A DNA stretch of 63,463 nt. It comes from Nitrososphaerota archaeon (lineage in GTDB: Archaea > Thermoproteota > Nitrososphaeria > Nitrososphaerales > Nitrosopumilaceae). A program made the translations under genes and the position numbers. This document shows positions 1-63,463 of this stretch, piece after piece. Location of the stretch: NCBI GenBank assembly GCA_022574415.1, contig JACZSC010000001.1:1-63463 (forward strand), read 5' to 3'. The stretch's first letter is position 1. Each line of letters begins with the position of its first letter. The notes beneath the pieces are model-generated. The model worked only from the letters and a program-made list of their open reading frames with translations. It did no database searches and was not told the origin of the DNA.

Positions 1-493
1 GATTGTTAATACCATTTACAACATCTAACTTGGCTGTTCGAATCGTTCCCAGAGTTGAAACAACTTTAATGTCGTATAAATCAGGATTCAAATAAAGTGG
101 AGTATTTTCAAGAATCTGCCCACCATATCCTGCTGGAATAAATGCATCATTATAATCTAGTTCATATTTTGTTGCAGGTTGATTAATATCAGTTTTATTG
201 ATAATCCAGACATCAGCAATTTCGATTGGATGATAACCCTGATTCTTTACTTGAATCTGCAATAGATTGTTATTACTAGGATCTGCTGTTGCCGAAATTG
301 CAAATTTTTCTTGAATCTTTTTAATTTCAGTACTAGCGATTAATTGTTGTGTGTCAATCATTTCGGATTGACTTTCTAATGCAACATAAGAAACAGCGAA
401 GCCACTAGTCATTAAAACAAGGAAAAAAAGTCCTCCGACTACAGATGCTATGCCTTTTCTACCTTTAAAATTTTTAAAATTTGAAAATCTCAT
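1..493 (-). CDS. Pilin-like secreted protein, 3' end beyond window
   Basis: The 3' end of this gene runs off the left edge, leaving about 164 residues. The N-terminus is a short basic stretch, then GRKGIA and a hydrophobic segment at about residues 14-38. This is the class III signal layout of archaeal type IV pilins and archaellins, which are cleaved before the hydrophobic helix. The rest looks like a beta-rich extracellular domain. Its ATG overlaps the stop codon of the preceding pilin-like gene by four bases (ATGA), so the two are probably cotranslated. It is probably a minor pilin or a structural subunit of the surface filament built by the divergent ATPase operon. The exact pilin type cannot be assigned. 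Confidence 0.7.
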   Translation of the reverse strand, partial: MRFSNFKNFKGRKGIASVVGGLFFLVLMTSGFAVSYVALESQSEMIDTQQLIASTEIKKIQEKFAISATADPSNNNLLQIQVKNQGYHPIEIADVWIINKTDINQPATKYELDYNDAFIPAGYGGQILENTPLYLNPDLYDIKVVSTLGTIRTAKLDVVNGINN

Positions 494-1170
494 TTTGTGT
501 CACCAGTTAAAATATGATATTCAGCTGCCTGATTTGAGCCAAAATTTATCAAAACTTCGATTGGTGAACCAAGGCCAATATCAGGCTGAATGTTGCCGCT
601 AAGCTTTATGATTAAACGTACTTCTTCATCAGGATTCAGATTTTTTGAAGGATGTTGAGTTAAAGGAACACCGTTTGATGATGGGATAATACTAAATTTT
701 CCAGCTAGAGGATATTTGCCAGAAGAATCATCACTACTTGCATCAAAAGTAATTCCACTAGTTTCGCTGTCCCAATTATGTAGAATTCCATTTATTTGAA
801 CATTTTGAATTGCAAATTGATCGACACTTTTGTTCCGTACTTGTATCACAATAAAATCAGTACCGCCACCTAATGTGCTGGTTGGAATATTATCTGAAAA
901 TGCTTTACAACGATCAGTACATAATTCATTATCAAATTTGTTATTAAGTACAGGAATAGCAGATAGTGTTGCTGCATCGCGAGTATCATAAGAAGTTAAT
1001 TTTAAAGAATTGGCAGCAACATTTGATTTTGACATTTGTGATACAGTTGTTAGAGATGATGTATCGATCATGTTTGAAACTAATAATGCCCCTGTGGCAG
1101 TAATTGCTAAAATTAATAGTGAGGAAATTATAACAGAGACCCCCCGTTTTTTTGAATTTAATCTTTTCAA
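490..1170 (-). CDS. Pilin-like secreted protein
   Basis: This 226-residue protein has the N-terminus KKRGVSVIISSLLI, a basic stretch followed by a hydrophobic helix (about residues 9-31), as in archaeal class III signal peptides cut by the A24 prepilin peptidase. The extracellular part holds one cysteine pair (CTDRC, near residue 84-88) that could form a disulphide. It overlaps the genes on both sides by four bases, which points to one operon of pilin-like proteins. It is probably a component of a type IV filament. Only the N-terminal signature is diagnostic, and I do not recognise the rest. Confidence 0.75.
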   Translation of the reverse strand: MKRLNSKKRGVSVIISSLLILAITATGALLVSNMIDTSSLTTVSQMSKSNVAANSLKLTSYDTRDAATLSAIPVLNNKFDNELCTDRCKAFSDNIPTSTLGGGTDFIVIQVRNKSVDQFAIQNVQINGILHNWDSETSGITFDASSDDSSGKYPLAGKFSIIPSSNGVPLTQHPSKNLNPDEEVRLIIKLSGNIQPDIGLGSPIEVLINFGSNQAAEYHILTGDTK

Positions 1171-1673
1171 GTATTAAATGGCCTCGCTATTGTATCAAAG
1201 AAATTACCTCTGATTGTTGTAATTGATATTTTGTAATCACTGTCAACATACATAGAATCCGCCCATTGTCCTGAAGATGCTAAGTTTGCATTAACAATAA
1301 TGTCAGTACCATCTTTTAGTGGTAAAGAAGATGCAAGGTTATCTTGATAAACCAATAACTCCTGAGTATCCATCTTAACAATGGAAATCTTATCAATGGA
1401 TGACGTGATTGTGCTAATATTCCGGATTGAAACAGTTACTTGATTTCCTGTGGGTTCGAATCTAACATGTTCAAAGATAATATCTTCCTGTACAGAATTA
1501 ATTCCATGATCCTTTGTAATTGATAAAAATCTACTAAAATCAGCCACTTCGTATAGACCTTGACTTAAGATTACAATCCCCACTGGGACTACAATTGCTA
1601 ACATGAATAGGCTTCCAAGGATTTGACTTATTCCTCGGCGAGAAGTTGTTTTATTTTTTGGAAAAATGAACAA
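1167..1673 (-). CDS. Pilin-like secreted protein
   Basis: This is a 168-residue protein whose N-terminus reads SRRGISQILGSLFMLAIVV, a typical archaeal pilin class III signal with a hydrophobic segment at about residues 14-38. The start codon appears to be TTG, placed directly after the TAA of the upstream gene. No other start exists before the signal, so TTG is preferred. It overlaps the next pilin-like gene by four bases. Its role is probably as a filament subunit handled by the neighbouring ATPase, membrane platform and prepilin peptidase. The globular part shows no motif I can name. Confidence 0.72.
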   Translation of the reverse strand: MFIFPKNKTTSRRGISQILGSLFMLAIVVPVGIVILSQGLYEVADFSRFLSITKDHGINSVQEDIIFEHVRFEPTGNQVTVSIRNISTITSSIDKISIVKMDTQELLVYQDNLASSLPLKDGTDIIVNANLASSGQWADSMYVDSDYKISITTIRGNFFDTIARPFNT

Positions 1674-2840
1674 TTATGTCAGCTCGGATTTATTTAATCT
1701 CTCCGAAAATAATTCATCCATCGAATTAATGACATTATTGCTGTCTAGACTTTCTATTACAGATATTCTGTATTTAGCTGCTAATGATTTTGCTTTTATT
1801 GACATTGATGAGCAAATTATGATTGAAAAGTTGGGTTCAAAATCTAATATTGGTATAATTTTAGAATTAACCTTTGACTCATCAATTTCTTTGTTTAATT
1901 TTATAAGAAAAATGAATATTGTATTATTCTTATTATCACTTGCAATCAAATCAATATTGTGGTAATGACCACTTTTTCCTTTAATTGAAGAATTTTCTTC
2001 CAAATAAAATTCATATTTAGATAATATGTTTTTTATATTATCAATTAATGAGGAACCAAAATTTGTTTCAGCGTCAAGATCTTTTAATCGAAAACATGGT
2101 ACAGATATAGTGCGAGCCATGTTTGTATCAAAATCATGATTAAATTGTCTACAATGTAGCTTTATTGCAACATCATCAAACTTTTTTTCACAATTATTGC
2201 AATTATACCACATGGCAGGAATTCTTAATTCTTTTTTGCTATCTTCGATGTTTTTATTACAAGATGGACACTGAACAATAATTTCATTTTCAGAAACAAC
2301 AAAATTCTTTTTTACTGAGATATAGCCACAAATTTTGTGTTCAAAAAGATGAAGTTTTTCAATTTCCATTGAACTACATTTTGGGCAATATAGCCGTACA
2401 TTAACATTATATGAGTTAGGATGTTGAGGGCAAACAACTAATTTTTCATAAACACTTTTTTCAAGTATGCCAATCCCAGATTTGGCTAAATTTTCTAAGA
2501 AGGAAACATTAGAATCACTTTCATCTATTTCTTTTAATATTGGATAAGTGATTTTACCTGTCACTAAATCAAGTTTTGGCGCAACTAATTTTTCTTCACA
2601 ATTTCTTATTTTCTTTATTAAAGATGCAATTTTATCATCAATCATTAGTTTTTGTGAAGAACCACCTAAGGGGATTTCTCTAAAATCATCATTGAGGTTA
2701 TTTGTATATTCATCTTGATTTTTTCTATCTTCTTTAACCCAACCAAAATTTTCATGATTTTGTTCCATAGAATTTTTTAAGGTGTTCCCTCCCTGGTTGG
2801 AATCTTCATTATCAAATTTAGCTTTATTTCTTCCGAACAC
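1674..2840 (-). CDS. TackOD1-like zinc-binding protein, first gene of the pilin operon
   Basis: This is a 388-residue soluble protein. The first 90 residues are polar and low in complexity. The middle (about residues 135-240) has cysteine/histidine pairs CPQH, CPKC, HKICGY, CPSC and CNNC, the arrangement I associate with TackOD1, a thaumarchaeal metal-binding output domain. The C-terminal 110 residues (IFIFLIKLNK, FSIIICSSMS) resemble a small alpha/beta fold. It leads the minus-strand operon and ends directly against the first pilin gene, so a regulatory or assembly role in filament production is plausible. The TackOD1 assignment rests on the cysteine pattern only. Confidence 0.55.
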   Translation of the reverse strand: MFGRNKAKFDNEDSNQGGNTLKNSMEQNHENFGWVKEDRKNQDEYTNNLNDDFREIPLGGSSQKLMIDDKIASLIKKIRNCEEKLVAPKLDLVTGKITYPILKEIDESDSNVSFLENLAKSGIGILEKSVYEKLVVCPQHPNSYNVNVRLYCPKCSSMEIEKLHLFEHKICGYISVKKNFVVSENEIIVQCPSCNKNIEDSKKELRIPAMWYNCNNCEKKFDDVAIKLHCRQFNHDFDTNMARTISVPCFRLKDLDAETNFGSSLIDNIKNILSKYEFYLEENSSIKGKSGHYHNIDLIASDNKNNTIFIFLIKLNKEIDESKVNSKIIPILDFEPNFSIIICSSMSIKAKSLAAKYRISVIESLDSNNVINSMDELFSERLNKSELT

Positions 2841-2926
2841 CAGTTTTCTCTCCAGTTAGTTGTTTACATCAAACAGAAACGCATTCTCATAGGCTAGTTT
2901 TCCAAATTGCTAAATCTAAGACATGT

Positions 2927-2962
2927 GTTGTTCAAATGCGCGAACAACTGTTTAAGACAGTT
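2927..2962. promoter_or_regulatory. Two overlapping inverted repeats in the divergent pilus promoter region
   Basis: GTTGTTC pairs with GAACAAC across eight bases, and AACTGT pairs with ACAGTT across TTAAG. The two repeats share bases. They sit between the divergent zinc-protein/pilin operon and the ATPase operon. The second repeat covers the position where a TATA box for a leaderless ATPase transcript would be expected, about 28 bases before its ATG. They look like operator half-sites, but no cognate regulator is known. Confidence 0.4.
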
Positions 2963-2981
2963 TTTAGGTTTGAAATGCTAA

Positions 2982-4625
2982 ATGAGGTTCAATTTCTTTA
3001 AATATAAACAAAATCCGATGAGAGAGGAACTATCAAAATCTATTTTATCTAATACAAATACTAATTCCTCTGAATCAGTATTTCATCTTTTTCCAAAAAA
3101 TGAGTTAATCGAATCAGTTCCTTTAGAATTTGAAGAATTAACTCCTAAATTTATCACTGTAAATAAGTTAGATTTCAATGGAACTGAAATTCATAGCGGG
3201 ATAATTAAAGATCCTACATCTGTTGGCGGATTACGTTATTTAGTAATTCAACCAAGGCTAAGTGTTAGAGATAAAAAAAATTTTGCTGTAATAAAAAAAC
3301 TGTTAATGATGGAACTAAGTGTTGCATTAAGTGATACGAGATCAAAAAAAGATGCAGAAATGATACTTCGTAAAAAAATAACTCAGTTGATTAAAAAATA
3401 CCAGCTTGAGATTCCAACAAAAAATCTTTCCAAGATTACTTACTATGCAATTCGGGATTTTGTCTATCTTGGTAAAATTGAACCATTAATGCGAGACCAC
3501 ATGATAGAAGAGATTAGCTGTGATGGGAAAGGAATCCCACTTTACATTTGGCATAGGGAATATGAATCGATTCCAACTAATATTATGTTTACAACGGATA
3601 AAGAGCTAAATAATTTTGCAAGAAAAATCTCTTATTTGTGTGGGAAACATGTTTCCATAGCCAATCCTATTATTGATGCTTCATTACCAGATGGAAGCAG
3701 GATCAACCTTACTTTAGGTCGTGAAATAACAAAACGAGGAAGTACGTTTACAATCAGAAGATTTAGAGCAGATCCTATTACCATAGTTGACCTCTTAAAA
3801 TTTGGTACAATGTCTTCCGACGTTGCTGCATATCTATGGTATATTGTTGAAAAAAATGCAACTATGCTTGTTGCAGGCGGGACAGCAAGTGGAAAAACAA
3901 CTGCTCTTAATGCATTAGCTGTATTCATTCGACCAAGTCAAAAAATAGTTAGTATAGAAGATACACAAGAGCTAAACCTTCCACACGAAAATTGGATTCC
4001 AGCAGTTTCTAGACAAAATTTCACTGATGGTAGAATTGGGGAGATTACTCAGTTTGATTTACTTAGAGCTGCATTACGTCAAAGACCAGATGTTATTATT
4101 GTAGGTGAAACACGAGGTAGAGAAGCTCATACTTTATTCCAAGCAATGGCTACTGGACACGGAGGGTTTTCATCAATACATGCAGATTCTGTTAAAGCGA
4201 CACTTACAAGATTAGCATCATCACCAATGGATGTCCCAAAAACATTGATTGCAAATACTTTAGATATCATTATTTTACAATTAAAATTAAGAGTAAAAGA
4301 GAGAACAGTAAGAAAAGTTATTCAGGTTTCTGAAATAGATGGACTTGATGACTCAACAGAAGAAATAAAAACACATGAAATTTTCAAATGGGATCCAATT
4401 ACTGATACTTATAACTTTGACAAAAATAGTATTGTATTAAACAAAATAAAAAATCGTCTAGGGGAAAGCACTTCTCAGATAAATGATGAACTGAGAAAAA
4501 GAAAAGTCACTTTAGAATGGTTGGTTAAAAATGACATCAGACAACAGAAAGATGTAGCAACAAATATTATGGAATTTTATTCTGATCCTGACCGATTTTA
4601 TGAAAAGAAAAGGTTAGTGATTTAA
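2982..4625 (+). CDS. Type II/IV secretion system ATPase (GspE/VirB11/FlaI type)
   Basis: This is a 547-residue cytoplasmic ATPase that powers assembly of a type IV filament. A poorly conserved N-terminal domain is followed by the hexameric ATPase core. Walker A is GGTASGKTT near residues 299-307, the Asp box is near SIEDTQEL, Walker B is VIIVGETRGREA near residue 370, and a histidine box (SSIHADS) follows. Length and motifs match archaeal GspE2/FlaI-like enzymes. It is the first of three tightly spaced genes (one base to the next), encoding the ATPase and two T2SSF membrane proteins. The separate pilin genes and the A24 peptidase nearby complete a pilus-like system. No archaellum accessory genes are seen, so it is called a pilus rather than an archaellum. 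Confidence 0.93.
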   Translation: MRFNFFKYKQNPMREELSKSILSNTNTNSSESVFHLFPKNELIESVPLEFEELTPKFITVNKLDFNGTEIHSGIIKDPTSVGGLRYLVIQPRLSVRDKKNFAVIKKLLMMELSVALSDTRSKKDAEMILRKKITQLIKKYQLEIPTKNLSKITYYAIRDFVYLGKIEPLMRDHMIEEISCDGKGIPLYIWHREYESIPTNIMFTTDKELNNFARKISYLCGKHVSIANPIIDASLPDGSRINLTLGREITKRGSTFTIRRFRADPITIVDLLKFGTMSSDVAAYLWYIVEKNATMLVAGGTASGKTTALNALAVFIRPSQKIVSIEDTQELNLPHENWIPAVSRQNFTDGRIGEITQFDLLRAALRQRPDVIIVGETRGREAHTLFQAMATGHGGFSSIHADSVKATLTRLASSPMDVPKTLIANTLDIIILQLKLRVKERTVRKVIQVSEIDGLDDSTEEIKTHEIFKWDPITDTYNFDKNSIVLNKIKNRLGESTSQINDELRKRKVTLEWLVKNDIRQQKDVATNIMEFYSDPDRFYEKKRLVI

Positions 4626-4626
4626 T

Positions 4627-5559
4627 ATGAGAAGTATTAACAAAGATCCATCTAAAAAGAAAGTAAATTTTAAAAAAAATGAATCAAGTTCAATCCATAT
4701 TTTAGGTTATAAATTACTAAATGATCATATTCAATTTTTATTTCCAAGATTAACTGGATTAGAAAAAAACCTCAAAGAAGCAATGATCCCAATTCCATTT
4801 AATGTTTATGTGTGCAGTATGGTGTTTTTTAGCCTCATATCAGCTATCGCCGGTGGCATTATTGGTGTTATAGTTACAATTTTTGTGAATATCCAGCCTG
4901 CAGCGTTTGCTTTTCTTTTACCAATATTGTGTGGGGCAGGATTGGGGCAAATTACTTTTTTTGTATTACAGACTATCCCAAAAATCAATGTAACAAATAG
5001 GTCTTCAAAACTCACTGAAGAGTTACCCCATTTTATAGGATATATGGCAACTCTTGCAACAAATGGATTATCACTAGAAGGAATTTTCAAAGCAATTGCA
5101 AAAGAAAACACTGATGAGGAAATTGTCAAAGATTGCAGGTTCATTTCTAGGAACATACAATTTTTTGGAATGGATTTACTTAGTGCAATAAATGATCTTA
5201 TTAAAAGAACGCCAAAAGGGTCGTATTCCGAAATGCTAGAGGGAGCCATAATTGCGGTTCAAACTGGTGGTGATCTTAAGGAATATTTTGTTTCAACTGC
5301 AAAAGTGCAACTTGAAGAAAAAAAGATGACATTGAAAAAAACAACTGAGTCACTTGGAGTTATGGCAGAGATGTACACCATCTTACTAATTGTGTTTCCA
5401 TTAATGACAGTGATAATGTTATCCATCATGGCGTTGATGAGCCCAAATCTTGGCGGATTTGATTTAATCACATTGATGAAACTACTTGCTTATGTATTGA
5501 TACCATTTTTTGGAGTACTAATTTTGTTTATGATGGATTCAATGGTTCCAAAGAGGTAA
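4627..5559 (+). CDS. T2SSF-domain membrane platform protein (TadB/FlaJ-like), first copy
   Basis: This 310-residue integral membrane protein has hydrophobic segments at about residues 58-80, 88-115, 249-270 and 287-304. They flank a cytoplasmic T2SSF region with the helical pattern LPHFIGYMATLATNGLSLEG. T2SSF proteins form the inner-membrane platform that the ATPase rotates or pulls during pilus assembly. It begins one base after the ATPase stop and is followed by a second T2SSF gene, the pairing usual in Tad-type systems (TadB and TadC). It belongs to the ATPase operon. Confidence 0.88.
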   Translation: MRSINKDPSKKKVNFKKNESSSIHILGYKLLNDHIQFLFPRLTGLEKNLKEAMIPIPFNVYVCSMVFFSLISAIAGGIIGVIVTIFVNIQPAAFAFLLPILCGAGLGQITFFVLQTIPKINVTNRSSKLTEELPHFIGYMATLATNGLSLEGIFKAIAKENTDEEIVKDCRFISRNIQFFGMDLLSAINDLIKRTPKGSYSEMLEGAIIAVQTGGDLKEYFVSTAKVQLEEKKMTLKKTTESLGVMAEMYTILLIVFPLMTVIMLSIMALMSPNLGGFDLITLMKLLAYVLIPFFGVLILFMMDSMVPKR

Positions 5560-5565
5560 TAGAAA

Positions 5566-6480
5566 TTGCAAAAATCTAACATACACAATGTAAAAAATAG
5601 TGACGAGCTGCCTAAACCATCAATGATTTATTCTGAGAGATTTAGAATTGGAATAGCTTCTGGCATAGCAGGCACAATTGTTTTTTTCCTTAGTTTTTAT
5701 TTATCAAATTTTTCCGATACAAACAGTACAAGAGACATTGGTTTTATCTTTGCAGTTTTAATTACAGTTTTGCCTTTGGCTTTACTACAACTAAAAGAGG
5801 TACAAAGAAAGGAAAACATTGATAGAAATCTTCCATTATTTCTTCTTGCATTAGTCAGTAGTGTTCAAAGTGGTTCCAATTTAATTCGGGCAATAGAGCA
5901 CAGCGCCGAACGAAATATGGGAGCTTTAACGCCACAGCTAAAAAATTTGAAAGCTAACATTAGTTGGGGAATGCCAATTGGTGATGCGCTTGAAAATTTT
6001 GCTGAAAGAACAGGTACCAGAATGGCAAGGCGTGTAATTGTGTTACTTAAAATGGCAATACGAATTGGTGGTGATATTACAGATAACTTAGAGATGATAC
6101 AAAAACATGTTACTGAGCTTCAAAACATAGAAAAAGAGAGAAAGTCAACTCTTCAACCATATACTTACACAATTTACATCGCGTTTATTGTTTTTATTGC
6201 AATAACTGTCATTTTATCATCACAATTCTTCACTGAAATTGAAAAGGTTCAGATATTACTTCAAAACAGTATTGATACAAATTCTAATGCTGGAATATTT
6301 AGCTCCCTTGCGAATTTAGAGATCAAAGAGATAACTTCAATTTTGTTTAATATGGCAATTGTTGAAGCTGTTTTTGGCGGTCTTGCAGCAGGAAAAATTG
6401 GAAGTGGGTCATATGTTTCAGGAGTTAAACATATTGTGATAATGATTGTGATAGCTATTGTTGCTTTTTCATTAATCTAG
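5566..6480 (+). CDS. T2SSF-domain membrane platform protein (TadC/FlaJ-like), second copy
   Basis: This is a 304-residue membrane protein with segments near residues 27-47, 57-76, 202-218, 258-277 and 289-304. The central T2SSF motif is the helix pattern LPLFLLALVSSVQSGSNL. It begins with TTG, preceded by GAGGT a few bases upstream. No ATG lies before the conserved part. It probably pairs with the preceding T2SSF protein as the membrane platform of the pilus. It is the last gene of the ATPase operon, and a convergent prepilin peptidase gene follows. Confidence 0.85.
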   Translation: MQKSNIHNVKNSDELPKPSMIYSERFRIGIASGIAGTIVFFLSFYLSNFSDTNSTRDIGFIFAVLITVLPLALLQLKEVQRKENIDRNLPLFLLALVSSVQSGSNLIRAIEHSAERNMGALTPQLKNLKANISWGMPIGDALENFAERTGTRMARRVIVLLKMAIRIGGDITDNLEMIQKHVTELQNIEKERKSTLQPYTYTIYIAFIVFIAITVILSSQFFTEIEKVQILLQNSIDTNSNAGIFSSLANLEIKEITSILFNMAIVEAVFGGLAAGKIGSGSYVSGVKHIVIMIVIAIVAFSLI

Positions 6481-6511
6481 ATTTTACTGCAATTAATTTT
6501 AGAAAATTATT

Positions 6512-7213
6512 CTAAAACCAATTTATGTTGAACACTTGAAATATTAGATCACCATAAATTAGTTGAGCCAAAAATCCTATTGTAATAAATAACATGTAAG
6601 GAATTGCAGGAGTGACCCAGGTATTTGGTTTTGTACAATATTCAGAAGTTTCAGCATGCTTGAATGATAAACTTAATTTTTTAACATTACCAGATTGTTG
6701 TTCCATAGAAAATGAGAACTTAGGATTTTTTGCTCTATAACCAACAAACATTGCAATGATTCTTTTGCCATACGATTCTTGAAATCCTTCAAAAATGTTA
6801 TTTTTCTTTAAAATTTCAATCAGATTTCTTGCTGCATTAACAAATAATGGAATTATTGAAAATAATGCAGCATTTGTCATTACTGTAAACGGTGTCACGA
6901 TATTTTCACCAAATGTTATTTGTGGTGCCAAGATTGCAATTGTAATTAAAGCAAAGGCATCAGCCCCTCCAAAAAAGCCTATTCGCCACATGAATATTGC
7001 AAAAGGGGCTACAATCAAGGCAAAACCAGTTGTAATCAAAGCATCAATCAAGACTGGTTCAATTATAAACAAGACCACCCCCAATGCGCCAAAAATAATC
7101 CAGACTAAATCGGAGATCTCTCTTTTTCGAAAGTCAAAGAATGAGGCTAAGCCAAGCATAGATACTGCAAGAATGATTCGTGTAGATTTAATATCACTGA
7201 AAAAATCAATCAC
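6512..7213 (-). CDS. Archaeal prepilin peptidase, A24 family (FlaK/PibD/EppA type)
   Basis: This is a 233-residue polytopic membrane aspartyl protease that removes class III signal peptides from pilins. The two catalytic aspartates are visible: D27 in FFDFRKREI and D85 in FFGGADAFAL, the archaeal version of the G-x-G-D motif. Hydrophobic stretches cover most of the first 130 residues and the C-terminus, with a polar cytoplasmic loop at about 140-200. It lies convergent to the T2SSF operon, and its substrates are probably the three pilin-like proteins at the left end of the window. Confidence 0.9.
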   Translation of the reverse strand: MIDFFSDIKSTRIILAVSMLGLASFFDFRKREISDLVWIIFGALGVVLFIIEPVLIDALITTGFALIVAPFAIFMWRIGFFGGADAFALITIAILAPQITFGENIVTPFTVMTNAALFSIIPLFVNAARNLIEILKKNNIFEGFQESYGKRIIAMFVGYRAKNPKFSFSMEQQSGNVKKLSLSFKHAETSEYCTKPNTWVTPAIPYMLFITIGFLAQLIYGDLIFQVFNINWF

Positions 7214-7446
7214 AACATAAAATGATTTTTTTCGTGTTTAATGATAAAGTTGTGTGAACAGCACAAACAAGCATTAATATCAATTTAAGTAAAACATGTT
7301 TTGCTGAGTCTAAAAAAAGTACTCAGAAATGAAAAATCTGGTTCTTTTATCACTCTTACAATTCTTCTACCTATACCCAATAGGCTCATCATACATTAGA
7401 GTTGAGTATAAAAAAACTGTACATGAATCTATTTGTCAGGATAATA

Positions 7447-7480
7447 TTTGATACGAACTGCATAATCCTGAAAATTCTTA
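7447..7480 (+). repeat. Full dispersed repeat (left and right halves)
   Basis: The left half TTTGATACGAACTG is followed six bases later by the right half CCTGAAAATTCTTAA. This is the same bipartite unit found repeatedly in the island at 17.8-23.0 kb and once at 40.0 kb. Here it lies alone, just beyond the 3' end of the minus-strand ahcY, oriented so that any transcript from it would run antisense to ahcY. No plus-strand gene follows. Confidence 0.7.
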
Positions 7481-7481
7481 A

Positions 7482-7493
7482 GTTTAGCTAAAC
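7482..7493. other. Perfect 12-base palindrome GTTTAGCTAAAC beside the repeat
   Basis: It directly abuts the right half of the dispersed repeat. The repeat's AATTCTTA and a TAAGAATT about 20 bases downstream form an outer inverted repeat around it. The whole block could fold into a hairpin or act as a binding site at the 3' end of ahcY. The remaining roughly 230 bases of this intergenic region (7214-7446) show no gene. Confidence 0.4.
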
Positions 7494-7509
7494 ATAGTTG
7501 ACTAAGAAT

Positions 7510-8754
7510 TTAGTTCCAACTGTTCATATATGCGACTTGCTCTTTTGTGAGCTTGTCAATTTTAACATCCATGGCTTTTAAAGCATCGTTTGCAATTTGT
7601 ACATCAATTTCTTTAGGAACAGGAATAACTTTCTTTTTCATCTTTTTGTGATTTTTAAGTATGTAAAGAATTGATAGAAGTTGGTTTGAAAATGACTGTG
7701 CCATAACTTCAGCTGGATGACCTTCGGCAGCAACAAGATTTGCAATTCGGCCTTTACCAATCAAGTAAATTTTCTTTCCGTTTTTTAGAACACATTCATC
7801 CAAGTTTGGACGAACCTCTTTTACTGATTTTGATTTCTTTAGTAAGAAATTTGCGTCAACCTCCACATCAAAGTGCCCAACGTTACCAACTATAGCGCCA
7901 TTCTTCATCTTTGTTAGATGTTCTTTTCTAATCACACTGGTCATTCCAGTACATGTGACGAAAATGTCTCCAATTTTTGCGGCTTGTGCCATCGGCATTA
8001 CATCAAAGCCATCCATATGAGCCTCCAGTGCTTTGACAGGATCCACTTCTGTTACAATGATTTTAGAACCCATCCCATGACATCTCTCTGCAACACCTTT
8101 TCCAACCCAGCCATAACCTACTACAACGAGTTTTTTTGGAGCAAACATCAGATTCATTGCTCTAAGATATCCGTCAACAGTGCTTTGGCCGGTTCCGTAT
8201 CTATTATCAAACATGTGTTTTGTCTGAGCATCATTTACTGCTATTACAGGATAGCGAAGTTTGCCTTGCTTCTCAACTGCTTTAATTCTGTTAACTCCAG
8301 CAGTAGTTTCTTCGGTTGCTCCTAAAATTTTCAAGGATTTGCTTTTCTTCCCAAAATGAGCTTTAATGTTCAAATCAGAGCCATCGTCGGTTAAAATTTG
8401 TGGTTTATGATTTAAGACCTGCTGAATGCACCAGTCATATTCTTTTGCAGACTGGCCAGCCCATGCATAGATATGAATTCCTTGTGAAGTCAAAAACGCA
8501 GCAATGTCATCTTGAGTGGTAAGTGGATTGCCACTGCACGCAGCTACTTTAGCACCAAGTTCCCTTACACCTATTAGTAAAACAGAAGTTTCTTTGGTGA
8601 TGTGAAGACAAAATCCTAATGTCACGCCCTTGAAAGGTTTTGATTTCTTTAATCGATTAATTGTTTGATCCAAAATTTGCATGTGGCTTCTAGCCCACTC
8701 ATAAGAGAGTTTTCCTTTTTTTGCTAATTTTGGATTTTTTACTTTACTCAACAC
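7510..8754 (-). CDS. ahcY: Adenosylhomocysteinase (S-adenosylhomocysteine hydrolase)
   Basis: This enzyme splits S-adenosylhomocysteine into adenosine and homocysteine, removing the inhibitory product of SAM-dependent methylation. The 414 residues are standard for the archaeal form. The substrate domain has GFCLHITKET, CSGNPLTTQDD and DDGSDL. The Rossmann motif GYGWVGKG near residue 212 binds NAD. VGNVGHFDVE and the C-terminal VIPVPKEID follow as expected. It is cytosolic and stands as a single minus-strand gene. A copy of the dispersed repeat lies just past its 3' end. Confidence 0.97.
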   Translation of the reverse strand: MLSKVKNPKLAKKGKLSYEWARSHMQILDQTINRLKKSKPFKGVTLGFCLHITKETSVLLIGVRELGAKVAACSGNPLTTQDDIAAFLTSQGIHIYAWAGQSAKEYDWCIQQVLNHKPQILTDDGSDLNIKAHFGKKSKSLKILGATEETTAGVNRIKAVEKQGKLRYPVIAVNDAQTKHMFDNRYGTGQSTVDGYLRAMNLMFAPKKLVVVGYGWVGKGVAERCHGMGSKIIVTEVDPVKALEAHMDGFDVMPMAQAAKIGDIFVTCTGMTSVIRKEHLTKMKNGAIVGNVGHFDVEVDANFLLKKSKSVKEVRPNLDECVLKNGKKIYLIGKGRIANLVAAEGHPAEVMAQSFSNQLLSILYILKNHKKMKKKVIPVPKEIDVQIANDALKAMDVKIDKLTKEQVAYMNSWN

Positions 8755-8792
8755 GCCATCACAAATTTTAACGCTATAAAATCCTTCATGGT

Positions 8793-9347
8793 TTAGGCAG
8801 GGCGCACGTCATCAGTCCACATATCTCGATGAACAAAATTTCCGGTGGAAGGATTGTACTCACTAATCATACCATAACCACTCTTTCCAACAGAGCCGTC
8901 GTATTCAAAATAAAGTATTGTAAATAATTTTTCAGTTCCTATCTTTGCTTTTTTCCAAAGTTCTGGTTCAACAAAGAACCAGTAATGTTTTTCCATATTT
9001 GGTAGAACAGGACCAAGATTGAATGTTTCAACTCCGTTTGACTGTAAAACATCTCGTTTGAGCATTTTTGTATCCATTTTAAATTTTACGACAACGGATT
9101 TGGCAGGAAGTTCACCGAAATTTTTTATGGAAACATCAAATTGTATTTTATCATTAACACTTTGTTCTACTTTTTTTATATCATTTAGAGGTCCAATCCA
9201 AGGTCTAAATCTAAATTCTGTTTGAACCTTGCTAAGTTTTACTGAAGCCTCAAGTTGTTTGATCGTTCTCCATAACACAAAGACAAGGGCAATAGTAGCA
9301 ACAGCAGTAGCAACAGCTGCGATTTCTGCAAATCCCATTTCGACCAT
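8793..9347 (-). CDS. Membrane-anchored protein of unknown function
   Basis: This is a 184-residue protein with one N-terminal transmembrane helix (about residues 6-26, rich in alanine and valine), a short polar linker and a probable extracytoplasmic beta-sandwich (FDVSIKNFGELPAKSVVV). The latter is typical of Ig-like or transglutaminase-fold domains in archaeal surface proteins. The start could also be the ATG three codons later. It lies 38 bases upstream of ahcY on the same strand but is probably unrelated in function. I do not recognise a family beyond the general fold impression. Confidence 0.65.
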   Translation of the reverse strand: MVEMGFAEIAAVATAVATIALVFVLWRTIKQLEASVKLSKVQTEFRFRPWIGPLNDIKKVEQSVNDKIQFDVSIKNFGELPAKSVVVKFKMDTKMLKRDVLQSNGVETFNLGPVLPNMEKHYWFFVEPELWKKAKIGTEKLFTILYFEYDGSVGKSGYGMISEYNPSTGNFVHRDMWTDDVRPA

Positions 9348-9441
9348 GAAATGCTAATCAGCTACGAGTATTCAAATTTTTGCAAGTCAGTGATCCTCTT
9401 ATCAACAATTAGGATTTAATACTACAAAAATTCACAGATTT

Positions 9442-9753
9442 ATGAAATTCATGACTTGGAAAAAAGTTGCCAAAAAAGATTCCATAGCACCAGGAAAAGG
9501 ATGGGAGTTTAATGTCGATGGTAAAAAAATTGCGATATTCAATAAAGATGGTTACCATGCTCTGGATGCATTATGTGTTCATCAAGACGGTCACATAGCT
9601 CCAGGTGAGTTAGATGGAGATGTGGTTGAGTGTCCGTTGCATTCTTGGCATTATAATATCAAGACGGGTAAATTGCTAGATTATCTACAGGATGTAAAGC
9701 TACAAACCTATTCCGTTGAAGTACGCGATGACGGAATCTATGTTGATATTTAA
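9442..9753 (+). CDS. Rieske [2Fe-2S] ferredoxin, NirD-like
   Basis: This 103-residue soluble Rieske protein has cluster ligands C45-x-H47 (ALCVHQDG) and C64-x2-H67 (ECPLHSWH), spaced as in the nitrite-reductase small subunit and dioxygenase ferredoxins. There is no membrane anchor, so it is not a bc1-type Rieske protein. It is probably an electron carrier for an oxygenase or reductase whose partner is not next to it. A second in-frame ATG three codons in is an equally possible start. The gene is followed 35 bases later by nadE on the same strand. Confidence 0.88.
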   Translation: MKFMTWKKVAKKDSIAPGKGWEFNVDGKKIAIFNKDGYHALDALCVHQDGHIAPGELDGDVVECPLHSWHYNIKTGKLLDYLQDVKLQTYSVEVRDDGIYVDI

Positions 9754-9788
9754 CACAACTTTTATGACAAAAAATTGTGAATTAATCA

Positions 9789-10577
9789 GTGAACCAAGAA
9801 ATTCTTAACGAAATTATTAATCAGGATTATACATCCATTACAAAAACAATTGAAGAGTTTCTAAAAAATCAATTTTCTCAAAATAATTCCAAAGGTTTGA
9901 TTTTTGGACTGAGCGGTGGAGTTGATTCTGCAGTGACTGCGTATCTGTGTACTAGATTCTTTCCAAAGGAATCACTTGCTCTTTTGATGCCAGACTCAAA
10001 AATTTCCCCAGATGATGAAACAGAGGACGCTCTAAAGTTGGTTGAGGAACTAAAACTAGATTACAAATTAATTGACATCAATCCAATTGTTAATCAATAT
10101 TCAAAATATCTTGAACCAAGTGAAAAAGCATTAGGTAATCTAAGAGCTAGAGTTAGATCAAATTTGCTATATTATTATTCCAATTTGAAAAAATATCTTG
10201 TAGTTGGTTCCAGCGATAAAAGCGAATATCTCATTGGTTATTTCACAAAATTTGGAGATGCGAGTGCAGACATTCTTCCAATTGTTTCATTGTATAAAGC
10301 TCAAGTACGAAAGATTGGGGAACATCTTGGAGTGCCTGAATCAATCTTATCCAAAAAGAGCAGTCCGCATCTTTGGTTGAATCATTTAGCAGAAGACGAA
10401 ATTGGAATGTCATATGAAGAGGTTGATTCAATACTATTTTGTTTATTCGAAAAAAAATTATCTGTAGAAGAAACTGCCAAACTTACACAGATTGAGAAAC
10501 ATCTGGTCGATAAGATCATCGCATTAAACAAAAATAGTCAGCATAAGAGAATAACTGCTGCTAGACCCTTTGAATGA
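9789..10577 (+). CDS. nadE: NAD+ synthetase, ammonia-dependent
   Basis: It amidates nicotinic acid adenine dinucleotide to NAD+ using ATP and ammonia. The PP-loop motif LSGGVDS lies at residues 41-47, followed by the family motifs SDKSEYLIGYFTKFGD and KSSPHLW. At 262 residues it lacks the glutaminase domain, so free ammonia is the nitrogen donor, which suits an ammonia oxidiser. The start codon is GTG. The gene ends about ten bases before cysS, and the pair is probably cotranscribed. Confidence 0.95.
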   Translation: MNQEILNEIINQDYTSITKTIEEFLKNQFSQNNSKGLIFGLSGGVDSAVTAYLCTRFFPKESLALLMPDSKISPDDETEDALKLVEELKLDYKLIDINPIVNQYSKYLEPSEKALGNLRARVRSNLLYYYSNLKKYLVVGSSDKSEYLIGYFTKFGDASADILPIVSLYKAQVRKIGEHLGVPESILSKKSSPHLWLNHLAEDEIGMSYEEVDSILFCLFEKKLSVEETAKLTQIEKHLVDKIIALNKNSQHKRITAARPFE

Positions 10578-10587
10578 GGGAAATAAA

Positions 10588-11958
10588 ATGAAAATTTTTG
10601 ATACACTAAGTGGAAATGAAAAAGAGATAGACTCATCAGGTAAGGTTCGAATATACCTATGTGGGGTTACGGTTTATGACGAATCCCATATTGGGCACGC
10701 AAGAACAATCATAGTTTTTGATATTCTCAGAAGACATTTGGAGTCAGGGGGAATAGAGGTAGAACTTGTCCAAAATTTCACCGACGTCGATGATAAAATT
10801 ATCAACAGAGCAAAAAGGGAAAATGTTCTGGCGTCTGCAATTAGCTCACGTTACATTCAGGAATACTATGATGAATTTGATGCACTGAATGTAAAGAGAG
10901 CCGCAAAATATCCAAAGGCTACGGAGCACATTCAAGACATGCTGAATTTAGTTCAAGGTTTAGTTGACAAAAAAATTGCTTATGTGTCTAAAAATGGTGT
11001 ATACTTTTCAGTTGCAAAATTTCCGGATTATGGGAAATTATCAAAAAAGAAGACAGAGGATTTAATTTCTGGTGCCAGGGTTGAAGTTGATCAAGCAAAA
11101 AATGATCCTTTAGATTTTGCTTTATGGAAATTTTCCGATAGTGATCCTTCATGGGAAAGTCCTTGGGGACGTGGAAGACCTGGATGGCATATTGAATGTT
11201 CAACAATGAGTCTCAAGTATCTTGGTGAAAATTTTGAAATTCATGGCGGTGGAAGAGATTTGATATTTCCTCATCACGAAAATGAGATAGCTCAATCAGA
11301 AGCTTATTCTAACAAACCATATGCAAAAATTTGGATGCATGTTGGAATGATTACAATTGATGGAGAGAAGATGTCAAAATCACTTGGAAACATAAAGTCT
11401 ATTAAAAGTCTGTTAAAGTCTTGGAGTCCTAATGTACTTCGAATTTTTTGTATTGCAGGACATTACTCAAAACCAATTGATTATTCAGAAGAATTACTTA
11501 AAGAACATGAGACAAATTGGAATAAGGCTAGGTTGGCATATCATAAATTAATTCAAACAGAAAAAGATGGACAGCCCATTGAAGACATTGACTCTACATT
11601 ATCACAGATTAAAAGCGAATTTTCAAAAGCGATAGACGAAAATCTGAACACGCACATGGCCTTGAGTGCATTTTATAGACTGGTTACTATTTGTTTGGTA
11701 AACGAAGAACATTTGACAAAATCACTATCTGAAAAAATAATTTCAATATTTGAAGAAATGATGAATGTCCTTGGATTAAGAATAGAGAAAGTTTCTGAAG
11801 AGGAAAAGGTACATATTCAAAGTCTAATCAAACAGCGTGAGGAGTTCAGGCAGCAAAAAAAGTATGAAGAGGCAGATGGAATCAGAGACAAATTAGCTGC
11901 CAAAGGCATTGAATTGAAGGATGAAATCCATCAAACTATTTGGATGAAAAAAGAGTGA
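10588..11958 (+). CDS. cysS: Cysteinyl-tRNA synthetase
   Basis: This class I aminoacyl-tRNA synthetase charges tRNA-Cys. HIGH is at residues 34-37 and KMSKS near residue 261. Zinc ligands are likely C25 (YLCGVTVYD), the cysteine in ECSTMS and the HHENE histidines. The start used here is the ATG preceded by GAGGG (about 8 bases upstream). An ATG six codons earlier inside nadE is possible, but the protein family normally begins MKIFDT. It directly follows nadE, and its stop codon abuts the stop of the convergent GTPase gene. Confidence 0.96.
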   Translation: MKIFDTLSGNEKEIDSSGKVRIYLCGVTVYDESHIGHARTIIVFDILRRHLESGGIEVELVQNFTDVDDKIINRAKRENVLASAISSRYIQEYYDEFDALNVKRAAKYPKATEHIQDMLNLVQGLVDKKIAYVSKNGVYFSVAKFPDYGKLSKKKTEDLISGARVEVDQAKNDPLDFALWKFSDSDPSWESPWGRGRPGWHIECSTMSLKYLGENFEIHGGGRDLIFPHHENEIAQSEAYSNKPYAKIWMHVGMITIDGEKMSKSLGNIKSIKSLLKSWSPNVLRIFCIAGHYSKPIDYSEELLKEHETNWNKARLAYHKLIQTEKDGQPIEDIDSTLSQIKSEFSKAIDENLNTHMALSAFYRLVTICLVNEEHLTKSLSEKIISIFEEMMNVLGLRIEKVSEEEKVHIQSLIKQREEFRQQKKYEEADGIRDKLAAKGIELKDEIHQTIWMKKE

Positions 11959-13170
11959 CTATTTTTTCGATGCACTTACCAGCGATATAACATCCCTATC
12001 TCTGAGCTGGTATGTTTTAGGTAATCTTAGATTGTATCTCAAGTCTTTGGCATAAAGTAGACCTTTTGCAAGATCAGTGTGAATTTCGTTAGCTAGATCC
12101 GTAACTGTTGCACCATCTTTAAGGAGTAGTAGGTCAGGTAGAACATTTCCTTTTTTATCTGAAAGTTTTTCTTCGTTAGCAACTGGATAAATTGAATTCA
12201 TTTTTAACAACTTGAATACTGCGACATTAATAGCAAATTGAACTCCTGTTCGCATGTATTCACCCATGATGTCCTTTGTGATAAAATCTAACGCGTTTTT
12301 CTGTCTTTCATTCAATTCTTCAGGTTTTAGAATTTTAAATTGTTCTGAACCAGGAGAATATTTAATCAAGCCTTTCTGTTCAGCTCTTCGAAGACTAAGT
12401 TCACTGTCTGCACTTGCTGGAACTGTTATGATGTCAGAGAAGCGTTCCCGTAATCTTGCAAAATTTTTATCAGCTCCTTCTACGTCGATTTTGTTTGCCA
12501 CAATTAAAGTTGGTTTCGATATTTTTCTTAGATGTGAAACAAATTTCTTACTGTCTTCAATTCCAAAATCATCAAGTTTCTTGTCATCAAGATTTGTTGC
12601 TTTAAGAGTATCCTTCACGTGTGTTTTTTTTGTTCCTAAACCACGATACAAATCAGTAATGGCATCAATTAAATCAGTTCCAGAACTAATCAGTTTAGAT
12701 AATTTTTCTCTGTTGCCTTCAAAGATTTTATGATACCACATGATCAGTTCCTCCTCGATATCTGCAAAATCTGAAACTGGATCTCCAGAACCTGCTTCTG
12801 AAATCTTTCCTGTTGTGTCTATTCCTCCAGATACATCAACTACGTGTAGTAACACATCTGATTGCGCAGCGACGGAAAGAAACTGATTTCCTAGTCCTTT
12901 TCCTTTCCATGCATCTTTGATCAGGCCTGGTAAATCAATCAGTTCTATGGGAATGTATCGCCAACCGTCTACACACTTGGAATTGTTTGGATTATCTTGT
13001 ACCTTAAACTCTGGATGAACACAAAGTGTGATGGCATTAGCTATAGCTGATTCTGGTTTTTTTGTAGTGAATGGATAGGTAGAAATTTCTGATGAGGTAA
13101 GACATGCAGAATTAAAAAAAGTGGTTTTACCAGTGTTAGTTTTCCCTATTAGACCAATTTTGATAGGCAT
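11959..13170 (-). CDS. YchF/OLA1-like GTPase with C-terminal TGS domain (archaeal type)
   Basis: This 403-residue Obg-family GTPase is associated with translation or ribosomes. G1 is GKTNTGKT (residues 9-16), G3 is DLPGLIKDAWKGKGLG, and G4 is NKID near residue 226. G4 is thus the normal guanine-specific motif, not the altered one of bacterial YchF that binds ATP. The C-terminus (VTDLANEIHTDLAKGLLYAKDLR) is a TGS domain. It heads a minus-strand run, and no partner is evident nearby. Confidence 0.92.
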   Translation of the reverse strand: MPIKIGLIGKTNTGKTTFFNSACLTSSEISTYPFTTKKPESAIANAITLCVHPEFKVQDNPNNSKCVDGWRYIPIELIDLPGLIKDAWKGKGLGNQFLSVAAQSDVLLHVVDVSGGIDTTGKISEAGSGDPVSDFADIEEELIMWYHKIFEGNREKLSKLISSGTDLIDAITDLYRGLGTKKTHVKDTLKATNLDDKKLDDFGIEDSKKFVSHLRKISKPTLIVANKIDVEGADKNFARLRERFSDIITVPASADSELSLRRAEQKGLIKYSPGSEQFKILKPEELNERQKNALDFITKDIMGEYMRTGVQFAINVAVFKLLKMNSIYPVANEEKLSDKKGNVLPDLLLLKDGATVTDLANEIHTDLAKGLLYAKDLRYNLRLPKTYQLRDRDVISLVSASKK

Positions 13171-13213
13171 GGTTACATTTTCAATTTTGATTATTTATCT
13201 CTGCCTGAGAAAA

Positions 13214-13570
13214 TTAGTCTGACTTCTCTTTTAGTTTTTTACAACTGTGTTCCAATTCTTTAATTGACCATTCAATTTCTTCTAATTCCTCTTTTGAAAG
13301 ATCATCTTCCCATTTATCAAGAATTGTTCTAGAGATTTGTGCACACTGATATAACAAATTCCAATACGGATGATGTTCAGCTACAGTATAAGCGAGTTCA
13401 GCTATTTCATCAAGACCACTTTGTGCTCTTGACAAGGAATCAATATTTTCACCGAAAATTTTGATTATGTTTGATTCTAAATCGCTTTCAACCTTTAACT
13501 GAGTTTTTTTTTCTTCAAAAGATTTTACAAGTTCTAAAAGTGAATCATTAAAATCCTTAAAAGATGTCAT
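13214..13570 (-). CDS. Small helical protein of unknown function
   Basis: This is a 118-residue acidic, predicted all-helical protein (residues 1-40 and 75-118 are coiled-coil-like). There is no membrane segment and no cysteine-pair motif. Its ATG lies two bases from the stop of the upstream CoA-binding gene, so the two form an operon. I do not recognise a family. Confidence 0.6.
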   Translation of the reverse strand: MTSFKDFNDSLLELVKSFEEKKTQLKVESDLESNIIKIFGENIDSLSRAQSGLDEIAELAYTVAEHHPYWNLLYQCAQISRTILDKWEDDLSKEELEEIEWSIKELEHSCKKLKEKSD

Positions 13571-13572
13571 GG

Positions 13573-13983
13573 TTAGAAAAGTCGTTGATGTTCAGCAAGC
13601 ATACATCTATTAAAAACCACTTTGATTCCTTCTTTTCTTGCTAATTCTTCTGCTTCTTGGTTGTGGATTCCTTCCTGAAGCCAAATTACTTTAGGTTTCA
13701 TCTTTATGGCTTCTTTGACAACAGGTAGAACTTGGTCAGATGGTCTGAAAACATCTACAATGTCAATTGGCTCATCAACTTGAGTGACACTTGAATAACA
13801 CTTTTTGTTTAAAATTTCGCTGGACATAGGATTGACTGGCAGAATATTGAAGCCTTGTTCTGACAGATACTTTGGTACAAAATGGGCAGCCTTTTCAGGG
13901 TGTCTTGACATTCCGACAACAGCCACATTTTTGAGAGAGAAAATTTGTTTTATTTCATCATCAGAGTGATCATCCTTTTCCAT
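13573..13983 (-). CDS. CoA-binding domain protein (YccU-like)
   Basis: This 136-residue protein is a single Rossmann-like CoA-binding domain. The N-terminal strand and glycine turn is VAVVGMSRHPEKA, followed by ILPVNP, VDVFRP and WLQEGIHN, matching the YccU/CoA_binding_2 family. Such proteins bind CoA, sometimes as a mixed disulphide, and have no well-defined reaction. The C-terminal cysteine (FNRCMLAEH) is typical of the family. It is cotranscribed with the downstream helical protein. Confidence 0.88.
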   Translation of the reverse strand: MEKDDHSDDEIKQIFSLKNVAVVGMSRHPEKAAHFVPKYLSEQGFNILPVNPMSSEILNKKCYSSVTQVDEPIDIVDVFRPSDQVLPVVKEAIKMKPKVIWLQEGIHNQEAEELARKEGIKVVFNRCMLAEHQRLF

Positions 13984-14031
13984 GTTTTTTCATAATTTCA
14001 AATCAATTTTTAATTTTTGCATTTAACAAGG

Positions 14032-14331
14032 CTAAAACTGTGGTATTGATCCCAAAAAATCTCGTTCTGCTTTGTTTTTGTCAATGCGGATATAGTGGTT
14101 CCCACTTACACGCAAAACGTTGATCAAATTACCAGGTTTCCAGCCTTTAAGACTGCGAAATATTGTCCTGTAGGTTTTACCACTTTTGACATTATGAGAG
14201 ATTTGTGAACGGTCAACAATTTTGGGTTCACTGATGACACCCTCATCATCAGTGTGAGACTTTACCTCCTCAATCAGATGGTTCTTGCCATATCTGACTT
14301 CTGAAATTAAGTAGTCTGCCCATTTGGTCAT
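14032..14331 (-). CDS. DUF3892-like small protein
   Basis: This 99-residue protein begins MTKWADYLISEVRY and ends DFLGSIPQF. The first motif, the central SGKTYRTIF and the final LGxxPxF match what I recall of DUF3892, a family of small proteins of unknown function found in bacteria and archaea. It is soluble with no catalytic motif. It stands alone, divergent from birA, with about 140 bases between them. Confidence 0.7.
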   Translation of the reverse strand: MTKWADYLISEVRYGKNHLIEEVKSHTDDEGVISEPKIVDRSQISHNVKSGKTYRTIFRSLKGWKPGNLINVLRVSGNHYIRIDKNKAERDFLGSIPQF

Positions 14332-14469
14332 GTTTCTTCTGTAAAGAGGGGTTAAATTAGAATTTCGTTTTTTAATCTCAAACTTTATAGTTAGATTAAC
14401 ATCAATTTTTTTGTGGATGATGCTGGTGGAATGAATGGTGACGGTTTTTATATTGATATTGGATTTTAG

Positions 14470-15474
14470 TTGTTCTACACATCATTCGATAATGTATCTT
14501 TAGTCAAGATAGTATCTTTTTTAAAATCGCACAATTCAGAATATTTGTCGGGTCAAGATCTTAGTGACGTACTAAAAATTAGTAGAGTAGCAGTATGGAA
14601 ACATATCAAAAGAATTCGTTCCCTAGGCTACAAAATTGAATCAAAACAAAAGCTTGGCTATAGACTGGTCAACAATACAAAGCAATTACTACCATGGGAG
14701 ATAACTAATGGGCTAAATACCAAATTGATTGGTAAGCGAGTTTACTATTTCGACACAATAGATTCAACACAAAATTTTGCTATCAAGATTGCATCAAATC
14801 CCATTGAGAACGGTGTCGTGGTTATCTCTCAAAAACAAACTAGAGGCAGGGGAAGATTTGGTAGAAAGTGGTTATCTCCAGAAGGTGGAATTTGGTTATC
14901 AATAGTACTCCATCCAACATTTGATATTTCAGTGATAACTCTGTTTCCTATTGCAGCTTCCCTTGGATTGGCAAACGCAATTGAAAAAACGTTTCAAATT
15001 GATTCTAAATTAAAATGGCCAAATGATGTAACGATTAAAGGAAAAAAAGTTGCAGGGATGTTGGTTGATGCTTCTGTTGAATCAAACAAAATTGAATATC
15101 TAGTGTTAGGAGTGGGAATAAATTTCCAAGTTAATTCCAAACAATTAGAAAAATCTCTTAAAAAAACTGAAAATTTTTACGGCATAGCCAGTCTAATTGA
15201 TAAAAATGAAAATCAAAGCCCAATTTTGCTTGTTCAGAACTTTCTTAATGAGTTAGAAAATGTCATAGAATTACTAAATAAAGAAAAAAGAAAGATCATC
15301 ATAAAAGATTGGACAAAAAAATCATCCAGTGTCGGGAAAAATATTACAATTTCTACCTATAGTGGTGAGATCAATGGAAAGGCTATCAGGTTAGATGATG
15401 ATGGAGCTTTAGTAATTAAAAATAACAAAAATACCCAAAGAATTCTTGCTGGAGATGTGATACATCACACTTAG
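14470..15474 (+). CDS. birA: Biotin-protein ligase with N-terminal HTH (BirA)
   Basis: The enzyme activates biotin as biotinyl-AMP and attaches it to the carboxyl carrier protein. In this group that is the acetyl/propionyl-CoA carboxylase of the 3HP/4HB cycle. The N-terminal helix-turn-helix (about residues 18-55, ISRVAVWKHI) suggests it also represses transcription. The catalytic domain has the family motif RGRGRFGRKWLSPEGG and KWPNDV, and a C-terminal SH3-like domain ends the 334 residues. The start appears to be TTG. No better start fits the HTH. An own-promoter operator cannot be picked out. Confidence 0.92.
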   Translation: MFYTSFDNVSLVKIVSFLKSHNSEYLSGQDLSDVLKISRVAVWKHIKRIRSLGYKIESKQKLGYRLVNNTKQLLPWEITNGLNTKLIGKRVYYFDTIDSTQNFAIKIASNPIENGVVVISQKQTRGRGRFGRKWLSPEGGIWLSIVLHPTFDISVITLFPIAASLGLANAIEKTFQIDSKLKWPNDVTIKGKKVAGMLVDASVESNKIEYLVLGVGINFQVNSKQLEKSLKKTENFYGIASLIDKNENQSPILLVQNFLNELENVIELLNKEKRKIIIKDWTKKSSSVGKNITISTYSGEINGKAIRLDDDGALVIKNNKNTQRILAGDVIHHT

Positions 15475-15486
15475 AAAATTAATACA

Positions 15487-15831
15487 TTAACGCTTTCGTT
15501 TTGCTGATTTTCTTCTCTTGGTGGATTTTTTTTTCTTAGTTTTTTTTCTAATAGGTTTTCTTTGAGATCTTTTTTTCACAGATTTTTTTAATTGATCTTG
15601 AATTTTGATAATTTTTGTTAATGTATTCTCAAGTTGTTTGGAATATTGATCATATGCTGTTAATAATTCAGATTTTTTCTCATCAGTCTTTGTCAAAAAA
15701 TCATTCGCTCTTAGCAAATTGGTTGAATTAATTAACTCAGGTATTGGATTTTGGTCGTTAGATAAAGCTGAAAGTTCGTTCTTCGTTTGTATGATCTTTC
15801 TTTTTAATTCACCAATTGTTTTTGTAGCCAA
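15487..15831 (-). CDS. Small coiled-coil protein with strongly basic tail
   Basis: This 114-residue protein has helical, coiled-coil-like residues 1-85 and a C-terminal tail of about 25 residues that is almost entirely lysine and arginine (KKTKKKKSTKRRKS). The tail suggests nucleic-acid binding, as in other small thaumarchaeal chromatin-like proteins. There is no recognised domain. It is convergent with birA, 12 bases apart. Confidence 0.6.
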   Translation of the reverse strand: MATKTIGELKRKIIQTKNELSALSNDQNPIPELINSTNLLRANDFLTKTDEKKSELLTAYDQYSKQLENTLTKIIKIQDQLKKSVKKRSQRKPIRKKTKKKKSTKRRKSAKRKR

Positions 15832-15970
15832 AATCCTCCAATTACTTCAAGCGCTTTTTTCGGATAAAGCTTTTCTCATTACAGCAAAGATGTAAGGTTG
15901 TAAATAATAGAAAAAACTCGAACAAATTAGGAATAAAATATAACTAAAAACAAAATTCTCTGTATTCATA

Positions 15971-17392
15971 ATGAAAAAATCAATTATTTTGATGTTAATC
16001 ATAATTATGGCTGCATTAAGTCCTTCCCAAATTTTTGCACAGGAAACGAATGACGTTCCTGTGATGTTCCAAGAAGCTAACAAACATTTTGCAAAAGGTG
16101 AGTATAATGAGGCAGTAAAAATCTATGACAATGTTTTAGAAATTGTTCCAGATAATGTTTCTACTTTAAAGATGAAGGGAATCGCATTAAGTAATATGGG
16201 CTATCATGAAAAATCTCTCAAACAATTTTATAAAATCATTCAAAAAGAACCAGATAATGTGATGGCCCTGACTGGGATGGGAGTTGGTTTTGGATATTTG
16301 GCGGAATACCATGAAGCAAAACAATATTTCAAAAGAGCGTTAGAGATTGATCCTGACAGTACTGTAATCAAAAATTATATTGACTATGTAGATACAGTCA
16401 TTACCAAGTATCCATACACATCTACTGAAAAACCCGAACCGGTTATTGTTAAACCAGCAATCATACCTCTTTGGGTAAAAAGCAACGCAAAGTGGTGGTC
16501 AGATGGCGGTATAGAAGATTCTGATTTTATAACTGGAATTCAATTTCTCATTGATAATAAAATTATGCAAATTAACACTCCGCGAGGCAGCGATGTGTCT
16601 TCACAATCCATCCCTGATTGGGTAAAAAACAATGCAGGTTGGTGGGCGGATGGATTGATTTCTGATCAAGATTTTCTATCTGGCATTTATTTTATGATTC
16701 AAAATGGAATTATGGTAATCAATATTGAAAAAAGTTTGGAAGAGATAGAAAAAGAAAGAAGTGCTGATTTTTGGTTATTTGAGAGATATATTAGCGCTAT
16801 TTCAAAAAATGTTGCGAACGAAAAACGCTATATTGAATTTCCGAACCCAAGCTTCGATGTAATTAAGAAATTCCTTCGAGATTATGTAATTTGGAATTTT
16901 GATGAGGAAGCTTCCAACGCAGCAGCTAAATTTCCAGATCCTGTTTATGAAATTGTAAATGGGACATATATCATTCATTACAAAATTTACGTAAACGAAC
17001 AACCATCAGGTTTACCATTAGACCATGTCAGTACCTTTGAAAATTCATTGCATTTTTGGCAAACTCAGGGTTTTAATGTAAATAATCAGAAAGCCAAGGT
17101 AGATTTTTCATACACAAATATGAAACATGAAGCTAATGTTTGGGTCACTTGGGTTGTTCGGAATTTAGGTGAAGGGGTATTGGGACATGCTCATGTAGGA
17201 AAAGGTGTGGTAGAAGTGGCGCTAGGAGATTATTCTTGTGATGGAAGTTTTCAATTGTATGACGTAGAAAGTGTTGAAACAATTATGACTCATGAGTTAG
17301 GACATTCTGTTGGACTTCAACATGGCAATGATCCAAATAGTATCATGTTTCCTAGCTTCAAGCCAAGTTATGCATATTGTTTATTGAGTTAA
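15971..17392 (+). CDS. Secreted TPR protein with matrixin-like metalloprotease domain
   Basis: This 473-residue protein has an N-terminal signal peptide (about residues 1-24, ending IFAQE), then three TPR units (about 30-135). Two copies follow of the thaumarchaeal W-V-K-x-N-A-x-W-W-A-D-G repeat, near residues 165-205 and 215-255. The C-terminal zinc-protease domain has HELGHSVGLQH followed by SIMFPSF, i.e. HExxHxxGxxH plus the Met-turn of metzincins. It probably acts outside the cell or at the S-layer. The combination of TPR, surface repeat and metzincin is unusual. The substrate is unknown. Confidence 0.85.
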   Translation: MKKSIILMLIIIMAALSPSQIFAQETNDVPVMFQEANKHFAKGEYNEAVKIYDNVLEIVPDNVSTLKMKGIALSNMGYHEKSLKQFYKIIQKEPDNVMALTGMGVGFGYLAEYHEAKQYFKRALEIDPDSTVIKNYIDYVDTVITKYPYTSTEKPEPVIVKPAIIPLWVKSNAKWWSDGGIEDSDFITGIQFLIDNKIMQINTPRGSDVSSQSIPDWVKNNAGWWADGLISDQDFLSGIYFMIQNGIMVINIEKSLEEIEKERSADFWLFERYISAISKNVANEKRYIEFPNPSFDVIKKFLRDYVIWNFDEEASNAAAKFPDPVYEIVNGTYIIHYKIYVNEQPSGLPLDHVSTFENSLHFWQTQGFNVNNQKAKVDFSYTNMKHEANVWVTWVVRNLGEGVLGHAHVGKGVVEVALGDYSCDGSFQLYDVESVETIMTHELGHSVGLQHGNDPNSIMFPSFKPSYAYCLLS

Positions 17393-17447
17393 CGCATTCC
17401 GTAAACATAACATGTCTTTTATTCGATAGAATCCATTTACTAGAGAT

Positions 17448-17777
17448 ATGCAAAGATCAAAACTAGCCTTCGATACTACTGAACAATCCTATTCAGAGTT
17501 CAGACAAGCTTGTAAATCAAAGGCCACTCTGAAATCATATACAGAGTGTGTAAACCGATTCATGAGGCACTGTGGATATACATCATATGATGAACTGGTA
17601 AAAACAAATCCAACTAAGATCAGAGTAGACTTTTCAAACTTTTTCAGCTACATGAGAGACCGGTTTGATTTAGGAGAAATTAGATCAGCGTATTTCAGGC
17701 CTCATATCAGCGGTTTAGAATTATTCCTAGTTCAGAATGACGTAGAACACACAAAGCCTAAGAATCGAAAATCCTGA
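17448..17777 (+). pseudogene. Truncated tyrosine recombinase, N-terminal SAM-like domain only
   Basis: The 109 residues match the core-binding (SAM-like) N-terminal domain of phage/XerC-type integrases: an early helix with TLKSYTECVNRFMRHCGY and a second helical pair ending near IRSAYFRPHISGLELFLV. The catalytic domain with the R-H-R-Y residues is absent. The last codon and the TGA stop lie inside a copy of the dispersed repeat (ATCCTGAAAATTC), so the repeat marks the truncation point. It is the first gene of the accessory island and probably a relic of the element that built it. It could be expressed but cannot recombine by itself. Confidence 0.6.
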
Positions 17778-17795
17778 AAATTCTTAATTCTTAGT
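17771..17795 (+). repeat. Dispersed repeat, right half; putative leaderless promoter
   Basis: This is the right half, CCTGAAAATTCTTAATTC plus TTAG. GAAAAT fits an archaeal BRE and TTCTTAAT an AT-rich TATA position. The centre of ATTCTTAATT lies 27.5 bases before the next ATG, the distance expected for a leaderless transcript. It also supplies the stop codon of the truncated recombinase. Confidence 0.65.
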
Positions 17796-17811
17796 TTAAC
17801 CTAGAGAATTC

Positions 17812-17952
17812 ATGACCACAGCAGAAAAAGGTGTTAAAAAAGTAAAAAGGCGTTCTACTGTTAGTGAAACTCGTATTAAGAAATTGGTAAATAGAATCGA
17901 GAATCTAGAAAAACAAGTTAAGAAAATAAATTCTAAATTGAAAAAGAATTAG
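17812..17952 (+). CDS. Lysine-rich coiled-coil micro-protein (46 aa)
   Basis: The reading frame encodes 46 residues starting MTTAEKGVKKVKRR. The C-terminal half is an amphipathic heptad-like helix (RIKKLVNRIENLEKQVKKI), a likely dimerising coiled coil, and about a third of residues are lysine or arginine. It could bind nucleic acid. The ATG sits 27.5 bases after the repeat's AT core, supporting a real leaderless gene. No family is recognised. Confidence 0.55.
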   Translation: MTTAEKGVKKVKRRSTVSETRIKKLVNRIENLEKQVKKINSKLKKN

Positions 17953-17966
17953 TTTTTCCTATTTTT

Positions 17967-18030
17967 TCACCTTAATTGTTCCAGTTTGAATTCAATCTCA
18001 TCAATCTGACGTTGATGTCTCTCGATGTAG
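17967..18030 (-). pseudogene. Possible remnant of a coiled-coil ORF without a start
   Basis: The minus strand reads YPYIERHQRQIDEIEFKLEQLR and then a stop, a protein-like amphipathic helix. Upstream in the same frame a TGA follows within a few codons and no ATG, GTG or TTG is available. It may be the decayed tail of a gene. It may also be chance coding similarity within an island intergenic region that otherwise contains only inverted repeats. Confidence 0.2.
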
Positions 18031-18110
18031 GGGTAAATGTTTCAATCTGTTTCTGTTATGCGTAAAAACAAGTTTACTGATCAAAAAACAAGTTAGTGAT
18101 TTAATCTTTC

Positions 18111-18140
18111 AAATCTAATGATGATTAGATTTAATTTTTT
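18111..18140 (+). terminator. Hairpin with T-run, terminator-like
   Basis: AAATCTAAT and ATTAGATTT form a perfect 9-base stem with a GATG loop, followed by AATTTTTT. This is the shape of an intrinsic terminator. Archaea mostly need only T-rich tracts, so the hairpin may instead be an operator for the gene that begins 45 bases later. Confidence 0.35.
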
Positions 18141-18184
18141 GATCAAAGTATAAAATTGAAATAGTATAGCAGGAATCTTTGAAT

Positions 18185-18367
18185 ATGAAAGCGAAATTTT
18201 TTACAGGCGATTCCATTGAGTTGGATAAATCTGTGAACACTTTTTTGGATGAAGTAGGAAATATTCGCATCAAGAAGGTACAAATGGTTTCAACAAACGA
18301 AAAGAGTGCTTTGGATGAGGCTGAGTTTGGTGTGATGATTTTTTACGTAAAGAAAGAAGAAGACTAA
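18185..18367 (+). CDS. Small Cse60-like protein
   Basis: This 60-residue protein begins MKAKFFTGDSIELDKSVNTF and ends VMIFYVKKEED. Size, the opening KxKFFTGDS and the closing hydrophobic strand recall the Cse60/DUF2758 family of small proteins named after a Bacillus sporulation-regulon member. A TTG two codons earlier is possible, but the ATG is preferred. A dispersed repeat begins directly after the stop codon. The function is unknown. Confidence 0.55.
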   Translation: MKAKFFTGDSIELDKSVNTFLDEVGNIRIKKVQMVSTNEKSALDEAEFGVMIFYVKKEED

Positions 18368-18368
18368 A

Positions 18369-18394
18369 CTGAAAAAATTCTTAATTCTTAGTTT
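18369..18394 (+). repeat. Dispersed repeat, right half; putative leaderless promoter
   Basis: The copy has one extra A in the A-run (CTGAAAAAATTCTTAATTC). It touches the stop codon of the Cse60-like gene, and its AT core lies 27.5 bases before the ATG of the HNH-like gene, exactly the spacing seen at 17.8 kb and 40.0 kb. Confidence 0.65.
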
Positions 18395-18408
18395 AGGCTA
18401 GAAAACAC

Positions 18409-18642
18409 ATGGGCAATAGGAAAGATTTCAGTCAAACTGAGCTTTTGAAGTATCTTGGTCAATTTACTGTTAATAGGGCTAGATGTGAAAAATGTGGAAT
18501 AACTGCACTTGATGCAAAATTAAACTTACATCACAGAGACGGAAATTCTGAAAATGACAGTTACAAAAACATTGCAATCTATTGTGATAAACATCATAAT
18601 ATTATTGAAGGACGAGATAAGACAATAAATCAATTAAGATAA
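18409..18642 (+). CDS. Small HNH-nuclease-like zinc protein
   Basis: This 77-residue protein has the HNH layout CEKCG ... LNLHHRDGNSEN ... NIAIYCDKHHNII. There are two CxxC/CxxH metal pairs and a central HH-R-D-G-N signature. HNH proteins of this size occur in viruses and mobile elements as nucleases or nuclease remnants. Catalytic histidines are retained, so activity is possible. It is part of the repeat-punctuated array, with a repeat directly after its stop. Confidence 0.75.
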   Translation: MGNRKDFSQTELLKYLGQFTVNRARCEKCGITALDAKLNLHHRDGNSENDSYKNIAIYCDKHHNIIEGRDKTINQLR

Positions 18643-18666
18643 CCTGAAAATTCTTAATTCTTAGTT
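18642..18666 (+). repeat. Dispersed repeat, right half; putative promoter
   Basis: CCTGAAAATTCTTAATTC plus TTAGTTT directly follows the TAA of the HNH-like gene. The AT core is 23.5 bases before the first and 29.5 bases before the second in-frame ATG of the next gene, which is compatible with a very short leader. Confidence 0.6.
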
Positions 18667-18677
18667 TGGAGTGAAAG

Positions 18678-18929
18678 ATGGGTATGATTATCAGAAAACA
18701 TCAACACAAGAGGATCAAATGTGAAGTTTGTAAAAATGTAAAGAATGCAACATTAATTCACGCAAAAAAGAGCTGGCGTAAAGTATGGGATGGTCAAATG
18801 GTTTCAGAAGTAGACACGTTTATCCTACAATACAGAATAGGAAAACACCAGCACGGATCTAGACTTTGCAAGGGCTCAGATAAAGTACAATCCAGAGAAC
18901 ATGATGGGATGATTAACTCTAGTTTTTAA
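18678..18929 (+). CDS. Small CxxC protein of unknown function
   Basis: This 83-residue basic protein has one CEVC pair near residue 15 and a later cysteine (RLCKG), with several histidines (KHQHKR, KHQHGS) that could complete a zinc site. GGAG precedes the first ATG. A second ATG two codons later is also possible. It is flanked on both sides by copies of the dispersed repeat. No family is recognised. It may be a virus- or plasmid-derived DNA-binding protein. Confidence 0.5.
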   Translation: MGMIIRKHQHKRIKCEVCKNVKNATLIHAKKSWRKVWDGQMVSEVDTFILQYRIGKHQHGSRLCKGSDKVQSREHDGMINSSF

Positions 18930-18937
18930 CAGTCGTA

Positions 18938-18956
18938 ATCCTGAAAATTCTTAATT
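18938..18956 (+). repeat. Dispersed repeat, right half; putative promoter of a small RNA or micro-ORF
   Basis: ATCCTGAAAATTCTTAATT lies ten bases after the previous stop. A start site about 28 bases downstream (near 18979) would produce a transcript containing the strong hairpin and 22-codon frame described next. Confidence 0.55.
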
Positions 18957-19009
18957 TCTATCTTGAATAGTTGTGATTACATAACCTTTTTTTGTAAGAA
19001 GAATCAAAA

Positions 19010-19078
19010 ATGTACAATTGGTTTGCACGCCAACAACCTAAAGATATGTCTCAAGACATATCTTTAGAAAGTTGTTAA
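19010..19078 (+). CDS. Possible 22-residue micro-ORF
   Basis: ATG to TAA encodes 22 residues beginning MYNWFARQQPKDMSQD. The stop codon abuts another repeat copy, as the stops of neighbouring genes do, which argues for a real unit. The same bases form a near-perfect hairpin, so the region may instead be a structured RNA. There is no ribosome-binding site, and no homologue is known to me. Confidence 0.3.
   Translation: MYNWFARQQPKDMSQDISLESC
19032..19076 (+). ncRNA. Strong hairpin, candidate small RNA
   Basis: AACAAC, then CTAAAGATATGT, a six-base loop CTCAAG, then ACATATCTTTAG, AAA and GTTGTT. The inner stem is 12 perfect base pairs and the outer stem six, separated by a three-base bulge. 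It is bounded by two copies of the dispersed repeat, one of which could serve as promoter. It overlaps the 22-codon frame. Confidence 0.4.
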
Positions 19079-19094
19079 TCCTGAAAATTCTTAG
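19077..19094 (+). repeat. Dispersed repeat, short right half
   Basis: AATCCTGAAAATTCTTAG. This copy lacks the second TTAATTC block. No gene starts 28 bases downstream. The 267 bases from here to the next gene hold no tRNA, clear ORF or strong fold that I can see. Confidence 0.55.
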
Positions 19095-19361
19095 ACCCAG
19101 TGTATCATGTTAAGAGATTGTTGAAATCCAAGTGAGGTAGGTACAAAGGAATCATGCAAACAACACTATTCAATCCTCACTCAGACACTCTATAATACAC
19201 TTCAATTCTTTTAAGCCTTAGCCACACTTGATGAAGAATTATGTTCTGAGCCTGTCTTAAAAACATACGGGCGAACCTCGTTATTTATTTGAATTATTTG
19301 GTATTTAGTTAATTGAGTAAAGCAAAGTTAAGAATTTAACACAGAATTATTATCTGAAATC

Positions 19362-19718
19362 ATGCCATCTATGGTATCTCTACTTTTTGTAGGTGCTCTT
19401 GGCGTTTTTTTATTTTTGTTTATCTTTACCCCATTCGAAACAGAAGATTTAGATCTAATTATGGTGAATGTGAGTGGTGGAGTTGAAACTGTAGGTTTTT
19501 CAACTGACCCTTTCAAACTTGAATTTACTAAAAAATCCTCAGACCAACCCATTACGATATTATTGGATGATAATTACCAATATTCAGTTTCATTGTTCAC
19601 TGGAACATATGATGTTAAAGTATTTTACACCACGATTGGAGACATAACTACTTTGGATTGTGATGCAGGAACGCATGATATTGACTTTGATATTGATAAC
19701 CTTAATTTCAAATGTTAG
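19362..19718 (+). CDS. Small membrane-anchored protein of unknown function
   Basis: This 118-residue protein has one N-terminal transmembrane helix (about residues 5-24, rich in phenylalanine and leucine) and an exported domain of about 90 residues that looks like a beta-sandwich (VSGGVETVGF, ITILLDDNYQYSVSLFTGTYDVKVFYT). Two cysteines near the C-terminus may be disulphide-linked. The fold recalls carboxypeptidase-regulatory or Ig-like surface domains. A dispersed repeat follows eight bases after the stop. Confidence 0.6.
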   Translation: MPSMVSLLFVGALGVFLFLFIFTPFETEDLDLIMVNVSGGVETVGFSTDPFKLEFTKKSSDQPITILLDDNYQYSVSLFTGTYDVKVFYTTIGDITTLDCDAGTHDIDFDIDNLNFKC

Positions 19719-19723
19719 AAAGT

Positions 19724-19743
19724 AATCCTGAAAATTCTTAATT
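19724..19743 (+). repeat. Dispersed repeat, right half
   Basis: AATCCTGAAAATTCTTAATT between the membrane-anchored protein and the response regulator. The AT core is about 67 bases before the GTG start of the regulator. If it is a promoter, this transcript would have a leader of about 40 bases. Confidence 0.6.
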
Positions 19744-19805
19744 TGACTGTAAAGGAATAGTTTTGACTAATATGTTAAAACAAGAATGCTAAGGGTTTTT
19801 CATAC

Positions 19806-20231
19806 GTGTATAGAAATATTCCTAAAATGTTGTCAAGCGTCGCTGACATGGATGTTTTGATTATTGAAGACGCTAAACCTCTAGCATTTCTACTTACTAA
19901 GTATTTAAAAAAACTTGGTTATCGGAAAATTCACTGTTGCGAGAATGGCACTTTAGGAATACGGAAATTTCAAGAACTGGTTGAATCAAATATTGTGCCT
20001 ATTGTCTTCTTGGACTATTATTTACCAGATCTTGATGCACCGGTGGTCTTAAAGCGAATTCTTAAGATTCATCCTGGTACAGAGGTGATAGTAGAAACGG
20101 TAGCAAATCAAAATGAAAGTGGCATTAAGGGGTTATTCGAACTTGGGGCACATGAGTATTTTCCAAAACCGTACGAACCTGAGAAGCTAGAAGAGATAAT
20201 GAACACTATTCAAGCCAGACGCAGACCCTGA
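19806..20231 (+). CDS. Stand-alone response-regulator receiver protein (CheY-like)
   Basis: This 141-residue single receiver domain has an acidic pair in VLIIEDAKP, phospho-acceptor aspartate in VFLDYYLPD, a switch threonine in VETVANQ and conserved lysine in YFPKPYEP. There is no output domain, so it probably signals through protein contacts. The GTG start is uncertain. In-frame ATGs at codons 8 and 15 would still give a complete domain. No kinase lies nearby. The histidine kinase at the right end of the window is the closest candidate partner. Confidence 0.85.
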   Translation: MYRNIPKMLSSVADMDVLIIEDAKPLAFLLTKYLKKLGYRKIHCCENGTLGIRKFQELVESNIVPIVFLDYYLPDLDAPVVLKRILKIHPGTEVIVETVANQNESGIKGLFELGAHEYFPKPYEPEKLEEIMNTIQARRRP

Positions 20232-20250
20232 GCTCATCACAACAAATTGA

Positions 20251-20280
20251 CATTTGATACGAACTGTAAACCTGAAATTA
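20251..20280 (+). repeat. Dispersed repeat, intact left half and degraded right half
   Basis: CATTTGATACGAACTG is intact, but the right half has decayed to CCTGAAATTA. It lies between the response regulator and the 3' end of a convergent minus-strand gene. Confidence 0.55.
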
Positions 20281-20282
20281 GA

Positions 20283-20774
20283 TTAATTGCCTTTACAAGT
20301 TTCATGTGCCCATCTCTCAATAGAGTAATCAGTACTTTCTAGTTCAGATTCATTAATTATTTTACAATCCTTTATTCTAAGAGATTCACCAACAGACCTG
20401 AATTTGCTTATATTAGTTGGGTCTTTTGAAAATAATAGTAACAATCTACAATTTCCCTTTAGAATCCTATTTTTCCATTTTAAATAATTTGGTTCTTGGC
20501 GCATATGTGATCTATAAAGACCAAAATTGATTTTTTCATAGGATGCTTTCGGATTTTCATAAATAACGATTGCGTAATCATCGAGATTATATTCAATAAA
20601 ACGTACTCTTGTAAAATTTGGATTCCAATTTCTAATTTTTGAAAGAACGTGATTTGCTTTTTCTAGATTATCGAAATAAGGACATACCAATAAGTTTCCA
20701 TTTTTTTCTGTATATGCAATACCAATAAAATCAGGATACCAAAATTGTGCAAATTTTTCAGTCATATTTTTCAC
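20283..20774 (-). CDS. Hypothetical protein in the island
   Basis: This is a 163-residue soluble protein of mixed alpha/beta pattern, rich in aromatic residues (FAQFWYPDFIGIAYT, WKNRILKGNCRLLLLF). No catalytic motif, signal peptide or membrane segment is visible. The start may be the ATG three codons later. Its 3' end abuts a degraded repeat copy. I do not recognise a family. Confidence 0.55.
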   Translation of the reverse strand: MKNMTEKFAQFWYPDFIGIAYTEKNGNLLVCPYFDNLEKANHVLSKIRNWNPNFTRVRFIEYNLDDYAIVIYENPKASYEKINFGLYRSHMRQEPNYLKWKNRILKGNCRLLLLFSKDPTNISKFRSVGESLRIKDCKIINESELESTDYSIERWAHETCKGN

Positions 20775-20901
20775 ATGAATACAAAATTATTAAAGATAAT
20801 CACAATTTTTCATGTTCTTTCATATTCAAGATCTGCTCTTGTAATTTTTTTAATTTCCTCTGTCTTTACTGGGAATGAATCATAACCTCTTCTCTCTTTT
20901 T

Positions 20902-20926
20902 TAATCCTGAAAATTCTTAATTCTTA
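20902..20926 (+). repeat. Dispersed repeat, right half, overlapping a minus-strand stop codon
   Basis: AATCCTGAAAATTCTTAATTC continues into the TTA that is the stop codon of the minus-strand gene. No plus-strand gene follows, so a promoter role here would give only an antisense transcript. Confidence 0.6.
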
Positions 20927-21220
20927 ACCACACTTGAAAATAGCTTCTTTAATTTCTCTCATTCTTCTTAAAATTACCCGGTTAGCTTCATCAAGTTCAT
21001 CCTCACTGGACTGGCGTTGGTGTCTTGCAACAAAATATTCGATAAAACGACCATAAATTATACCTGTTGCAAACCCTAAAACAAAATCATCTGCTTCCTT
21101 ATACTGTCCATGTTTTTGGTAATCTTCAACCCTGGCCATCGTTACAAGATTTGGCACTTCTCCGACTGTCCTATCAATTGTTTTTTCTAAATATGCTCTA
21201 TCTTCATTATCGAGTGGCAC
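20924..21220 (-). CDS. Small helical protein of unknown function
   Basis: This 98-residue acidic protein, predicted helical, includes the glycine-rich central segment FVLGFATGIIYGRFIEYF, perhaps membrane-associated or a core helix. Charged helices flank it. Its stop codon lies inside a repeat copy. No family is recognised. Confidence 0.55.
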   Translation of the reverse strand: MPLDNEDRAYLEKTIDRTVGEVPNLVTMARVEDYQKHGQYKEADDFVLGFATGIIYGRFIEYFVARHQRQSSEDELDEANRVILRRMREIKEAIFKCG

Positions 21221-21343
21221 ACAAAAAACATGTTTTAGAATTATTTAAAGTGCGAAAAATACTTTTTTTATTTCATTTCATACGAACTATCGATGAATAT
21301 GGCTAAATTATTAAATCAACTTCGGTTAAATTAATTCTAGAAA

Positions 21344-22528
21344 TTGATAGAAATTGTTTTGTCCGTGTTATCGTTTCTAGTATTATCTGCATACGCAGAG
21401 GAACCTCCAGATTATTTTAATCCATACGCACCGATTTTTACCGACAAAGAAGTATACTCATGGACGGACAAGGTGCACATAACAATTGTAGCACCAAGCT
21501 GGAATGCCAACAAATATGGCATTGATTCTATTGGTACTCAGGATGGTCATTTCATCAAGATTTCCACTGCTGGTCATTCTCTTGAACCATACAAATTAAC
21601 AGAGACCGAACCGAACAGCGGTGTATTTGTTGGCGAAATAATTCTTACTGGTTTTTTACATGATGTTGATGATGATGGAAATCCAGATACTAATCCACGT
21701 ACAGTTGGAAGTGGCCCAACTAATGGTTTCTTGGAGGTTGAGCGAGATGGAGGATTGACAATATCATTTGAATTTGCAGATGGTGTTGTCCTAATTCACT
21801 CTGCAACGATAAGTTGGAATATCGGACAAATAATTTTCGACAAACCAATCTTTTTAGTTGGAGAGACAGCTAAAATTCGAGTAATCGATCCTGATATGAA
21901 TCTCAATCCAGAGACAGTAGACCGAATTGAAGTAGAAGTTTCATCTGATTCCGATGTAGCAGGAATCCTTGTTGATGCAATAGAGACGGAGGATGACTCG
22001 GGATTGTTTGAAGCTATGGTTTCTTTTACACAGAATAGTGTCTCAAGTGGCAATCGGTTATTCGCTATTCCAGGTGATTCAATTTACGCAAAATACGAAG
22101 ACAATACACTTCCTTCCCCCTATAGCATACAAGATGACTTGGATATTCAAATCGAGTCCAAACTTGAATCGGAAGTTCCACCTATTCAAAGAATTTCTGT
22201 TGAAGATGTTTTCCTTGCTGATAGTTTTGGCATTCCAATAGAACCAACAATTAACGAACAGATTCAAATTGTGGGCATGATTACTAACAATCAAAATTAT
22301 GATCAAATCTTTGTATACATTATACAGGTACGAGATCAAGACGGAACGGTGGTTTACTTATCTTGGATTCAAGGAGAACTGACATCAAATCAGAGTCTAG
22401 AGCTGTCTCAATCATGGACTCCAACAGGAGCTAGCAACTATGTCATTGAAACTTTCGTTTGGGATTCACTAAAGGATCAAATTCCTCTTTCACCAAATTC
22501 ATCCCTGTCTTTATTCAATAATGATTAA
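21344..22528 (+). CDS. Secreted beta-sandwich surface protein
   Basis: This is a 394-residue exported protein with TTG start and a signal peptide of about 18 residues ending SAYAEE. It is composed of repeated beta-sandwich modules. The segments TETEPNSGVFVGEI and ETEDDSGLFEAMV are two copies of the same E-T-x-x-S-G-x-F motif, common in thaumarchaeal S-layer-associated proteins, with acidic calcium-binding-like loops (DVDDDGNPDT). The final 110 residues resemble a CARDB-like domain (NEQIQIVGMITNNQNYDQIF). A tandem pair of dispersed repeats follows the stop directly. Confidence 0.72.
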   Translation: MIEIVLSVLSFLVLSAYAEEPPDYFNPYAPIFTDKEVYSWTDKVHITIVAPSWNANKYGIDSIGTQDGHFIKISTAGHSLEPYKLTETEPNSGVFVGEIILTGFLHDVDDDGNPDTNPRTVGSGPTNGFLEVERDGGLTISFEFADGVVLIHSATISWNIGQIIFDKPIFLVGETAKIRVIDPDMNLNPETVDRIEVEVSSDSDVAGILVDAIETEDDSGLFEAMVSFTQNSVSSGNRLFAIPGDSIYAKYEDNTLPSPYSIQDDLDIQIESKLESEVPPIQRISVEDVFLADSFGIPIEPTINEQIQIVGMITNNQNYDQIFVYIIQVRDQDGTVVYLSWIQGELTSNQSLELSQSWTPTGASNYVIETFVWDSLKDQIPLSPNSSLSLFNND

Positions 22529-22564
22529 CATTTGATACGAACTGTTTAATCCTGAAAATTCTTA
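22528..22564 (+). repeat. Dispersed repeat, full copy, first of a tandem pair
   Basis: Left half ACATTTGATACGAACTG and right half CCTGAAAATTCTTAG in the standard arrangement. It starts at the stop codon of the surface protein. Four bases later a second left half begins, so the unit of about 41 bases is tandemly duplicated. Confidence 0.72.
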
Positions 22565-22565
22565 G

Positions 22566-22596
22566 TTAACATTTGATACGAACTGTAAACTCGAAA
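22566..22596 (+). repeat. Dispersed repeat, second tandem copy with degraded right half
   Basis: TTAACATTTGATACGAACTG is identical to the preceding copy, then the right half decays to CTCGAAAAAG. The identical left halves show that the duplication unit begins at TTAACATTTG. Confidence 0.68.
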
Positions 22597-22654
22597 AAGT
22601 AGCTAATAATAGCTGACTAGTATTACATATTGTCTAGCACAATTCATTCTAAAC

Positions 22655-22759
22655 ATGGCACAAACAAAAACACAACGACGTGCTGCTGGCCTAAAAGGTG
22701 CTCGTACAAGAAAAAGAAATGCAGCCACAAAAAAAGGTTCTAAAAGAAAGAGACGTTAG
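22655..22759 (+). CDS. Very basic micro-protein (34 aa)
   Basis: The frame encodes 34 residues of which about 16 are lysine or arginine (MAQTKTQRRAAGLKG, KKGSKRKRR). It has the composition of a small nucleic-acid-binding or ribosome-associated peptide. It stands between the tandem repeats and a zinc micro-protein on the same strand. Its short length leaves room for doubt. Confidence 0.5.
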   Translation: MAQTKTQRRAAGLKGARTRKRNAATKKGSKRKRR

Positions 22760-22793
22760 AATCAATTTTTCCTTTTTTAAAAATTGAGTAATT

Positions 22794-22904
22794 ATGAACT
22801 TTAAATGTAAAAACTGTAGAAAGGAATTTGAGTTATTCAATAGTGAATTTTGTTGCATGGAATGCCTCAATGATTATTATCTTAAAGGGCACGCAAAATA
22901 CTAG
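22794..22904 (+). CDS. Zinc-finger micro-protein (36 aa)
   Basis: The frame encodes 36 residues with CKNC and, 12 residues later, CCMEC, giving a four-cysteine treble-clef-like site (MNFKCKNCRKEFELF). It resembles small zinc ribbons of archaeal viruses and plasmids. It lies 34 bases after the basic micro-protein, so they may be cotranscribed. Confidence 0.55.
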   Translation: MNFKCKNCRKEFELFNSEFCCMECLNDYYLKGHAKY

Positions 22905-22999
22905 GTAATCAATTAGGAATCCAGTATGTTTGTTTCAATATCTAATTCAAACGCTCTTTGAAATCCTATACAGGAACCACATCTGAATGGATTCGATTA

Positions 23000-23032
23000 C
23001 ATTTGATACGAACCGTTATTCCTGAAAATTCT
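23000..23032 (+). repeat. Dispersed repeat, full copy with small changes
   Basis: CATTTGATACGAACCG then CCTGAAAATTCTAAA. It lies 12 bases beyond the 3' end of the minus-strand zinc-ribbon gene, again touching a gene end but antisense to it. Confidence 0.65.
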
Positions 23033-23043
23033 AAAACACTAAA

Positions 23044-23208
23044 TCATTTCTTGTATTTTATAACTCTGGGTTTATTCCAATAAGGAGAACGACATTTAGT
23101 ATTAGCACAAGTCTTAGGCCATTGTTTCTTACTAGTCCACTTATTCTTACATCTGTTACACGTGTGTAACCATAACTCTGTGCCAGGAACCTTAGAACTC
23201 ACGCTCAT
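23044..23208 (-). CDS. Zinc-ribbon micro-protein (54 aa)
   Basis: The minus strand encodes 54 residues with HTCNRCKNKWTSK and TCANTKCRSPYW, i.e. C17-x2-C20 and C34-x4-C39, followed by the basic SPYWNKPR. This single zinc ribbon with the R-S-P-Y-W-N ending is typical of small archaeal DNA-binding proteins. It is transcribed divergently from a micro-ORF operon, and the palindrome-rich spacer between them suggests shared control, possibly by this protein. Confidence 0.72.
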   Translation of the reverse strand: MSVSSKVPGTELWLHTCNRCKNKWTSKKQWPKTCANTKCRSPYWNKPRVIKYKK

Positions 23209-23272
23209 TATATACACTAATTGTATATATTAATTATGAATATACGTAATACGTATATACATGATATGTATA
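23209..23272. promoter_or_regulatory. Cluster of three palindromes in a divergent promoter
   Basis: TATATAC/GTATATA (7-base loop), TATACGT/ACGTATA (AAT loop) and TATACAT/ATGTATA (GAT loop) follow one another, the last two overlapping. All share the form TATAYRT-N3-AYRTATA. They separate the divergent zinc-ribbon gene and the micro-ORF operon and contain TATA-like sequences for both directions. This is what a dimeric repressor's operators would look like. Confidence 0.6.
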
Positions 23273-23281
23273 TAGATAAGC

Positions 23282-23467
23282 ATGGAAAAACAAGTACTAG
23301 AAATCATAAAGGAAAAAGACACCTACAAAATATCTGTAGAAATATCAGAGAACTCCAAACAAGAGCCTAGTATTACAATCAAAGTACACACAGACGGATC
23401 AACCAAAGACGCAGTGGATGAGGCTCTAGAACAATACAGACGAGCTAAGGAAGAGCTTAAGAAATGA
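23282..23467 (+). CDS. Small helical/beta protein, first gene of a micro-ORF operon
   Basis: This 61-residue protein (MEKQVLEIIKEKDTYKISVE start) has two beta strands followed by a charged helix (AVDEALEQYRRAKEELKK). It could be an antitoxin-like or DNA-binding helper, but no motif decides. The ATG lies ten bases after the palindrome cluster. Its stop overlaps the next ATG (ATGA), starting a chain of four such overlaps. Confidence 0.65.
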   Translation: MEKQVLEIIKEKDTYKISVEISENSKQEPSITIKVHTDGSTKDAVDEALEQYRRAKEELKK

Positions 23468-23562
23468 GACTCTTGTTATCAGAATCCTGTGAGGCCGTAA
23501 GGTGTCAAGAATGCACGTATTCTAACTGCATATGCTACTGTCACAGAGACTGTGAAGAATGA
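23464..23562 (+). CDS. Cysteine-rich micro-protein (32 aa)
   Basis: Thirty-two residues with six cysteines: RCQECTYSNCICYCHRDC. Together with the histidine they could form one or two zinc sites. It overlaps both neighbours by four bases (ATGA), which argues for translation coupled to the operon. Nothing similar comes to mind. Confidence 0.5.
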   Translation: MRLLLSESCEAVRCQECTYSNCICYCHRDCEE

Positions 23563-23708
23563 ATCTAACATTCAGGTGCTCAATCTGTGGCAAGGATCTA
23601 CTGCCTTACGAGGTAAAAAAACACGAGCAATATGAAATCGAGCAAAGTATTTTCAAGCATCTCAATTGTAAGAAGAAACACAGCCACACCAAAAGATGTC
23701 TACAATGA
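23559..23708 (+). CDS. Zinc-finger-like micro-protein (49 aa)
   Basis: Forty-nine residues with CSICGKDLLPYEVKKHEQ and HLNCKKKHSH, giving CxxC followed by several H/C candidates as in a C2H2-like finger. It overlaps the preceding and following frames by four bases each. It probably binds zinc, and the role is unknown. Confidence 0.5.
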   Translation: MNLTFRCSICGKDLLPYEVKKHEQYEIEQSIFKHLNCKKKHSHTKRCLQ

Positions 23709-23782
23709 ATCAACAAGAACTCATCACCATCATTCTAAAGCAATTTAAAAAAATAGAAGAATTAGAAAAAAAACTAAAATGA
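23705..23782 (+). CDS. Coiled-coil micro-protein (25 aa), last of the overlapping chain
   Basis: Twenty-five residues, a single amphipathic helix (LKQFKKIEELEKKLK) resembling the C-terminal coiled coil of the 46-residue protein at the other end of the island. It overlaps the preceding stop by four bases. Too short to be sure, but the ATGA overlap supports it. Confidence 0.35.
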   Translation: MNQQELITIILKQFKKIEELEKKLK

Positions 23783-23836
23783 GCTATCGATTGATCTACA
23801 TAAAATTTTTAACACTTTGCTGGATTGTGAATTAGA

Positions 23837-24139
23837 ATGAATTACATAATTGATGAGTGTGTCAGCATAAAAACTAAAGAGCAGTTTAGAGTCAAGAACG
23901 TTAATGGTTTTGTTCACTCCATCAACGTTCTAGGTAAGGGAGCAACAGATGAAGAGGTTTTCGAGTTAGTTAAGAGGAATAAAGCAGGTTTAATCACACT
24001 TGATAAGAGATTTGCACTAAGTGTTCTTCAATCGGGTTATACGGTAATTCTACCAGGTCATGAGAATATACGAATTAAGCCAATTATTGACAAATCTCCA
24101 AAGTACTCTGATCCACTAACGTACTATTTGTTAGAGTGA
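23837..24139 (+). CDS. PIN-like (DUF5615-type) putative nuclease
   Basis: This 100-residue protein has the acidic first motif IIDECVS, GATDEEVFELVKRNKAGLITLDKRFAL in the centre and a final strand VILPGHENIRI. The order D-E, then D-E-E, then the T-x-D-x-D/R strand fits the Mut7-C/DUF5615 PIN-like RNase family, often toxins of toxin-antitoxin pairs. No classic antitoxin gene is adjacent. The micro-ORF operon 55 bases upstream is the only candidate partner. It marks the right end of the island. Confidence 0.7.
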   Translation: MNYIIDECVSIKTKEQFRVKNVNGFVHSINVLGKGATDEEVFELVKRNKAGLITLDKRFALSVLQSGYTVILPGHENIRIKPIIDKSPKYSDPLTYYLLE

Positions 24140-24334
24140 TAAGGTCATAATTCCATGATTTTTCCTTTAATTTGATAACGTAACTATGTGGTCTATTGAA
24201 TTAAAAATTTTATATGCTAATTTTGTATCGTGTATTTCCAAAACTGCTTAAATTAGCTTAACCTACACCCAAATCACCCTAAGATTTTTTGTAAAATCAT
24301 AATAAGGCAATGTTTTGTTATTAACAAGTTTATC

Positions 24335-25246
24335 ATGATGCAAAATACTGCAATTGCAAAACAACGTTGTCCATCTTGTGGCAAAAGAAAGATTGTAACT
24401 GATGAAAACTCTGGTGAGTTGTTTTGTGCTTTTTGCGGTTTAGTAATTAATGACAAAATAGAAGATGCTGGCGCAGAGTGGAGAACATTTTCAAATGAAG
24501 CACCTGCTAGGAATAGAGTAGGTATAGGTACTTCATTAACCATGCATGATATGGGTCTTTCAACTGTTATTGGTGCAGCTAACAAAGATTCAACAGGAAA
24601 ACCACTTTCTGCGAGCATGAAGAGTTCAATTGAAAGACTACGAACTTGGGACAGTAGAACACAAGCTCATTCTTCTTCAGACAGAAACCTAAGACAGGCT
24701 TTGAATGAAATGGACAAATTAAAAGATAAGCTTGCACTTGCTGATGCGGTAATTGAAAAGGCAGCATATATTTACAGAAAGGCAATGGAGAAAAAATTAG
24801 TAAGAGGTAGATCAATTCAAGGTCTTGTTGCAGCATGTTTGTATGCTGCATGTAGAAACACAGAAACACCACGAACTCTTGATGACGTTGCAAAAGGAAT
24901 TAACATTAGGAGAAAGGATGTTGCCAGATGTTATCGTTTACTTTATAGAGAATTAGAATTCAAAATGCCTGTCGTTGATCCTGTTAAAGCAGTTTCTAGA
25001 ATTGCAAGCATTGTTGAACTAGGTGAAAGAAGTAAAAGAAAAGCGGTTAATATTTTAAATCAGGCGAAAAAAATTGGGCTTGTTGCTGGAAAGGATCCAA
25101 TGGGAATGGCAGCAGCCGCACTTTATATTGCGTGTATAACTTCTGGCGAAGTAAAATCTCAGAAACAGATCTCAATGGCATCTGGTGTTACTGAAGTTAC
25201 TATAAGAAACAGATGTGCCGGATTGAGAAAAATGCTTCAAGATTAG
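24335..25246 (+). CDS. tfb: Transcription initiation factor IIB (TFB)
   Basis: TFB binds TBP-TATA complexes and the BRE and recruits RNA polymerase. The N-terminal zinc ribbon has CPSCGKRK and CAFCGLVI, then the B-reader segment, then two cyclin folds (about residues 105-200 and 205-300), with QGLVAACLYAACR and GMAAAALYIACI as the matching core helices. Length 303 residues is normal. A second ATG immediately follows the first, so the start is uncertain by one codon. The 195-base upstream region carries a small GATTTT/AAAATC hairpin and AT-rich promoter sequence. Confidence 0.97.
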   Translation: MMQNTAIAKQRCPSCGKRKIVTDENSGELFCAFCGLVINDKIEDAGAEWRTFSNEAPARNRVGIGTSLTMHDMGLSTVIGAANKDSTGKPLSASMKSSIERLRTWDSRTQAHSSSDRNLRQALNEMDKLKDKLALADAVIEKAAYIYRKAMEKKLVRGRSIQGLVAACLYAACRNTETPRTLDDVAKGINIRRKDVARCYRLLYRELEFKMPVVDPVKAVSRIASIVELGERSKRKAVNILNQAKKIGLVAGKDPMGMAAAALYIACITSGEVKSQKQISMASGVTEVTIRNRCAGLRKMLQD

Positions 25247-25254
25247 AAAATCTG

Positions 25255-25812
25255 TTATTCAAATTCTGGCAGAACATCGGTTCCTTGTCGTCTGGTTACC
25301 AGAAATATTCCAATTGTAAATCCGGCCTGATAAAATGCATACATTAGAATTTGAAAAACTGTAGGTACAAAATCTGTAAATCTACCAATTCCAGCTACTA
25401 GTACTGTAATCACACTAACAGTGAATACGAAATAACGAGCTGGTTTTGATAATTCGGCAGAACGCAAAAATAGTATAACAGTAATCGAGATAAACATTAC
25501 AACAATCGTTGCAAACCCAGCATTCAACCCCAAGACATTAATCAAAAGGGTGTAACCTTCCTCAGTGGTTGTGGGTACTGTGAAATTGGCAATTGTGAGT
25601 TTTTCAGGCACTGCAAATTTCAACACGCTCGCCAAAGCATTGAAAGAAAAAAGTAGCAGAAGGGTAAAAGAAACGATTCTTGCATGACGTTTTAGTCCAG
25701 GAAATCTTTTTCGAACGCCTCTACCCAAAATTGAACCTTGTAAAATCCCAACACTCAGCACGACGGCGAATGAGATAAGAAAATTTTCTTCTGCAATTTC
25801 AAATAGACTCAT
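25255..25812 (-). CDS. Polytopic membrane protein of unknown function
   Basis: This 185-residue protein has about five hydrophobic helices (near residues 10-27, 43-62, 88-110, 124-144 and 150-170). There is no transporter signature, conserved histidine pattern or signal peptide. It is convergent with tfb, eight bases apart. No family is recognised. Confidence 0.65.
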   Translation of the reverse strand: MSLFEIAEENFLISFAVVLSVGILQGSILGRGVRKRFPGLKRHARIVSFTLLLLFSFNALASVLKFAVPEKLTIANFTVPTTTEEGYTLLINVLGLNAGFATIVVMFISITVILFLRSAELSKPARYFVFTVSVITVLVAGIGRFTDFVPTVFQILMYAFYQAGFTIGIFLVTRRQGTDVLPEFE

Positions 25813-25940
25813 TAGAATATAATTGAGTTAAAACAGATTCTAATTAATTTGAAAGATCACTATATTTTATCAATTGATCTTCCAATTTGAATTAGATCTG
25901 GATAAAATGTTTTAAAAGAATGATCAAATTGCGGATAGAT

Positions 25941-26007
25941 TCGATTCAGTTTCCCCAAGCGTTGTTCATTAGAATTTGTTTCTTGCTTCCTGCAGCCCCT
26001 GAATCGA
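25941..26007. ncRNA. Candidate structured RNA (nested inverted repeats)
   Basis: TCGATTCAG and CTGAATCGA form a perfect 9-base outer stem around about 49 bases. Inside, AAGC and GCTT can pair, and C-rich patches (TTCCCC, GCAGCCCC) make it GC-richer than the flanks. It lies in a 245-base gap between two minus-strand genes without any ORF. Strand and class are unknown. It could also be an operator. Confidence 0.3.
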
Positions 26008-26057
26008 GCCACCTCACATTTCACATAAAGAAATTTTCATGAAAGTTTAGAAATTTT

Positions 26058-26447
26058 TCAAAATGTTGTGACGTAATCTCTCAGATCTTTGATTAAATCC
26101 ATTATGGCAAAAGCAATTTTTGAGAAATCGATTTCGCATTCCCCTGATGCCAATAATACATCATCATCAGCTAATGGAAAACTCATGATGATTACTTTTT
26201 CTCTATACGACATGGCGAAATGAACACGTCCAAGCTCTTTATCAAAATCACGACGCATTCTAACACGAAGAGCTAATTCCATGAACATCATCTCATCATG
26301 TTTTGTCTCTTCGAGAGACTTGAGCCCCTCCTTCATTCCACCGGCAACGAGATGTCCTCTGTTGCTAATTATTCTAGCAGAACGCATTTTTGGATCTAAT
26401 TGCATGATTTTTTGACAAATTTTTTCCAATTCCTCTACGCTAACCAT
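26058..26447 (-). CDS. Roadblock/DUF6659-like protein, copy 1
   Basis: This 129-residue soluble protein has the alpha/beta pattern ARIISNRGHLVAGGMKEGLKSL ... GRVHFAMSYREKVIIMSFPL ... VLLASGE. This layout (a strand with a buried glycine turn, a helix, and a two-strand unit ending in I-x-S-F-P) matches thaumarchaeal DUF6659 proteins with a roadblock/LC7-like fold, which often regulate small GTPases. Two relatives lie at 31.8 and 32.7 kb. It is divergent from phaE. Confidence 0.6.
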   Translation of the reverse strand: MVSVEELEKICQKIMQLDPKMRSARIISNRGHLVAGGMKEGLKSLEETKHDEMMFMELALRVRMRRDFDKELGRVHFAMSYREKVIIMSFPLADDDVLLASGECEIDFSKIAFAIMDLIKDLRDYVTTF

Positions 26448-26500
26448 CGTTAAACATCTACTAGGGATCTATTTATTGCGATCTGTTTTACTAGAATGTT

Positions 26501-27076
26501 ATGAAATCTGAATCAACTCAGAATGTTGCAGAATATTACAAACATCTTTCCTTATTTTGGACTGACTTGATACACTTGATGTCAACAAAACCTCAAGCCA
26601 TGACATCGGTGGGTCCAATGAGAAATTTTGCTGAAAATTCTAAAAAAATTGCTGCTCAGTTAATTGATGCAAATGAAGACCTGATGGAATTCAACAAGCA
26701 CTTGGCCGAATACTATAAGCAATTAACTGATACTTGGATGGAATCACAAAAGAATGTAAACTTTAAAGCTCCTGAAATTCCAAATGATGCAGAGCAATAC
26801 GAGGCATACAAACGCGTCTGGATTGATATCTTTGATAATGACTTTACAGAATTATTCGATTCTGAAAAGTTTGGAGAAAATTATGGAAAACTTGTTGCAA
26901 AGGAATTAGAACTAACAAAACACTGGAATGGCATCATGGATGTAATGTTGAAATCTGCAAATCTTCCAAACAAGGAAGAGATTGATGAGGTATACAAAGA
27001 ATTACATTCCTTACGAAAACGAGTTTCAAAGCTTGAATCAGAAGCACACAAAAAGGTGAAGAAAAATGGCGAATGA
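26501..27076 (+). CDS. phaE: PHA synthase subunit PhaE-like
   Basis: This 191-residue helical protein of acidic composition (WTDLIHLMSTKP, YKQLTDTWMESQKN) ends in a coiled coil (ELHSLRKRVSKLESE). Class III polyhydroxyalkanoate synthases need such a PhaE partner to activate PhaC. It overlaps phaC by 11 bases, the usual gene order. The identification rests on context and helical pattern, as PhaE sequences vary widely. Confidence 0.82.
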   Translation: MKSESTQNVAEYYKHLSLFWTDLIHLMSTKPQAMTSVGPMRNFAENSKKIAAQLIDANEDLMEFNKHLAEYYKQLTDTWMESQKNVNFKAPEIPNDAEQYEAYKRVWIDIFDNDFTELFDSEKFGENYGKLVAKELELTKHWNGIMDVMLKSANLPNKEEIDEVYKELHSLRKRVSKLESEAHKKVKKNGE

Positions 27077-28130
27077 GATAAAGATTGATCCAAAAATTTT
27101 AGGTGAGATTCTAAAGTTTGGAAAGAATGTTATAGAAGCACCAAAGCTTGTTGCAGCTCCTGATGAAATCAAATTAGAAACGACACCATATGATGTTGCG
27201 CACAGAGAGGACAAGGTCAGACTGCTCCATTACAAATCAACTACAGAAAAGCAATCACACATTCCATTAGTTATTGTATATGCCCTTATCAACAGATACC
27301 ACATCTTGGATATTCATCCGAAAAAAAGTTGGGTAAGAAATCTACTAGATCAAGGTCTTGATGTGTATATGGTTGATTGGGGGACACCAACAAACATGGA
27401 CAGGTATTTGGATTTTGATGATTACGTAAACGGCTATCTAAATAATTGTGTGGAATTTGTCAAGGATGAGGCAAATGTAGACCAGGTTTCCCTACAGGGA
27501 TACTGTACTGGTGGGACAATAGCTACCATATATTCATCATTACACCCAGAAAATGTCAAGAACTTTGTTGCCACCGCACCGGTAATTGATGGCTGGCGCG
27601 ACACCACAGTGATTAGTAATCTGGCCAAGCACATTGATGTTGATCAGATGGTTGACAATATTGGTAACATGCCGCCAGAATTCATGTATTATTGCTTTTC
27701 TATCTTGAAACCATTTGAACAGGGAGTTGAAAAGTATGTGAAACTTTTCCAAAATATTGAGGACAAGAATTTTGTTGATAATTTTATGCGAATAGAAAAA
27801 TGGCTTAGTGATACTCCGCCAATTCCAGGAGAGTTATTCAGGCAGTGGATAAAGGACATTTATCAAAATAACCTCCTCATTCAGGATAAGATGTACGTAG
27901 GTGGGAAGCGCATCTCTCTCAAAAACATCAAGATGCCGTTATTCACCCAGGTTGCTGTTGGCGACCATCTAGTATCCCCAGAGTGCAGTATGCCGCTTCA
28001 TTATGCTGTAGCTAGTGAAGACAAAACACTTCGAGTTTACCCAACTGGCCATGTTGGGATGATTGCAAGCTCACTCTCGCAGAGAAAGGTTCTACCTGAG
28101 CTAGGTCAGTGGCTAAAAGAAAGATCTTAA
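27066..28130 (+). CDS. phaC: Class III polyhydroxyalkanoate synthase PhaC
   Basis: It polymerises hydroxyacyl-CoA into storage polyester. The 354 residues form an alpha/beta-hydrolase with nucleophile C147 in a lipase-like box GYCTGG, catalytic aspartate in VAVGDHLVSP and histidine in TGHVGMI. The conserved WGTP and W-L-K-E-R-S end are present. The length fits class III enzymes, which pair with PhaE encoded just upstream. Substrate is probably (R)-3-hydroxybutyryl-CoA, linking storage to the hydroxybutyrate carbon-fixation pathway. Confidence 0.93.
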   Translation: MANEIKIDPKILGEILKFGKNVIEAPKLVAAPDEIKLETTPYDVAHREDKVRLLHYKSTTEKQSHIPLVIVYALINRYHILDIHPKKSWVRNLLDQGLDVYMVDWGTPTNMDRYLDFDDYVNGYLNNCVEFVKDEANVDQVSLQGYCTGGTIATIYSSLHPENVKNFVATAPVIDGWRDTTVISNLAKHIDVDQMVDNIGNMPPEFMYYCFSILKPFEQGVEKYVKLFQNIEDKNFVDNFMRIEKWLSDTPPIPGELFRQWIKDIYQNNLLIQDKMYVGGKRISLKNIKMPLFTQVAVGDHLVSPECSMPLHYAVASEDKTLRVYPTGHVGMIASSLSQRKVLPELGQWLKERS

Positions 28131-28178
28131 AAAAAATTATAAAAAAGGGAAAAATGGATTTGGGGTTTAATCCAACAT

Positions 28179-28610
28179 CTAGTTGCTTCTGTTAGTAAAT
28201 GCAGAAATCCAAGATTGTAGTATGTTCTTGTTCAAATCAGCAAATGCTTTTGCATTATCGTTGAATGTCTTGATGTTTTGCTGTGCTGCGTCGATAGTTG
28301 CTAGTGCAATCTGGTTTTGTATTGTAGATGCTTTTACTAGTTCTTCTGTGGTATCACGGACTACTTTTAGTGCTGCATCAGGAACGTTGGTTGTGATTCC
28401 TGCTTTTCTTGCAAATTCTTTTTGTAGTGCGACTGAAGAGTTGAATATGTTCTCAATTGCTTGCAAGTATTCCTGTTGTACGTTAGTAACTGATTGATGA
28501 TAACGTGGTACTTGCTGTCTTATACCATAGAATAACTTGTCGACGTTTTGCTGATATACACCATAAATATCCTTTACAGTGCTTTGTGTTTTCTGCTCGG
28601 TTGTACTCAT
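28179..28610 (-). CDS. Phasin-like PHA granule protein
   Basis: This 143-residue protein is almost entirely alpha-helical and rich in Q, N and A (VYQQNVDKLFYGIRQQVP, TIDAAQQNIKTFNDNAKAFAD), with a pattern like phasins that coat PHA granules. It overlaps the phasin-AbrB gene by four bases and is convergent with phaC. The assignment depends on context and composition. Confidence 0.65.
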   Translation of the reverse strand: MSTTEQKTQSTVKDIYGVYQQNVDKLFYGIRQQVPRYHQSVTNVQQEYLQAIENIFNSSVALQKEFARKAGITTNVPDAALKVVRDTTEELVKASTIQNQIALATIDAAQQNIKTFNDNAKAFADLNKNILQSWISAFTNRSN

Positions 28611-29029
28611 TTTTTCACCTCCGCTTTTTTTGATTTTTTTGCTAAAGGAAGAATCATGACTTGAACCAAGTCACCTTCCCTTAATCCTAAGGCATCTCTT
28701 TCTGCCTCTGGAATCGAAATTCTTCCGTTGGTTCCAACGGATGTTTTGTAAGTTCCCCAACTCAGGAAGTTGGGCATGATTTGACCCATGTTGAAAAGGG
28801 TGTCCATTCCCTTTGCTTGGAAGTTTGCAAAATTTTTCATTAAATTTGTTTGAGTTTCAGATGCTTTGTCGGTGATCTCCTTTAGTGCCTCAACTGGATT
28901 AAACTCCGGGACTCTGTTTCCCATAAAGATTCCAAAGTTTTTCATAAATTCTGTTTGTGCTTTACCGCTTTTCTTGATCCATTCCGTGAACATTTCTGTT
29001 GGGTTGTATTGGTAATCATTACCACTCAT
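28607..29029 (-). CDS. Phasin-like protein fused to an AbrB/SpoVT domain
   Basis: The 140 residues comprise an N-terminal helical phasin-like part (about 1-85, with TEFMKNFGIFMGNRVPEF and the near-copy TNLMKNFANFQ) and a C-terminal AbrB-type swapped-hairpin domain (KTSVGTNGRISIPEAERDALGLREGDLVQVMI). Such a protein could both bind PHA granules and DNA, so that free protein represses the locus when granules are absent. Haloarchaeal PHA loci also use an AbrB-like regulator. It is the first gene of the minus-strand pair. Confidence 0.8.
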   Translation of the reverse strand: MSGNDYQYNPTEMFTEWIKKSGKAQTEFMKNFGIFMGNRVPEFNPVEALKEITDKASETQTNLMKNFANFQAKGMDTLFNMGQIMPNFLSWGTYKTSVGTNGRISIPEAERDALGLREGDLVQVMILPLAKKSKKAEVKK

Positions 29030-29072
29030 AGGTAATAGTAGGAAATGAGTGGTATATATAGACTTCGGTTGG

Positions 29073-29855
29073 CTATTCCCTCAAGAATTCCATTGCCACT
29101 CTAGCGAACGATTCTGGATCATCAACATAGGGGGTATGACCACATCCATCCATTCTGAAAAATCTGCAGTCCTTGATAGCTGCAACAAAACTATCTGCGT
29201 GTTTAATTGGGATTACGGGATCTAGAGCACCCCAAATTATCAGGGTTGGGGCAGTGATTGATTTGAGCTTGGTTATAATTTTTTTAGCATTTCTTAATCC
29301 CAACAGTGTTGACATGAATGCCATCTTTGCGTTTGGAAGCTTCATTCTTTCTATAAATCCTGTAATTATTTCAGGTGCTATCTCTTGTTCAGGAGTCGCC
29401 ATCATTTCAAATGCATTCTTTGCACTGTTCTCGTTTGGGTATAGTGCAGCCATGATGTATGCGTCTAATGCTGGTGTGGATGTTTTCGTCGTTCCTGATG
29501 GAGATGCCAAAATTAGCTTTTTGATGGAATCGTTATTTGATGCATATTCTACTGTGACTTGTCCTCCTAAAGATGAGCCAATTAGCATTGGTCTTTCTAT
29601 TTGAATCTCTTGGAGGAATTTTCCAAGAAAATCTGAAAAGAATTCTGGAGTATAATCAACTAGTGGTTTGTCGCTGTATCCAAAACCGATTAAATCTGGC
29701 ACTATTACTCGAAAATGCTTTTCGAAAAGAGGAATAACATATTCCCAACGTTCTGCCGATGCTCCCAGACCGTGAACCAGGATTAGGGGTTCTCCGGATC
29801 CTGTTTCCAAATAGCGAATTTTATTTTCATCGATCTTGATGAATTTTTCTTGCAA
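29073..29855 (-). CDS. Alpha/beta hydrolase, possible PHA depolymerase or hydrolase
   Basis: This 260-residue protein has oxyanion HGLG (LVHGLGASAERW), nucleophile elbow GSSLGGQ near residue 98, aspartate in WGALDPVIP and histidine in GCGHTPYVDDP, a complete catalytic triad. The family contains esterases and C-C hydrolases. Its position beside the pha genes suggests ester hydrolysis in polymer turnover, but the motifs alone do not decide the substrate. Confidence 0.82.
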   Translation of the reverse strand: MQEKFIKIDENKIRYLETGSGEPLILVHGLGASAERWEYVIPLFEKHFRVIVPDLIGFGYSDKPLVDYTPEFFSDFLGKFLQEIQIERPMLIGSSLGGQVTVEYASNNDSIKKLILASPSGTTKTSTPALDAYIMAALYPNENSAKNAFEMMATPEQEIAPEIITGFIERMKLPNAKMAFMSTLLGLRNAKKIITKLKSITAPTLIIWGALDPVIPIKHADSFVAAIKDCRFFRMDGCGHTPYVDDPESFARVAMEFLRE

Positions 29856-29960
29856 TTATTAAGCGACGATTAAATTTAGTAGATAAATATTTCCGTTTTT
29901 GATCGCGTGCTTTTAGGTAAATTTTAAGTAAATAATGAGGTATCATTGAGATATCAAACT

Positions 29961-30413
29961 CTAGATTAATCCCTGTTTCTCAAAGTATCTTTGATGGTGT
30001 TCCTCGGCCTTGAAAAATTCCTTTGCTGGAGTGATCTCGGTAACGATCTTTTTTTCTGGCATTGATTCCTGAAGATTTTTCATGGATTTCTTAGCAGCCT
30101 TTTCCTGTTCCAGATCATGATAAAATATTGCAGAACGATATTGCGTCCCAACGTCAGGTCCCTGCCTATTCAGAGTGGTAGGATTATGATTCTCCCAAAA
30201 AACTTTGAGTAGCTCAGCATATGAGATTTGTTCCGGATCATACTCCACCTGAACAGCCTCAGCATGTCCTGTTCTGTCGGTGCAGACATCCTCATAGCTC
30301 GGACTTGGCATCGTACCTCCCGTATAACCAGATGTTGCAGAGCTCACTCCCTTGACCTTTCGAAACAAGTCCTCAACATGCCAAAAGCATCCAGCTGCAA
30401 AGGTTGCCTTCAT
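29961..30413 (-). CDS. msrA: Peptide methionine sulfoxide reductase MsrA
   Basis: It reduces the S-form of methionine sulfoxide in proteins. Catalytic motif GCFW is at residues 8-11 with C9 as the reactive cysteine. The later signatures GYTGG, HAEAVQVEYDP and HHQRYFEKQGLI are complete. There is no second C-terminal cysteine, so recycling must use another thiol, a known variant. Length 150 is normal. It is a cytosolic single gene. Confidence 0.96.
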   Translation of the reverse strand: MKATFAAGCFWHVEDLFRKVKGVSSATSGYTGGTMPSPSYEDVCTDRTGHAEAVQVEYDPEQISYAELLKVFWENHNPTTLNRQGPDVGTQYRSAIFYHDLEQEKAAKKSMKNLQESMPEKKIVTEITPAKEFFKAEEHHQRYFEKQGLI

Positions 30414-30554
30414 GGAATGATTAGCAATATAATCAAATTAAAAGCATGCCACCCTGGAAGGGATATTACAGTCAATTAGTAATTTTTTGCACCTGGGGAA
30501 AAGATCTTTTCCATCCTCTTAATATGATAAATTCTTGTAGATACTGGTGTACAG

Positions 30555-31775
30555 ATGTATACGAAACTAGCTCTAGCATTAGCTGTATCATTAATCTTAG
30601 GTTTTACTATTCCGTCAGCTTCTGCCCATTATTTTGATGCTAACAAAATCAAAACGGTAGAGGACATTATAGATTATTGTGAGTTCTATTATGATGAGTA
30701 CAAACGCCTTGGAGAAAGTGCTCTGTACCTCCAACATAACTATGAGCCAAAACTGAGAGTTTGTATTAATCTATACTCCCATATTATTTGGCCAATCGAT
30801 CATCCAGATCGAACCAGAATTCTCGTTTCAGAAATTACAAAAATGCTTGGCAGTTCCGGATATGTCAAGGACAGACATCTGGGAGGTTTTGCAACATTTC
30901 CAGACTGGATCAAAGCTGATGCAAAGTTGTGGGTTTCTAAACAAATCACCGACAATCGTTTTGCATATGGAATTAGAGCTATCATTAATGCCGAAATTAT
31001 CAGCCCACCAATAATTCACCCAATGGAGGATAGGTTCTGCAACGATGTGATTTGTGTTGAAAAAGATGATTTTGTAAAGTATGCGATTTCAGATAATTAT
31101 CATAAAGATACAGTTATTGAAAAATACACAATATCTCAAGTTTCATTGACTCAGGTCAAAATTGATTTTGAAAAAACATCGCAAGAAGGTAGAGAAAGTA
31201 TCGAAATAACTGTGGACCAAGGAGGATCACTCTACGATATTTTGAGAGTTTTTGATGATGACTCCATTCAATGTCATCTTGGTAGTACGCTGGTAAAGGT
31301 AGATGGCATTCCAGAATGTCAGGACAATGATTCTGGCAGAATAACACAGCCCAAGAGTTCTCACACCCCCCACAAATTTGTCTATCCTATTCCGATTGAA
31401 GTTGGTGACAAGCTTGATGGAACCAATGGTGAGCTAACAGTAACTCATGAAGTTGTGACATCATTCAAGCATCTGCAAAGAGATGCCTTTGTTGCAAGGG
31501 ACTCTACTGGTAAATATTCTGAGATAATCGATGCAGAAACTGGTTTAATTCTATCATCAAAATTTGAAGATATTATAGTAATTCCTGTTTGGGAAAAAAC
31601 CGAATTAATTGATACCAACATCTTTGAAAAACAGGTCGGCATCCAATTGGTAGAGTTGGTGATTCCGGAATGGTGGAAGAAAAACACGTTATGGGTTTTA
31701 GATGGTTTGATCACAGAAGCTGATTATCTCAAAGCTTTGGAATATCTAATTGGTAAACAGATAATTCGAGTTTAA
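30555..31775 (+). CDS. Secreted thaumarchaeal surface protein with W-rich repeats
   Basis: This 406-residue exported protein has a clear signal peptide (about residues 1-24, ending ASAHYF). The segment IKADAKLWVSKQITDNRFAY and the C-terminal IPEWWKKNTLWVLDGLITEADY are divergent copies of the same W-x-K-x-x-x-x-W-V repeat found twice in the metalloprotease at 16 kb. This repeat is widespread in Nitrosopumilus-like proteins and may anchor them to the surface. The middle part (about 200-350) is beta-rich. The function is unknown. Confidence 0.75.
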   Translation: MYTKLALALAVSLILGFTIPSASAHYFDANKIKTVEDIIDYCEFYYDEYKRLGESALYLQHNYEPKLRVCINLYSHIIWPIDHPDRTRILVSEITKMLGSSGYVKDRHLGGFATFPDWIKADAKLWVSKQITDNRFAYGIRAIINAEIISPPIIHPMEDRFCNDVICVEKDDFVKYAISDNYHKDTVIEKYTISQVSLTQVKIDFEKTSQEGRESIEITVDQGGSLYDILRVFDDDSIQCHLGSTLVKVDGIPECQDNDSGRITQPKSSHTPHKFVYPIPIEVGDKLDGTNGELTVTHEVVTSFKHLQRDAFVARDSTGKYSEIIDAETGLILSSKFEDIIVIPVWEKTELIDTNIFEKQVGIQLVELVIPEWWKKNTLWVLDGLITEADYLKALEYLIGKQIIRV

Positions 31776-32153
31776 TCACTCTATTCCACTAAAAATTTCA
31801 ACGACATGAGCTGCCAGTGTTTCTATATTGGCAGAGGGTTCTGCAGAAATCAACAGAGTGGTTCGACTAACTGGGAATGGAAAGCTGATCAAAACTGCCT
31901 TGTCTCGCCTAGCAGCTAGATAATTGATTGGCCCAAGGCTTTGATCAAACTCTTTTCTGATAGAGGTCTTGGAAACAAATTCCATAAATGATTTCAGTTT
32001 AACCTCATCTCCCTCTAGAGGAGTTAGTCCTGGTTTGAATCCGCCAGAAATTATTTCGCCTTTCTCATCAAGTATTCCGGCAAACCGAATGGCATCTTCT
32101 TCAAAAAGTCTCTTACATTTTTCATCATAAATTTCTGTATGTATGTTTGTCAA
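31776..32153 (-). CDS. Roadblock/DUF6659-like protein, copy 2
   Basis: This 125-residue protein matches the copy at 26.1 kb in layout: FAGILDEKGEIISGGFKPGLTPL, EFDQSLGPINYLAARRDKAVLISFPFP and LLISAEPSANIETL. The D-x-x-L-G-x-I-x-Y and V-L-I-S-F-P motifs coincide. It is a probable member of a small-GTPase-regulator-like family. It ends directly against the convergent secreted-protein gene. Confidence 0.62.
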   Translation of the reverse strand: MTNIHTEIYDEKCKRLFEEDAIRFAGILDEKGEIISGGFKPGLTPLEGDEVKLKSFMEFVSKTSIRKEFDQSLGPINYLAARRDKAVLISFPFPVSRTTLLISAEPSANIETLAAHVVEIFSGIE

Positions 32154-32199
32154 TTTTATGAGATCTCATTTTGGAAAATAAAAACCTAGTCAAACGGAA

Positions 32200-32382
32200 C
32201 TACACGCCAAAGGATGGCTTTCCATCACATCTAGGACATTTCAATCCGTTAGTTTTCGAACCACACTTTTTACAGCGCTGTTCAAATGAAACAGCAGCGT
32301 ATGATGGAGTTCTCATTAGTTTAACAATCAAAGCTATCACAATCAAAACACCGACAACAATTCCAATCCAAACAAGAACCAT
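32200..32382 (-). CDS. Membrane-anchored zinc-ribbon protein (60 aa)
   Basis: The N-terminal transmembrane helix (about residues 4-23, GIVVGVLIVIALIV) is followed by a zinc ribbon CKKCGSKTNGLKCPRCDGKP. The four cysteines are spaced C-x2-C-x8-C-x2-C. It is probably anchored at the inner face of the membrane with the ribbon in the cytoplasm. The function is unknown. Confidence 0.75.
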   Translation of the reverse strand: MVLVWIGIVVGVLIVIALIVKLMRTPSYAAVSFEQRCKKCGSKTNGLKCPRCDGKPSFGV

Positions 32383-32425
32383 ACAGAATATTATTCATTG
32401 CTACTTATAATGACTCGTATTGATG

Positions 32426-32554
32426 TTACGGAAGTTTAGCGTCTTCAACACAATAATGATGAACCCAATTTCCATCATCATCCTTTGAGATTTCTTTTCC
32501 AGGTTTAATCACGTCACCACAAGAAATACAAGATGTTGTAAATTTTGCTTTCAT
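32426..32554 (-). CDS. Small zinc-finger protein (42 aa)
   Basis: Forty-two residues encoded on the minus strand: CISCGDVIKPGKEISKDDDG then WVHHYCVEDAKLP. The C-x2-C ... H-x2-C arrangement resembles a half LIM or PARP-type finger. Similar 40-residue proteins are common in this group. Confidence 0.65.
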   Translation of the reverse strand: MKAKFTTSCISCGDVIKPGKEISKDDDGNWVHHYCVEDAKLP

Positions 32555-32654
32555 AGAACCATTATGGCATTAATTCTAAAAAGGTCTTGGATTGAATTTG
32601 TGTTAACCATTGGTTAGCTAAAAGAAGAAAAAATAGGAAAGAGAGTTTTCCTGA

Positions 32655-33044
32655 TTATCGGAAGGAACGAACTCTACGAATTACCTTATTGTGATCATAT
32701 GCTGCTGTTGTGGAAACAAACAGAATGTTGTTTCTTCCTGCTGGCATTGTAATGCGTTTTATTTTTGCATATTCAGCAACAACATACTTGCATGAGCCAA
32801 GTTTTCGTGCCAGGGCTTTTCTACCTTTCCACGCTCTAGCTGCATTTCGCAAAGAGGCTCTGCTTTCGCTGGCAGACAAGACATTCTTTACTCGTTTTGA
32901 ATGTGCCGAATAAACAACACTGCCATTCATATCACAAATAGTCACAACTCGAATAGAAGGACTCATTTCCAAAAGCCGGTTTACTGCGGATTTAACTTCC
33001 ATGGCGTACGATCTATCATGTGTATGATAAAGGTTTCCGATCAA
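32655..33044 (-). CDS. Roadblock/DUF6659-like protein, copy 3
   Basis: This 129-residue protein has the pattern VVTICDMNGSVVYSAHSKRVKNVL, then a helix-rich middle and NILFVSTTAAYDHNKVIRRV. Compared with the two other copies it is more basic and its central part (RNAARAWKGRKALARKLG) is positively charged, so it is the most divergent. Assignment to the same family is tentative. Confidence 0.55.
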   Translation of the reverse strand: MIGNLYHTHDRSYAMEVKSAVNRLLEMSPSIRVVTICDMNGSVVYSAHSKRVKNVLSASESRASLRNAARAWKGRKALARKLGSCKYVVAEYAKIKRITMPAGRNNILFVSTTAAYDHNKVIRRVRSFR

Positions 33045-33150
33045 AATCGATAGTTCAAAAATTTTTTGTGGTGGAATAGATCATCTAACAGAAAGCGCTC
33101 AGTTTTTTGATCCCAAAGATTCCATGGATGTCTAATTTGTTGATTTGTGA

Positions 33151-33240
33151 CTAATTAGTGGCCTTTTCGTGGACTACTTCAATATCGATTTGAAGTTCCT
33201 CGGCCAATCCATCCCACCATTGAGGTATCTCGTCAGACAT
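33151..33240 (-). CDS. Possible micro-ORF (29 aa)
   Basis: Twenty-nine residues beginning MSDEIPQWWDGLAEEL, an acidic amphipathic peptide between the roadblock-like protein and the zinc-finger gene. Codon use looks normal, but its length gives little support. Confidence 0.3.
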   Translation of the reverse strand: MSDEIPQWWDGLAEELQIDIEVVHEKATN

Positions 33241-33356
33241 TTTACCTAAATTATCAGATCGAAGGTAGTTAATAGATCTGTCGGTGTGGATTTAGAATCT
33301 AACACACCACCACAAATCAATTTTGTATGAATTTGAGAATTACTTATTTGAAAAAA

Positions 33357-33494
33357 CTAACAGTTGCAGCTTGGGCCTTTGCTTTTAGAGTGGGCTTTGA
33401 TTATATGGCGCAGCATTCTTTCTGGTTCTGAAAATTCCATTCCACATTCTTTGCAAATGGTTTCCGTTATCAGTTTCTCTTTTCTAAAGAACAT
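33357..33494 (-). CDS. Small C2H2-type zinc-finger protein (45 aa), downstream of 23S rRNA
   Basis: Residues CKECGMEFSEPERMLRHIIKAH form a classic C-x2-C-x12-H-x4-H finger. A longer frame reaches back into the 23S 3' end. The start chosen here (MFFRKEKL) gives a protein that aligns over its whole length with the 53-residue finger protein at 44.1 kb (MGLFKKEKKTGTKCGECG). If this start is right, the gene lies wholly outside the rRNA processing stem. It may be transcribed from rRNA read-through. Confidence 0.65.
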   Translation of the reverse strand: MFFRKEKLITETICKECGMEFSEPERMLRHIIKAHSKSKGPSCNC

Positions 33495-33618
33495 ATCCCA
33501 ACCCTTGAAATTCTCATTAAAAGTGTTTATCCAAGTTTTTTTTGATAGTCGTGTATAGCTTTCGCTAATGTGATTCAAAAATGAATCATCGCACATAGTC
33601 TCTATGTAAATGGCTGAA

Positions 33619-36609
<2,991 letters not shown>

Positions 36610-36759
36610 AATTTCAGCCACATATTACACGACTATGCACGACGATCATTGCAAGTTCTTTGGGAGAACCCACTACATCCTTCATACATCACTTTCATGA
36701 TGCATTGCATCGATGATTCTGTGAAGATAGTTGTGCATCCCGGCACAATTTCTTTGTCT
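36610..36759 (-). other. 16S-23S spacer with processing stems, no tRNA
   Basis: The spacer is about 150 bases and has no tRNA-Ala, unlike euryarchaeal operons. It contains TTGTGC/GCACAA as a hairpin just after 16S. Near 23S a long segment including GCATAGTC pairs with GACTATG beyond the 23S 3' end, forming the pre-23S stem where a bulge-helix-bulge cut is expected. Confidence 0.7.
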
Positions 36760-38231
<1,472 letters not shown>

Positions 38232-38435
38232 CTGAATTATTATTAAAGTACATTGTACTTTTTAGGAATTGAACGGAATGCACATTATCTTCACATTTCA
38301 GATTTGATCATACGATCAGATCCTCATATTGTATGCGTAACTGGAGGCTCGCGAATCATAACAAATGGCCCAATACCATACTTCATCACAAGCGCCGCAC
38401 TTGCGTTACGTATGCAAAAGGTTAACCCCGTCAAA
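38232..38435 (-). other. rRNA leader region
   Basis: About 200 bases of transcribed leader precede 16S, including GATCATACGATC-type short inverted repeats and GTACATTGTAC near the 16S 5' end. These are likely parts of the pre-16S processing stem. No gene is seen. Confidence 0.5.
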
Positions 38436-38447
38436 TCCATATAAACC
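38436..38447 (-). promoter_or_regulatory. Probable rRNA operon promoter (TATA box)
   Basis: On the minus strand the bases read GGTTTATATGGAT, the best TATA-like match upstream of 16S. Transcription would start about 27 bases downstream. The divergent aminotransferase gene begins about 75 bases away on the other strand. Confidence 0.5.
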
Positions 38448-38521
38448 ATGCCTAAAATTTTCGATCTTTTTGATTTTTTACGATCAAAATATAACTAAAA
38501 CGCAGTTTTTTGTATCACTTG

Positions 38522-39829
38522 ATGAAAAAATCTGTTTCAAATTACAAAAGAAAAACCAGAAAGTCTGCCAAGTTGTTTAAGGTTTCAAAAAGGTATCACG
38601 TGAACGGGGTTTCTCACAACATTCGTTTTTTTGAACCATATCCATTTGTAACAAAATCTGGAAAAGGAAAATTTCTCACCGATGTTGATTCCAACAAATA
38701 TGTAGATTATTGGATGGGTCACTGGGCTCTCATTTTGGGGCATTCTCCAGAACCTGTCAAAAAAGATCTGCAAAAACAGCTTGGTTCCGGCTGGATGCAT
38801 GGGACTGTAAATGAGGCCACAATCCGGCTTTCAGAAATGATTCAAAAAAATGTACCAGTTGCAGAGAAGATTCGATATGTCGTAACTGGGACGGAGGCCA
38901 CAATGTATGCTGTCAGAATTGCCCGCTCCATTACCGGTAGAAAAACCATTGCAAAGATTGATGGAGGCTGGCATGGATACACATCGGATTTACTGAAAAC
39001 GATAAACTGGCCTTTTTCTGAATCTGAGAGCAGCGGGTTGGTTGATGAAAAACATATTGTTTCCTTCCCATACAATGATTTGGAGAAATCACTGCAAATT
39101 TTAAAACGAGTGAAAAAGGATCTTGCCGGAGTTATCATTGAACCAATTCTTGGAGGTGGGGGATGCATTCCGGCAACCAAAGATTATCTTTTGGGAATTC
39201 AGGAATTTGTGAAAAAAAATAATTCTATATTTTTGTTGGATGAGATTGTCTCAGGATTTCGATTTAGATTTGGTTGTCTCTATCCAACAATGAAGCTTGA
39301 TCCAGATATTGTGACACTTGGAAAAATTGTTGGGGGCGGAATGCCAATTGGAGTGATGGCTGGGAAAAAGGAAATCATGGAAATAGCAAATGCCAGCAAA
39401 CAGAAAAAATCCCAAAGGTCCTATGTTGGAGGGGGTACCTTTTCTGCAAATCCTGGAACCATGACGGCTGGATTTTCTACTCTAAATTATTTGAAAAAGA
39501 ATCGAGGTTCATTCTACCCTAAAATTAACAAGCTTGGAGATATGGCTCGGAAAAACCTTACCAGAATATTTGATGGTAGAGTGATAACAACTGGAATTGG
39601 GTCTCTCTTCATGACCCATTTTGTAAAAGGCGGTATTTCTGAAATTACAAATTCGACTCAAGCTGCAAAATGTGATTCTAATCTACTCCAGAAATATCAC
39701 TTTGACATGATCGCAAATGATGGAATCTTCTTTTTGCCAGGAAAGCTCGGAGCAATTTCAGGCGCTCATTCTAGCGTGGACATCAAAAATATGATTTCTG
39801 CCTCGACTAGATTTTCTGAAAATATTTAG
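38522..39829 (+). CDS. Class III aminotransferase, glutamate-1-semialdehyde aminomutase-like
   Basis: This 435-residue PLP enzyme has the cofactor-aspartate motif [12 protein letters not shown], the lysine motif [28 protein letters not shown] for the phosphate site and GGWHGY. These match the HemL/aminomutase group, but several HemL-specific residues differ and the enzyme may act on another substrate. The ATG four codons after a TTG is preferred because an AAATATAAC box lies about 30 bases before it. It is a single gene divergent from the rRNA operon. Confidence 0.85.
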
Positions 39830-39856
39830 GGCTGGAATAGCTTGGAGGAATCACAG

Positions 39857-40000
39857 ATGGCAGGTAAAAAAAAGAAATTCTCAAACTCTGAAAAAGAGTA
39901 TAATGATGCTCTTGCCACCGCTGACCCAACAAAAATCGATAATCTGGATTTAGAAAAACTTGCCAAAGAAGCTATGAAGAAATTCAAGTCTTTGAGTTGA
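39857..40000 (+). CDS. Small charged protein (47 aa)
   Basis: Forty-seven residues beginning MAGKKKKFSNSEKEYND and ending MKKFKSLS. A GGAGGA ribosome-binding site lies seven bases before the ATG, unusual in this mostly leaderless genome, which suggests cotranscription with the aminotransferase. Its TGA stop is part of the dispersed repeat core. Confidence 0.6.
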   Translation: MAGKKKKFSNSEKEYNDALATADPTKIDNLDLEKLAKEAMKKFKSLS

Positions 40001-40012
40001 AAATTCTTAATT
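39998..40012 (+). repeat. Dispersed repeat core outside the island
   Basis: TGAAAATTCTTAATT overlaps the stop codon of the small charged protein and lies 27.5 bases before the next ATG, the same geometry as copies at 17.8 and 18.4 kb. It may be a promoter in its own right. Confidence 0.6.
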
Positions 40013-40034
40013 ACGCAGCCAGTGAATTGTTTGT

Positions 40035-40193
40035 ATGGGTAATTATCCAGTCAAATGCAAGTCATGTGGTACAGTAAATATCATTACTAAAGATGGGACT
40101 GTGGTAACTAAGGATTGTGATGAGAAAGAGTGTAAAAATTGTGGTAAAAAAGGCATGGAATACCCACAAATGTTTGATAATCCTGAAAAATAA
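40035..40193 (+). CDS. Small zinc-ribbon protein (52 aa)
   Basis: Fifty-two residues with CKSCGTVN, CDEKEC and CKNCGKKG, six cysteines making one or two zinc sites. It is immediately preceded by the repeat-type promoter with no room for a leader. The function is unknown. Confidence 0.65.
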   Translation: MGNYPVKCKSCGTVNIITKDGTVVTKDCDEKECKNCGKKGMEYPQMFDNPEK

Positions 40194-40328
40194 ATGTCGT
40201 AATTAGGCATTTACTTAGATTAAAACCCCAATTTCGTGATACCTCAATGATACCTCATTTGAGGTATCAAATGTGTCATGAAGTTATATTAAAAAATCAA
40301 TATTAAACGCAAACAAAATCATTATTCC

Positions 40329-41150
40329 ATGATATTTTTCGGTTCCAAAGAAAAACCAGAGGATTTAATCTACCAGGCAATGTCAAGGATGAAAAAAAAT
40401 CAGCCCAAAGCAGCTATTCCACTGTTAAACCAAGCTCTCAAGCAAGAACCAAAAAATCTAGAGGCCTTACACAACAAGGGACTTGCCTTGAATAAAATAA
40501 GAAAGTATAGTGATGCAATTACCTGTTTTGATACCATTCTACAAATCAACCCAAAAGATGCTCCAGCCCTTAGCAACATGGCAATTGCCCAAGCTGAGCT
40601 TGGAAATACCCAAGACGCAGTAGAAAATTACGGTAAGGCAATTGAGGCAGACCCAAAATATTCCGCCGCTCATTTTAACAAGGGAGTTTTATTTCACAGA
40701 TTAGGTTCTGATGAAGACGCAATCTCTTGTTTGGAAGAAGCTATTAAGATAGATCCTAAAAAAACAAATGCGCGGTTCTACAAGGGAATTGTTCTAGGAA
40801 AGATGGGAAAACATGAACTGGCATTGAATTGCTTTCAGAATGTGTGTAGTTCTAATCCTAGAAACTTGGATGCAATATTCCATAAGGGAATCGAACTAGC
40901 TGAATTGCAAAAACACGATAAGGCAATCAGAATTTTTGATGATTTACTAAAAAAACAGAAGGAAAATGTAAACTTGATTTATGCAAAGGCACGAAGCCTG
41001 GCGGCCCTAGATGAGACTGGACTTGCGTTGGAATTACTGAAAAAAGCAATTTCCAAAGACCCAAAAACAATTAGAAAGTGGGCAAAGGACGAAAAAATTT
41101 TTGAGAGATTCCATGATGATGAGCAGTTTAGAAAACTGGTAAAATTATAA
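40329..41150 (+). CDS. TPR-repeat protein
   Basis: This 273-residue soluble protein consists of about six tetratricopeptide repeats (for example AIPLLNQALKQEPKNLEALHNKGLAL and the following NPKDAPALSN units at 34-residue spacing). Such proteins scaffold protein complexes. No signal peptide is present, so it is probably cytosolic. It ends directly against a convergent gene. Confidence 0.88.
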   Translation: MIFFGSKEKPEDLIYQAMSRMKKNQPKAAIPLLNQALKQEPKNLEALHNKGLALNKIRKYSDAITCFDTILQINPKDAPALSNMAIAQAELGNTQDAVENYGKAIEADPKYSAAHFNKGVLFHRLGSDEDAISCLEEAIKIDPKKTNARFYKGIVLGKMGKHELALNCFQNVCSSNPRNLDAIFHKGIELAELQKHDKAIRIFDDLLKKQKENVNLIYAKARSLAALDETGLALELLKKAISKDPKTIRKWAKDEKIFERFHDDEQFRKLVKL

Positions 41151-41858
41151 TCACAAAATTTTCTTTCTTACAGCGTCTAACCTTAGAATTCCAACCTTTT
41201 TCTTTGGACCAATCAATCTAGCCTCAAAAACTGGAACGTAAATTTCGTTTATTTCGTTTACAATCAATTCATCATTCAGTTTTCTGACGTCAGGATCTAA
41301 TGGTTTTTTTAATTTTTTTGAAAGTTTGTCAATTACAGCCTCATGATTTAGTTCTGAGCGTTTAACGTTTGGCTCATTATTTTGTAAAATTCGTTTTGGG
41401 TAATTTTCAATTGTTTTTGAATTAATTTTAAATGAAAAACGAATTTCTTTTCCATGATGATCAAAAAAAATCTGACCTTCCTCTTCGATAAAGACGTGTT
41501 CCTCTAACCGCATGTCAACTTTGTTTTTAGTTTTTTTACTCGAAAATGCTTTTGCAAAGCCTGATTTTGTTCTAATTGGAAAAATTCCATCACCCAACAC
41601 AATTTCCCTAACAGTACTATCGACAGAAATTGTATGAGTTGCTTTACGGTAAAAATCTGCCACATATTTTCCTGATACTGATAAAATTGATTCGTAGATC
41701 AGTTTGATGGAATGAATGTGAACCTCCTCTCTTTTTGCTCGCATAAGACGGCCTCGAAAAGGTGTTGTCTTTTTTTCCTCTAAAATATCAGCGGCATTTC
41801 TGTCATCAATTCGCTTTTTTAAAACAATTGTTTTTGTTTCGTACTGTTCTTTGCCCAA
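41151..41858 (-). CDS. Hypothetical basic protein
   Basis: This 235-residue protein is rich in lysine and arginine, with a mixed alpha/beta pattern (FEARLIGPKKKVGILRLDAV at the end) and no obvious catalytic motif. It has no signal or membrane segment. No family is recognised. Confidence 0.6.
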   Translation of the reverse strand: MGKEQYETKTIVLKKRIDDRNAADILEEKKTTPFRGRLMRAKREEVHIHSIKLIYESILSVSGKYVADFYRKATHTISVDSTVREIVLGDGIFPIRTKSGFAKAFSSKKTKNKVDMRLEEHVFIEEEGQIFFDHHGKEIRFSFKINSKTIENYPKRILQNNEPNVKRSELNHEAVIDKLSKKLKKPLDPDVRKLNDELIVNEINEIYVPVFEARLIGPKKKVGILRLDAVRKKIL

Positions 41859-41951
41859 TTTATCTCAGAAATATGTTCAATTCTTTCCATAATAATCGTT
41901 CTTATGAAAAAACAGAAAAAATATAGCCAATTCAAATTGTGAGTTATTGAA

Positions 41952-42410
41952 ATGAAAATTACTAAGGAAAATATTTTTTCAAAAGGGAAAATAAGAAAAG
42001 TAAATCCAAATTATTTTACAGGTCCAGTAGTAGCCAGAGAAATTTCTAAAATTAAATCACCGGAACACAGAGTATATCATGTCACATTCAAAAATGGGGC
42101 CAGAACCAAGCTGCACTATCATCAAGGAGGCCAAACTCTGATAGTGACAAAGGGATTGGGAAATTTAGTATATTATACCAGAACAGGAAAGGGTCGTTCA
42201 AGATTCAAAATTAAGAAAGTCAGAGAAATCAAACTAAAATTAGGAGATGTTGCATACATTTCTGCAAAGAAACTACACGCACATGGTTCCATTAACAAAA
42301 ATCAAACCTTCTCACATATTGCAATTAATTCATCGCCAATAAAAAACCAAGAGCCAAAAACCGTTTGGTTCGAATCAGATTTTAAGAATAAAGTTTTGAA
42401 AAAATTATGA
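41952..42410 (+). CDS. Cupin-domain protein, copy 1
   Basis: This 152-residue protein has the single cupin fold: GARTKLHYHQGGQTLIV (motif 1 with H, H and Q) and KLGDVAYISAKKLHAHGSI (motif 2). Metal ligands are present. Cupins include dioxygenases, isomerases and small regulators, and nothing here defines the reaction. A second cupin follows 19 bases later in the same direction. Confidence 0.8.
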   Translation: MKITKENIFSKGKIRKVNPNYFTGPVVAREISKIKSPEHRVYHVTFKNGARTKLHYHQGGQTLIVTKGLGNLVYYTRTGKGRSRFKIKKVREIKLKLGDVAYISAKKLHAHGSINKNQTFSHIAINSSPIKNQEPKTVWFESDFKNKVLKKL

Positions 42411-42429
42411 AAAAAAGAGATCATATCCC

Positions 42430-42792
42430 ATGTCATTAAAAAAATTGCCTGAAATTCCTGAAGTAGATGGTTTTGAGGGAACCAAAATTAAACAAATCTT
42501 CCATCCCCATAATACTCTAGATGGAATTCGATACAGCATTGCCCACTTTTCACTAGAAAAAGGAAAAAAATCCCAACTGCACAAAATGAAATCGTCAGAG
42601 ATTTACTACATTCTAGAAGGTGATGGCATACTACACATAGATGATGATAAACACCAAGTTTCTGCAGATGACTCCATATACATTCCTCCCATGGCAAAAC
42701 AATTTATTGAAAATACTGGAGATGGAAAATTGAAATTTTTGTGCATTGTTGATCCAGCCTGGAAGCAAGAAGACGATACATTATTAGAATAA
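42430..42792 (+). CDS. Cupin-domain protein, copy 2
   Basis: This 120-residue protein has the cupin motifs KKSQLHKMKSSEIYYILEGDG and DSIYIPPMAKQFIENTG. In motif 1 only one histidine remains in the usual pair and E is present, and in motif 2 the histidine is replaced by Q. Metal binding may therefore differ from the copy upstream. It is probably cotranscribed with that copy. Confidence 0.78.
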   Translation: MSLKKLPEIPEVDGFEGTKIKQIFHPHNTLDGIRYSIAHFSLEKGKKSQLHKMKSSEIYYILEGDGILHIDDDKHQVSADDSIYIPPMAKQFIENTGDGKLKFLCIVDPAWKQEDDTLLE

Positions 42793-42856
42793 ATTCACTA
42801 GTTTGAGGTTGGAAGTCATGAGATTGTTTTTAATGTATTACGAGTATTAGAAATAA

Positions 42857-43543
42857 GTGAATAGTCACCAAGCATACCAAACCCTCAATGTGAATTCAGA
42901 TACTTCATTAGCGGATCTAAAAGTATCTTATAGAAAATTAGCGCTAGAATTACATCCTGACAAAAATAAAGAGAGAGACGATGGAAAAGAATTCAAAAAA
43001 ATTACAGAGGCATATCACATTCTAAAAAAAGAATTCAAAAAATCAAAACCATATAAAACGATAACATCGCAACAATATGCAGAGGCGGAAACAAAGAAAA
43101 AACATAATTTCAAAGATCGTTCCAAACGGGGCCCTTCTCCTGGTCAAACCCCTGAAGAAGACTGGGGCAGATTTACAAAAGACTTTGAGGTTGAAGATCC
43201 TGCTGGGTGGAAAGAATACGAGAGAAAGTTTTGGGAAAAATATAACAAAACAACCCATGCCTCTGGAAAAAATGGTGAGTTCGATAAAACAAAGGAATCA
43301 AAGGAGTCGCCAAACATTTTCGTTGATGTTGATCACAGTTTATGCATTGGATGTTGTAGTTGTGAAACAATTGCTCCAGAAGTATTTCTGATTGACAAAC
43401 TTACTAGAATGAATCCAAAATCCAGTGTTATCAATCAAAGAGGGGCAGGTTTCAATAAAATAATGGACGCTGCCAGAACTTGTCCTACAAAAGCGATTTC
43501 TGTTGATGATATAGATAGAAGGACAAGACTTTTTCCATTCTAA
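42857..43543 (+). CDS. DnaJ-ferredoxin fusion protein
   Basis: This 228-residue protein has an N-terminal J domain (about 1-65) with HPD at residues 33-35. A charged linker with GPSPGQTPEEDW follows, and then a C-terminal ferredoxin with C163-x2-C166-x2-C169 and a later CP near residue 208, i.e. one [4Fe-4S] cluster. The J domain stimulates DnaK ATPase. The cluster may sense redox or assist iron-sulfur work. The same fusion is known in Thaumarchaeota and plant/algal chloroplasts and has been explained by horizontal transfer. Start is GTG. No dnaK gene is adjacent. Confidence 0.93.
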   Translation: MNSHQAYQTLNVNSDTSLADLKVSYRKLALELHPDKNKERDDGKEFKKITEAYHILKKEFKKSKPYKTITSQQYAEAETKKKHNFKDRSKRGPSPGQTPEEDWGRFTKDFEVEDPAGWKEYERKFWEKYNKTTHASGKNGEFDKTKESKESPNIFVDVDHSLCIGCCSCETIAPEVFLIDKLTRMNPKSSVINQRGAGFNKIMDAARTCPTKAISVDDIDRRTRLFPF

Positions 43544-43547
43544 TTTT

Positions 43548-43955
43548 CTAGGCTTTTAGTTTTTCAAGTAGTTCATTGAATTCTTCATCGGTAGGTTTTG
43601 GTCTATCTTTAAACATGCTATGAACTGGTCCTGCAGAATCATCTTTGCTTCTCGGAATCAAATGGATATGTACATGTGGAATTTCCTGACCGCTATCTTT
43701 TCCATTGTGGAGAGCAACAAGTGTCGCATTTGTTAAGTTATCAACTTTTGAGATGACCTTTCTAACAGTTTCAAAAAGTTCAGCGTTTTCTTCTGGAGGT
43801 ATATCCTGCAACTTTTCATAGTGATTTTTTGGAATCACAAGTGAATGACCTTTGGTTAGTGGAAATGCATCCAAAAAAGCAAGTGTTTTGTTCGTTTCAT
43901 CAATAATTTTTGCTGGAATTTCTCCCTTGACAATTTTACAAAATATACAATCCAC
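43548..43955 (-). CDS. HIT-family nucleotide hydrolase
   Basis: This 135-residue protein has an N-terminal CIFCKIVKGEIPAK signature and the histidine triad HVHIHLIPR near residue 97-105. HIT enzymes hydrolyse nucleotide phosphoramidates or dinucleotides. The length is standard. It is cytosolic and convergent with the DnaJ-ferredoxin gene. Confidence 0.93.
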   Translation of the reverse strand: MDCIFCKIVKGEIPAKIIDETNKTLAFLDAFPLTKGHSLVIPKNHYEKLQDIPPEENAELFETVRKVISKVDNLTNATLVALHNGKDSGQEIPHVHIHLIPRSKDDSAGPVHSMFKDRPKPTDEEFNELLEKLKA

Positions 43956-44049
43956 ATTATCAGTTAAAGATGGAGAAATATTAAATCAGCTAAAACAAAT
44001 GCTCCGCCAAAAATTGCGTCATATTTCTTAGAATCAATCCATTCAACAA

Positions 44050-44211
44050 TTACCACAAGCCTCCGTCCCCAGCACTTTCATCTAACTTTTTTTCAGGCAC
44101 ATTTCCATGAGCTTTTTTCATATGTCGCTCCAATCGTTGTGATTCATGAAGTTCCAGTCCACATTCTCCGCATTTTGTCCCAGTTTTTTTTTCTTTCTTG
44201 AAAAGTCCCAA
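44050..44211 (-). CDS. Small C2H2-type zinc-finger protein (53 aa)
   Basis: Fifty-three residues with CGECGLELHESQRLERHMKKAH, a C-x2-C-x12-H-x4-H finger, following a KKEKK basic segment. The start is TTG (the ATG at 44219 is in another frame). It is a paralogue of the finger protein beside the 23S gene. Confidence 0.65.
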   Translation of the reverse strand: MGLFKKEKKTGTKCGECGLELHESQRLERHMKKAHGNVPEKKLDESAGDGGLW

Positions 44212-44263
44212 TATTCATTACAATTTTGAAATACATTATAAAGGATACTAGTAATTCCGAGAC

Positions 44264-45406
44264 TTGTTGTCTGTAAAAAATATTACAGTTTTAGGTTCTG
44301 GAATTATGGGTCACGGAATTGCACAAGTTTCTGCCATGGCAGGATACAATGTTGTTCTTAGAGACATTGAACAGAAATTTCTTGATAAAGCTATGGAAAA
44401 AATCAAGTGGAGTTTGGATAAGCTTGTATCTAAAGAAAAAATTTCTCAGATCGAAGCTGATGATATTTACTCTCGAATAAATCCAATTGTAGATCTTAAT
44501 GAAGCTGTTAAAGATTGTCAATTAGTAATTGAAGCAGTTCCTGAAATTATGGATTTGAAAAAAAAGGTTTACGCGGAATTGGATCAAGCTGCAAACAGTG
44601 ATGTGATTTTTGCATCAAATACTAGCACACTGCCAATTACAGAAATTGCAAAGACGACTAGCCGACCAGAAAAATTTATTGGGATTCATTTTTTTAATCC
44701 ACCACTGTTAATGAAACTGGTTGAAATAATTCCAGGTCAAAAAACAGCGCCAGATGTTGTTAAGATTACACAAGATTATGTAAAATCAGTAAAGAAAGAA
44801 CCGGTGATTTGCAGAAAAGACGTTCCAGGGTTCATCATTAATAGATTATTCATTCCTCTAGTCCACGAAGCATGTTACGTCATGGATAGACAAGGATCTC
44901 AACTTACAGAGATTGATTCTGCTGTGAAGTTCAAACTTGGCTTTCCGATGGGAATCTTCGAACTAGCTGATTTTACTGGAATGGATGTCATTCACAAGGC
45001 TACAATTGAAATGCATCTACGAGACAAAAAAGTAATCAAACCACATCCAAAAATAGAGCAACTCTACAATGAAAAGAAACTTGGCCAAAAATCCGGTGAG
45101 GGGTTTTACAAATATTCAGGTGATAAATATCAAAGAATTCCTTTATCTGAAGAATTAGCTGAAAAATGTAACCCAATTCAAATCATAGCCAACATTCTAA
45201 ATAATGCTGCCTGGCTAGTTACAAACAAAGCAAGCGACATTTCAGAAATAGAAAAGGCAGCTCAGTTGGGATTGGGATTAAAAAAACCACTTTTTGAAAC
45301 AGCAAAAGAATACGGTATATCAAAAATTGTAACTGAGCTAAAACAGTTAGCTGAAAAACACGGTCAGTTTTACGAACCGGATCCGCTACTTGTTTCTATG
45401 CAGTAA
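44264..45406 (+). CDS. 3-Hydroxyacyl-CoA (3-hydroxybutyryl-CoA) dehydrogenase
   Basis: The 380 residues comprise an N-terminal NAD-binding domain with GSGIMGHGIAQ near residues 12-22, SNTSTLPITEIA and the catalytic histidine in GIHFFNPP, and a C-terminal helical domain (PGFIINRLFIP, GFPMGIFEL). It oxidises (S)-3-hydroxybutyryl-CoA to acetoacetyl-CoA, the step late in the 3-hydroxypropionate/4-hydroxybutyrate cycle of these autotrophs. There is no hydratase domain in this protein. Start is TTG, with a TATA-like box about 28 bases upstream. Confidence 0.9.
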   Translation: MLSVKNITVLGSGIMGHGIAQVSAMAGYNVVLRDIEQKFLDKAMEKIKWSLDKLVSKEKISQIEADDIYSRINPIVDLNEAVKDCQLVIEAVPEIMDLKKKVYAELDQAANSDVIFASNTSTLPITEIAKTTSRPEKFIGIHFFNPPLLMKLVEIIPGQKTAPDVVKITQDYVKSVKKEPVICRKDVPGFIINRLFIPLVHEACYVMDRQGSQLTEIDSAVKFKLGFPMGIFELADFTGMDVIHKATIEMHLRDKKVIKPHPKIEQLYNEKKLGQKSGEGFYKYSGDKYQRIPLSEELAEKCNPIQIIANILNNAAWLVTNKASDISEIEKAAQLGLGLKKPLFETAKEYGISKIVTELKQLAEKHGQFYEPDPLLVSMQ

Positions 45407-45905
45407 TTTTTTCTAGAATTAATTTTACAGCTTCTTTTGGAGAATCAGCACCAAGTATCCTAATATTTTTTCTCTGATCTAAATATTGATCAATGTACTG
45501 CTCTGCTGTTCCGCCTAGATTACGAATTGCAACCATTGGTTTTTTGTGCATATAAGCAGCACAAATTTCAGATAGAGTTCCAGAACCCCCACCAATAATT
45601 ATAATTCCATCAGCTGAAAGCGCGTTTAAAAAGTCTCTAGTTAATCCCATTCCAGTTGGAATAACAATATCGCAAAATTCATTTGCCAAGCTTGGATCAT
45701 CCTGTGGAATAATTCCAACAGAGATTCCTCCTGCATCATGAGATCCATGACATGCAGCTTGCATGACGCCTCCTAGTCCACCCGAAATCAATACAGAACC
45801 TGACTTTGCAATCTCAATTCCAGTTTCATAAGCAAGCTTTTCATGTTCTGGAGTACAGCCATCAACATTATGTCCTATGACTAAGATTTGTCGTTTTTTT
45901 GTCAT
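45396..45905 (-). CDS. SLOG-type (TIGR00725/LOG-like) nucleotide-binding protein
   Basis: This 169-residue Rossmann-like protein has GGLGGVMQAACHGSHDAGG and GGGSGTLSEICAAY, the P-G-G-x-G-T-like motif of the LOG/lysine-decarboxylase-like group. Members cleave nucleotide monophosphates to bases or bind nucleotides. TIGR00725-type proteins have no settled function. Its last bases overlap the end of the convergent dehydrogenase gene. A GTATCAAATAT element 10-30 bases before its start matches the left half of the dispersed repeat in reverse. Confidence 0.8.
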   Translation of the reverse strand: MTKKRQILVIGHNVDGCTPEHEKLAYETGIEIAKSGSVLISGGLGGVMQAACHGSHDAGGISVGIIPQDDPSLANEFCDIVIPTGMGLTRDFLNALSADGIIIIGGGSGTLSEICAAYMHKKPMVAIRNLGGTAEQYIDQYLDQRKNIRILGADSPKEAVKLILEKITA

Positions 45906-45981
45906 TCATTTAATTTTTGAAATCCGTATCAAATATCTTTCCAATCATAAAGGATATTAATTCCAAATTAATTCAAAAATT

Positions 45982-46107
45982 ATGGAAAAACGTTCAATGC
46001 CAATTTGCTTTACTAAAGATCAATACAAAAAACTTGAAAAGTATGGCAAAAAACATGGCATGTTAAATCTTAGCCAGGCAGTTGAAAAAATTCTAAACGA
46101 GGCCTAA
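45982..46107 (+). CDS. Small protein, ribbon-helix-helix-like (41 aa)
   Basis: Forty-one residues MEKRSMPICFTKDQYKKLE... with a strand followed by a helix and then LNLSQAVEKILNEA. This is the arrangement of short Arc/MetJ-type DNA-binding proteins. It is too short to be certain. It stands alone between the SLOG gene and the zinc-finger proteins. Confidence 0.5.
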   Translation: MEKRSMPICFTKDQYKKLEKYGKKHGMLNLSQAVEKILNEA

Positions 46108-46195
46108 ATTAGGTCATTTTCTCATGTTTTGATTTTTTCATTTTATAGCATGAAAAATATTATGTTTTTAAAACCGAAAAGAGAGTTAGATAGAA

Positions 46196-46606
46196 ATGGG
46201 TTTGTTTAGTAGAAAACCAGTTTTTTGTGCTGTTTGTAACAAGGAGCTCACACACAAACACAAGCCAAAAAAAGAATGGAACATCAATGGACGTCTCTGT
46301 GGTGATTGTCACGTCGATAAGATGAAAGAATTCTATGAGGCCAAAGTTAGGCAACCATGTGTAAACTGTGGTATTAGAAAAAAAATTTCCGATTTATGGG
46401 AACCACGTTGGCAATGGGATATGGAGGGATTGTTGTGTAAGGAATGTTTTGACAAAAAAGAAGAAGAATTTGTTAGAAGAAAGAGTTTTTGCAGTTTATG
46501 TGGAACAAAATTAGGATTTGTAAGGTATAATACAAAAAGTAGATGGAAAGTTGAAGGTCAGCTTTGTAAAAATTGTTGGAATTCTGAAAAAGCAAAACAT
46601 GGATAG
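46196..46606 (+). CDS. Protein with three CxxC-CxxC zinc modules
   Basis: This 136-residue protein contains three repeated modules of about 40 residues. Each has a CxxC pair, a tryptophan-containing middle (W-x-x-x-G-R/L-L-C) and a second CxxC: CAVC...CGDC, CVNC...CKEC and CSLC...CKNC. This is a tandem zinc-ribbon repeat, probably a nucleic-acid or protein-binding module. The next gene starts three bases after its stop. Confidence 0.8.
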   Translation: MGLFSRKPVFCAVCNKELTHKHKPKKEWNINGRLCGDCHVDKMKEFYEAKVRQPCVNCGIRKKISDLWEPRWQWDMEGLLCKECFDKKEEEFVRRKSFCSLCGTKLGFVRYNTKSRWKVEGQLCKNCWNSEKAKHG

Positions 46607-46609
46607 ATA

Positions 46610-46807
46610 ATGAAATTTTTTAAAAAGTTTGAATGTGAAAAATGTAATAGAAAATTTTCACAGCAAGAAGAATTAATGCAACATCTTCAAGTTTTTCATT
46701 ACAAAGATCTTCCCTATGATTGTAAAGAATGTAACGAGGATTTTTCTAGTATGGAAGAAATGCGTACGCATTTACAAAGAAAACATAGTTACAAAAAAGA
46801 TAGGTGA
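46610..46807 (+). CDS. Two-finger C2H2 protein (65 aa)
   Basis: Two classic fingers of C-x2-C-x12-H-x4-H form: FECEKCNRKFSQQEELMQHLQVFH and, starting nine residues later, YDCKECNEDFSSMEEMRTHLQRKH. Eukaryote-like C2H2 fingers are frequent as short proteins in this group, probably binding DNA. It forms an operon with the three-module zinc protein. Confidence 0.85.
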   Translation: MKFFKKFECEKCNRKFSQQEELMQHLQVFHYKDLPYDCKECNEDFSSMEEMRTHLQRKHSYKKDR

Positions 46808-46809
46808 GA

Positions 46810-47019
46810 TCAGATGGCTTTAATTGTTTTAACAATTGGAGGACGTACTTTAATAAAAACCCTAAACCCGCAAATGCATTTTATTTCTGGCAATCGGCTT
46901 AGTTCAGTATTGGAAACAATGGTAGCACATCTCAAACAAGAGTAGAGAACATCAAATTTTTCACTCTGAATATTTTCCTCTGGAGTTGGAGTTTCTGCTT
47001 CAGAGTTTTCTTCTGGCAT
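46810..47019 (-). CDS. rpoP: RNA polymerase subunit P (Rpo12/RpoP)
   Basis: This 69-residue protein has an acidic N-terminal extension (about 20 residues) followed by the zinc ribbon YSCLRCATIVSNTELSRL and CICGFRVFIKVRPP. The C-x2-C ... C-x-C-G pattern with the I-K-V-R-P ending is the RpoP signature (equivalent to eukaryotic Rpb12). It is convergent with the two-finger gene and 40 bases downstream of rps10. Confidence 0.85.
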   Translation of the reverse strand: MPEENSEAETPTPEENIQSEKFDVLYSCLRCATIVSNTELSRLPEIKCICGFRVFIKVRPPIVKTIKAI

Positions 47020-47059
47020 GGTATTATCAAAAATCCCTATAATTTAAGGCTAACAGAAA

Positions 47060-47368
47060 TCACTTTAGTAAAAGTTCGATGTAAACGTCATCAGGAATTT
47101 TCAGTCTCATTAGTTGTCTGATGGCCTTGTCATCGGCGTTAATGTCAATCAATCTTCGATGCATTCTCATTTCCCATTTTTCATAAGTTTCTGTACCACT
47201 GCCACAAGGAGATTTTCTGGTTGCGATGTGAAGTTTTTTCACAGGGAGTGGTATAGGGCCCTTGATTTTGACCCCAGTTTTTTTCCCAATACCCATAATT
47301 TCAACACAAACTTCTTCCAGTTTACGGAGATTAATGCTGGTGAGTTTAATTCGAGCAGATTGAGCCAT
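47060..47368 (-). CDS. rps10: Small ribosomal subunit protein S10
   Basis: This 102-residue ribosomal protein uS10 has ARIKLTSINLRKLEEVC at the start, KKTGVKIKGPIPLPVKKLHIATRKSP in the middle and HRRLIDINADDKAIRQLM near the end. The central loop and the RRL-I-D-I motif are diagnostic. It follows the EF-1A gene by about ten bases, the conserved archaeal order tef1a-rps10. Confidence 0.97.
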   Translation of the reverse strand: MAQSARIKLTSINLRKLEEVCVEIMGIGKKTGVKIKGPIPLPVKKLHIATRKSPCGSGTETYEKWEMRMHRRLIDINADDKAIRQLMRLKIPDDVYIELLLK

Positions 47369-47378
47369 CTACCCTTAC

Positions 47379-48677
47379 CTAGGCTTTATGTTCTTCAGTA
47401 ATTTCTTTTACAATTCCTGCAGCAATTGTTGCGCCCATATCTCTCAACGCAAATCTCCCTAGCTCAGGAAAGTCTTGAAAAGTTTCAATACATGTTGGTC
47501 TTACTGGTCTGATCCTAACTATTGCAGAATCGCCAACTTTGAGGAATTTTGGATTTTCTTCCTCAACAGCACCGGATGCAGGATTAATTTTTGCTTCAAA
47601 TGCCGTGACAGTTGCTGCCACTTGTGAAGTATGGCAGTGCATAACTGGAGTATACCCAGGAGCAATAGCAGTTGGATGGTGAATAATAATAATTTGTGCT
47701 TTGAATTCTTTAGCAACTTTAGGTGGGGAACTTGGTGTTCCCAAAACATCGCCTCTTTTGATATCTTTCTTTTCAATACCTCTTAGATTGAATCCAATGT
47801 TATCACCAGCTTGTGCAGATGACATTTCTTGGTGATGAGTTTCTATTGTTTTAATTTCTCCAGTTGCTCCGGAAGGCATTACAACAATTTTATCTCCAGG
47901 TTTCATCGTTCCAGTTTCAACACGACCTACTGGAACTGTTCCAACACCAGTAATAGAATAAACATCTTGAATTGGTATACGGAGTGGTTTTCCTGTTGGT
48001 TTTTCTGGAAGTGTAAAGTCATCAAATGTTTCAAGTAAGGTTTTGCCAGTCCACCAAGGCATGTTTTCAGATTTCTTAACTAGATTGTCACCTATCCAAC
48101 CAGAAATCGGAATGACTGGAACTGATTCCACCTTGTATCCAACTGATTTGATGAGTTTTTCACCCTTTTCTTTAGCTGATTTGAACGCATCTTCAGAATA
48201 CTTGCTATCATCCATCTTGTTAATTGCAATGATTAATTGGTTAACACCTAATGTCTTTAACAAAAATGCGTGCTCTCTAGCTTGGCCACCTGGAGCAACA
48301 GCAGTGTCAGTTTCACCTTCTTTAGCAGAAAGTACCAAAACTGCACAATCTGCTTCAGATGCGCCGGTAATCATATTTTTGATAAAGTCACGATGTCCAG
48401 GAGCATCAATTAATGTGAAAAAGTATTTTGTGGTTTCAAATTTTTGAAAAGCAAGATCGATTGTAATACCTCTTTCTCTTTCATCTTTAATATTGTCCAA
48501 AACCCATGCGTACTTGAAGGTGTCACCCTTTCCAGTTTTTTCTGATTCTTCAGCATGTTGGGCAATAGTTCTTTCATCTATCACGCCCAAATCCATAAGG
48601 AAGTGACCCATGGTTGTAGACTTGCCATTATCAATATGACCAGTAATTATCAAGTTCAGGTGGGGTTTATCTGCCAT
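47379..48677 (-). CDS. tef1a: Translation elongation factor 1-alpha (EF-1A)
   Basis: It delivers aminoacyl-tRNA to the ribosome A site. The 432 residues show G1 GHIDNGKST at 13-21, G3 DAPGHRDF near 91, G4 NKMD near 153 and the two beta-barrel domains (VPVGRVETG, GRFALRDMG). It is the archaeal/eukaryotic type. The operon on the minus strand is tef1a-rps10-rpoP, probably transcribed from the AT-rich region just upstream. Confidence 0.98.
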   Translation of the reverse strand: MADKPHLNLIITGHIDNGKSTTMGHFLMDLGVIDERTIAQHAEESEKTGKGDTFKYAWVLDNIKDERERGITIDLAFQKFETTKYFFTLIDAPGHRDFIKNMITGASEADCAVLVLSAKEGETDTAVAPGGQAREHAFLLKTLGVNQLIIAINKMDDSKYSEDAFKSAKEKGEKLIKSVGYKVESVPVIPISGWIGDNLVKKSENMPWWTGKTLLETFDDFTLPEKPTGKPLRIPIQDVYSITGVGTVPVGRVETGTMKPGDKIVVMPSGATGEIKTIETHHQEMSSAQAGDNIGFNLRGIEKKDIKRGDVLGTPSSPPKVAKEFKAQIIIIHHPTAIAPGYTPVMHCHTSQVAATVTAFEAKINPASGAVEEENPKFLKVGDSAIVRIRPVRPTCIETFQDFPELGRFALRDMGATIAAGIVKEITEEHKA

Positions 48678-48791
48678 ATCAAAAACGTATTGAAAGGGGA
48701 TTTATTACCTTTCCGCTTTTTTTAAAAAACTTTTAGCTTTTTTCAATTTTTTTAGAATCGATTTTTTTGAGAAATTACACATAAATCAAAG

Positions 48792-49946
48792 ATGTTATTG
48801 ACAGAATTAGTGAAAATTACTGTTTCTGTGATCAAGGCAGATGTTGGAGGAGTTGGTGGCCATACACTTCCAAGTGATGGTTTGTTGGATGCTGTTAAAA
48901 AAACGATCAAAAATGCTGGTGATTTGCTAATTGATCACTACATTGGGTTTTGTGGGGATGACATTCACATACTAATGACCCACACAAAAGGAAAGGATAG
49001 TAAAGAAATACATCAACTAGCTTGGACTGCATTTGAAGAGGCTACTAGAGTAGCAAAGGAAGAAGGGTTGTATGGAGCAGGTCAAGATCTTCTAAAGGAT
49101 TCTTTTTCAGGCAACGTTAAAGGAATGGGCCCTGGCGTGGCAGAGTTAGAGTTTGAAGAAAGGCTAAACGAAGCATTTACAGTTTTCGCTGCAGATAAAA
49201 CTGAACCTGGAGCTTTCAATTATCCATTTTACCGTTTGTTTGTTGATAGTCTGAGCAACACAGGATTAATTGTGAACCAATCACTTGCTGAAGGAGTTGT
49301 TTTCAACATAATGGATGTCGAGGAAGGTAAAATTGCTGAGCTTTCTTTATGGGAAGATAAACCTACTATTGAAGCAGCTTTAATGTATCCAGGTCGTTAT
49401 GTTGTATCTACAGTTAACACAAAAGACGGAGAGCCAATTGTTTCCGCATCTACAGACAGATTGCACAACATAGCTGGCACTTATGTTGGAAAAGATGATC
49501 CAATTTGCATTGTTAGAACACAAAAAAAGTTTCCTGCAACGGAAGAGGCAGGAAGCGTCTTTAACAATCCACATTATGTTGCAGGAAATACCAGAGGAAG
49601 TCATCATATGCCTTTAATGCCAGTGAAAATTAATTCAGCAGCTACAATTGATTTTTGTATTCCTATGGTATCAGCTTTGGTTTTTAGTATGCACAATGGA
49701 AAATTGGTAGGACCTTTTGATGGATTTTCAACTGCTGATTGGGATTATATAAGAAATATAGCAACTCAAAAGGCATTGGCAATGCGAAGCCAAGGATTTA
49801 TTCATCCTGCCACACTCGTTCCTTCAGAATTAGAATACGCTGAAGGCTATAAAGCAAGAATGAAAAAACTTCAAAGTAAGATGAAACCATTAGAAGATAA
49901 CAAATTATCTGCACAAAGAAAGGAATCATACGACGATCCAGATTAA
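48792..49946 (+). CDS. fbp: Fructose-1,6-bisphosphate aldolase/phosphatase, bifunctional (FBPA/P, type V)
   Basis: It condenses triose phosphates to fructose-1,6-bisphosphate and directly dephosphorylates it to fructose-6-phosphate, making gluconeogenesis one-directional. The family signatures KADVGGVGGHTLPSD, HYIGFCGDDIHILMTH and DKTEPGAFNYPFYRLF are clear. Length 384 is standard. It is divergent from EF-1A, with about 110 bases between. In an autotroph this enzyme channels fixed carbon into sugars. Confidence 0.96.
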   Translation: MLLTELVKITVSVIKADVGGVGGHTLPSDGLLDAVKKTIKNAGDLLIDHYIGFCGDDIHILMTHTKGKDSKEIHQLAWTAFEEATRVAKEEGLYGAGQDLLKDSFSGNVKGMGPGVAELEFEERLNEAFTVFAADKTEPGAFNYPFYRLFVDSLSNTGLIVNQSLAEGVVFNIMDVEEGKIAELSLWEDKPTIEAALMYPGRYVVSTVNTKDGEPIVSASTDRLHNIAGTYVGKDDPICIVRTQKKFPATEEAGSVFNNPHYVAGNTRGSHHMPLMPVKINSAATIDFCIPMVSALVFSMHNGKLVGPFDGFSTADWDYIRNIATQKALAMRSQGFIHPATLVPSELEYAEGYKARMKKLQSKMKPLEDNKLSAQRKESYDDPD

Positions 49947-50073
49947 AACAATACAAAAAATCATTTCTTTTGTATAACTTTGCTCTGGTTTCCAATATGC
50001 CAAATCTAATAAAAAAAGCCATCTTCAAGTACCTATAGTTCATTTTTTATTCTGGAAACTTCAAAACATCAAA

Positions 50074-51840
50074 GTGGAATTTGCAGTTTTAGCAGAATCA
50101 TTCAAAAAAATGGAGGATACTACAAAGAGATTAGAATTAACACAATTACTTGTAGAGTTATTTAAAAAAACATCACCCAAGTTAATTTCAAAAATAGTTT
50201 ACTTGATTCAAGGAAAACTGCGACCTGATTTTGAAGGAATTGAACTTGGAGTTGCAGAGAAACTTGCAATAAAAGCAATTTCAAAATCCTCAGGAATTCC
50301 TATTATAAAAATTGAAGATGAGTATAGAAAAGGAGGGGATTTAGGCCATGCTGCATCAAAAATTTTAGAACAAAAATCACAAACAACTTTCGTTATTGAA
50401 GATATTACAGTTGAAAGAGTTTATGAAACACTTTACAAAATTGCAAAACTTGAAGGAACGGGATCTCAAGACATGAAAATAAAATACATTTCGAGTCTGT
50501 TGAATGATGCAAATCCTCTAGAAGCTAGATTTATTCTCAAAATTTTGTTGGGAATCTTGCGTTTAGGTATTGCAGAAAACACTGTGATGGATGCACTTGC
50601 AATAGCATATACTGGAACAAAAGAAAATCGAGAATCGTTGGAACGTGCTTACAACGTATCTAGTGACCTAGGCAAAGTAGCTGAAGTGACTGCAAAGATG
50701 GGTTTGAAAGGGGTAGAAACTTTCCAAGTTACAGTTTTCAACCCAATTCGACCAATGCTTGCTGATAGAGTGAAAAGTGAAAAAGAAGCAATCATCAAAA
50801 TTGGAAACAAGTTTGCTGCAGAATACAAACTTGATGGTGAACGTGTACAGATTCATAGTAAAAAAGACAAAGTAATTCTATTTTCAAGAAGTTTAGAAAA
50901 TATTACTAGTTATTATCCAGATATTGTTGATAATATTTCCAAAGCAATCAAAGCAGATGAAATAATTTTAGAGGCAGAAGCTGTAGCTATAAACGAAGAT
51001 TCTGGAGATTTTTTACCTTTTCAGGAATTAATGCATCGAAGGAGAAAATACAAAATAGAGAAAGCTGTTTCTCAATATCCTATCACAGTAAATTTTTTTG
51101 ATGTGCTATTTGTAGATGGAAAAAGCTGTCTAGATTTAGAATATTCGGAACGTCGAAAATTGCTTGAAACAATAGTTTCAGAAAATGAGTTTGCTAAACT
51201 TGTTCCAATGACAATAGTTCAAAATGAAAATGAGATTGAAGATTTCTTAGAAAATAGTATTAATTCAGGCTGTGAAGGACTGATGTTAAAAATGTTTGAT
51301 GCTCCTTACCAAGCTGGGGCTAGAGGGAGTTATTGGCTCAAATTAAAACGTGAATATAGGAATGAGTTAGGAGATAGTTTAGATTTAGTTGTAATTGGTG
51401 CATTTTTTGGAAGAGGTAGACGTACAGGTAGATATGGTACATTGTTATTGGCGGCATATGATGGTGAAACCGATACTTTCCCAAGTCTTTGCAAAGTTGG
51501 GACTGGTTTTACTGATGAAGATTTAGATCAACTCTATCAGTTGTTGTCTGATAAGGTTACATTGAAAAAGAATCCTAGAATCAATAGCCAAATGGAAGCT
51601 GATGTGTGGTTTGAACCAGAACTAGTAATAGAAATTGTTGCGTCAGAGATTACTTTGAGCCCAATTCATAAAACTGCAATGAATGCAATAAGAAAAAATA
51701 CCGGATTAGCATTACGATTTCCAAAGTTTACTGGTAAAATTAGAATGGAGAAGGCTCCTGAAGATTCTTCTACTTCTGAAGAGGTTATTGCTCTCTATAA
51801 AGGGCAGAAAAAAGTAATCCGAGACACCAAGCAAATTTAA
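50074..51840 (+). CDS. lig: ATP-dependent DNA ligase
   Basis: This 588-residue archaeal ligase has an N-terminal DNA-binding domain (about 1-205), an adenylation domain with the nucleotidyl-transfer lysine in AEYKLDGER near residue 252 and an OB-fold domain (LDLVVIGAFFGRGRRTGRYG). The final RFPKFTGKIR is the usual end of archaeal enzymes. It seals nicks in replication and repair. Start is GTG. The next gene follows after four bases. Confidence 0.97.
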   Translation: MEFAVLAESFKKMEDTTKRLELTQLLVELFKKTSPKLISKIVYLIQGKLRPDFEGIELGVAEKLAIKAISKSSGIPIIKIEDEYRKGGDLGHAASKILEQKSQTTFVIEDITVERVYETLYKIAKLEGTGSQDMKIKYISSLLNDANPLEARFILKILLGILRLGIAENTVMDALAIAYTGTKENRESLERAYNVSSDLGKVAEVTAKMGLKGVETFQVTVFNPIRPMLADRVKSEKEAIIKIGNKFAAEYKLDGERVQIHSKKDKVILFSRSLENITSYYPDIVDNISKAIKADEIILEAEAVAINEDSGDFLPFQELMHRRRKYKIEKAVSQYPITVNFFDVLFVDGKSCLDLEYSERRKLLETIVSENEFAKLVPMTIVQNENEIEDFLENSINSGCEGLMLKMFDAPYQAGARGSYWLKLKREYRNELGDSLDLVVIGAFFGRGRRTGRYGTLLLAAYDGETDTFPSLCKVGTGFTDEDLDQLYQLLSDKVTLKKNPRINSQMEADVWFEPELVIEIVASEITLSPIHKTAMNAIRKNTGLALRFPKFTGKIRMEKAPEDSSTSEEVIALYKGQKKVIRDTKQI

Positions 51841-51844
51841 TTTC

Positions 51845-52555
51845 ATGAATTCATATTTATACAAGGATTTAATTAGCGTCACAAAAGAAAAAATCTCTGA
51901 AATGTATAGCGGGGAACTTGAGGTCCAAGCCAAAAGAAAAGCTATCGCTGTTTTACAGGATGAAATTAATAGAATTCTAAATGCTGCAAGGGAATTAGTT
52001 AAATTGCCTGAAATGATTGTGAAAAAAGATAAAGCCGGAATCAAAAAGACTCTTGAACAAATTTCTACTATTGAAGACGAAGTGGAAAATCTTCGCCGAA
52101 AGATTACAAGAGAAGTTGCAGATGTTGGAGGTTTGATCATGAATAGAGAAAATCTTCTTAACACTGCATATACAATGGATGAAATTGCAGGATACATAAC
52201 TGGCATAGCATTCAAACTTTCAAATATCAAAGCTTCAACCCTCAAGAGTTCAAAAATAGACAAAGATCTTACAAAATTAATTGAACTCGTTGTTGATGAG
52301 ATTTACAAACTTAATGAGATAATTCGTAGTTTAAACTCAAGTACAGCAAATGCTATAGAGCTTGCCCAAGAAACTCAGACTATAGAGAGAGAAATTGATT
52401 CAAGATATCGTCAAGCCACAATTGTACTTTTATCTGAGGTGACTAACATAAAAGAACTCTTACTGATTAAAGATGTGATTGAGGGTATTGAGGAAATGGC
52501 GGATAAATGTCAACGTGTTTCTGATTCTTTTATTATGTTAGCACTGAGTTTATAA
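51845..52555 (+). CDS. DUF47 (PhoU-like) family protein
   Basis: This 236-residue all-helical protein of the DUF47/TIGR00153 family consists of two similar helical bundles, with the repeated patterns KRKAIAVLQDEINRIL and NAIELAQETQTIEREID. It usually lies beside phosphate transporters in other genomes, but none is present here. It is placed between DNA ligase and the tRNA endonuclease in one strand-uniform run. Confidence 0.8.
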   Translation: MNSYLYKDLISVTKEKISEMYSGELEVQAKRKAIAVLQDEINRILNAARELVKLPEMIVKKDKAGIKKTLEQISTIEDEVENLRRKITREVADVGGLIMNRENLLNTAYTMDEIAGYITGIAFKLSNIKASTLKSSKIDKDLTKLIELVVDEIYKLNEIIRSLNSSTANAIELAQETQTIEREIDSRYRQATIVLLSEVTNIKELLLIKDVIEGIEEMADKCQRVSDSFIMLALSL

Positions 52556-52556
52556 C

Positions 52557-53093
52557 TTGAAAAGTGAATTAATAGAAAATCGTATTATAGTTTGGAACAT
52601 AGAAGATTCAAAAAAACTTTTCAGTCAAGGATATTATGGAAAGCCGATTGGAATCCCAAAACCAAAGATTAAAGAAATCAACGTTCCACTAATTCTTGAT
52701 TTAATTGAAGGCTATTATTTACTTGAAAGAAAGAAAATTACTATTTATCAATCCAAAAAAAAAGTCACAAACAGAAAGATGTTAGAGATTTGTAAAAAAG
52801 AATACTATGATTTTGATAAAAAATATCTTGTTTACAAAAACTTTAGAGACAAAGGTTACATTGTAAATCCAGGAATAAAATTTGGATGTGATTTTGCTGT
52901 TTACCAAAAAGGACCAGGCATAGATCATGCCCCCTATCTAGTTCAGGTGTATAACAATAAGGATTCAATTTCAACGACGGGGGTAGTACTAGCTGGAAGG
53001 CTAGCTACTACTGTGAGGAAGCAATTCATTTTAGCCATATCTAATGGGAAGGACAAAGTAGATTATTTAGCGTTAGATTGGTGGAAAGCTTAA
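52557..53093 (+). CDS. endA: tRNA-splicing endonuclease
   Basis: It cuts bulge-helix-bulge structures in intron-containing tRNAs and in pre-rRNA processing stems like those seen in this window. The 178 residues fit the homotetrameric type. Catalytic residues are Y116 (FAVYQKGPG), H124 (GIDHAPY) and K155 (TVRKQF). The last bases overlap the 3' end of a convergent gene by four. Start is TTG, one base after the PhoU-like gene. Confidence 0.92.
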   Translation: MKSELIENRIIVWNIEDSKKLFSQGYYGKPIGIPKPKIKEINVPLILDLIEGYYLLERKKITIYQSKKKVTNRKMLEICKKEYYDFDKKYLVYKNFRDKGYIVNPGIKFGCDFAVYQKGPGIDHAPYLVQVYNNKDSISTTGVVLAGRLATTVRKQFILAISNGKDKVDYLALDWWKA

Positions 53094-53467
53094 AGAGATT
53101 TTATGTGTCCTGCAATTTTATTATAAATTTCAAATAATTCTTTTGTTATTTGAAAATCAAAATGGCTTTTCCATTTACTATGAATTCGAACTTCAGACTC
53201 GGTTGGTTCCACAAAAATTGTTGCATCGTTAACAGTTTGTTTTGAGATTAATTCATTCAATTCTGAATCGTGGTTTAAGATGTCAGCTAACTTTCCACCA
53301 TTCCAAGTAACACTGACAACTTTCTTTAAACTAAAATGTCCTTCAGTTGAAAGAACTGTTTTTGCATTATAATCTATAGGATTGCCGCTTTTTCTTACGA
53401 TAAAATGTGCTTGAAACCTATCTTGTGCCCCCCAATGTGAAATAGTTGCATCTTGCACTGTTCTCAA
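53090..53467 (-). CDS. Protein of unknown function, operon partner of the next
   Basis: This 125-residue soluble protein is beta-rich (QAHFIVRKSGNPIDYNAK, HFDFQITKELFEIY). It overlaps its neighbour by four bases (ATGA), so both are translated from one transcript. No motif for catalysis or binding is visible. Confidence 0.6.
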   Translation of the reverse strand: MRTVQDATISHWGAQDRFQAHFIVRKSGNPIDYNAKTVLSTEGHFSLKKVVSVTWNGGKLADILNHDSELNELISKQTVNDATIFVEPTESEVRIHSKWKSHFDFQITKELFEIYNKIAGHIKSL

Positions 53468-53700
53468 CCCTTTTGGATAATTTGAATAACATCAATATTG
53501 GTCTTTTTTGGTTCAAGACAGCCTCTGTTGGTGACCATTCTTGGTGTTTGAGAAAAATATCTGCTATAGTAATCACCTTTCTCAGCATCATCTGTTCCAA
53601 GTTCTTTGGGTTTAGCCTTAATGCCAATCGCTGCCAACAAATCACAATATTTCTCTGGTTCTGTTTTTAAAACGAAAGTTTCCGATTCAGTATCATGCAT
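53464..53700 (-). CDS. Small hypothetical protein, first of a two-gene operon
   Basis: This 78-residue acidic protein begins MHDTESETFVLKTEPEKY and contains LAAIGIKAKPKELG followed by a polar tail. No domain is known to me. It is translationally coupled to the following 125-residue protein. Confidence 0.6.
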   Translation of the reverse strand: MHDTESETFVLKTEPEKYCDLLAAIGIKAKPKELGTDDAEKGDYYSRYFSQTPRMVTNRGCLEPKKTNIDVIQIIQKG

Positions 53701-53799
53701 TACGAATGATCAATTCTACCCACAAATAAAGATATCAAGAAATTGGGTTTCAACAATATGCATCAAAATAAATAATACAAAAGTTTGAGTTTTTTGTCT

Positions 53800-55572
53800 A
53801 TGTTAAAATTCCAAGATAAAGTTGCCTTAGTTACTGGAAGTGGAACGGGGATTGGCAAGGCTATCTCAGAAAAATTTGTCGAAAACGGGGCAAGTGTAAT
53901 TATTCTTGGTAGAAGAAAAGAGCCATTAGAAGAAGCTGCCAAATCTCTTGAAGAGATAATTTCAAAGGTTCAAAGTAATGCATTTGTAAAAATATTTTCT
54001 GGCGTTGATGTTAGTGATGAAAAAGCAGTAAACCAAATGTTTGATTCGTTGAAGGGATCAAATACAAATGTCGATATTGTTGTGAATAATGCAGGGGTTT
54101 CTGGACCCGTAACATGTTTTGCAAATTCATCTTTAGATGATTTCAAAAGTACAGTAGCAATTCACCTTACTGGTACGTTTTGGACCTCAGTACAAGCTTT
54201 AAGGGTAATGAAAGAAGGTGCGAAAATTATTACAATTTCAACGTTCTTTACGGAAGAGAGACCGCTTGAACAACGTCCATATCGTTTTAGAGATCCATAC
54301 ACTGCAGCTCAAGGTGCAAAAAACAGATTGGCTGAAGCAATGTCATGGGAGCTAGTGGATCGTGGAATTATCTCTATTGCTACAAATCCTGGACCTGTTC
54401 ATTCTGATAGAATATACAAAACTGTTTACCCGAAAGCAGCATCAGAGTTTTTGAGAGTTAGTGGTTTTGAAGACCTAAGCCCAGTAGAAGTTGAATCAGT
54501 CAGCAAGGAAATTGTTCCGTTGTTAGGTGAAGACGATAATGTGATAAAAGAAGGAATTGCAAAAGCTGCTGACAATTTATCCAAATCAAAAGGTGGAGAT
54601 GTTCAAAAACATGTTAAAACATTGACAAACCTTCTAGATAAAATCAAAACTGTTGCTGAAAAAATTCAAAAAAATACTTCTAAAATGATTGCTAATCAGC
54701 AATTTCTATCACAAGCACAAGTAGCAAAAACAGTTCTCACTCTTTGTGATGACGAGCAAGCAAAAATTCTAAACGGCAGAGTTATTCCAGGGGACAGAAT
54801 ATTTTATCCAGTTAGACCACATATTGCAACAGCGACTCCATCTGTTCATCAACCTGACTTTACTTCTAAAGTTGTAGTTTTTGCAATCAATGCTACCGAT
54901 AAAACAGACACTGATCGTGTTAAATTTTTAGCGCAAAATATTGAAAAAAATGGTGGCAAAGCAGTTTGTTTAATTTCTGATAGTTGTTCAAAAGAAATTC
55001 AAGATTCTATTAGTTCAAAGTTTCATTCCCATACTATTAACCTAAAGGATCCTGAAGAGATTGATAGATGTATTGAGGCAGCAAAAAGCCAAGGCCAAAT
55101 AGCTGCAGTCATAAACATTACAGGAAATCTTCCTCAAATTTCAAAACTTGTTGAATTATCAAGAAAGGAGTGGGATGATCTGGTTGACAAGTTCATCAAT
55201 ACTCCTGCAACTGTGGTTCAACGCGCATTGAATTATTTTGTTCCAGGCGGAGGATCAGATCCTAGATTATTCAAAGACAAAACTGGAACTGTTGTGACAA
55301 TTGGTCCAGACTTGCCTGCTGGAAAAATTACTGGCATACAAAGAGCAACAATTGAGGTGTTCAGGGGAGCATTACGACCATTTACGGTAACTGTCAATCA
55401 AGAATTAAGTGATGTTCTTAAATCAAAGGTCAGAGCATTTTTGATTTTACCAGGAACTGTGGACGGTAAAGAGCCAAATAACGAAAATATTGTTCAAGCT
55501 ATAAACTATTTTGTTTCTGAATATTCTCCATCTTCTGGCACTGTAATATTTTGCGTTGACGAAGAAAGATAA
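53800..55572 (+). CDS. Tandem short-chain dehydrogenase/reductase, possible malonyl-CoA reductase-like
   Basis: The 590 residues consist of two SDR-like domains. Domain 1 has the NAD(P) motif TGSGTGIG near 12-19, NNAGVSG, an ISTFF strand and NPGPVHSDR. The usual Y-x3-K is altered to YTAAQGAK, so lysine is displaced. Domain 2 (from about residue 360) lacks the glycine-rich motif. After domain 1 comes a helical insert and VIPGDRIFYPVRPHI. Segment order resembles, from memory, one half of the Chloroflexus bifunctional malonyl-CoA reductase. Function is inferred, not shown. The ATG chosen lies 28 bases after an AT-rich box; a TTG five codons upstream is the alternative. Confidence 0.68.
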   Translation: MLKFQDKVALVTGSGTGIGKAISEKFVENGASVIILGRRKEPLEEAAKSLEEIISKVQSNAFVKIFSGVDVSDEKAVNQMFDSLKGSNTNVDIVVNNAGVSGPVTCFANSSLDDFKSTVAIHLTGTFWTSVQALRVMKEGAKIITISTFFTEERPLEQRPYRFRDPYTAAQGAKNRLAEAMSWELVDRGIISIATNPGPVHSDRIYKTVYPKAASEFLRVSGFEDLSPVEVESVSKEIVPLLGEDDNVIKEGIAKAADNLSKSKGGDVQKHVKTLTNLLDKIKTVAEKIQKNTSKMIANQQFLSQAQVAKTVLTLCDDEQAKILNGRVIPGDRIFYPVRPHIATATPSVHQPDFTSKVVVFAINATDKTDTDRVKFLAQNIEKNGGKAVCLISDSCSKEIQDSISSKFHSHTINLKDPEEIDRCIEAAKSQGQIAAVINITGNLPQISKLVELSRKEWDDLVDKFINTPATVVQRALNYFVPGGGSDPRLFKDKTGTVVTIGPDLPAGKITGIQRATIEVFRGALRPFTVTVNQELSDVLKSKVRAFLILPGTVDGKEPNNENIVQAINYFVSEYSPSSGTVIFCVDEER

Positions 55573-55656
55573 ATGAAGAAATTTTCAGATTTGAAAGTAA
55601 GAGAAGAGTTTTTTTCTACGTGTAGTATTTCTGAAAAAGAACTGCCTAGAAACTAG
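55573..55656 (+). CDS. Possible micro-ORF (27 aa) following the SDR gene
   Basis: ATG follows the preceding TAA with no gap and encodes MKKFSDLKVREEF... to a TAG at 27 residues. It may be coupled to the SDR gene but could be chance. No motif is seen. Confidence 0.25.
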   Translation: MKKFSDLKVREEFFSTCSISEKELPRN

Positions 55657-56018
55657 AACAAGCTCTCAACTGAATCTATGAAGAGCTTTATTGCAGCTAC
55701 AATGATCACAACAGATACTAGAATTTGCAGCCACCTTTCCTTAATCTCAAGTGATAGTCTTGCGCCAACTAATCCACCACCAAATGCCCCTATTGCCAAT
55801 AACAATGACTGAAAATAATCTGGGTGACCGAGAAGACTGTGAGTGACCAAGCCAGAAAATGATGCAAAAAGTAAGATCAGTTGTGAGGTAGGAGCAGCTT
55901 TTTTCATTCCCATGCCCATAGCGACCATCATTAATGGCACAAAAATTATACCGCCACCAATGCCGAAAAAGCTAGAAATTATTCCCGCAAAAAAACTAGC
56001 ACCAATCACTAGCAACAT
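55653..56018 (-). pseudogene. TauE/SafE-type transporter, C-terminal half
   Basis: This 121-residue hydrophobic protein of about four helices has the family repeat signature FFGIGGGIIFVPLMM near residue 18. It is in the same frame as the upstream gene, and only a TAA and seven further codons separate them. Together the two equal a normal TauE/SafE exporter of about 252 residues. It is probably the second half of a gene broken by a nonsense codon, or a naturally split transporter. Confidence 0.6.
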
Positions 56019-56039
56019 TACTTGTTTGGAGGTGTTGTA

Positions 56040-56411
56040 TTATCTGGATTCTATTCTTCTTTTTAAGAAAATATAGATGCTAGAAAAAATTAACACCAAG
56101 CCAAAAAGTATTTTGAAAATCCCTGGTGTTACGTCTGACGATATGTATGCTCCTAGAATTGTACCTGGAATTGATAATAAACCAAGTTTAAGTCCTATAG
56201 AATATTCAATTCTTTTTTGTCTTGAATATGAAATAGTTGATGCGATTGCATTGCTAAATGCAGCAAAAAGACTATTGCTCGCAGCAAGAGTTGGAGTAAA
56301 TCCTGCAAAAGTTAGAACAGGAACAACAATTATTCCTCCCCCTAAACCAATCATAGAGCCTAATACTCCGGCGACAAATCCTAATGGAATTAACCATAAT
56401 TCTTCAATCAT
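56040..56411 (-). pseudogene. TauE/SafE-type transporter, N-terminal half
   Basis: These 123 residues with four predicted helices carry the first copy of the internal repeat, MIGLGGGIIVVPVLTF. TauE/SafE proteins move organosulfonates or sulfite and normally have two such halves in one chain. The reading frame continues past TAA into the second half without another stop, which makes a single in-frame stop the simplest explanation. A functional two-subunit transporter remains possible. Confidence 0.6.
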
Positions 56412-56474
56412 TATGAACCTGAAAACAAATCATTTCAGTCTATATTGCGTTTTTCATAGAACCTAGTCGTAGAT

Positions 56475-57137
56475 TCAGGCAAGATTATCTTCAACCAGTA
56501 GTTTCCAAAGATATCCTTCTGGGTTAGTAGTGAGCTCAATTTGCAGTTTATGATTCTCAAGATTAATGATTTTGGATTTGCTGTGAGGTTTGACATCATT
56601 TATGTGAAATTCCCTCAAGCCATCAACCCAAGAATCAACACTTTCAAATCCATCTGGTTTCTCCAATTCCCAACAATCACAAACTAGAGTTTCAACAGTT
56701 ACTGTGAAAACTGTTTTTAGATCCTCTAGTTGTGTCGTAAAAGGATTAACTTGAATGATCGCCAATACTAATTTTGGAGTGTGAGTAGAACCAATCATGT
56801 GAATGTTTCCTAAAAAATTCATTTCTATATCTTTGAGTTCAGTCGAGGTACAAAATTCTACTAGATTTTGTTTTTCTTCACTCTTAAAAAAGTTACAATA
56901 CTTATCAATTGAGCTTTGTTCTTTCAATTCTATGGCAGAGGATATTGATATTCCGTAGGAAGAAAAAACATCACTCAGTTTAGAATTTAATTCAGAATAA
57001 GATACCGAGTCAGTAAATTGTTCCACATTGTATTGTTTTGCATCATTTTCTGGTTCAAAAGACAGAACTGAAACTAATAATACTATAATACCAACTCCAA
57101 TACCAGATCCAATGGCTGCCCAAATTTTCTTGTTCAA
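56475..57137 (-). CDS. Membrane-anchored protein of unknown function
   Basis: This 220-residue protein has an N-terminal transmembrane helix (about residues 6-26, IGVGIIVLLVSVLSF) and an extracytoplasmic mixed alpha/beta domain. Four cysteines (EFCTS, KYCN, LVCDCWE) may form disulphides. It is unknown in function. The neighbouring DUF192 gene has the same type of anchor. Confidence 0.65.
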   Translation of the reverse strand: MNKKIWAAIGSGIGVGIIVLLVSVLSFEPENDAKQYNVEQFTDSVSYSELNSKLSDVFSSYGISISSAIELKEQSSIDKYCNFFKSEEKQNLVEFCTSTELKDIEMNFLGNIHMIGSTHTPKLVLAIIQVNPFTTQLEDLKTVFTVTVETLVCDCWELEKPDGFESVDSWVDGLREFHINDVKPHSKSKIINLENHKLQIELTTNPEGYLWKLLVEDNLA

Positions 57138-57187
57138 TTATTTCAAATTTCATTATTTTTGGTTAAGATAAGCCTTTGCTGAAGAAT

Positions 57188-57682
57188 CTAAATCGAGATT
57201 ATATCTAATATCGAATTTTTAGTAATTCCAAACTCACTAACAAAGCCAGCTGTAACTTCAAGTATGTATAATGCGTCATTTCCGCCAGAATTTGTTACAC
57301 TGCAGGTTGCTGTTTCTAGTGCAGATTTGCACGGAGGTACATTTTCCTCAATGTGGACAACGTTTCCGTTGTTATCAAACCAGATCAGGTCTATTGGAAA
57401 TTGCATGTTCAGCATCCACAATGAATAATCACCTAGTTCTTCAAAAACAAAAAGCATTCCTTGATCATATGGAAGTTGTTCTTGGAACATGAGACCTCGA
57501 ACCCTCCCAGGTTCTGTATCAGCAATTTGTACTTGCAAAACTACCTCATCGACCTTAATGGTACCTACAGGAAATTCAACGGCTTCAAGTATGGCATCAC
57601 TAGGAATTGAAAGAATTCCTACAATTCCAACAATAAAGGCAGCAGCCGCTATAGGTAAAATTACCTGCACCCTTGTTGCCAT
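57188..57682 (-). CDS. DUF192-family secreted protein
   Basis: This 164-residue protein has an N-terminal anchor or signal helix (about 8-28). The DUF192 core includes VQIADTEPGRVRGLMFQEQLP, GMLFVFEELGDYSLWMLN and MQFPIDLIWFDNNGNVVHIEENVPPC. Its role is unknown. Many archaeal relatives are exported, and the domain's W-M-L-N-M and F-P-I-D-L-I-W-F motifs are diagnostic. Confidence 0.88.
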   Translation of the reverse strand: MATRVQVILPIAAAAFIVGIVGILSIPSDAILEAVEFPVGTIKVDEVVLQVQIADTEPGRVRGLMFQEQLPYDQGMLFVFEELGDYSLWMLNMQFPIDLIWFDNNGNVVHIEENVPPCKSALETATCSVTNSGGNDALYILEVTAGFVSEFGITKNSILDIISI

Positions 57683-57721
57683 ATTTGGTATTGTTAGCTT
57701 CCTCTTAAAAACTAAAAATGC

Positions 57722-58078
57722 TTACATGATTGAACTTTTCAAGTCACTAATAGAAGAGAAAGATTCCCTGACGTGATGACCTACATCAGATATTGTGGCG
57801 CTGTTGTATTTTTTCTCCAAATAGCGACCTGCTAAAATCAGTGGTCCGCCAACAGCACATGTAACTCCGGTTGGTTCTGGTACCCAAAACATGATAAAAC
57901 CAATTTTTTGTAGTTTTTTCCCTGGTGCTGGTGCTTTCAGTAATACCCCCAGAGATTTGGCGGTAGTTTTATCATCGATTTTTGTCAAGTCAGTATACAA
58001 ATTAGCTCTTCTTTTTGCAGAATCTGAATATGCCCTTAATTTTTTTAGATTTTTTGTTAAAGCGTCTTCCATTTCCAA
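57722..58078 (-). CDS. Small protein with a single hydrophobic segment
   Basis: This 118-residue protein has charged helical ends and a central hydrophobic stretch (GFIMFWVPEPTGVTCAVGGPLILAG, near residues 58-84) that may span the membrane. No known motif is present. It is divergent from the DtxR-like gene, separated by about 100 bases. Confidence 0.6.
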   Translation of the reverse strand: MEMEDALTKNLKKLRAYSDSAKRRANLYTDLTKIDDKTTAKSLGVLLKAPAPGKKLQKIGFIMFWVPEPTGVTCAVGGPLILAGRYLEKKYNSATISDVGHHVRESFSSISDLKSSIM

Positions 58079-58176
58079 TCCTAATTTTGGAAAAATTAGT
58101 TAAAATTCAAAGATCAAGTTACGTTACTCTAAAGTCAATAATGAGTAACCTAATTTTTGACTCGTAATAATTCAAT

Positions 58177-58680
58177 ATGAAATTATATCAAGGAGAGGAG
58201 AGAATTCAAAACGACTTGAAAGAACGAGATCCAAAGCGGTTAGAGTCAATTAAGGCTGCACATCAAATAGAGAAAGCTAGTTCAAGTACTAGGATAGAGG
58301 ATTACTTGGAAGTTATTGCTGAATTAGTTGAATTAAAAGGATATGCTACAACATTAGACATTTCTAGATACATGGATGTAAGCGCTCCTAGTGTGACGAA
58401 AATGTTGCAAAGATTGGATGAAAATGGCTATTTGGAATATGAAAAATATCATGGAATTAATTTAACAACGAAAGGAGCACATCTAGCAGATAACATTAGA
58501 CAAAAACATGGAATTTTGTTAGAATTTTTTGAAATTCTTGGCATAGGACGTGATACTGCAAATCAAGATGCTGAAGGAGTTGAACATCATCTTAACCCAA
58601 GAACCATTAAACAACTAAGAAAGTTTATTACTTTTTTAAAATCAAACCCTAAAATTTTAGAGAATTTTAAAAATCTTTAA
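58177..58680 (+). CDS. DtxR/MntR-type metal-dependent transcription regulator
   Basis: This 167-residue protein has an N-terminal winged helix-turn-helix (about residues 35-100, YATTLDISRYMDVSAPSVTKMLQRLDENGYLEYE) and a helical metal-binding/dimerisation region with EGVEHHLNPRTI. The C-terminal SH3-like domain of classical DtxR is missing, as in MntR. It probably regulates iron or manganese uptake. Targets are not in the window. The last bases overlap the end of the convergent PIN-ATPase gene. Confidence 0.88.
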   Translation: MKLYQGEERIQNDLKERDPKRLESIKAAHQIEKASSSTRIEDYLEVIAELVELKGYATTLDISRYMDVSAPSVTKMLQRLDENGYLEYEKYHGINLTTKGAHLADNIRQKHGILLEFFEILGIGRDTANQDAEGVEHHLNPRTIKQLRKFITFLKSNPKILENFKNL

Positions 58681-60487
58681 GAAAAATCTGAATTTCATTT
58701 TGGGATGATGTAAGTTGTGACAAGCGTTTTGCTACATCAGAACGTTTTGGAATTTTAATTTGACCCTTTTTTCCTATTCTTGAGGATGTCATGTATTTTT
58801 CATTTACAAAAACATCTGCATGCATTCCTGTATATTCTCTACTAACTGAAAGTATAAGGGATGTTTTTGATTCTGAAAAACTAAATGGTAATTCATAATT
58901 TGTTAAAGATTTTTGGGATTGGTTACGTTCTACAACGTCAATGTGTACATTCAACATTTTTTCCAAGTGATTGATGTTGGTTCCACCACGACCAATGATT
59001 GATGGAATAGCTTGTTTGTCTACCGTAACCTTTACGTTATTTTCAGATAAAATTTCGACTTCTGCTCTAGGATCAAATTTTTTGAATGCGTCTTTAATCT
59101 TCTCTTCGGCTAATTTTTCAACTCCAAAGGAAGTGGCTTTTTTTGAAACTGGCACAATTACGTTTTCTTCTCCAAATGTGTAAATTTCATATTCTAAAGT
59201 TTGGTCCTCGAAAGTTCTAATCTCAATTACAGGTCTAGCCAGATCCTGTTCTGTCATTCCAGATGGAACTTTAACTTTTAGTTTTAATTCATACACTTCA
59301 GAAATTTTACCATCTTTAACGAAGACGACTGTATCCAGTACACTGGGGATTATTCCTAACTCAATTTTGCCTATAAATCGCTGAATTGCATCAATTGGAG
59401 AGTTAGCATGTATAACGCCAACCATGCCAACCCCTGTTAATCTCAAGTCAGAAAAAATTCTAAAATCTTCTTTTCTCCTAACTTCATCAAAAATTGTATA
59501 GTCTGGTCTTACTAAAAGTAAAATGTCAGCAGAGTTTTCAAAACTACCATCTAATCTTGTATACTGTGTTATGCCAGCATCAACTTGTAAATCCCTTGGT
59601 GATTCAAAAGTCTTGACGATCTTTCCTCCATTATGATAAAAATTTGCAAGGCCAGATGCTAAAGTGCTTTTTCCAGAACCTGGAGGTCCTGAAATCAAAA
59701 TTCCTTCTGCTCTTTCAGAAAATCTTGACATTAATTTGTCTGAAACATCATACTGATCTAGATTAAGTTTTACAATTGGATGTACGATTGTAATTTCATA
59801 TCCTTCAGAAAATGGAGGTTGTGTGATTACAATTCTATAATCAGAGTATTGAATTACTAATGCTCCTGGCTTTGAAATTTCGATATTGCTAGTGTCAGAA
59901 ATTTTTGATGTTTCCAAGATTTGAGTAGTTATATTGTGCAAATATTCGCGTGTTAAAATTGTGTCCTCAATTTTGGTAAGCTCAAATGAACCAGGTTTTC
60001 CTCGTTTTGCTAAAGGTTCCAAGCCTTCTTTAAGATGGACACTCATTGTTTGTGAATCAAAAAATCTTAAAAACTCAAGTGGTTCTTTTTGTAGTTCTGG
60101 TTTTTGGAATTTAACTTCAATTCCTTCAGCTTGGGATACTAAGGATTGAACATGATCAGATGTGTAAAGAATTGCACCATTTTGTTTTGCGACATCTTGT
60201 ATAATTGCATCAATTCTTCCGCGTGAAGCCAAGGTTACATCATCTATATCAGGTCGCTTACCTTCAAACGTAATCGTCAAACCATGCTTGTCTGAAATAT
60301 CTTGAAGTTTTTTAATTTCTTCTAGACCAACAAAACCTTGTTCTTTTTTCTGAGACGCTTGGGATTGTAACTCATCTAAAACAGCCATGGGGATTATGAT
60401 TTCAGTGTTTTGTATTGATCCACTTTCAACTAGTGTAATTATTTGACCATTAATTATGATGCTTGTATCTAAAACTATTTTAGTCAA
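58667..60487 (-). CDS. PIN-ATPase-KH protein (archaeal PilT/VapC-like ATPase)
   Basis: The 606 residues contain an N-terminal PIN domain (about 1-130, D7 in VLDTSIIINGQ), a linker, then a secretion-type ATPase with GPPGSGKS near residue 266, SPRDLQ and IFDEVRRKED, and a C-terminal KH domain with IIGRGGTNINHLEKM near residue 500. This architecture is widespread in archaea and is thought to act on RNA rather than on pili. No pilus genes are adjacent here, consistent with that. Confidence 0.93.
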   Translation of the reverse strand: MTKIVLDTSIIINGQIITLVESGSIQNTEIIIPMAVLDELQSQASQKKEQGFVGLEEIKKLQDISDKHGLTITFEGKRPDIDDVTLASRGRIDAIIQDVAKQNGAILYTSDHVQSLVSQAEGIEVKFQKPELQKEPLEFLRFFDSQTMSVHLKEGLEPLAKRGKPGSFELTKIEDTILTREYLHNITTQILETSKISDTSNIEISKPGALVIQYSDYRIVITQPPFSEGYEITIVHPIVKLNLDQYDVSDKLMSRFSERAEGILISGPPGSGKSTLASGLANFYHNGGKIVKTFESPRDLQVDAGITQYTRLDGSFENSADILLLVRPDYTIFDEVRRKEDFRIFSDLRLTGVGMVGVIHANSPIDAIQRFIGKIELGIIPSVLDTVVFVKDGKISEVYELKLKVKVPSGMTEQDLARPVIEIRTFEDQTLEYEIYTFGEENVIVPVSKKATSFGVEKLAEEKIKDAFKKFDPRAEVEILSENNVKVTVDKQAIPSIIGRGGTNINHLEKMLNVHIDVVERNQSQKSLTNYELPFSFSESKTSLILSVSREYTGMHADVFVNEKYMTSSRIGKKGQIKIPKRSDVAKRLSQLTSSQNEIQIFLKDF

Positions 60488-60552
60488 CTAGAAAAAATTC
60501 TCAAGCCTACTTTTATTCATAACTAAAATGTAATAACAAATCTATTAAGAAG

Positions 60553-60915
60553 TCATTCCTTAAGGATTTTATCAATTACTTTTAAAACTTGTTCAAAATT
60601 AAATGGTTTGGCAATGTATGATTTTGCTCCGTCAGCTAAACATTTGTCAATTATTTTCATATCACCTGCTGCAGTAATCAAAATTATTTTTGCCTTTGGA
60701 TCCATTTCCATTATTTCGTGGATCACAGTTAGTCCATCTTTTTTTGGCATAGCCAAATCGAGTAGCATCAAATCAGGTTTCAATTGAGGGTATTTTTCAA
60801 CTGCATCAGCTCCATCAACAGCATCGTCAGTAACAGTATGTTTCCCAATTTCCAGAATATCTCTTAATACAAGTCTAACTGCGTCCGAGTCATCAGCGAT
60901 TAATATTAAAGCCAT
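60553..60915 (-). CDS. CheY-like response regulator
   Basis: This 120-residue receiver domain has acidic pocket DDSDAV, phospho-acceptor aspartate in LMLLDLAMPKKDG, switch threonine in LITAAGD and lysine in YIAKPFN. It follows the Hpt gene 32 bases downstream on the minus strand, next to the histidine kinase. Together they suggest a phosphorelay. It is not a flagellar regulator by any visible context. Confidence 0.93.
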   Translation of the reverse strand: MALILIADDSDAVRLVLRDILEIGKHTVTDDAVDGADAVEKYPQLKPDLMLLDLAMPKKDGLTVIHEIMEMDPKAKIILITAAGDMKIIDKCLADGAKSYIAKPFNFEQVLKVIDKILKE

Positions 60916-60947
60916 AATTTGTCGTGAATAAATTATTATTTAAAGAG

Positions 60948-61310
60948 TCATTCAAAGAATTCTGAATATCTTGTTTTCAACTTTGTAGTTAATCCAGTAA
61001 TATTTGTGGCAGAACCATTCATGAGATTTTTCATGAGATGATTTGATTCATTTGAAATTTCAAAGATGTCCTCAACAATTTGTCCGCCAATAATTTTTTT
61101 TATTAGAGTATCAATTAACGATGCAATTTCTCCAATACCTTCTTGGCCCATCATTGGTGCTAGACCTTTTATCTTGTGAAGAAATTTCTCTATATCAGTA
61201 CCATTATTGGTAACGTCCTCATCATTTTTGCATGAATTTAAGATTCCTTCGATCCCAGTCAACGCTTCATTGATTTCTTTAGTTGCTACCTGAGTAAATT
61301 CGTCTGACAT
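60948..61310 (-). CDS. Histidine phosphotransfer (Hpt) domain protein
   Basis: This 120-residue helical protein has the Hpt signature FLHKIKGLAPMMGQEGI, where the H before K-I-K-G is the phosphorylated residue. It is divergent from the histidine kinase and upstream of the receiver gene, so it probably shuttles phosphate between them. Confidence 0.9.
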   Translation of the reverse strand: MSDEFTQVATKEINEALTGIEGILNSCKNDEDVTNNGTDIEKFLHKIKGLAPMMGQEGIGEIASLIDTLIKKIIGGQIVEDIFEISNESNHLMKNLMNGSATNITGLTTKLKTRYSEFFE

Positions 61311-61373
61311 GCGCTTTCATCAAGAATGTTTCACCTGTCATTTTTATACTGTTTCATAGGTAAATTCATCTAA

Positions 61374-63263
61374 ATGAAGATTACCATAAAGACGTACATA
61401 CTGATCGGTATTGTTATAGCAACTGCTTCAATAAACCTTTTCTTAGTTTATTCAATTCAGCAAGCTGGTACTGCAGAATCTTTGTCCATTATTCGTGCAG
61501 GAGATCTAAAAGTATCAGCTGAAACAGTTTCAGGACTTGCAACATCCATAGCAAGTGGCAATGATCAAGATAGAGAAAAGTTAAAAAATGTGATACAAAA
61601 TTTCGAACACTCTTTAGATGTCTTAAAAAATGGAGGAACCATTAGGGGCCAAGCCGTTGTTACTATTCCATCTATTCTTTCTAATCAACATGAACAAGTT
61701 ACTTCCTCTTGGACATCGTATAAAGAAAGTGCCACTACAGTTCAAGTGACTTCAGTTTTTGATAAAAATGTAATAAACGCACTCAATTATGTACTTGAAA
61801 GGAATGGTGAAGTAATCGTATTAACAGATGCTGTTATTCAAGATCTTTCTAACTTAGATAGAAGTTTTAGAAGACATCAGGAACTTGCTGTAGAGATGCA
61901 AGAACACGCAAAGGGCATTAGTCGACAAACATTACTGCTTTCCATTGGAGAAGAAGAAGGAGTCCAAAAAATCCTAAGAAATGATAGACTCGGTTTAGAA
62001 GTTGATTTGAGGAAATTAGTTGGTGCATCAATTAGTGGCATAGTTGTAGATCTTTTCCACTCTCCTGAGGAATTACAAGAAATACCTCGTGAAAATTCTA
62101 ACGCATTAAAACAGTTGGAGCCATTATGGGAATCAGTTCAATTACGAGTTAAAACTCTAGAAGAAAATTCTTTACTTTCGCCTGAATTTCAAACTGCTCG
62201 CCAAGATTTAGACATAAAGAAAACTATTCTAACTAACAACGTTGATGTGTTGTTGGATTCTTGGAACGATGAACTAAACCAAGGTAAAAGTCAAGAGCGA
62301 TTAATCATACAGATTGTTTCAGCAGTTGACATTGCAATCTTTTTAGTAATTATTATAGTAATTAGAAGATCGCTAAATCCACTTAAACTAATCACGCAGG
62401 GATTGTCTCAAGTAAAAGATGGAGTTTATGGTGAGAAAATTGATTATTCGGCGAAAGATGAAGTTGGAGAGCTTGCTGAATCTTTCAACATAATGTCAGA
62501 TACAATTAAACAAAAGACGGAGGAAGTTGAAAAGACCGGCAAGGCGAAAGATGAATTTCTTGCAATGATTACACATGAGTTGAAAACACCATTAGTTCCA
62601 ATCCAAGGGTATTCTGATATTCTTCTTAGTGAACATTTGGGAAAGATTAACCCAGAACAAAAAGAACGATTAACAATAATAAAATCAAGTGCTGCATCTT
62701 TGTCGAATCTAATATCTGATTTGTTAGATACACAAAAATTGGATCTTGGTGAATTAAAAATGTCCAAGACTGATGGTTCACTCAAAACTACTATTGATAA
62801 TGCAGTTGAATCTTTAAAACTACAAGCTGCTGAAAAGAAAGTAAAGATCATTTCAGAATCTCCCGATGTTACTGTTTCACATGATTCTGAAAGAATTACT
62901 CAAGTTCTAACTAATCTCATTAAAAATAGTCTGACTGCTGTAAAATCAGAAACTGGGATTATAACAATTATAGTACAAGATTCACCTTCTGAGATCATTG
63001 TTAATGTCAAAGATAATGGAAGTGGGATACCACATGACAAACAAAAAGATGTTTTTAAAAAATTCTATCAATTAGATACAACCTTAACGAGAGAACGTGG
63101 GGGAACTGGTCTAGGACTAGTAATTTGTAAAGGAATTATTGAGAAACATGGTGGCAAAATCTGGCTTGAAAGCACTCTTGATGTGGGAACTACCTTTAGC
63201 TTTTCGATCTCAAAAACACCCTCTCCAACGGTTCCACCAAAATCAAATATCAATAACAAATGA
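61374..63263 (+). CDS. Membrane sensor histidine kinase
   Basis: The 629 residues have a first transmembrane helix at about 8-24 and an extracellular sensor region of about 290 residues, predicted helical with type IV pili/nitrate-sensor-like bundles. The second helix lies near 315-334, followed by HAMP (about 337-387) and HisKA with phosphorylated histidine in MITHELKTPL near residue 400. The HATPase domain has N box NLIKNSL, VKDNGSGIP and GGTGLGLVICKG. The signal is unknown. Divergent Hpt and receiver genes make it part of a local phosphorelay. Confidence 0.95.
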   Translation: MKITIKTYILIGIVIATASINLFLVYSIQQAGTAESLSIIRAGDLKVSAETVSGLATSIASGNDQDREKLKNVIQNFEHSLDVLKNGGTIRGQAVVTIPSILSNQHEQVTSSWTSYKESATTVQVTSVFDKNVINALNYVLERNGEVIVLTDAVIQDLSNLDRSFRRHQELAVEMQEHAKGISRQTLLLSIGEEEGVQKILRNDRLGLEVDLRKLVGASISGIVVDLFHSPEELQEIPRENSNALKQLEPLWESVQLRVKTLEENSLLSPEFQTARQDLDIKKTILTNNVDVLLDSWNDELNQGKSQERLIIQIVSAVDIAIFLVIIIVIRRSLNPLKLITQGLSQVKDGVYGEKIDYSAKDEVGELAESFNIMSDTIKQKTEEVEKTGKAKDEFLAMITHELKTPLVPIQGYSDILLSEHLGKINPEQKERLTIIKSSAASLSNLISDLLDTQKLDLGELKMSKTDGSLKTTIDNAVESLKLQAAEKKVKIISESPDVTVSHDSERITQVLTNLIKNSLTAVKSETGIITIIVQDSPSEIIVNVKDNGSGIPHDKQKDVFKKFYQLDTTLTRERGGTGLGLVICKGIIEKHGGKIWLESTLDVGTTFSFSISKTPSPTVPPKSNINNK

Positions 63264-63312
63264 AGGTTAAATTTACAAAAGATTAAGGAATGCTAATCAA
63301 TTAGAACATTTA

Positions 63313-63463
63313 ATGAATGATCTTGAAGAGTTTGCAGAGAAAGCAATTCTATATGCTAATGACGAAGGATGTCAATATTGCGATGTAAGAGCTGAAGTCA
63401 TTTCAGAAAGAGGAGTAATGATTGAAAATGGTGAAATAGAATATCCAATATCAAAGGAAGATC
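63313..63463 (+). CDS. TldD/PmbA-like metalloprotease, 5' part
   Basis: The first 50 residues (MNDLEEFAEKAILYANDEG ... CDVRAEVISERGVMIENGE) match the N-terminal domain of the TldD/PmbA family, which processes peptides and can be involved in RiPP maturation. The right edge cuts the gene before the catalytic region. The start is ATG, 50 bases after the kinase stop. Confidence 0.7.
   Translation, partial: MNDLEEFAEKAILYANDEGCQYCDVRAEVISERGVMIENGEIEYPISKED

Follow-up and report, generated by a model that had tools for sequence, protein, structure and literature searches.

Why do the same short sequences recur, always on the same strand, within a few kilobases of an archaeal chromosome? The question is raised by the window, that is, the whole stretch of 63,463 nucleotides that was analysed, which stems from a Nitrosopumilaceae genome (contig JACZSC010000001.1). 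A first-pass annotation had described a bipartite dispersed repeat that might be a mobile short element, a recombination site, a 3'-end or terminator element, or a promoter module. Our analysis makes it very probable that the repeats are two families, A and B, of short site-specific recombination sites that delimit mobile gene cassettes in the chromosomes of an ammonia-oxidizing archaeal clade from sediments, a reading that draws on sequence comparison throughout.

Two independent families of sites

The repeat is genuine. In the window, pattern CCTGAAAATTCTTAATTC at up to three mismatches has nine matches and pattern ACATTTGATACGAACTG six, all on the plus strand, against shuffle expectations of 0.33 and 0.31. 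Exact copies of CCTGAAAATTCTTA number 45 in the window's whole genome, and the reversed control pattern has none. The repeat is not bipartite, since its supposed halves are separate families: A (TTAATCCTGAAAATTCTTAATTCTTAG, consensus 27 bp) and B (consensus 24 bp) each occur alone in numerous copies (B without A, for example, at 20247; A without B at 17768 and 18638), and tandem pairs are found in either order (33 B-A, 13 A-B).

Family B reads TTAACATTT-GATACG-AACTGTTAA, with 9-bp inverted arms flanking a spacer of exactly 6 bp. The arms pair at this distance 287 times, as against 0, 2, 1 and 0 times at spacers of 4, 5, 7 and 8 bp, and five scrambled-arm controls gave 0-1 matches each. The spacer falls into sub-types. 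Judged by sequence, the layout of B is that of a tyrosine-recombinase (dif-like) core site. A search for inverted arms in A gave no consistent or convincing model.

Exact A cores number 45, 20, 53 and 16, and B sites 102, 46, 86 and 102, in the four genomes of the genus, all of them fragmented metagenome-assembled genomes (MAGs) of 80-300 contigs. The specificity that the first-pass annotation had wanted checked in related genomes is borne out, the pattern being genus-restricted and controls near zero: the A 27-mer at up to three mismatches has no match in 117 related genomes outside the genus. B extends to at least two other genera, with 31 sites in G011, four in G032 and none in 55 other genomes. 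A search of Rfam returned nothing credible. An exact 19-mer also matches relatives of Beggiatoa/Thioploca, where the copies sit within degenerate AATCCTG-type heptad repeats ending in GATTCAGAC; we rejected these as convergent, with a different anatomy. The few matches in viral contigs lie inside coding sequence and are chance-like.

A variable island with a cassette array

In the window, most sites lie in a 6.8-kb variable island (17393..24193) that is absent from the sister genome G001, in which the window's positions 14607-17392 and 24194-29428 are contiguous (G001:C99; subject gap -11). Its borders, read directly, are an imperfect 11-bp direct repeat on the plus strand, TATTGAGTTAA at the end of a 473-aa gene (17382..17392) and TATTGAATTAA (24194..24204). 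The island looks like a thaumarchaeal integrated mobile element.

The array spans 17,768-23,042 with all sites on the plus strand, graded here by mismatches to the two consensus sequences. Six of the A sites are at 18638..18664, 18935..18961, 19075..19101, 19722..19748, 22546..22572 and 23016..23042, the last being the final array site. Those at 20901..20927 and 17768..17794 have one and two mismatches, respectively, and the copy first reported at 18369 is present but degenerate (18366..18391, with a 2-bp insertion and an altered left half). The B sites are at 22996..23019, at 22525..22548 and 22566..22589, each with one mismatch, and at 20247..20270 with two. The original list had missed a degenerate B at 21270..21293 (seven mismatches); the sequence that comes after it also comes after a well-matching B in G001:C172. 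Other segments recur as well: the 140 bp after 18935..18961 in G001:C126, the B-A-B composite centred on 22546..22572 in G002:C109, and the sequence after 22566..22589 behind B in G002:C116 and G003:C3, there after other neighbours.

Outside the array, the copy reported near 7447 is real and consists of B (7441..7464) and an A overlapping its end (7462..7488), both on the plus strand and together spanning 7441-7488. In G002, the left flank of this B runs into a B-like site and then other DNA, and the right flank is found on another contig. A further copy reported at 39998 has three mismatches, which is chance level, and was therefore rejected.

The cargo of the segments between sites is diverse. 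On the plus strand it comprises a coiled-coil-like protein of 46 aa (17812..17952), whose ATG is 39 bp downstream of where the A core begins; a 62-aa ORF that terminates at a site (18179..18367); a 77-aa protein that reads as a small HNH-like nuclease with no significant Pfam match (18409..18642); ORFs of 83 aa (18678..18929) and 118 aa (19362..19718); a response-regulator receiver protein (19806..20231; PF00072, E=3.9e-15); and a probable secreted protein of 394 aa with weak Pfam matches only (21344..22528). ORFs of 163 aa (20283..20774) and 98 aa (20924..21220) lie on the minus strand, opposite to the sites. Upstream, a plus-strand ORF of 109 aa (17448..17777) ends within the first A site and is probably the N-terminal piece of a tyrosine recombinase, without the catalytic domain. 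It matches a 416-aa integrase of the same genome (BLASTP, E=5e-6) and a local HMM built from integrases of the genus (E=5e-5); its match to Pfam Phage_int_SAM_4 (E=0.0069) is below the cut-off.

Arrangement of the sites relative to genes

In the fetched loci, a sample biased towards sites from which all site statistics other than the pattern counts come, neighbouring sites stand mostly head-to-tail (242 in the same orientation, 25 opposite; for B neighbours taken alone, 172 direct and 21 inverted). There are 61 arrays with at least three sites, as many as 16 being packed into 9.5 kb, and one or a few small genes lie between neighbours. The claim that every copy touches a gene's 3' end holds as a tendency only: a same-strand ORF ends within 120 bp upstream of 60% of A and 67% of B sites, compared with 35% of random positions. 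A terminator function finds no support, because folding (MFE) is weaker at the sites than in nearby sequence.

Many A copies also lie immediately upstream of gene starts, and 22 of 178 A sites are followed by an ATG-started ORF at +39 to +41, where about 1.5 are expected; no such peak of start-codon distances was found at B sites. The promoter-module idea thus survives for a subset of A; the site includes a TATA-like part and may carry a promoter-like signal for some cassettes, about one-eighth of the following segments.

Evidence for exchange at the sites

Evidence for recombination comes from the flanks. Pairs of A sites share the left flank only in 45 cases, the right only in 31 and both in none; for B, the corresponding numbers are 74, 60 and five. 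Flank identity drops from ~0.9 to ~0.3 inside the site, in each direction, and 274 of 1,326 BLAST alignment ends are no more than 20 bp away from an A core (26 expected). Could the sites be regulatory elements, promoters or 3'-end signals, whose surroundings are reshuffled when short repeats undergo ordinary homologous recombination or repair? The fixed ATG distance of the 22 A sites and the proximity to ORF ends would fit. However, B, which lacks the start-codon peak, is shuffled to the same degree as A, a promoter would not need an exact 9-6-9 geometry with spacer sub-types, and the system is confined to one or few genera. Moreover, homologous recombination is not favoured by repeats as short as 14-24 bp. 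We consider this explanation unlikely.

Site-specific recombination is also what the empty alleles suggest, which the first-pass annotation had asked about and which do exist in sister genomes. In three paired alleles (G000:C6 and G001:C227; G001:C172 and G003:C4; G001:C227 and G002:C143), segments are present in one species and absent from another, with one recombinant B site remaining; in these three events only, the spacers either agree throughout or differ by 1-2 positions. These alleles bear on a short non-autonomous transposable element of MITE or REP type, inserting near gene ends while gene order changes for unrelated reasons. The repeats are indeed dispersed, intergenic and high in copy number, but neighbours are 242:25 direct, and the paired alleles keep one recombinant site, not a duplicated target devoid of the repeat. 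Since the moving unit is the gene-bearing segment between sites and not the repeat, a self-mobile short element is unsupported, and we regard it as very unlikely.

Exchange also reaches across genera. G011, G001 and G000, which represent two genera, share a 1.4-kb aminotransferase segment at 96% identity; the match stops at B, after which three different sequences follow. At its left end, no recognisable site was seen where the match stops. The G011 contig that holds the segment (71 kb) also carries a core gene at ~75% identity. This contig speaks against an artefact of assembly or binning, in which assemblers would have joined unrelated contigs at short repeats. With MAGs of 80-300 contigs and some repeats close to contig ends, such errors deserve consideration, but the pattern appears in four separate MAGs, probably five, the single-segment differences are precise and lie between collinear flanks, and repeats of 24-27 bp are shorter than the usual assembly k-mers. 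An artefact is extremely unlikely. Together, the shuffled flanks, the geometry of B, the paired alleles and the inter-genus segment strongly support the recombination-site option.

The recombinase and a model

The 9-bp inverted arms, the 6-bp spacer and its sub-types point to a Xer-like tyrosine recombinase as the most likely enzyme for B. A search of the genus found no recombinase tied to the sites, and its PF00589 matches split into several subfamilies. Integrases directly upstream of same-orientation sites (in the window and at G000:C118, G000:C57 and G002:C81) are suggestive of a link; they belong to different subfamilies. A genus-restricted XerA-like gene, the only such gene found (311-312 aa; G003:C53, G002:C40, G002:C81), belongs to an integrated element that has no sites close by; it was looked for but not found in G000, G001 and G011.

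Sites, arrays, shuffled junctions, site-bounded presence and absence, and sharing between genera can all be read directly in the DNA, and they suggest the following model. A segment flanked by two direct repeats of one family would leave the chromosome, probably in circular form, and the single site that stays behind would be a hybrid, its left part inherited from one parent site and its right part from the other. The excised segment could then integrate at, or be joined to, a further site of its own family, giving rise to head-to-tail arrays of changing gene order. A would be exchanged in the same manner as B, its enzyme and arm structure being less clear. In this way, deep-sea ammonia-oxidizing archaea could cut out whole genes, join them and exchange them within a genome or between genomes. 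The best reading is that these archaeal chromosomes carry a gene-cassette system resembling integrons, but one that has no attC hairpins and in which no IntI can be recognised.

Gene-cassette shuffling is known as a driver of adaptation in bacteria. If our model is correct, a distinct archaeal system operates in abundant nitrifiers of deep-sea sediments and accounts for part of their flexible gene content and of their gene exchange between genera. As exact DNA sites are given, the model is directly testable, and the system could seed genetic tools for archaea that have almost none.

Comparison with known systems

The window's island resembles the integrated mobile elements of thaumarchaea (PMC6563490), which are tyrosine-recombinase-linked islands and have short direct repeats at gene ends; that survey deals with complete elements and their att sites and does not describe gene-cassette arrays with many sites. 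Inverted arms, a 6-bp spacer and XerA-like superfamily proteins in two genomes recall archaeal XerA/dif (PMC2958812). In that system, however, dif occurs once, near the replication terminus, and has arms of 11 bp, whereas here we find tens to more than 100 sites per genome, on many contigs and with gene cargo.

Integrons and arrays without integrase (CALINs), archaeal ones included (PMC9668308), likewise line up small cassettes of varied content head-to-tail and have them in common between species. Could the repeats be attC sites, handled by IntI as single-stranded hairpins? The logic is the same, small genes between direct repeats mostly in one orientation, and integrons have been reported from archaeal MAGs, with cassettes of the attC type (PMC9668308). 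However, the sequence upstream of A and B shows no excess of an R''-like inverted partner, neither this sequence nor the MFE reveals a hairpin with paired R''/R' and L''/L', and B is a compact, symmetric duplex site of 24 bp. No attI platform was recognised. Among ten recombinases of the genus, drawn from incomplete MAGs, none was recognised as an IntI, an integrase with a specific extra domain: the best match to the integron-integrase model TIGR02249 reaches 30.3 bits (cut-off 265). The CALIN reading is already largely refuted, and we hold it to be highly improbable.

The plasmid dif (pdif) modules of Acinetobacter are accessory genes bounded by tyrosine-recombinase sites with a 6-bp spacer (PMC13141974, PMC6449649). 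They share with our arrays the short sites around accessory genes, the extensive shuffling and the crossover within the site, and their two inverted arms around a 6-bp spacer are found in B (9-6-9), not clearly in A. The flanking sites of pdif modules are inversely oriented, with C and D modules alternating, lie mainly on plasmids and are served by XerC plus XerD (PMC13141974, PMC6449649); here, neighbours are direct repeats, the arrays are in archaeal chromosomes and a second, unrelated site family occurs in the same arrays. We see an even chance that this is a third natural gene-cassette platform beside integrons and dif modules: archaeal, run by a novel recombinase, with two unrelated site families per array, of which one would also provide captured genes with a promoter, spread along the chromosome without a fixed entry site, and trading genes between genera.

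Two site families

The repeats that the first-pass annotation placed between 17771 and 23032 and at 7447 are present, at more than ten times the frequency in shuffled sequences, and all copies in the window lie on the plus strand; the copy placed at 39998 is at chance level only. They do not, however, constitute one bipartite repeat as had been thought: the right half is a family of its own (A), as is the left half (B), which occurs alone or with A in either order (33 B-A and 13 A-B tandems). Family A has the consensus TTAATCCTGAAAATTCTTAATTCTTAG (from 172 copies), within which CTGAAAATTCTTA is almost invariant. Family B reads TTAACATTT-GATACG-AACTGTTAA, that is, two near-identical inverted 9-bp arms around a spacer of exactly 6 bp. 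An arms-only scan of the examined loci gave 287 matches at this spacer length and 0, 2, 1 and 0 at spacers of 4, 5, 7 and 8 bp (randomly scrambled arms: 0-1). Spacer sub-types on the conserved arms include CGTATC, TGTATC, CATATC, GTTATG and TTAATG. We found no convincing arm pair in A, although A is exchanged like B.

With up to three mismatches, A is present in 4 of 121 genomes, all of the window's genus (G000-G003), and has no match in the remaining 117. B copies (at most one mismatch in 17 bases) number 102, 46, 86 and 102 in the genus genomes, all above the A counts, with no matches to a reversed-pattern control. Outside the genus, B has 31 copies in G011, 4 in G032 and, with the spacer left free, 11 in G075, each from a different genus; nearly all other genomes are at control level in the free-spacer search. 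Every genus genome is a MAG. The window is contig C135 (63 kb) of a 1.34-Mb genome in 149 contigs, and the same repeats occur in related MAGs named as Nitrosopumilales/Thaumarchaeota, NPMR_NP_theta_1 and NPMR_NP_theta_2 among them; the NPMR MAGs stem from deep-sea sediment cores (PMC8397731).

Arrays and cargo

A total of 468 A or B sites lie in the examined loci of the four genus genomes, loci that are biased towards sites; of neighbours spaced 40-3000 bp, 242 pairs have the same orientation and 25 the opposite one. There are 61 arrays of at least three sites, the longest with 16 sites in 9.5 kb; the window array (17,768-23,042) has 11 by strict criteria. Segments between sites have a median length of about 600 bp, and A-A segments most commonly contain a single ORF. 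The cargo is diverse (response regulators, cupredoxins, TFIIB, methyltransferases, hydrolases, kelch proteins, many unknowns), and that of the window array is similar in kind. Among the cassettes of one alignment (A1), two carry genes for the general transcription factor TFIIB and four carry response regulators, so that regulators are themselves being shuffled. One 41-bp "empty" cassette (L082:8886-8940) has the order A core, B, A core and no gene. Several different cassettes end in TTTAGTTAAATCGGATCTTAAT directly before site A (L074, L079, L089), and a segment of some 45 bp resembling GGGTCTAAAATAAAACCAAAAACGGTGCGGGTCTCAATGGATTCG recurs on one side or the other of B sites (L075, L177, L216 and others) and is possibly a third element.

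An ATG-started ORF of at least 45 codons begins +39 to +41 from the core at 22 of 178 A sites (about 1.5 at random positions), a spacing that fits leaderless archaeal transcription from a putative TATA-like element inside A, which would give this family a second role. B sites show no such peak of ORF starts.

Exchange at the sites

When all site pairs were scored for left-flank and right-flank identity, A pairs shared the left flank only in 45 cases, the right only in 31 and both in 0, and B pairs did so in 74, 60 and 5. Independently of this, 274 of 1,326 BLAST alignment ends lay no more than 20 bp from an A core, compared with 26 for randomly placed positions (at most 51 over 200 trials). 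As these are counts of pairs and not of independent events, they make a strong case but should not be read as exact probabilities. Identity, taken per position, drops within the site itself, from about 0.9 to about 0.3, and each arm's outer edge moves with its own flank. In three allele pairs (G000:C6 vs G001:C227; G001:C172 vs G003:C4; G001:C227 vs G002:C143), one species has a segment that the other lacks, whether by gain or by loss, and each time the allele without it holds a single B site, composed of the left portion of one of the flanking sites and the right portion of the second.

The simplest account would be that two like sites undergo conservative site-specific recombination, by which cassettes would be excised or joined. 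Because of its geometry, an arm pair with a 6-bp spacer as in dif sites (PMC2958812), B points to the action of a tyrosine recombinase. A genus-restricted XerA-like protein, whose closest PDB sequences are XerA and an XerC-like archaeal recombinase, is found in G002 and G003, but not in G000, G001 or G011. In both genomes its gene is part of an integrated element that has no sites, directly after an ORF of 694-739 aa (L194:2409-5547, L196:3636-6657). Several other integrases are encoded immediately upstream of a site of the same orientation, but they belong to differing subfamilies.

Sharing also extends across genera. A 1.42-kb aminotransferase gene segment of G011 is 96% identical to its counterparts in G001 and G000; the median identity of long alignments between these genera is 71%, and the G011 contig that carries the segment also has a core gene that matches the copy beside the window's isolated site at 75% identity. 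The match ends at a B site, followed by three different sequences in the three genomes; its other end has no recognisable site. G032 and G003 provide a second case.

At that isolated B+A site (7441-7488), the counterparts of the two flanks are on separate contigs in G002, and that of the left flank joins a B-like site there, so points of chromosomal rearrangement may also be marked by sites.

The window island

The insertion site of the array-bearing island (17382-24204 including its borders) is the 3' end of a 473-aa gene, and imperfect 11-bp direct repeats, TATTGARTTAA, form the borders. All of it (17393-24193) is missing from G001, where the 473-aa gene is contiguous with the region before the TFB gene; in G002 and the single-contig genome G021, its position is occupied by another gene, which reads as ferritin-like. 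At its start, the island has a probable N-terminal tyrosine recombinase fragment, which ends in the first A site, and its right end encodes a DUF5615/PIN-like protein (23837-24139; Pfam E=4e-7). The same gene end in G003 (L283) carries a remnant that reads as an integrase N-terminus.

Comparison with known systems

In the open-access literature, we found no paper tying Nitrosopumilus or archaea to such arrays, and the NP-theta genome paper yielded no hits for integrase, cassette, mobile or recombinase. Relatives of the giant sulfur bacteria Beggiatoa and Thioploca have inverted degenerate heptad repeats near genes, AATCCTGAAAATTCTTAAATCCTG...GATTCAGAC (L097, L110, L113, L115, L121, L140), which include the exact 19-mer of site A, a likeness that is probably convergent.

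The system is neither an integron nor a standard dif module. Integrons have attC folding and an inverted partner, both absent at A and B sites, and none of the integrases tested scores as IntI. The pdif modules have inversely oriented sites and reside on plasmids (PMC13141974), whereas the sites here are direct and chromosomal, which sets the arrays apart from a standard dif module.

Follow-up and report, generated by a model that had tools for sequence, protein, structure and literature searches.

The array of small genes and short repeats in the window (the whole stretch of DNA analysed here, 63,463 nucleotides) is probably part of a genome-wide gene-cassette system in NP-theta-type sediment Nitrosopumilales, one that works by site-specific recombination at two repeat families, R1 and R2, and is distinct from integrons. 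A cassette in this system would usually be one small gene lying between short direct-repeat recombination sites of either family. Comparison of related genomes shows units that have been gained, lost, duplicated, and re-ordered, with crossovers placed inside the R1 core and the R2 centre. The genomes compared come from marine-sediment Nitrosopumilales of the NP-theta group, with G011 from another genus, and are all draft MAGs, those of the four genomes of the genus being 85% to 97% complete; sites were collected from the contigs carrying them, with some contigs left unread.

The repeat singled out by an earlier, sequence-only reading of the region from 17448 to 22596 is real. The 14-mer CCTGAAAATTCTTA has 45 exact copies genome-wide and its reversed control has 0, so chance is excluded for this repeat, and 8 R1 sites lie in that region on one strand. 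R1 is laid out as a left arm TTAATCCT, a core GAAAATTCTTA, and a right arm ATTCTTAG; all 8 of these cores are on the plus strand, and further R1 copies on either side bring the 63-kb contig to ten R1 sites (Table 1). R2 consists of the arms AATTAACATTT and AACTGTTAATT around a 6-bp centre, GATACG, giving a 28-bp site with dif-like 11-6-11 geometry, which appears in the window as ACATTTGATACGAACTG. The R2 arms are complementary at 10 of 11 positions, matched by 0.05% of shuffles, and the dyad symmetry of R1 is not significant (7 of 11 in the arms, equalled by 51% of shuffles). The definition of a dif/pdif site, namely 28 bp with two 11-bp inverted arms and a 6-bp spacer, is therefore met by R2 and unmet by R1. 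Among the 204 R1 sites gathered, neighbours no more than 3 kb apart share a strand in a ratio of 117:8, the corresponding ratio for R2 being 108:9, and one-sided R1 sites comprise 36 with only the left arm and 36 with only the right. The NP-theta genus carries 58 to 133 copies of R2 per genome and most related genera carry none, which rules out R2 as the family's single chromosomal dif; a second genus (g9, genome G011) has 39 R2 sites. With regard to a possible viral vector, the R1 18-mer is absent from IMG/VR and the exact R2 18-mer occurs there in only two contigs.

Table 1. Features of the island, its array, and related sites in the window; relatives in other genomes are given as genome:contig.
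Feature	Position	Strand	Remarks
Whole island with array	17393..24193		Bounded by an imperfect 13-nt direct repeat, TTTATTGAGTTAA / TCTATTGAATTAA
109-aa ORF, tyrosine recombinase N-terminal SAM-like domain only	17448..17777	+	TGA stop codon comes from R1 site 1 and lies within it
R1 site 1 (AAAATCCTGAAAATTCTTAATTCTTAGTTT)	17768..17797	+	Core at 17776
46-aa coiled-coil-like ORF	17812..17952	+	ATG exactly 36 nt past the R1 core G
62-aa ORF ("Cse60-like", without Pfam match)	18179..18367	+	Segment copies in G000:C53 (96%) and G002:C27 (94%); neighbours differ
R1 site 2	18365..18394	+	Left arm diverged; core at 18373
77-aa HNH-like ORF	18409..18642	+	Visible C..C/HH..N..H pattern only; unit 18373-18646 also a single cassette in G000:C53, G002:C138, G003:C9, where outer neighbours differ
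R1 site 3	18638..18667	+	Core at 18646
83-aa CxxC ORF	18678..18929	+	
R1 site 4	18935..18964	+	Core at 18943
140-bp unit without convincing ORF	18943..19093	+	Hairpin 19031-19074; copies 99% identical in G000:C98 and G001:C126, 90% in G002:C153
R1 site 5	19075..19104	+	Only left arm and core; core at 19083
118-aa ORF	19362..19718	+	Membrane segment at N-terminus
R1 site 6	19722..19751	+	Only left arm and core; core at 19730
Response-regulator receiver protein	19806..20231	+	PF00072, E = 3.9e-15; unit relatives in G000:C37, C83, C95 and G002:C143
R2 site, then degenerate R1	20250..20266	+	18 nt past receiver stop codon
163-aa ORF, unknown	20283..20774	-	Antisense to sites
R1 site 7	20901..20930	+	Core at 20909
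98-aa ORF	20924..21220	-	Relative near a site in G003:C9
394-aa secreted protein	21344..22528	+	Relatives in G001:C172, G003:C30, G011:C1
R2 site	22528..22544	+	At the very stop codon of the 394-aa gene
R1 site 8	22546..22575	+	Left arm and core, fused to second R2; core at 22554
R2 site	22569..22585	+	
R2, then R1 site 9 (core GAAAATTCTAA)	22999..23045	+	Beyond the region first read; R1 at 23024
Lone R2+R1 composite	7444..7491	+	Elsewhere in window; R1 at 7470

The picture of one small ORF between successive repeats, mostly in the same orientation, holds with qualifications: most units do contain a single ORF, but the first (17776-18373) has two, and while every site is on the plus strand, 2 of the genes (the 163-aa and 98-aa ORFs) are on the minus strand. 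The receiver assignment is upheld by Pfam, whereas neither the Cse60-like nor the HNH-like label finds Pfam support at E ≤ 0.1. What had been called a truncated tyrosine recombinase does show an N-terminal SAM-like match (PF13495), but this is weak and sub-threshold (E = 0.0069), and no recombinase catalytic domain was found in the array region; the ORF aligns at 24% identity with the N-terminal part of a 414-aa integrase from a sister species. The island as a whole is absent as one block from the sister species G001, where its flanks are contiguous (contig C99), and it meets the criterion for a tyrosine-recombinase integrative element, whole-element presence or absence with att direct repeats. 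It contains no intact integrase gene, just the 109-aa N-terminal fragment. Both the R2 family and the presence or absence of the entire island lie beyond what the earlier reading saw.

Turnover of single units with breakpoints inside the repeat, a test set beforehand, is seen within a genome and across species, and the comparisons contradict the refuting condition of fixed gene order and unchanging repeat positions with no turnover. There are 27 homologous single-unit pairs with unrelated outer flanks on both sides, one pair being excepted on one side; the HNH-like unit, present in four places, is an example. Pairs of R1 sites with a homologous 100-nt flank match on the left only in 62 cases, on the right only in 88, and on both sides in 3, the counts for R2 being 49, 52, and 4. 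With 70-nt flanks, 2 of 172 matching site pairs (about 1%) match on two sides, compared with 52% to 64% in a control in which the analysis was shifted by 120 nt. A clear presence/absence of one unit is found at G001:C7:123, which combines the left flank of B12T1B11 NODE7013:2818 with the right flank of NODE7013:3143, and the 325-bp unit between the latter two runs exactly core to core. Linkage mapping places the switch tightly: at R1, identity tracks the left flank as far as −3 and, from roughly +12 onwards, the right flank (0 being the core G), and at R2 the left flank to −1 and the right from +16 (0 being the A of ACATTTG). The sequence common to unrelated R1 sites is just ~13 bp. In an unbiased BLAST analysis, 307 of 634 homology-block ends fell within 25 nt of R1 or R2, versus 8.7% for random positions. 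An R2-associated aminotransferase gene is 96% identical between G011 and G000/G001, where other syntenic DNA is ~68-75% identical, and we counted this as evidence of transfer between genera. The integron criterion of single-gene units turned over at sites is met.

Several other processes could be imagined to produce such arrays. In target-specific transposition or retro-homing, non-autonomous units would take GAAAATTCTTA or the R2 core as their target and duplicate it on insertion, and the compact, repeated units, together with one-sided sites that resemble ends beside non-array DNA, are in keeping with this. We nevertheless regard it as unlikely, because the core is identical everywhere, unlike a duplicated variable target, nearly every unit has different gene content, no Y1 transposase was found and Cas1 is encoded by just one array genome out of five, and each arm stays with its own flank, left and right alike, as in reciprocal crossover. 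R1 and R2 might instead be promoter or terminator-like elements lying between small genes, with general recombination, homologous or illegitimate, doing the shuffling. Both families sit 0-40 nt downstream of stop codons, and of 143 independent flanks, 30 have an ATG exactly 36 nt past the R1 core G, compared with ~3 at other offsets. However, site strand is uniform though about 40% of genes oppose it. Homology also breaks off abruptly at the core to left and right, where general shuffling would scatter breakpoints over intergenic space, and stretches of 11-30 bp are short for homologous recombination, making this explanation quite improbable.

A true integron with attC sites diverged past recognition would account for units that each hold one small gene, for direct sites just 3' of genes, and for patchy gene content, but it seems very improbable. 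A search of the four genomes of the genus for the integron integrase (TIGR02249) gave nothing over the cut-off (best 33 versus 265 bits), as did 14 control genomes, where scores were likewise sub-cut-off only. There is no surplus folding at the junctions (mean z about −0.1 for the 70 nt left or right of R1 or R2, the same as control segments, without an attC covariance model), the GTT of attC is missing from the crossover AATTCTTA, the R1 crossover GAAAATTCTTA lacks GTT on either strand, and the 28-bp R2 is shorter than attC. The suggestion that this would be an array without classical attC sites is borne out on these counts. Mis-joining of contig parts at short repeats is barely credible, even though the genomes are draft MAGs throughout and many contigs terminate in arrays. 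Usual assembly k-mers are probably longer than the ~13-bp stretch at unrelated R1 sites (assembly settings were unchecked), the separately named MAGs NPMR_NP_theta_1/2, B51T1B5, and B12T1B11 have units and chimeric junctions in common, and the ten sites of the window lie inside a 63-kb contig. The cassette model that we prefer also has points counted against it: no cognate recombinase, an R1 without significant dyad, draft MAGs only, and a mixed gene orientation within units that a simple promoter-in-the-site idea cannot fit in every case.

The gene for the cognate recombinase was not identified. PF00589 recombinases number 8, 1, 5, and 6 in the four genomes and are mutually distant, without any tight orthologue among them, and they lie mostly away from the arrays; scanning 20 recombinase loci with their flanks recovered R1 within 100 nt of one and a degenerate R2 at two. 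A dedicated recombinase common to the genomes was rejected on these grounds, none regularly adjoining arrays. The search for a full-length relative of the 17448 recombinase beside arrays likewise found none consistently adjoining, and the proposal that this remnant drives the array is unsupported. Thaumarchaea have been reported to lack XerA (PMC2958812). G011, at 93% completeness, has zero PF00589 matches despite its R2 sites, and neither serine resolvase (PF00239) nor Y1 transposase (PF01797) was found in G000-G003 and G011. Cas1 makes up 1 of 79 cassette proteins and was rejected as the enzyme because only G000 of the five array genomes encodes one.

Tycheposons, elements of a marine microbe whose cargo turnover is linked to tyrosine recombinases, resemble the NP-theta units in that turnover; they are larger, however, and bring an integrase of their own, whereas NP-theta units are single genes without one. 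Integrons, including archaeal ones (Ghaly et al. 2022, PMC9668308), similarly form arrays of mostly single small genes with direct-repeat sites just 3' of the genes, carry varied cargo, and gain, lose, and re-order units between species. In contrast, the NP-theta arrays have no integron integrase over the cut-off, attC fold, or GTT crossover, use two site families of ~28-30 bp with genes in both orientations, and spread their sites across many contigs instead of a single array beside intI. The dif (pdif) modules of Acinetobacter plasmids share with R2 its 11-6-11 geometry, near-perfect arms, and shuffling of site-bounded genes, but these plasmid modules are framed by sites in inverse orientation and rely on the XerC/XerD of the host (PMC13141974), whereas NP-theta sites are direct repeats located on chromosomal contigs, so that the alternating inverse orientation of pdif sites is unmet. 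The flanking short repeats of the island and its recombinase fragment near one end resemble cryptic integrated elements among thaumarchaeal mobile elements (Krupovic et al. 2019, PMC6563490); the part of that survey available to us describes five classes and no single-gene cassette arrays with common internal sites. We found no account of such arrays in Thaumarchaeota in the literature, and the text of the NP-theta genome paper, when searched, showed no mention of integrases, transposons, or mobile elements.

Under the cassette model, a site-specific recombinase, most likely of the tyrosine type, would excise units as circles that could re-insert at any like site, each arm staying with the neighbour on its own side; neither circles nor live recombination have been observed. 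The R1 right arm, at its fixed 36 nt ahead of start codons, may double as a promoter part of the inserted gene. A broader proposal, which we offer tentatively and would not yet call likely, is that these arrays represent a third, archaea-native gene-cassette platform. Single genes would then be shuffled throughout the genome and from genus to genus at short double-stranded sites of two independent families, one dif-like; R1 would also give promoter position, and the recombinase would be neither IntI nor any recognised Xer.

Bacteria use gene cassettes as a main route for exchanging genes rapidly, and in archaea only rare integrons have been described. The arrays raise the testable question of which recombinase acts on R1 and R2 in archaea reported to lack XerA, and, if the interpretation is true, they would provide a new recombination site for laboratory testing. 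It would also explain how the small genomes of abundant sediment ammonia oxidisers acquire regulators, secreted proteins, and metabolic genes individually.

In this window, the sequence-only reading had described a repeat, here R1, and it is present where that reading placed it, with the core GAAAATTCTTA and every copy on the plus strand. The exact 14-mer occurs 45 times in the genome, against 0 copies of the reversed pattern. A longer motif (19-mer, at most 1 mismatch) has 44, 16, 41, and 17 copies in four members of one genus (G000, a 1.34-Mb draft genome in which the window is contig C135; G001, NPMR_NP_theta_2; G002, NPMR_NP_theta_1; and G003, B51T1B5) and 0 to 2 copies in each remaining relative, with 100 relatives searched. 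R1 was also found in the MAG B12T1B11 and as one site in Nitrosopumilus sp. OFTM383, and the recorded taxonomy of the named R1-bearing MAGs is Nitrosopumilales or Thaumarchaeota. The information profile of 201 sites extends from −8 to +18 about the core, as TTAATCCT-GAAAATTCTTA-ATTCTTAG, with an invariant AATT.

A second site family, R2 (AATTAACATTTGATACGAACTGTTAATT), often lies immediately upstream of R1. It has an 11-6-11 layout with arms complementary at 10 of 11 positions, a level reached by 0.05% of shuffles. Each of the four genus genomes holds 58 to 133 copies; G011, from a different genus, has 39 and lacks the long R1 motif. An ATG stands exactly 3 nt past the R2 core (AACTGTTAATG) in 19 of 145 independent right flanks, where gene starts are not established. 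Further repeated blocks adjoin both sites in intergenic stretches of G000 to G003, for example GTTGGCTTCCGYCT before R2, GAGTCTTTTTATCTCTGAAATAGC after R2, and AGTTAAATCGGATCTTAAT before R1; these may be additional junction families.

Gain, loss, and reordering of single units at the repeats, as had been proposed, is borne out by several comparisons. Among 204 R1 sites from five genomes, one of which contributed only the OFTM383 site, site pairs shared a homologous flank on the left only in 62 cases, on the right only in 88, and on both sides in 3. Both-side matching rose from 1% at the site to about 60% when the viewpoint was moved 120 nt either way, which places the break in homology at R1 itself, and linkage of arm polymorphisms to flanks puts the crossover inside the core. 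R2 is similarly one-sided (left only 49, right only 52, both 4). With block ends chosen independently of the motifs, 48% of BLAST homology-block ends lay no more than 25 nt from an R1 or R2 site, versus 8.7% expected. Reordering is seen in 27 pairs of homologous single units with differing outer neighbors. The HNH-like unit of the window recurs among other genes in G000:C53, G002:C138, and G003:C9, and is 92% identical to the G003 copy, versus 70% to 81% for G003 core DNA. Presence and absence of one unit was also observed: in G001:C7 a single R1 joins the left and right flanks, whereas in B12T1B11 (NODE7013) a 325-bp unit separates them. The left flank in this comparison is a nearly identical 45-nt sequence that automatic alignment misplaces.

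One confident gene is carried by 140 of 230 units and none by 60, and R1 and R2 positions peak 0 to 40 nt past stop codons. The sites are uniform in strand, whereas the genes are not. Of 143 independent flanks, 30 have an ATG exactly 36 nt past the R1 core G, versus about 3 at other offsets, and these codons belong to different genes; a promoter role for R1 is only inferred. Pfam searches of 79 cassette proteins identified, among others, receivers, methyltransferases, cupredoxins, TFIIB, universal stress protein, aldo-keto reductase, aminotransferase, Fic, and one Cas1. Since this Cas1 is the only one found in G000 and is missing from the sister species, its locus may be what is left of a CRISPR system or a casposon. 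A 140-bp unit of the window has no clear ORF and a strong hairpin, and is 99% identical to G000:C98 and G001:C126, versus 91% to 95% for the core DNA of these species; it is possibly a small RNA or a recent transfer.

Positions of features in the window and in related loci
Feature	Locus	Positions	Match
Island	window	17393-24193	
HNH-like unit	window	18373-18646	
140-bp unit	window	18943-19093	
Hairpin in 140-bp unit	window	19031-19074	
DUF5615 PIN-like protein	window, right end of island	23837-24139	PF18480, E=4.1e-7
Aminotransferase	L204 (G011:C2)	2399-3751	96% identity to L022
Aminotransferase	L022 (G000:C6)	486-1871	96% identity to L204
Cas1 protein	L010 (G000:C72), near R1/R2 sites	15771-16847	PF01867, E=7.6e-46

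Exchange between genera is suggested by a 1.4-kb aminotransferase region, 96% identical between G011:C2 and G000:C6/G001:C227, where syntenic DNA elsewhere between these genera is about 68% to 75% identical. R2 flanks the gene on both sides in G000 and only at its 3′ end in G011. Judged from sequence, it looks like a chromosomal gene captured into a cassette, the direction being inferred.

The island carrying the array is missing as one block from G001, where its flanks are contiguous. The array is thus carried by an element that was itself gained or lost whole. An imperfect 13-nt direct repeat marks its ends. At this place G002 has an unrelated 662-bp stretch (L179/L182, G002:C67) instead of the 6.8-kb island; its translation reads as a putative ferritin-like gene. 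A 109-aa recombinase piece lies 55 nt from the left island end, which we infer to fit a decayed integrated element, and the PIN-like protein is possibly the toxin of a toxin-antitoxin pair.

The acting enzyme is unidentified, because the integron integrase model search gave no match over the cut-off, serine resolvases and Y1 transposases were not found, the tyrosine recombinases mostly sit apart from the sites, and XerA is reportedly missing from Thaumarchaea (PMC2958812). The four genus genomes encode 8, 1, 5, and 6 tyrosine recombinases, without a tight orthologue and mostly located away from R1/R2 sites; none was detected in G011. From the R2 site geometry, a tyrosine recombinase remains our best guess.

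The system works like an integron or dif-module system. Unlike integrons, it fails the defining tests of integrase, attC fold, and GTT crossover, and the proposal that the array lacks classical attC sites holds in that the sites fail the latter two; archaeal integrons already described depend on IntI and attC (PMC9668308). It also differs from dif modules, whose sites alternate (PMC13141974), whereas R2 sites are direct. By text search, a paper that covers the NP-theta clade among deep-sea sediment Thaumarchaeota does not mention integrases, transposons, or mobile elements (PMC8397731). Our analyses cover draft genomes without reads, with not every contig examined, and live recombination is unobserved. 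There is a fair chance that R1/R2 constitutes a separate platform. We rate it as a previously undescribed variant of known cassette-type systems.
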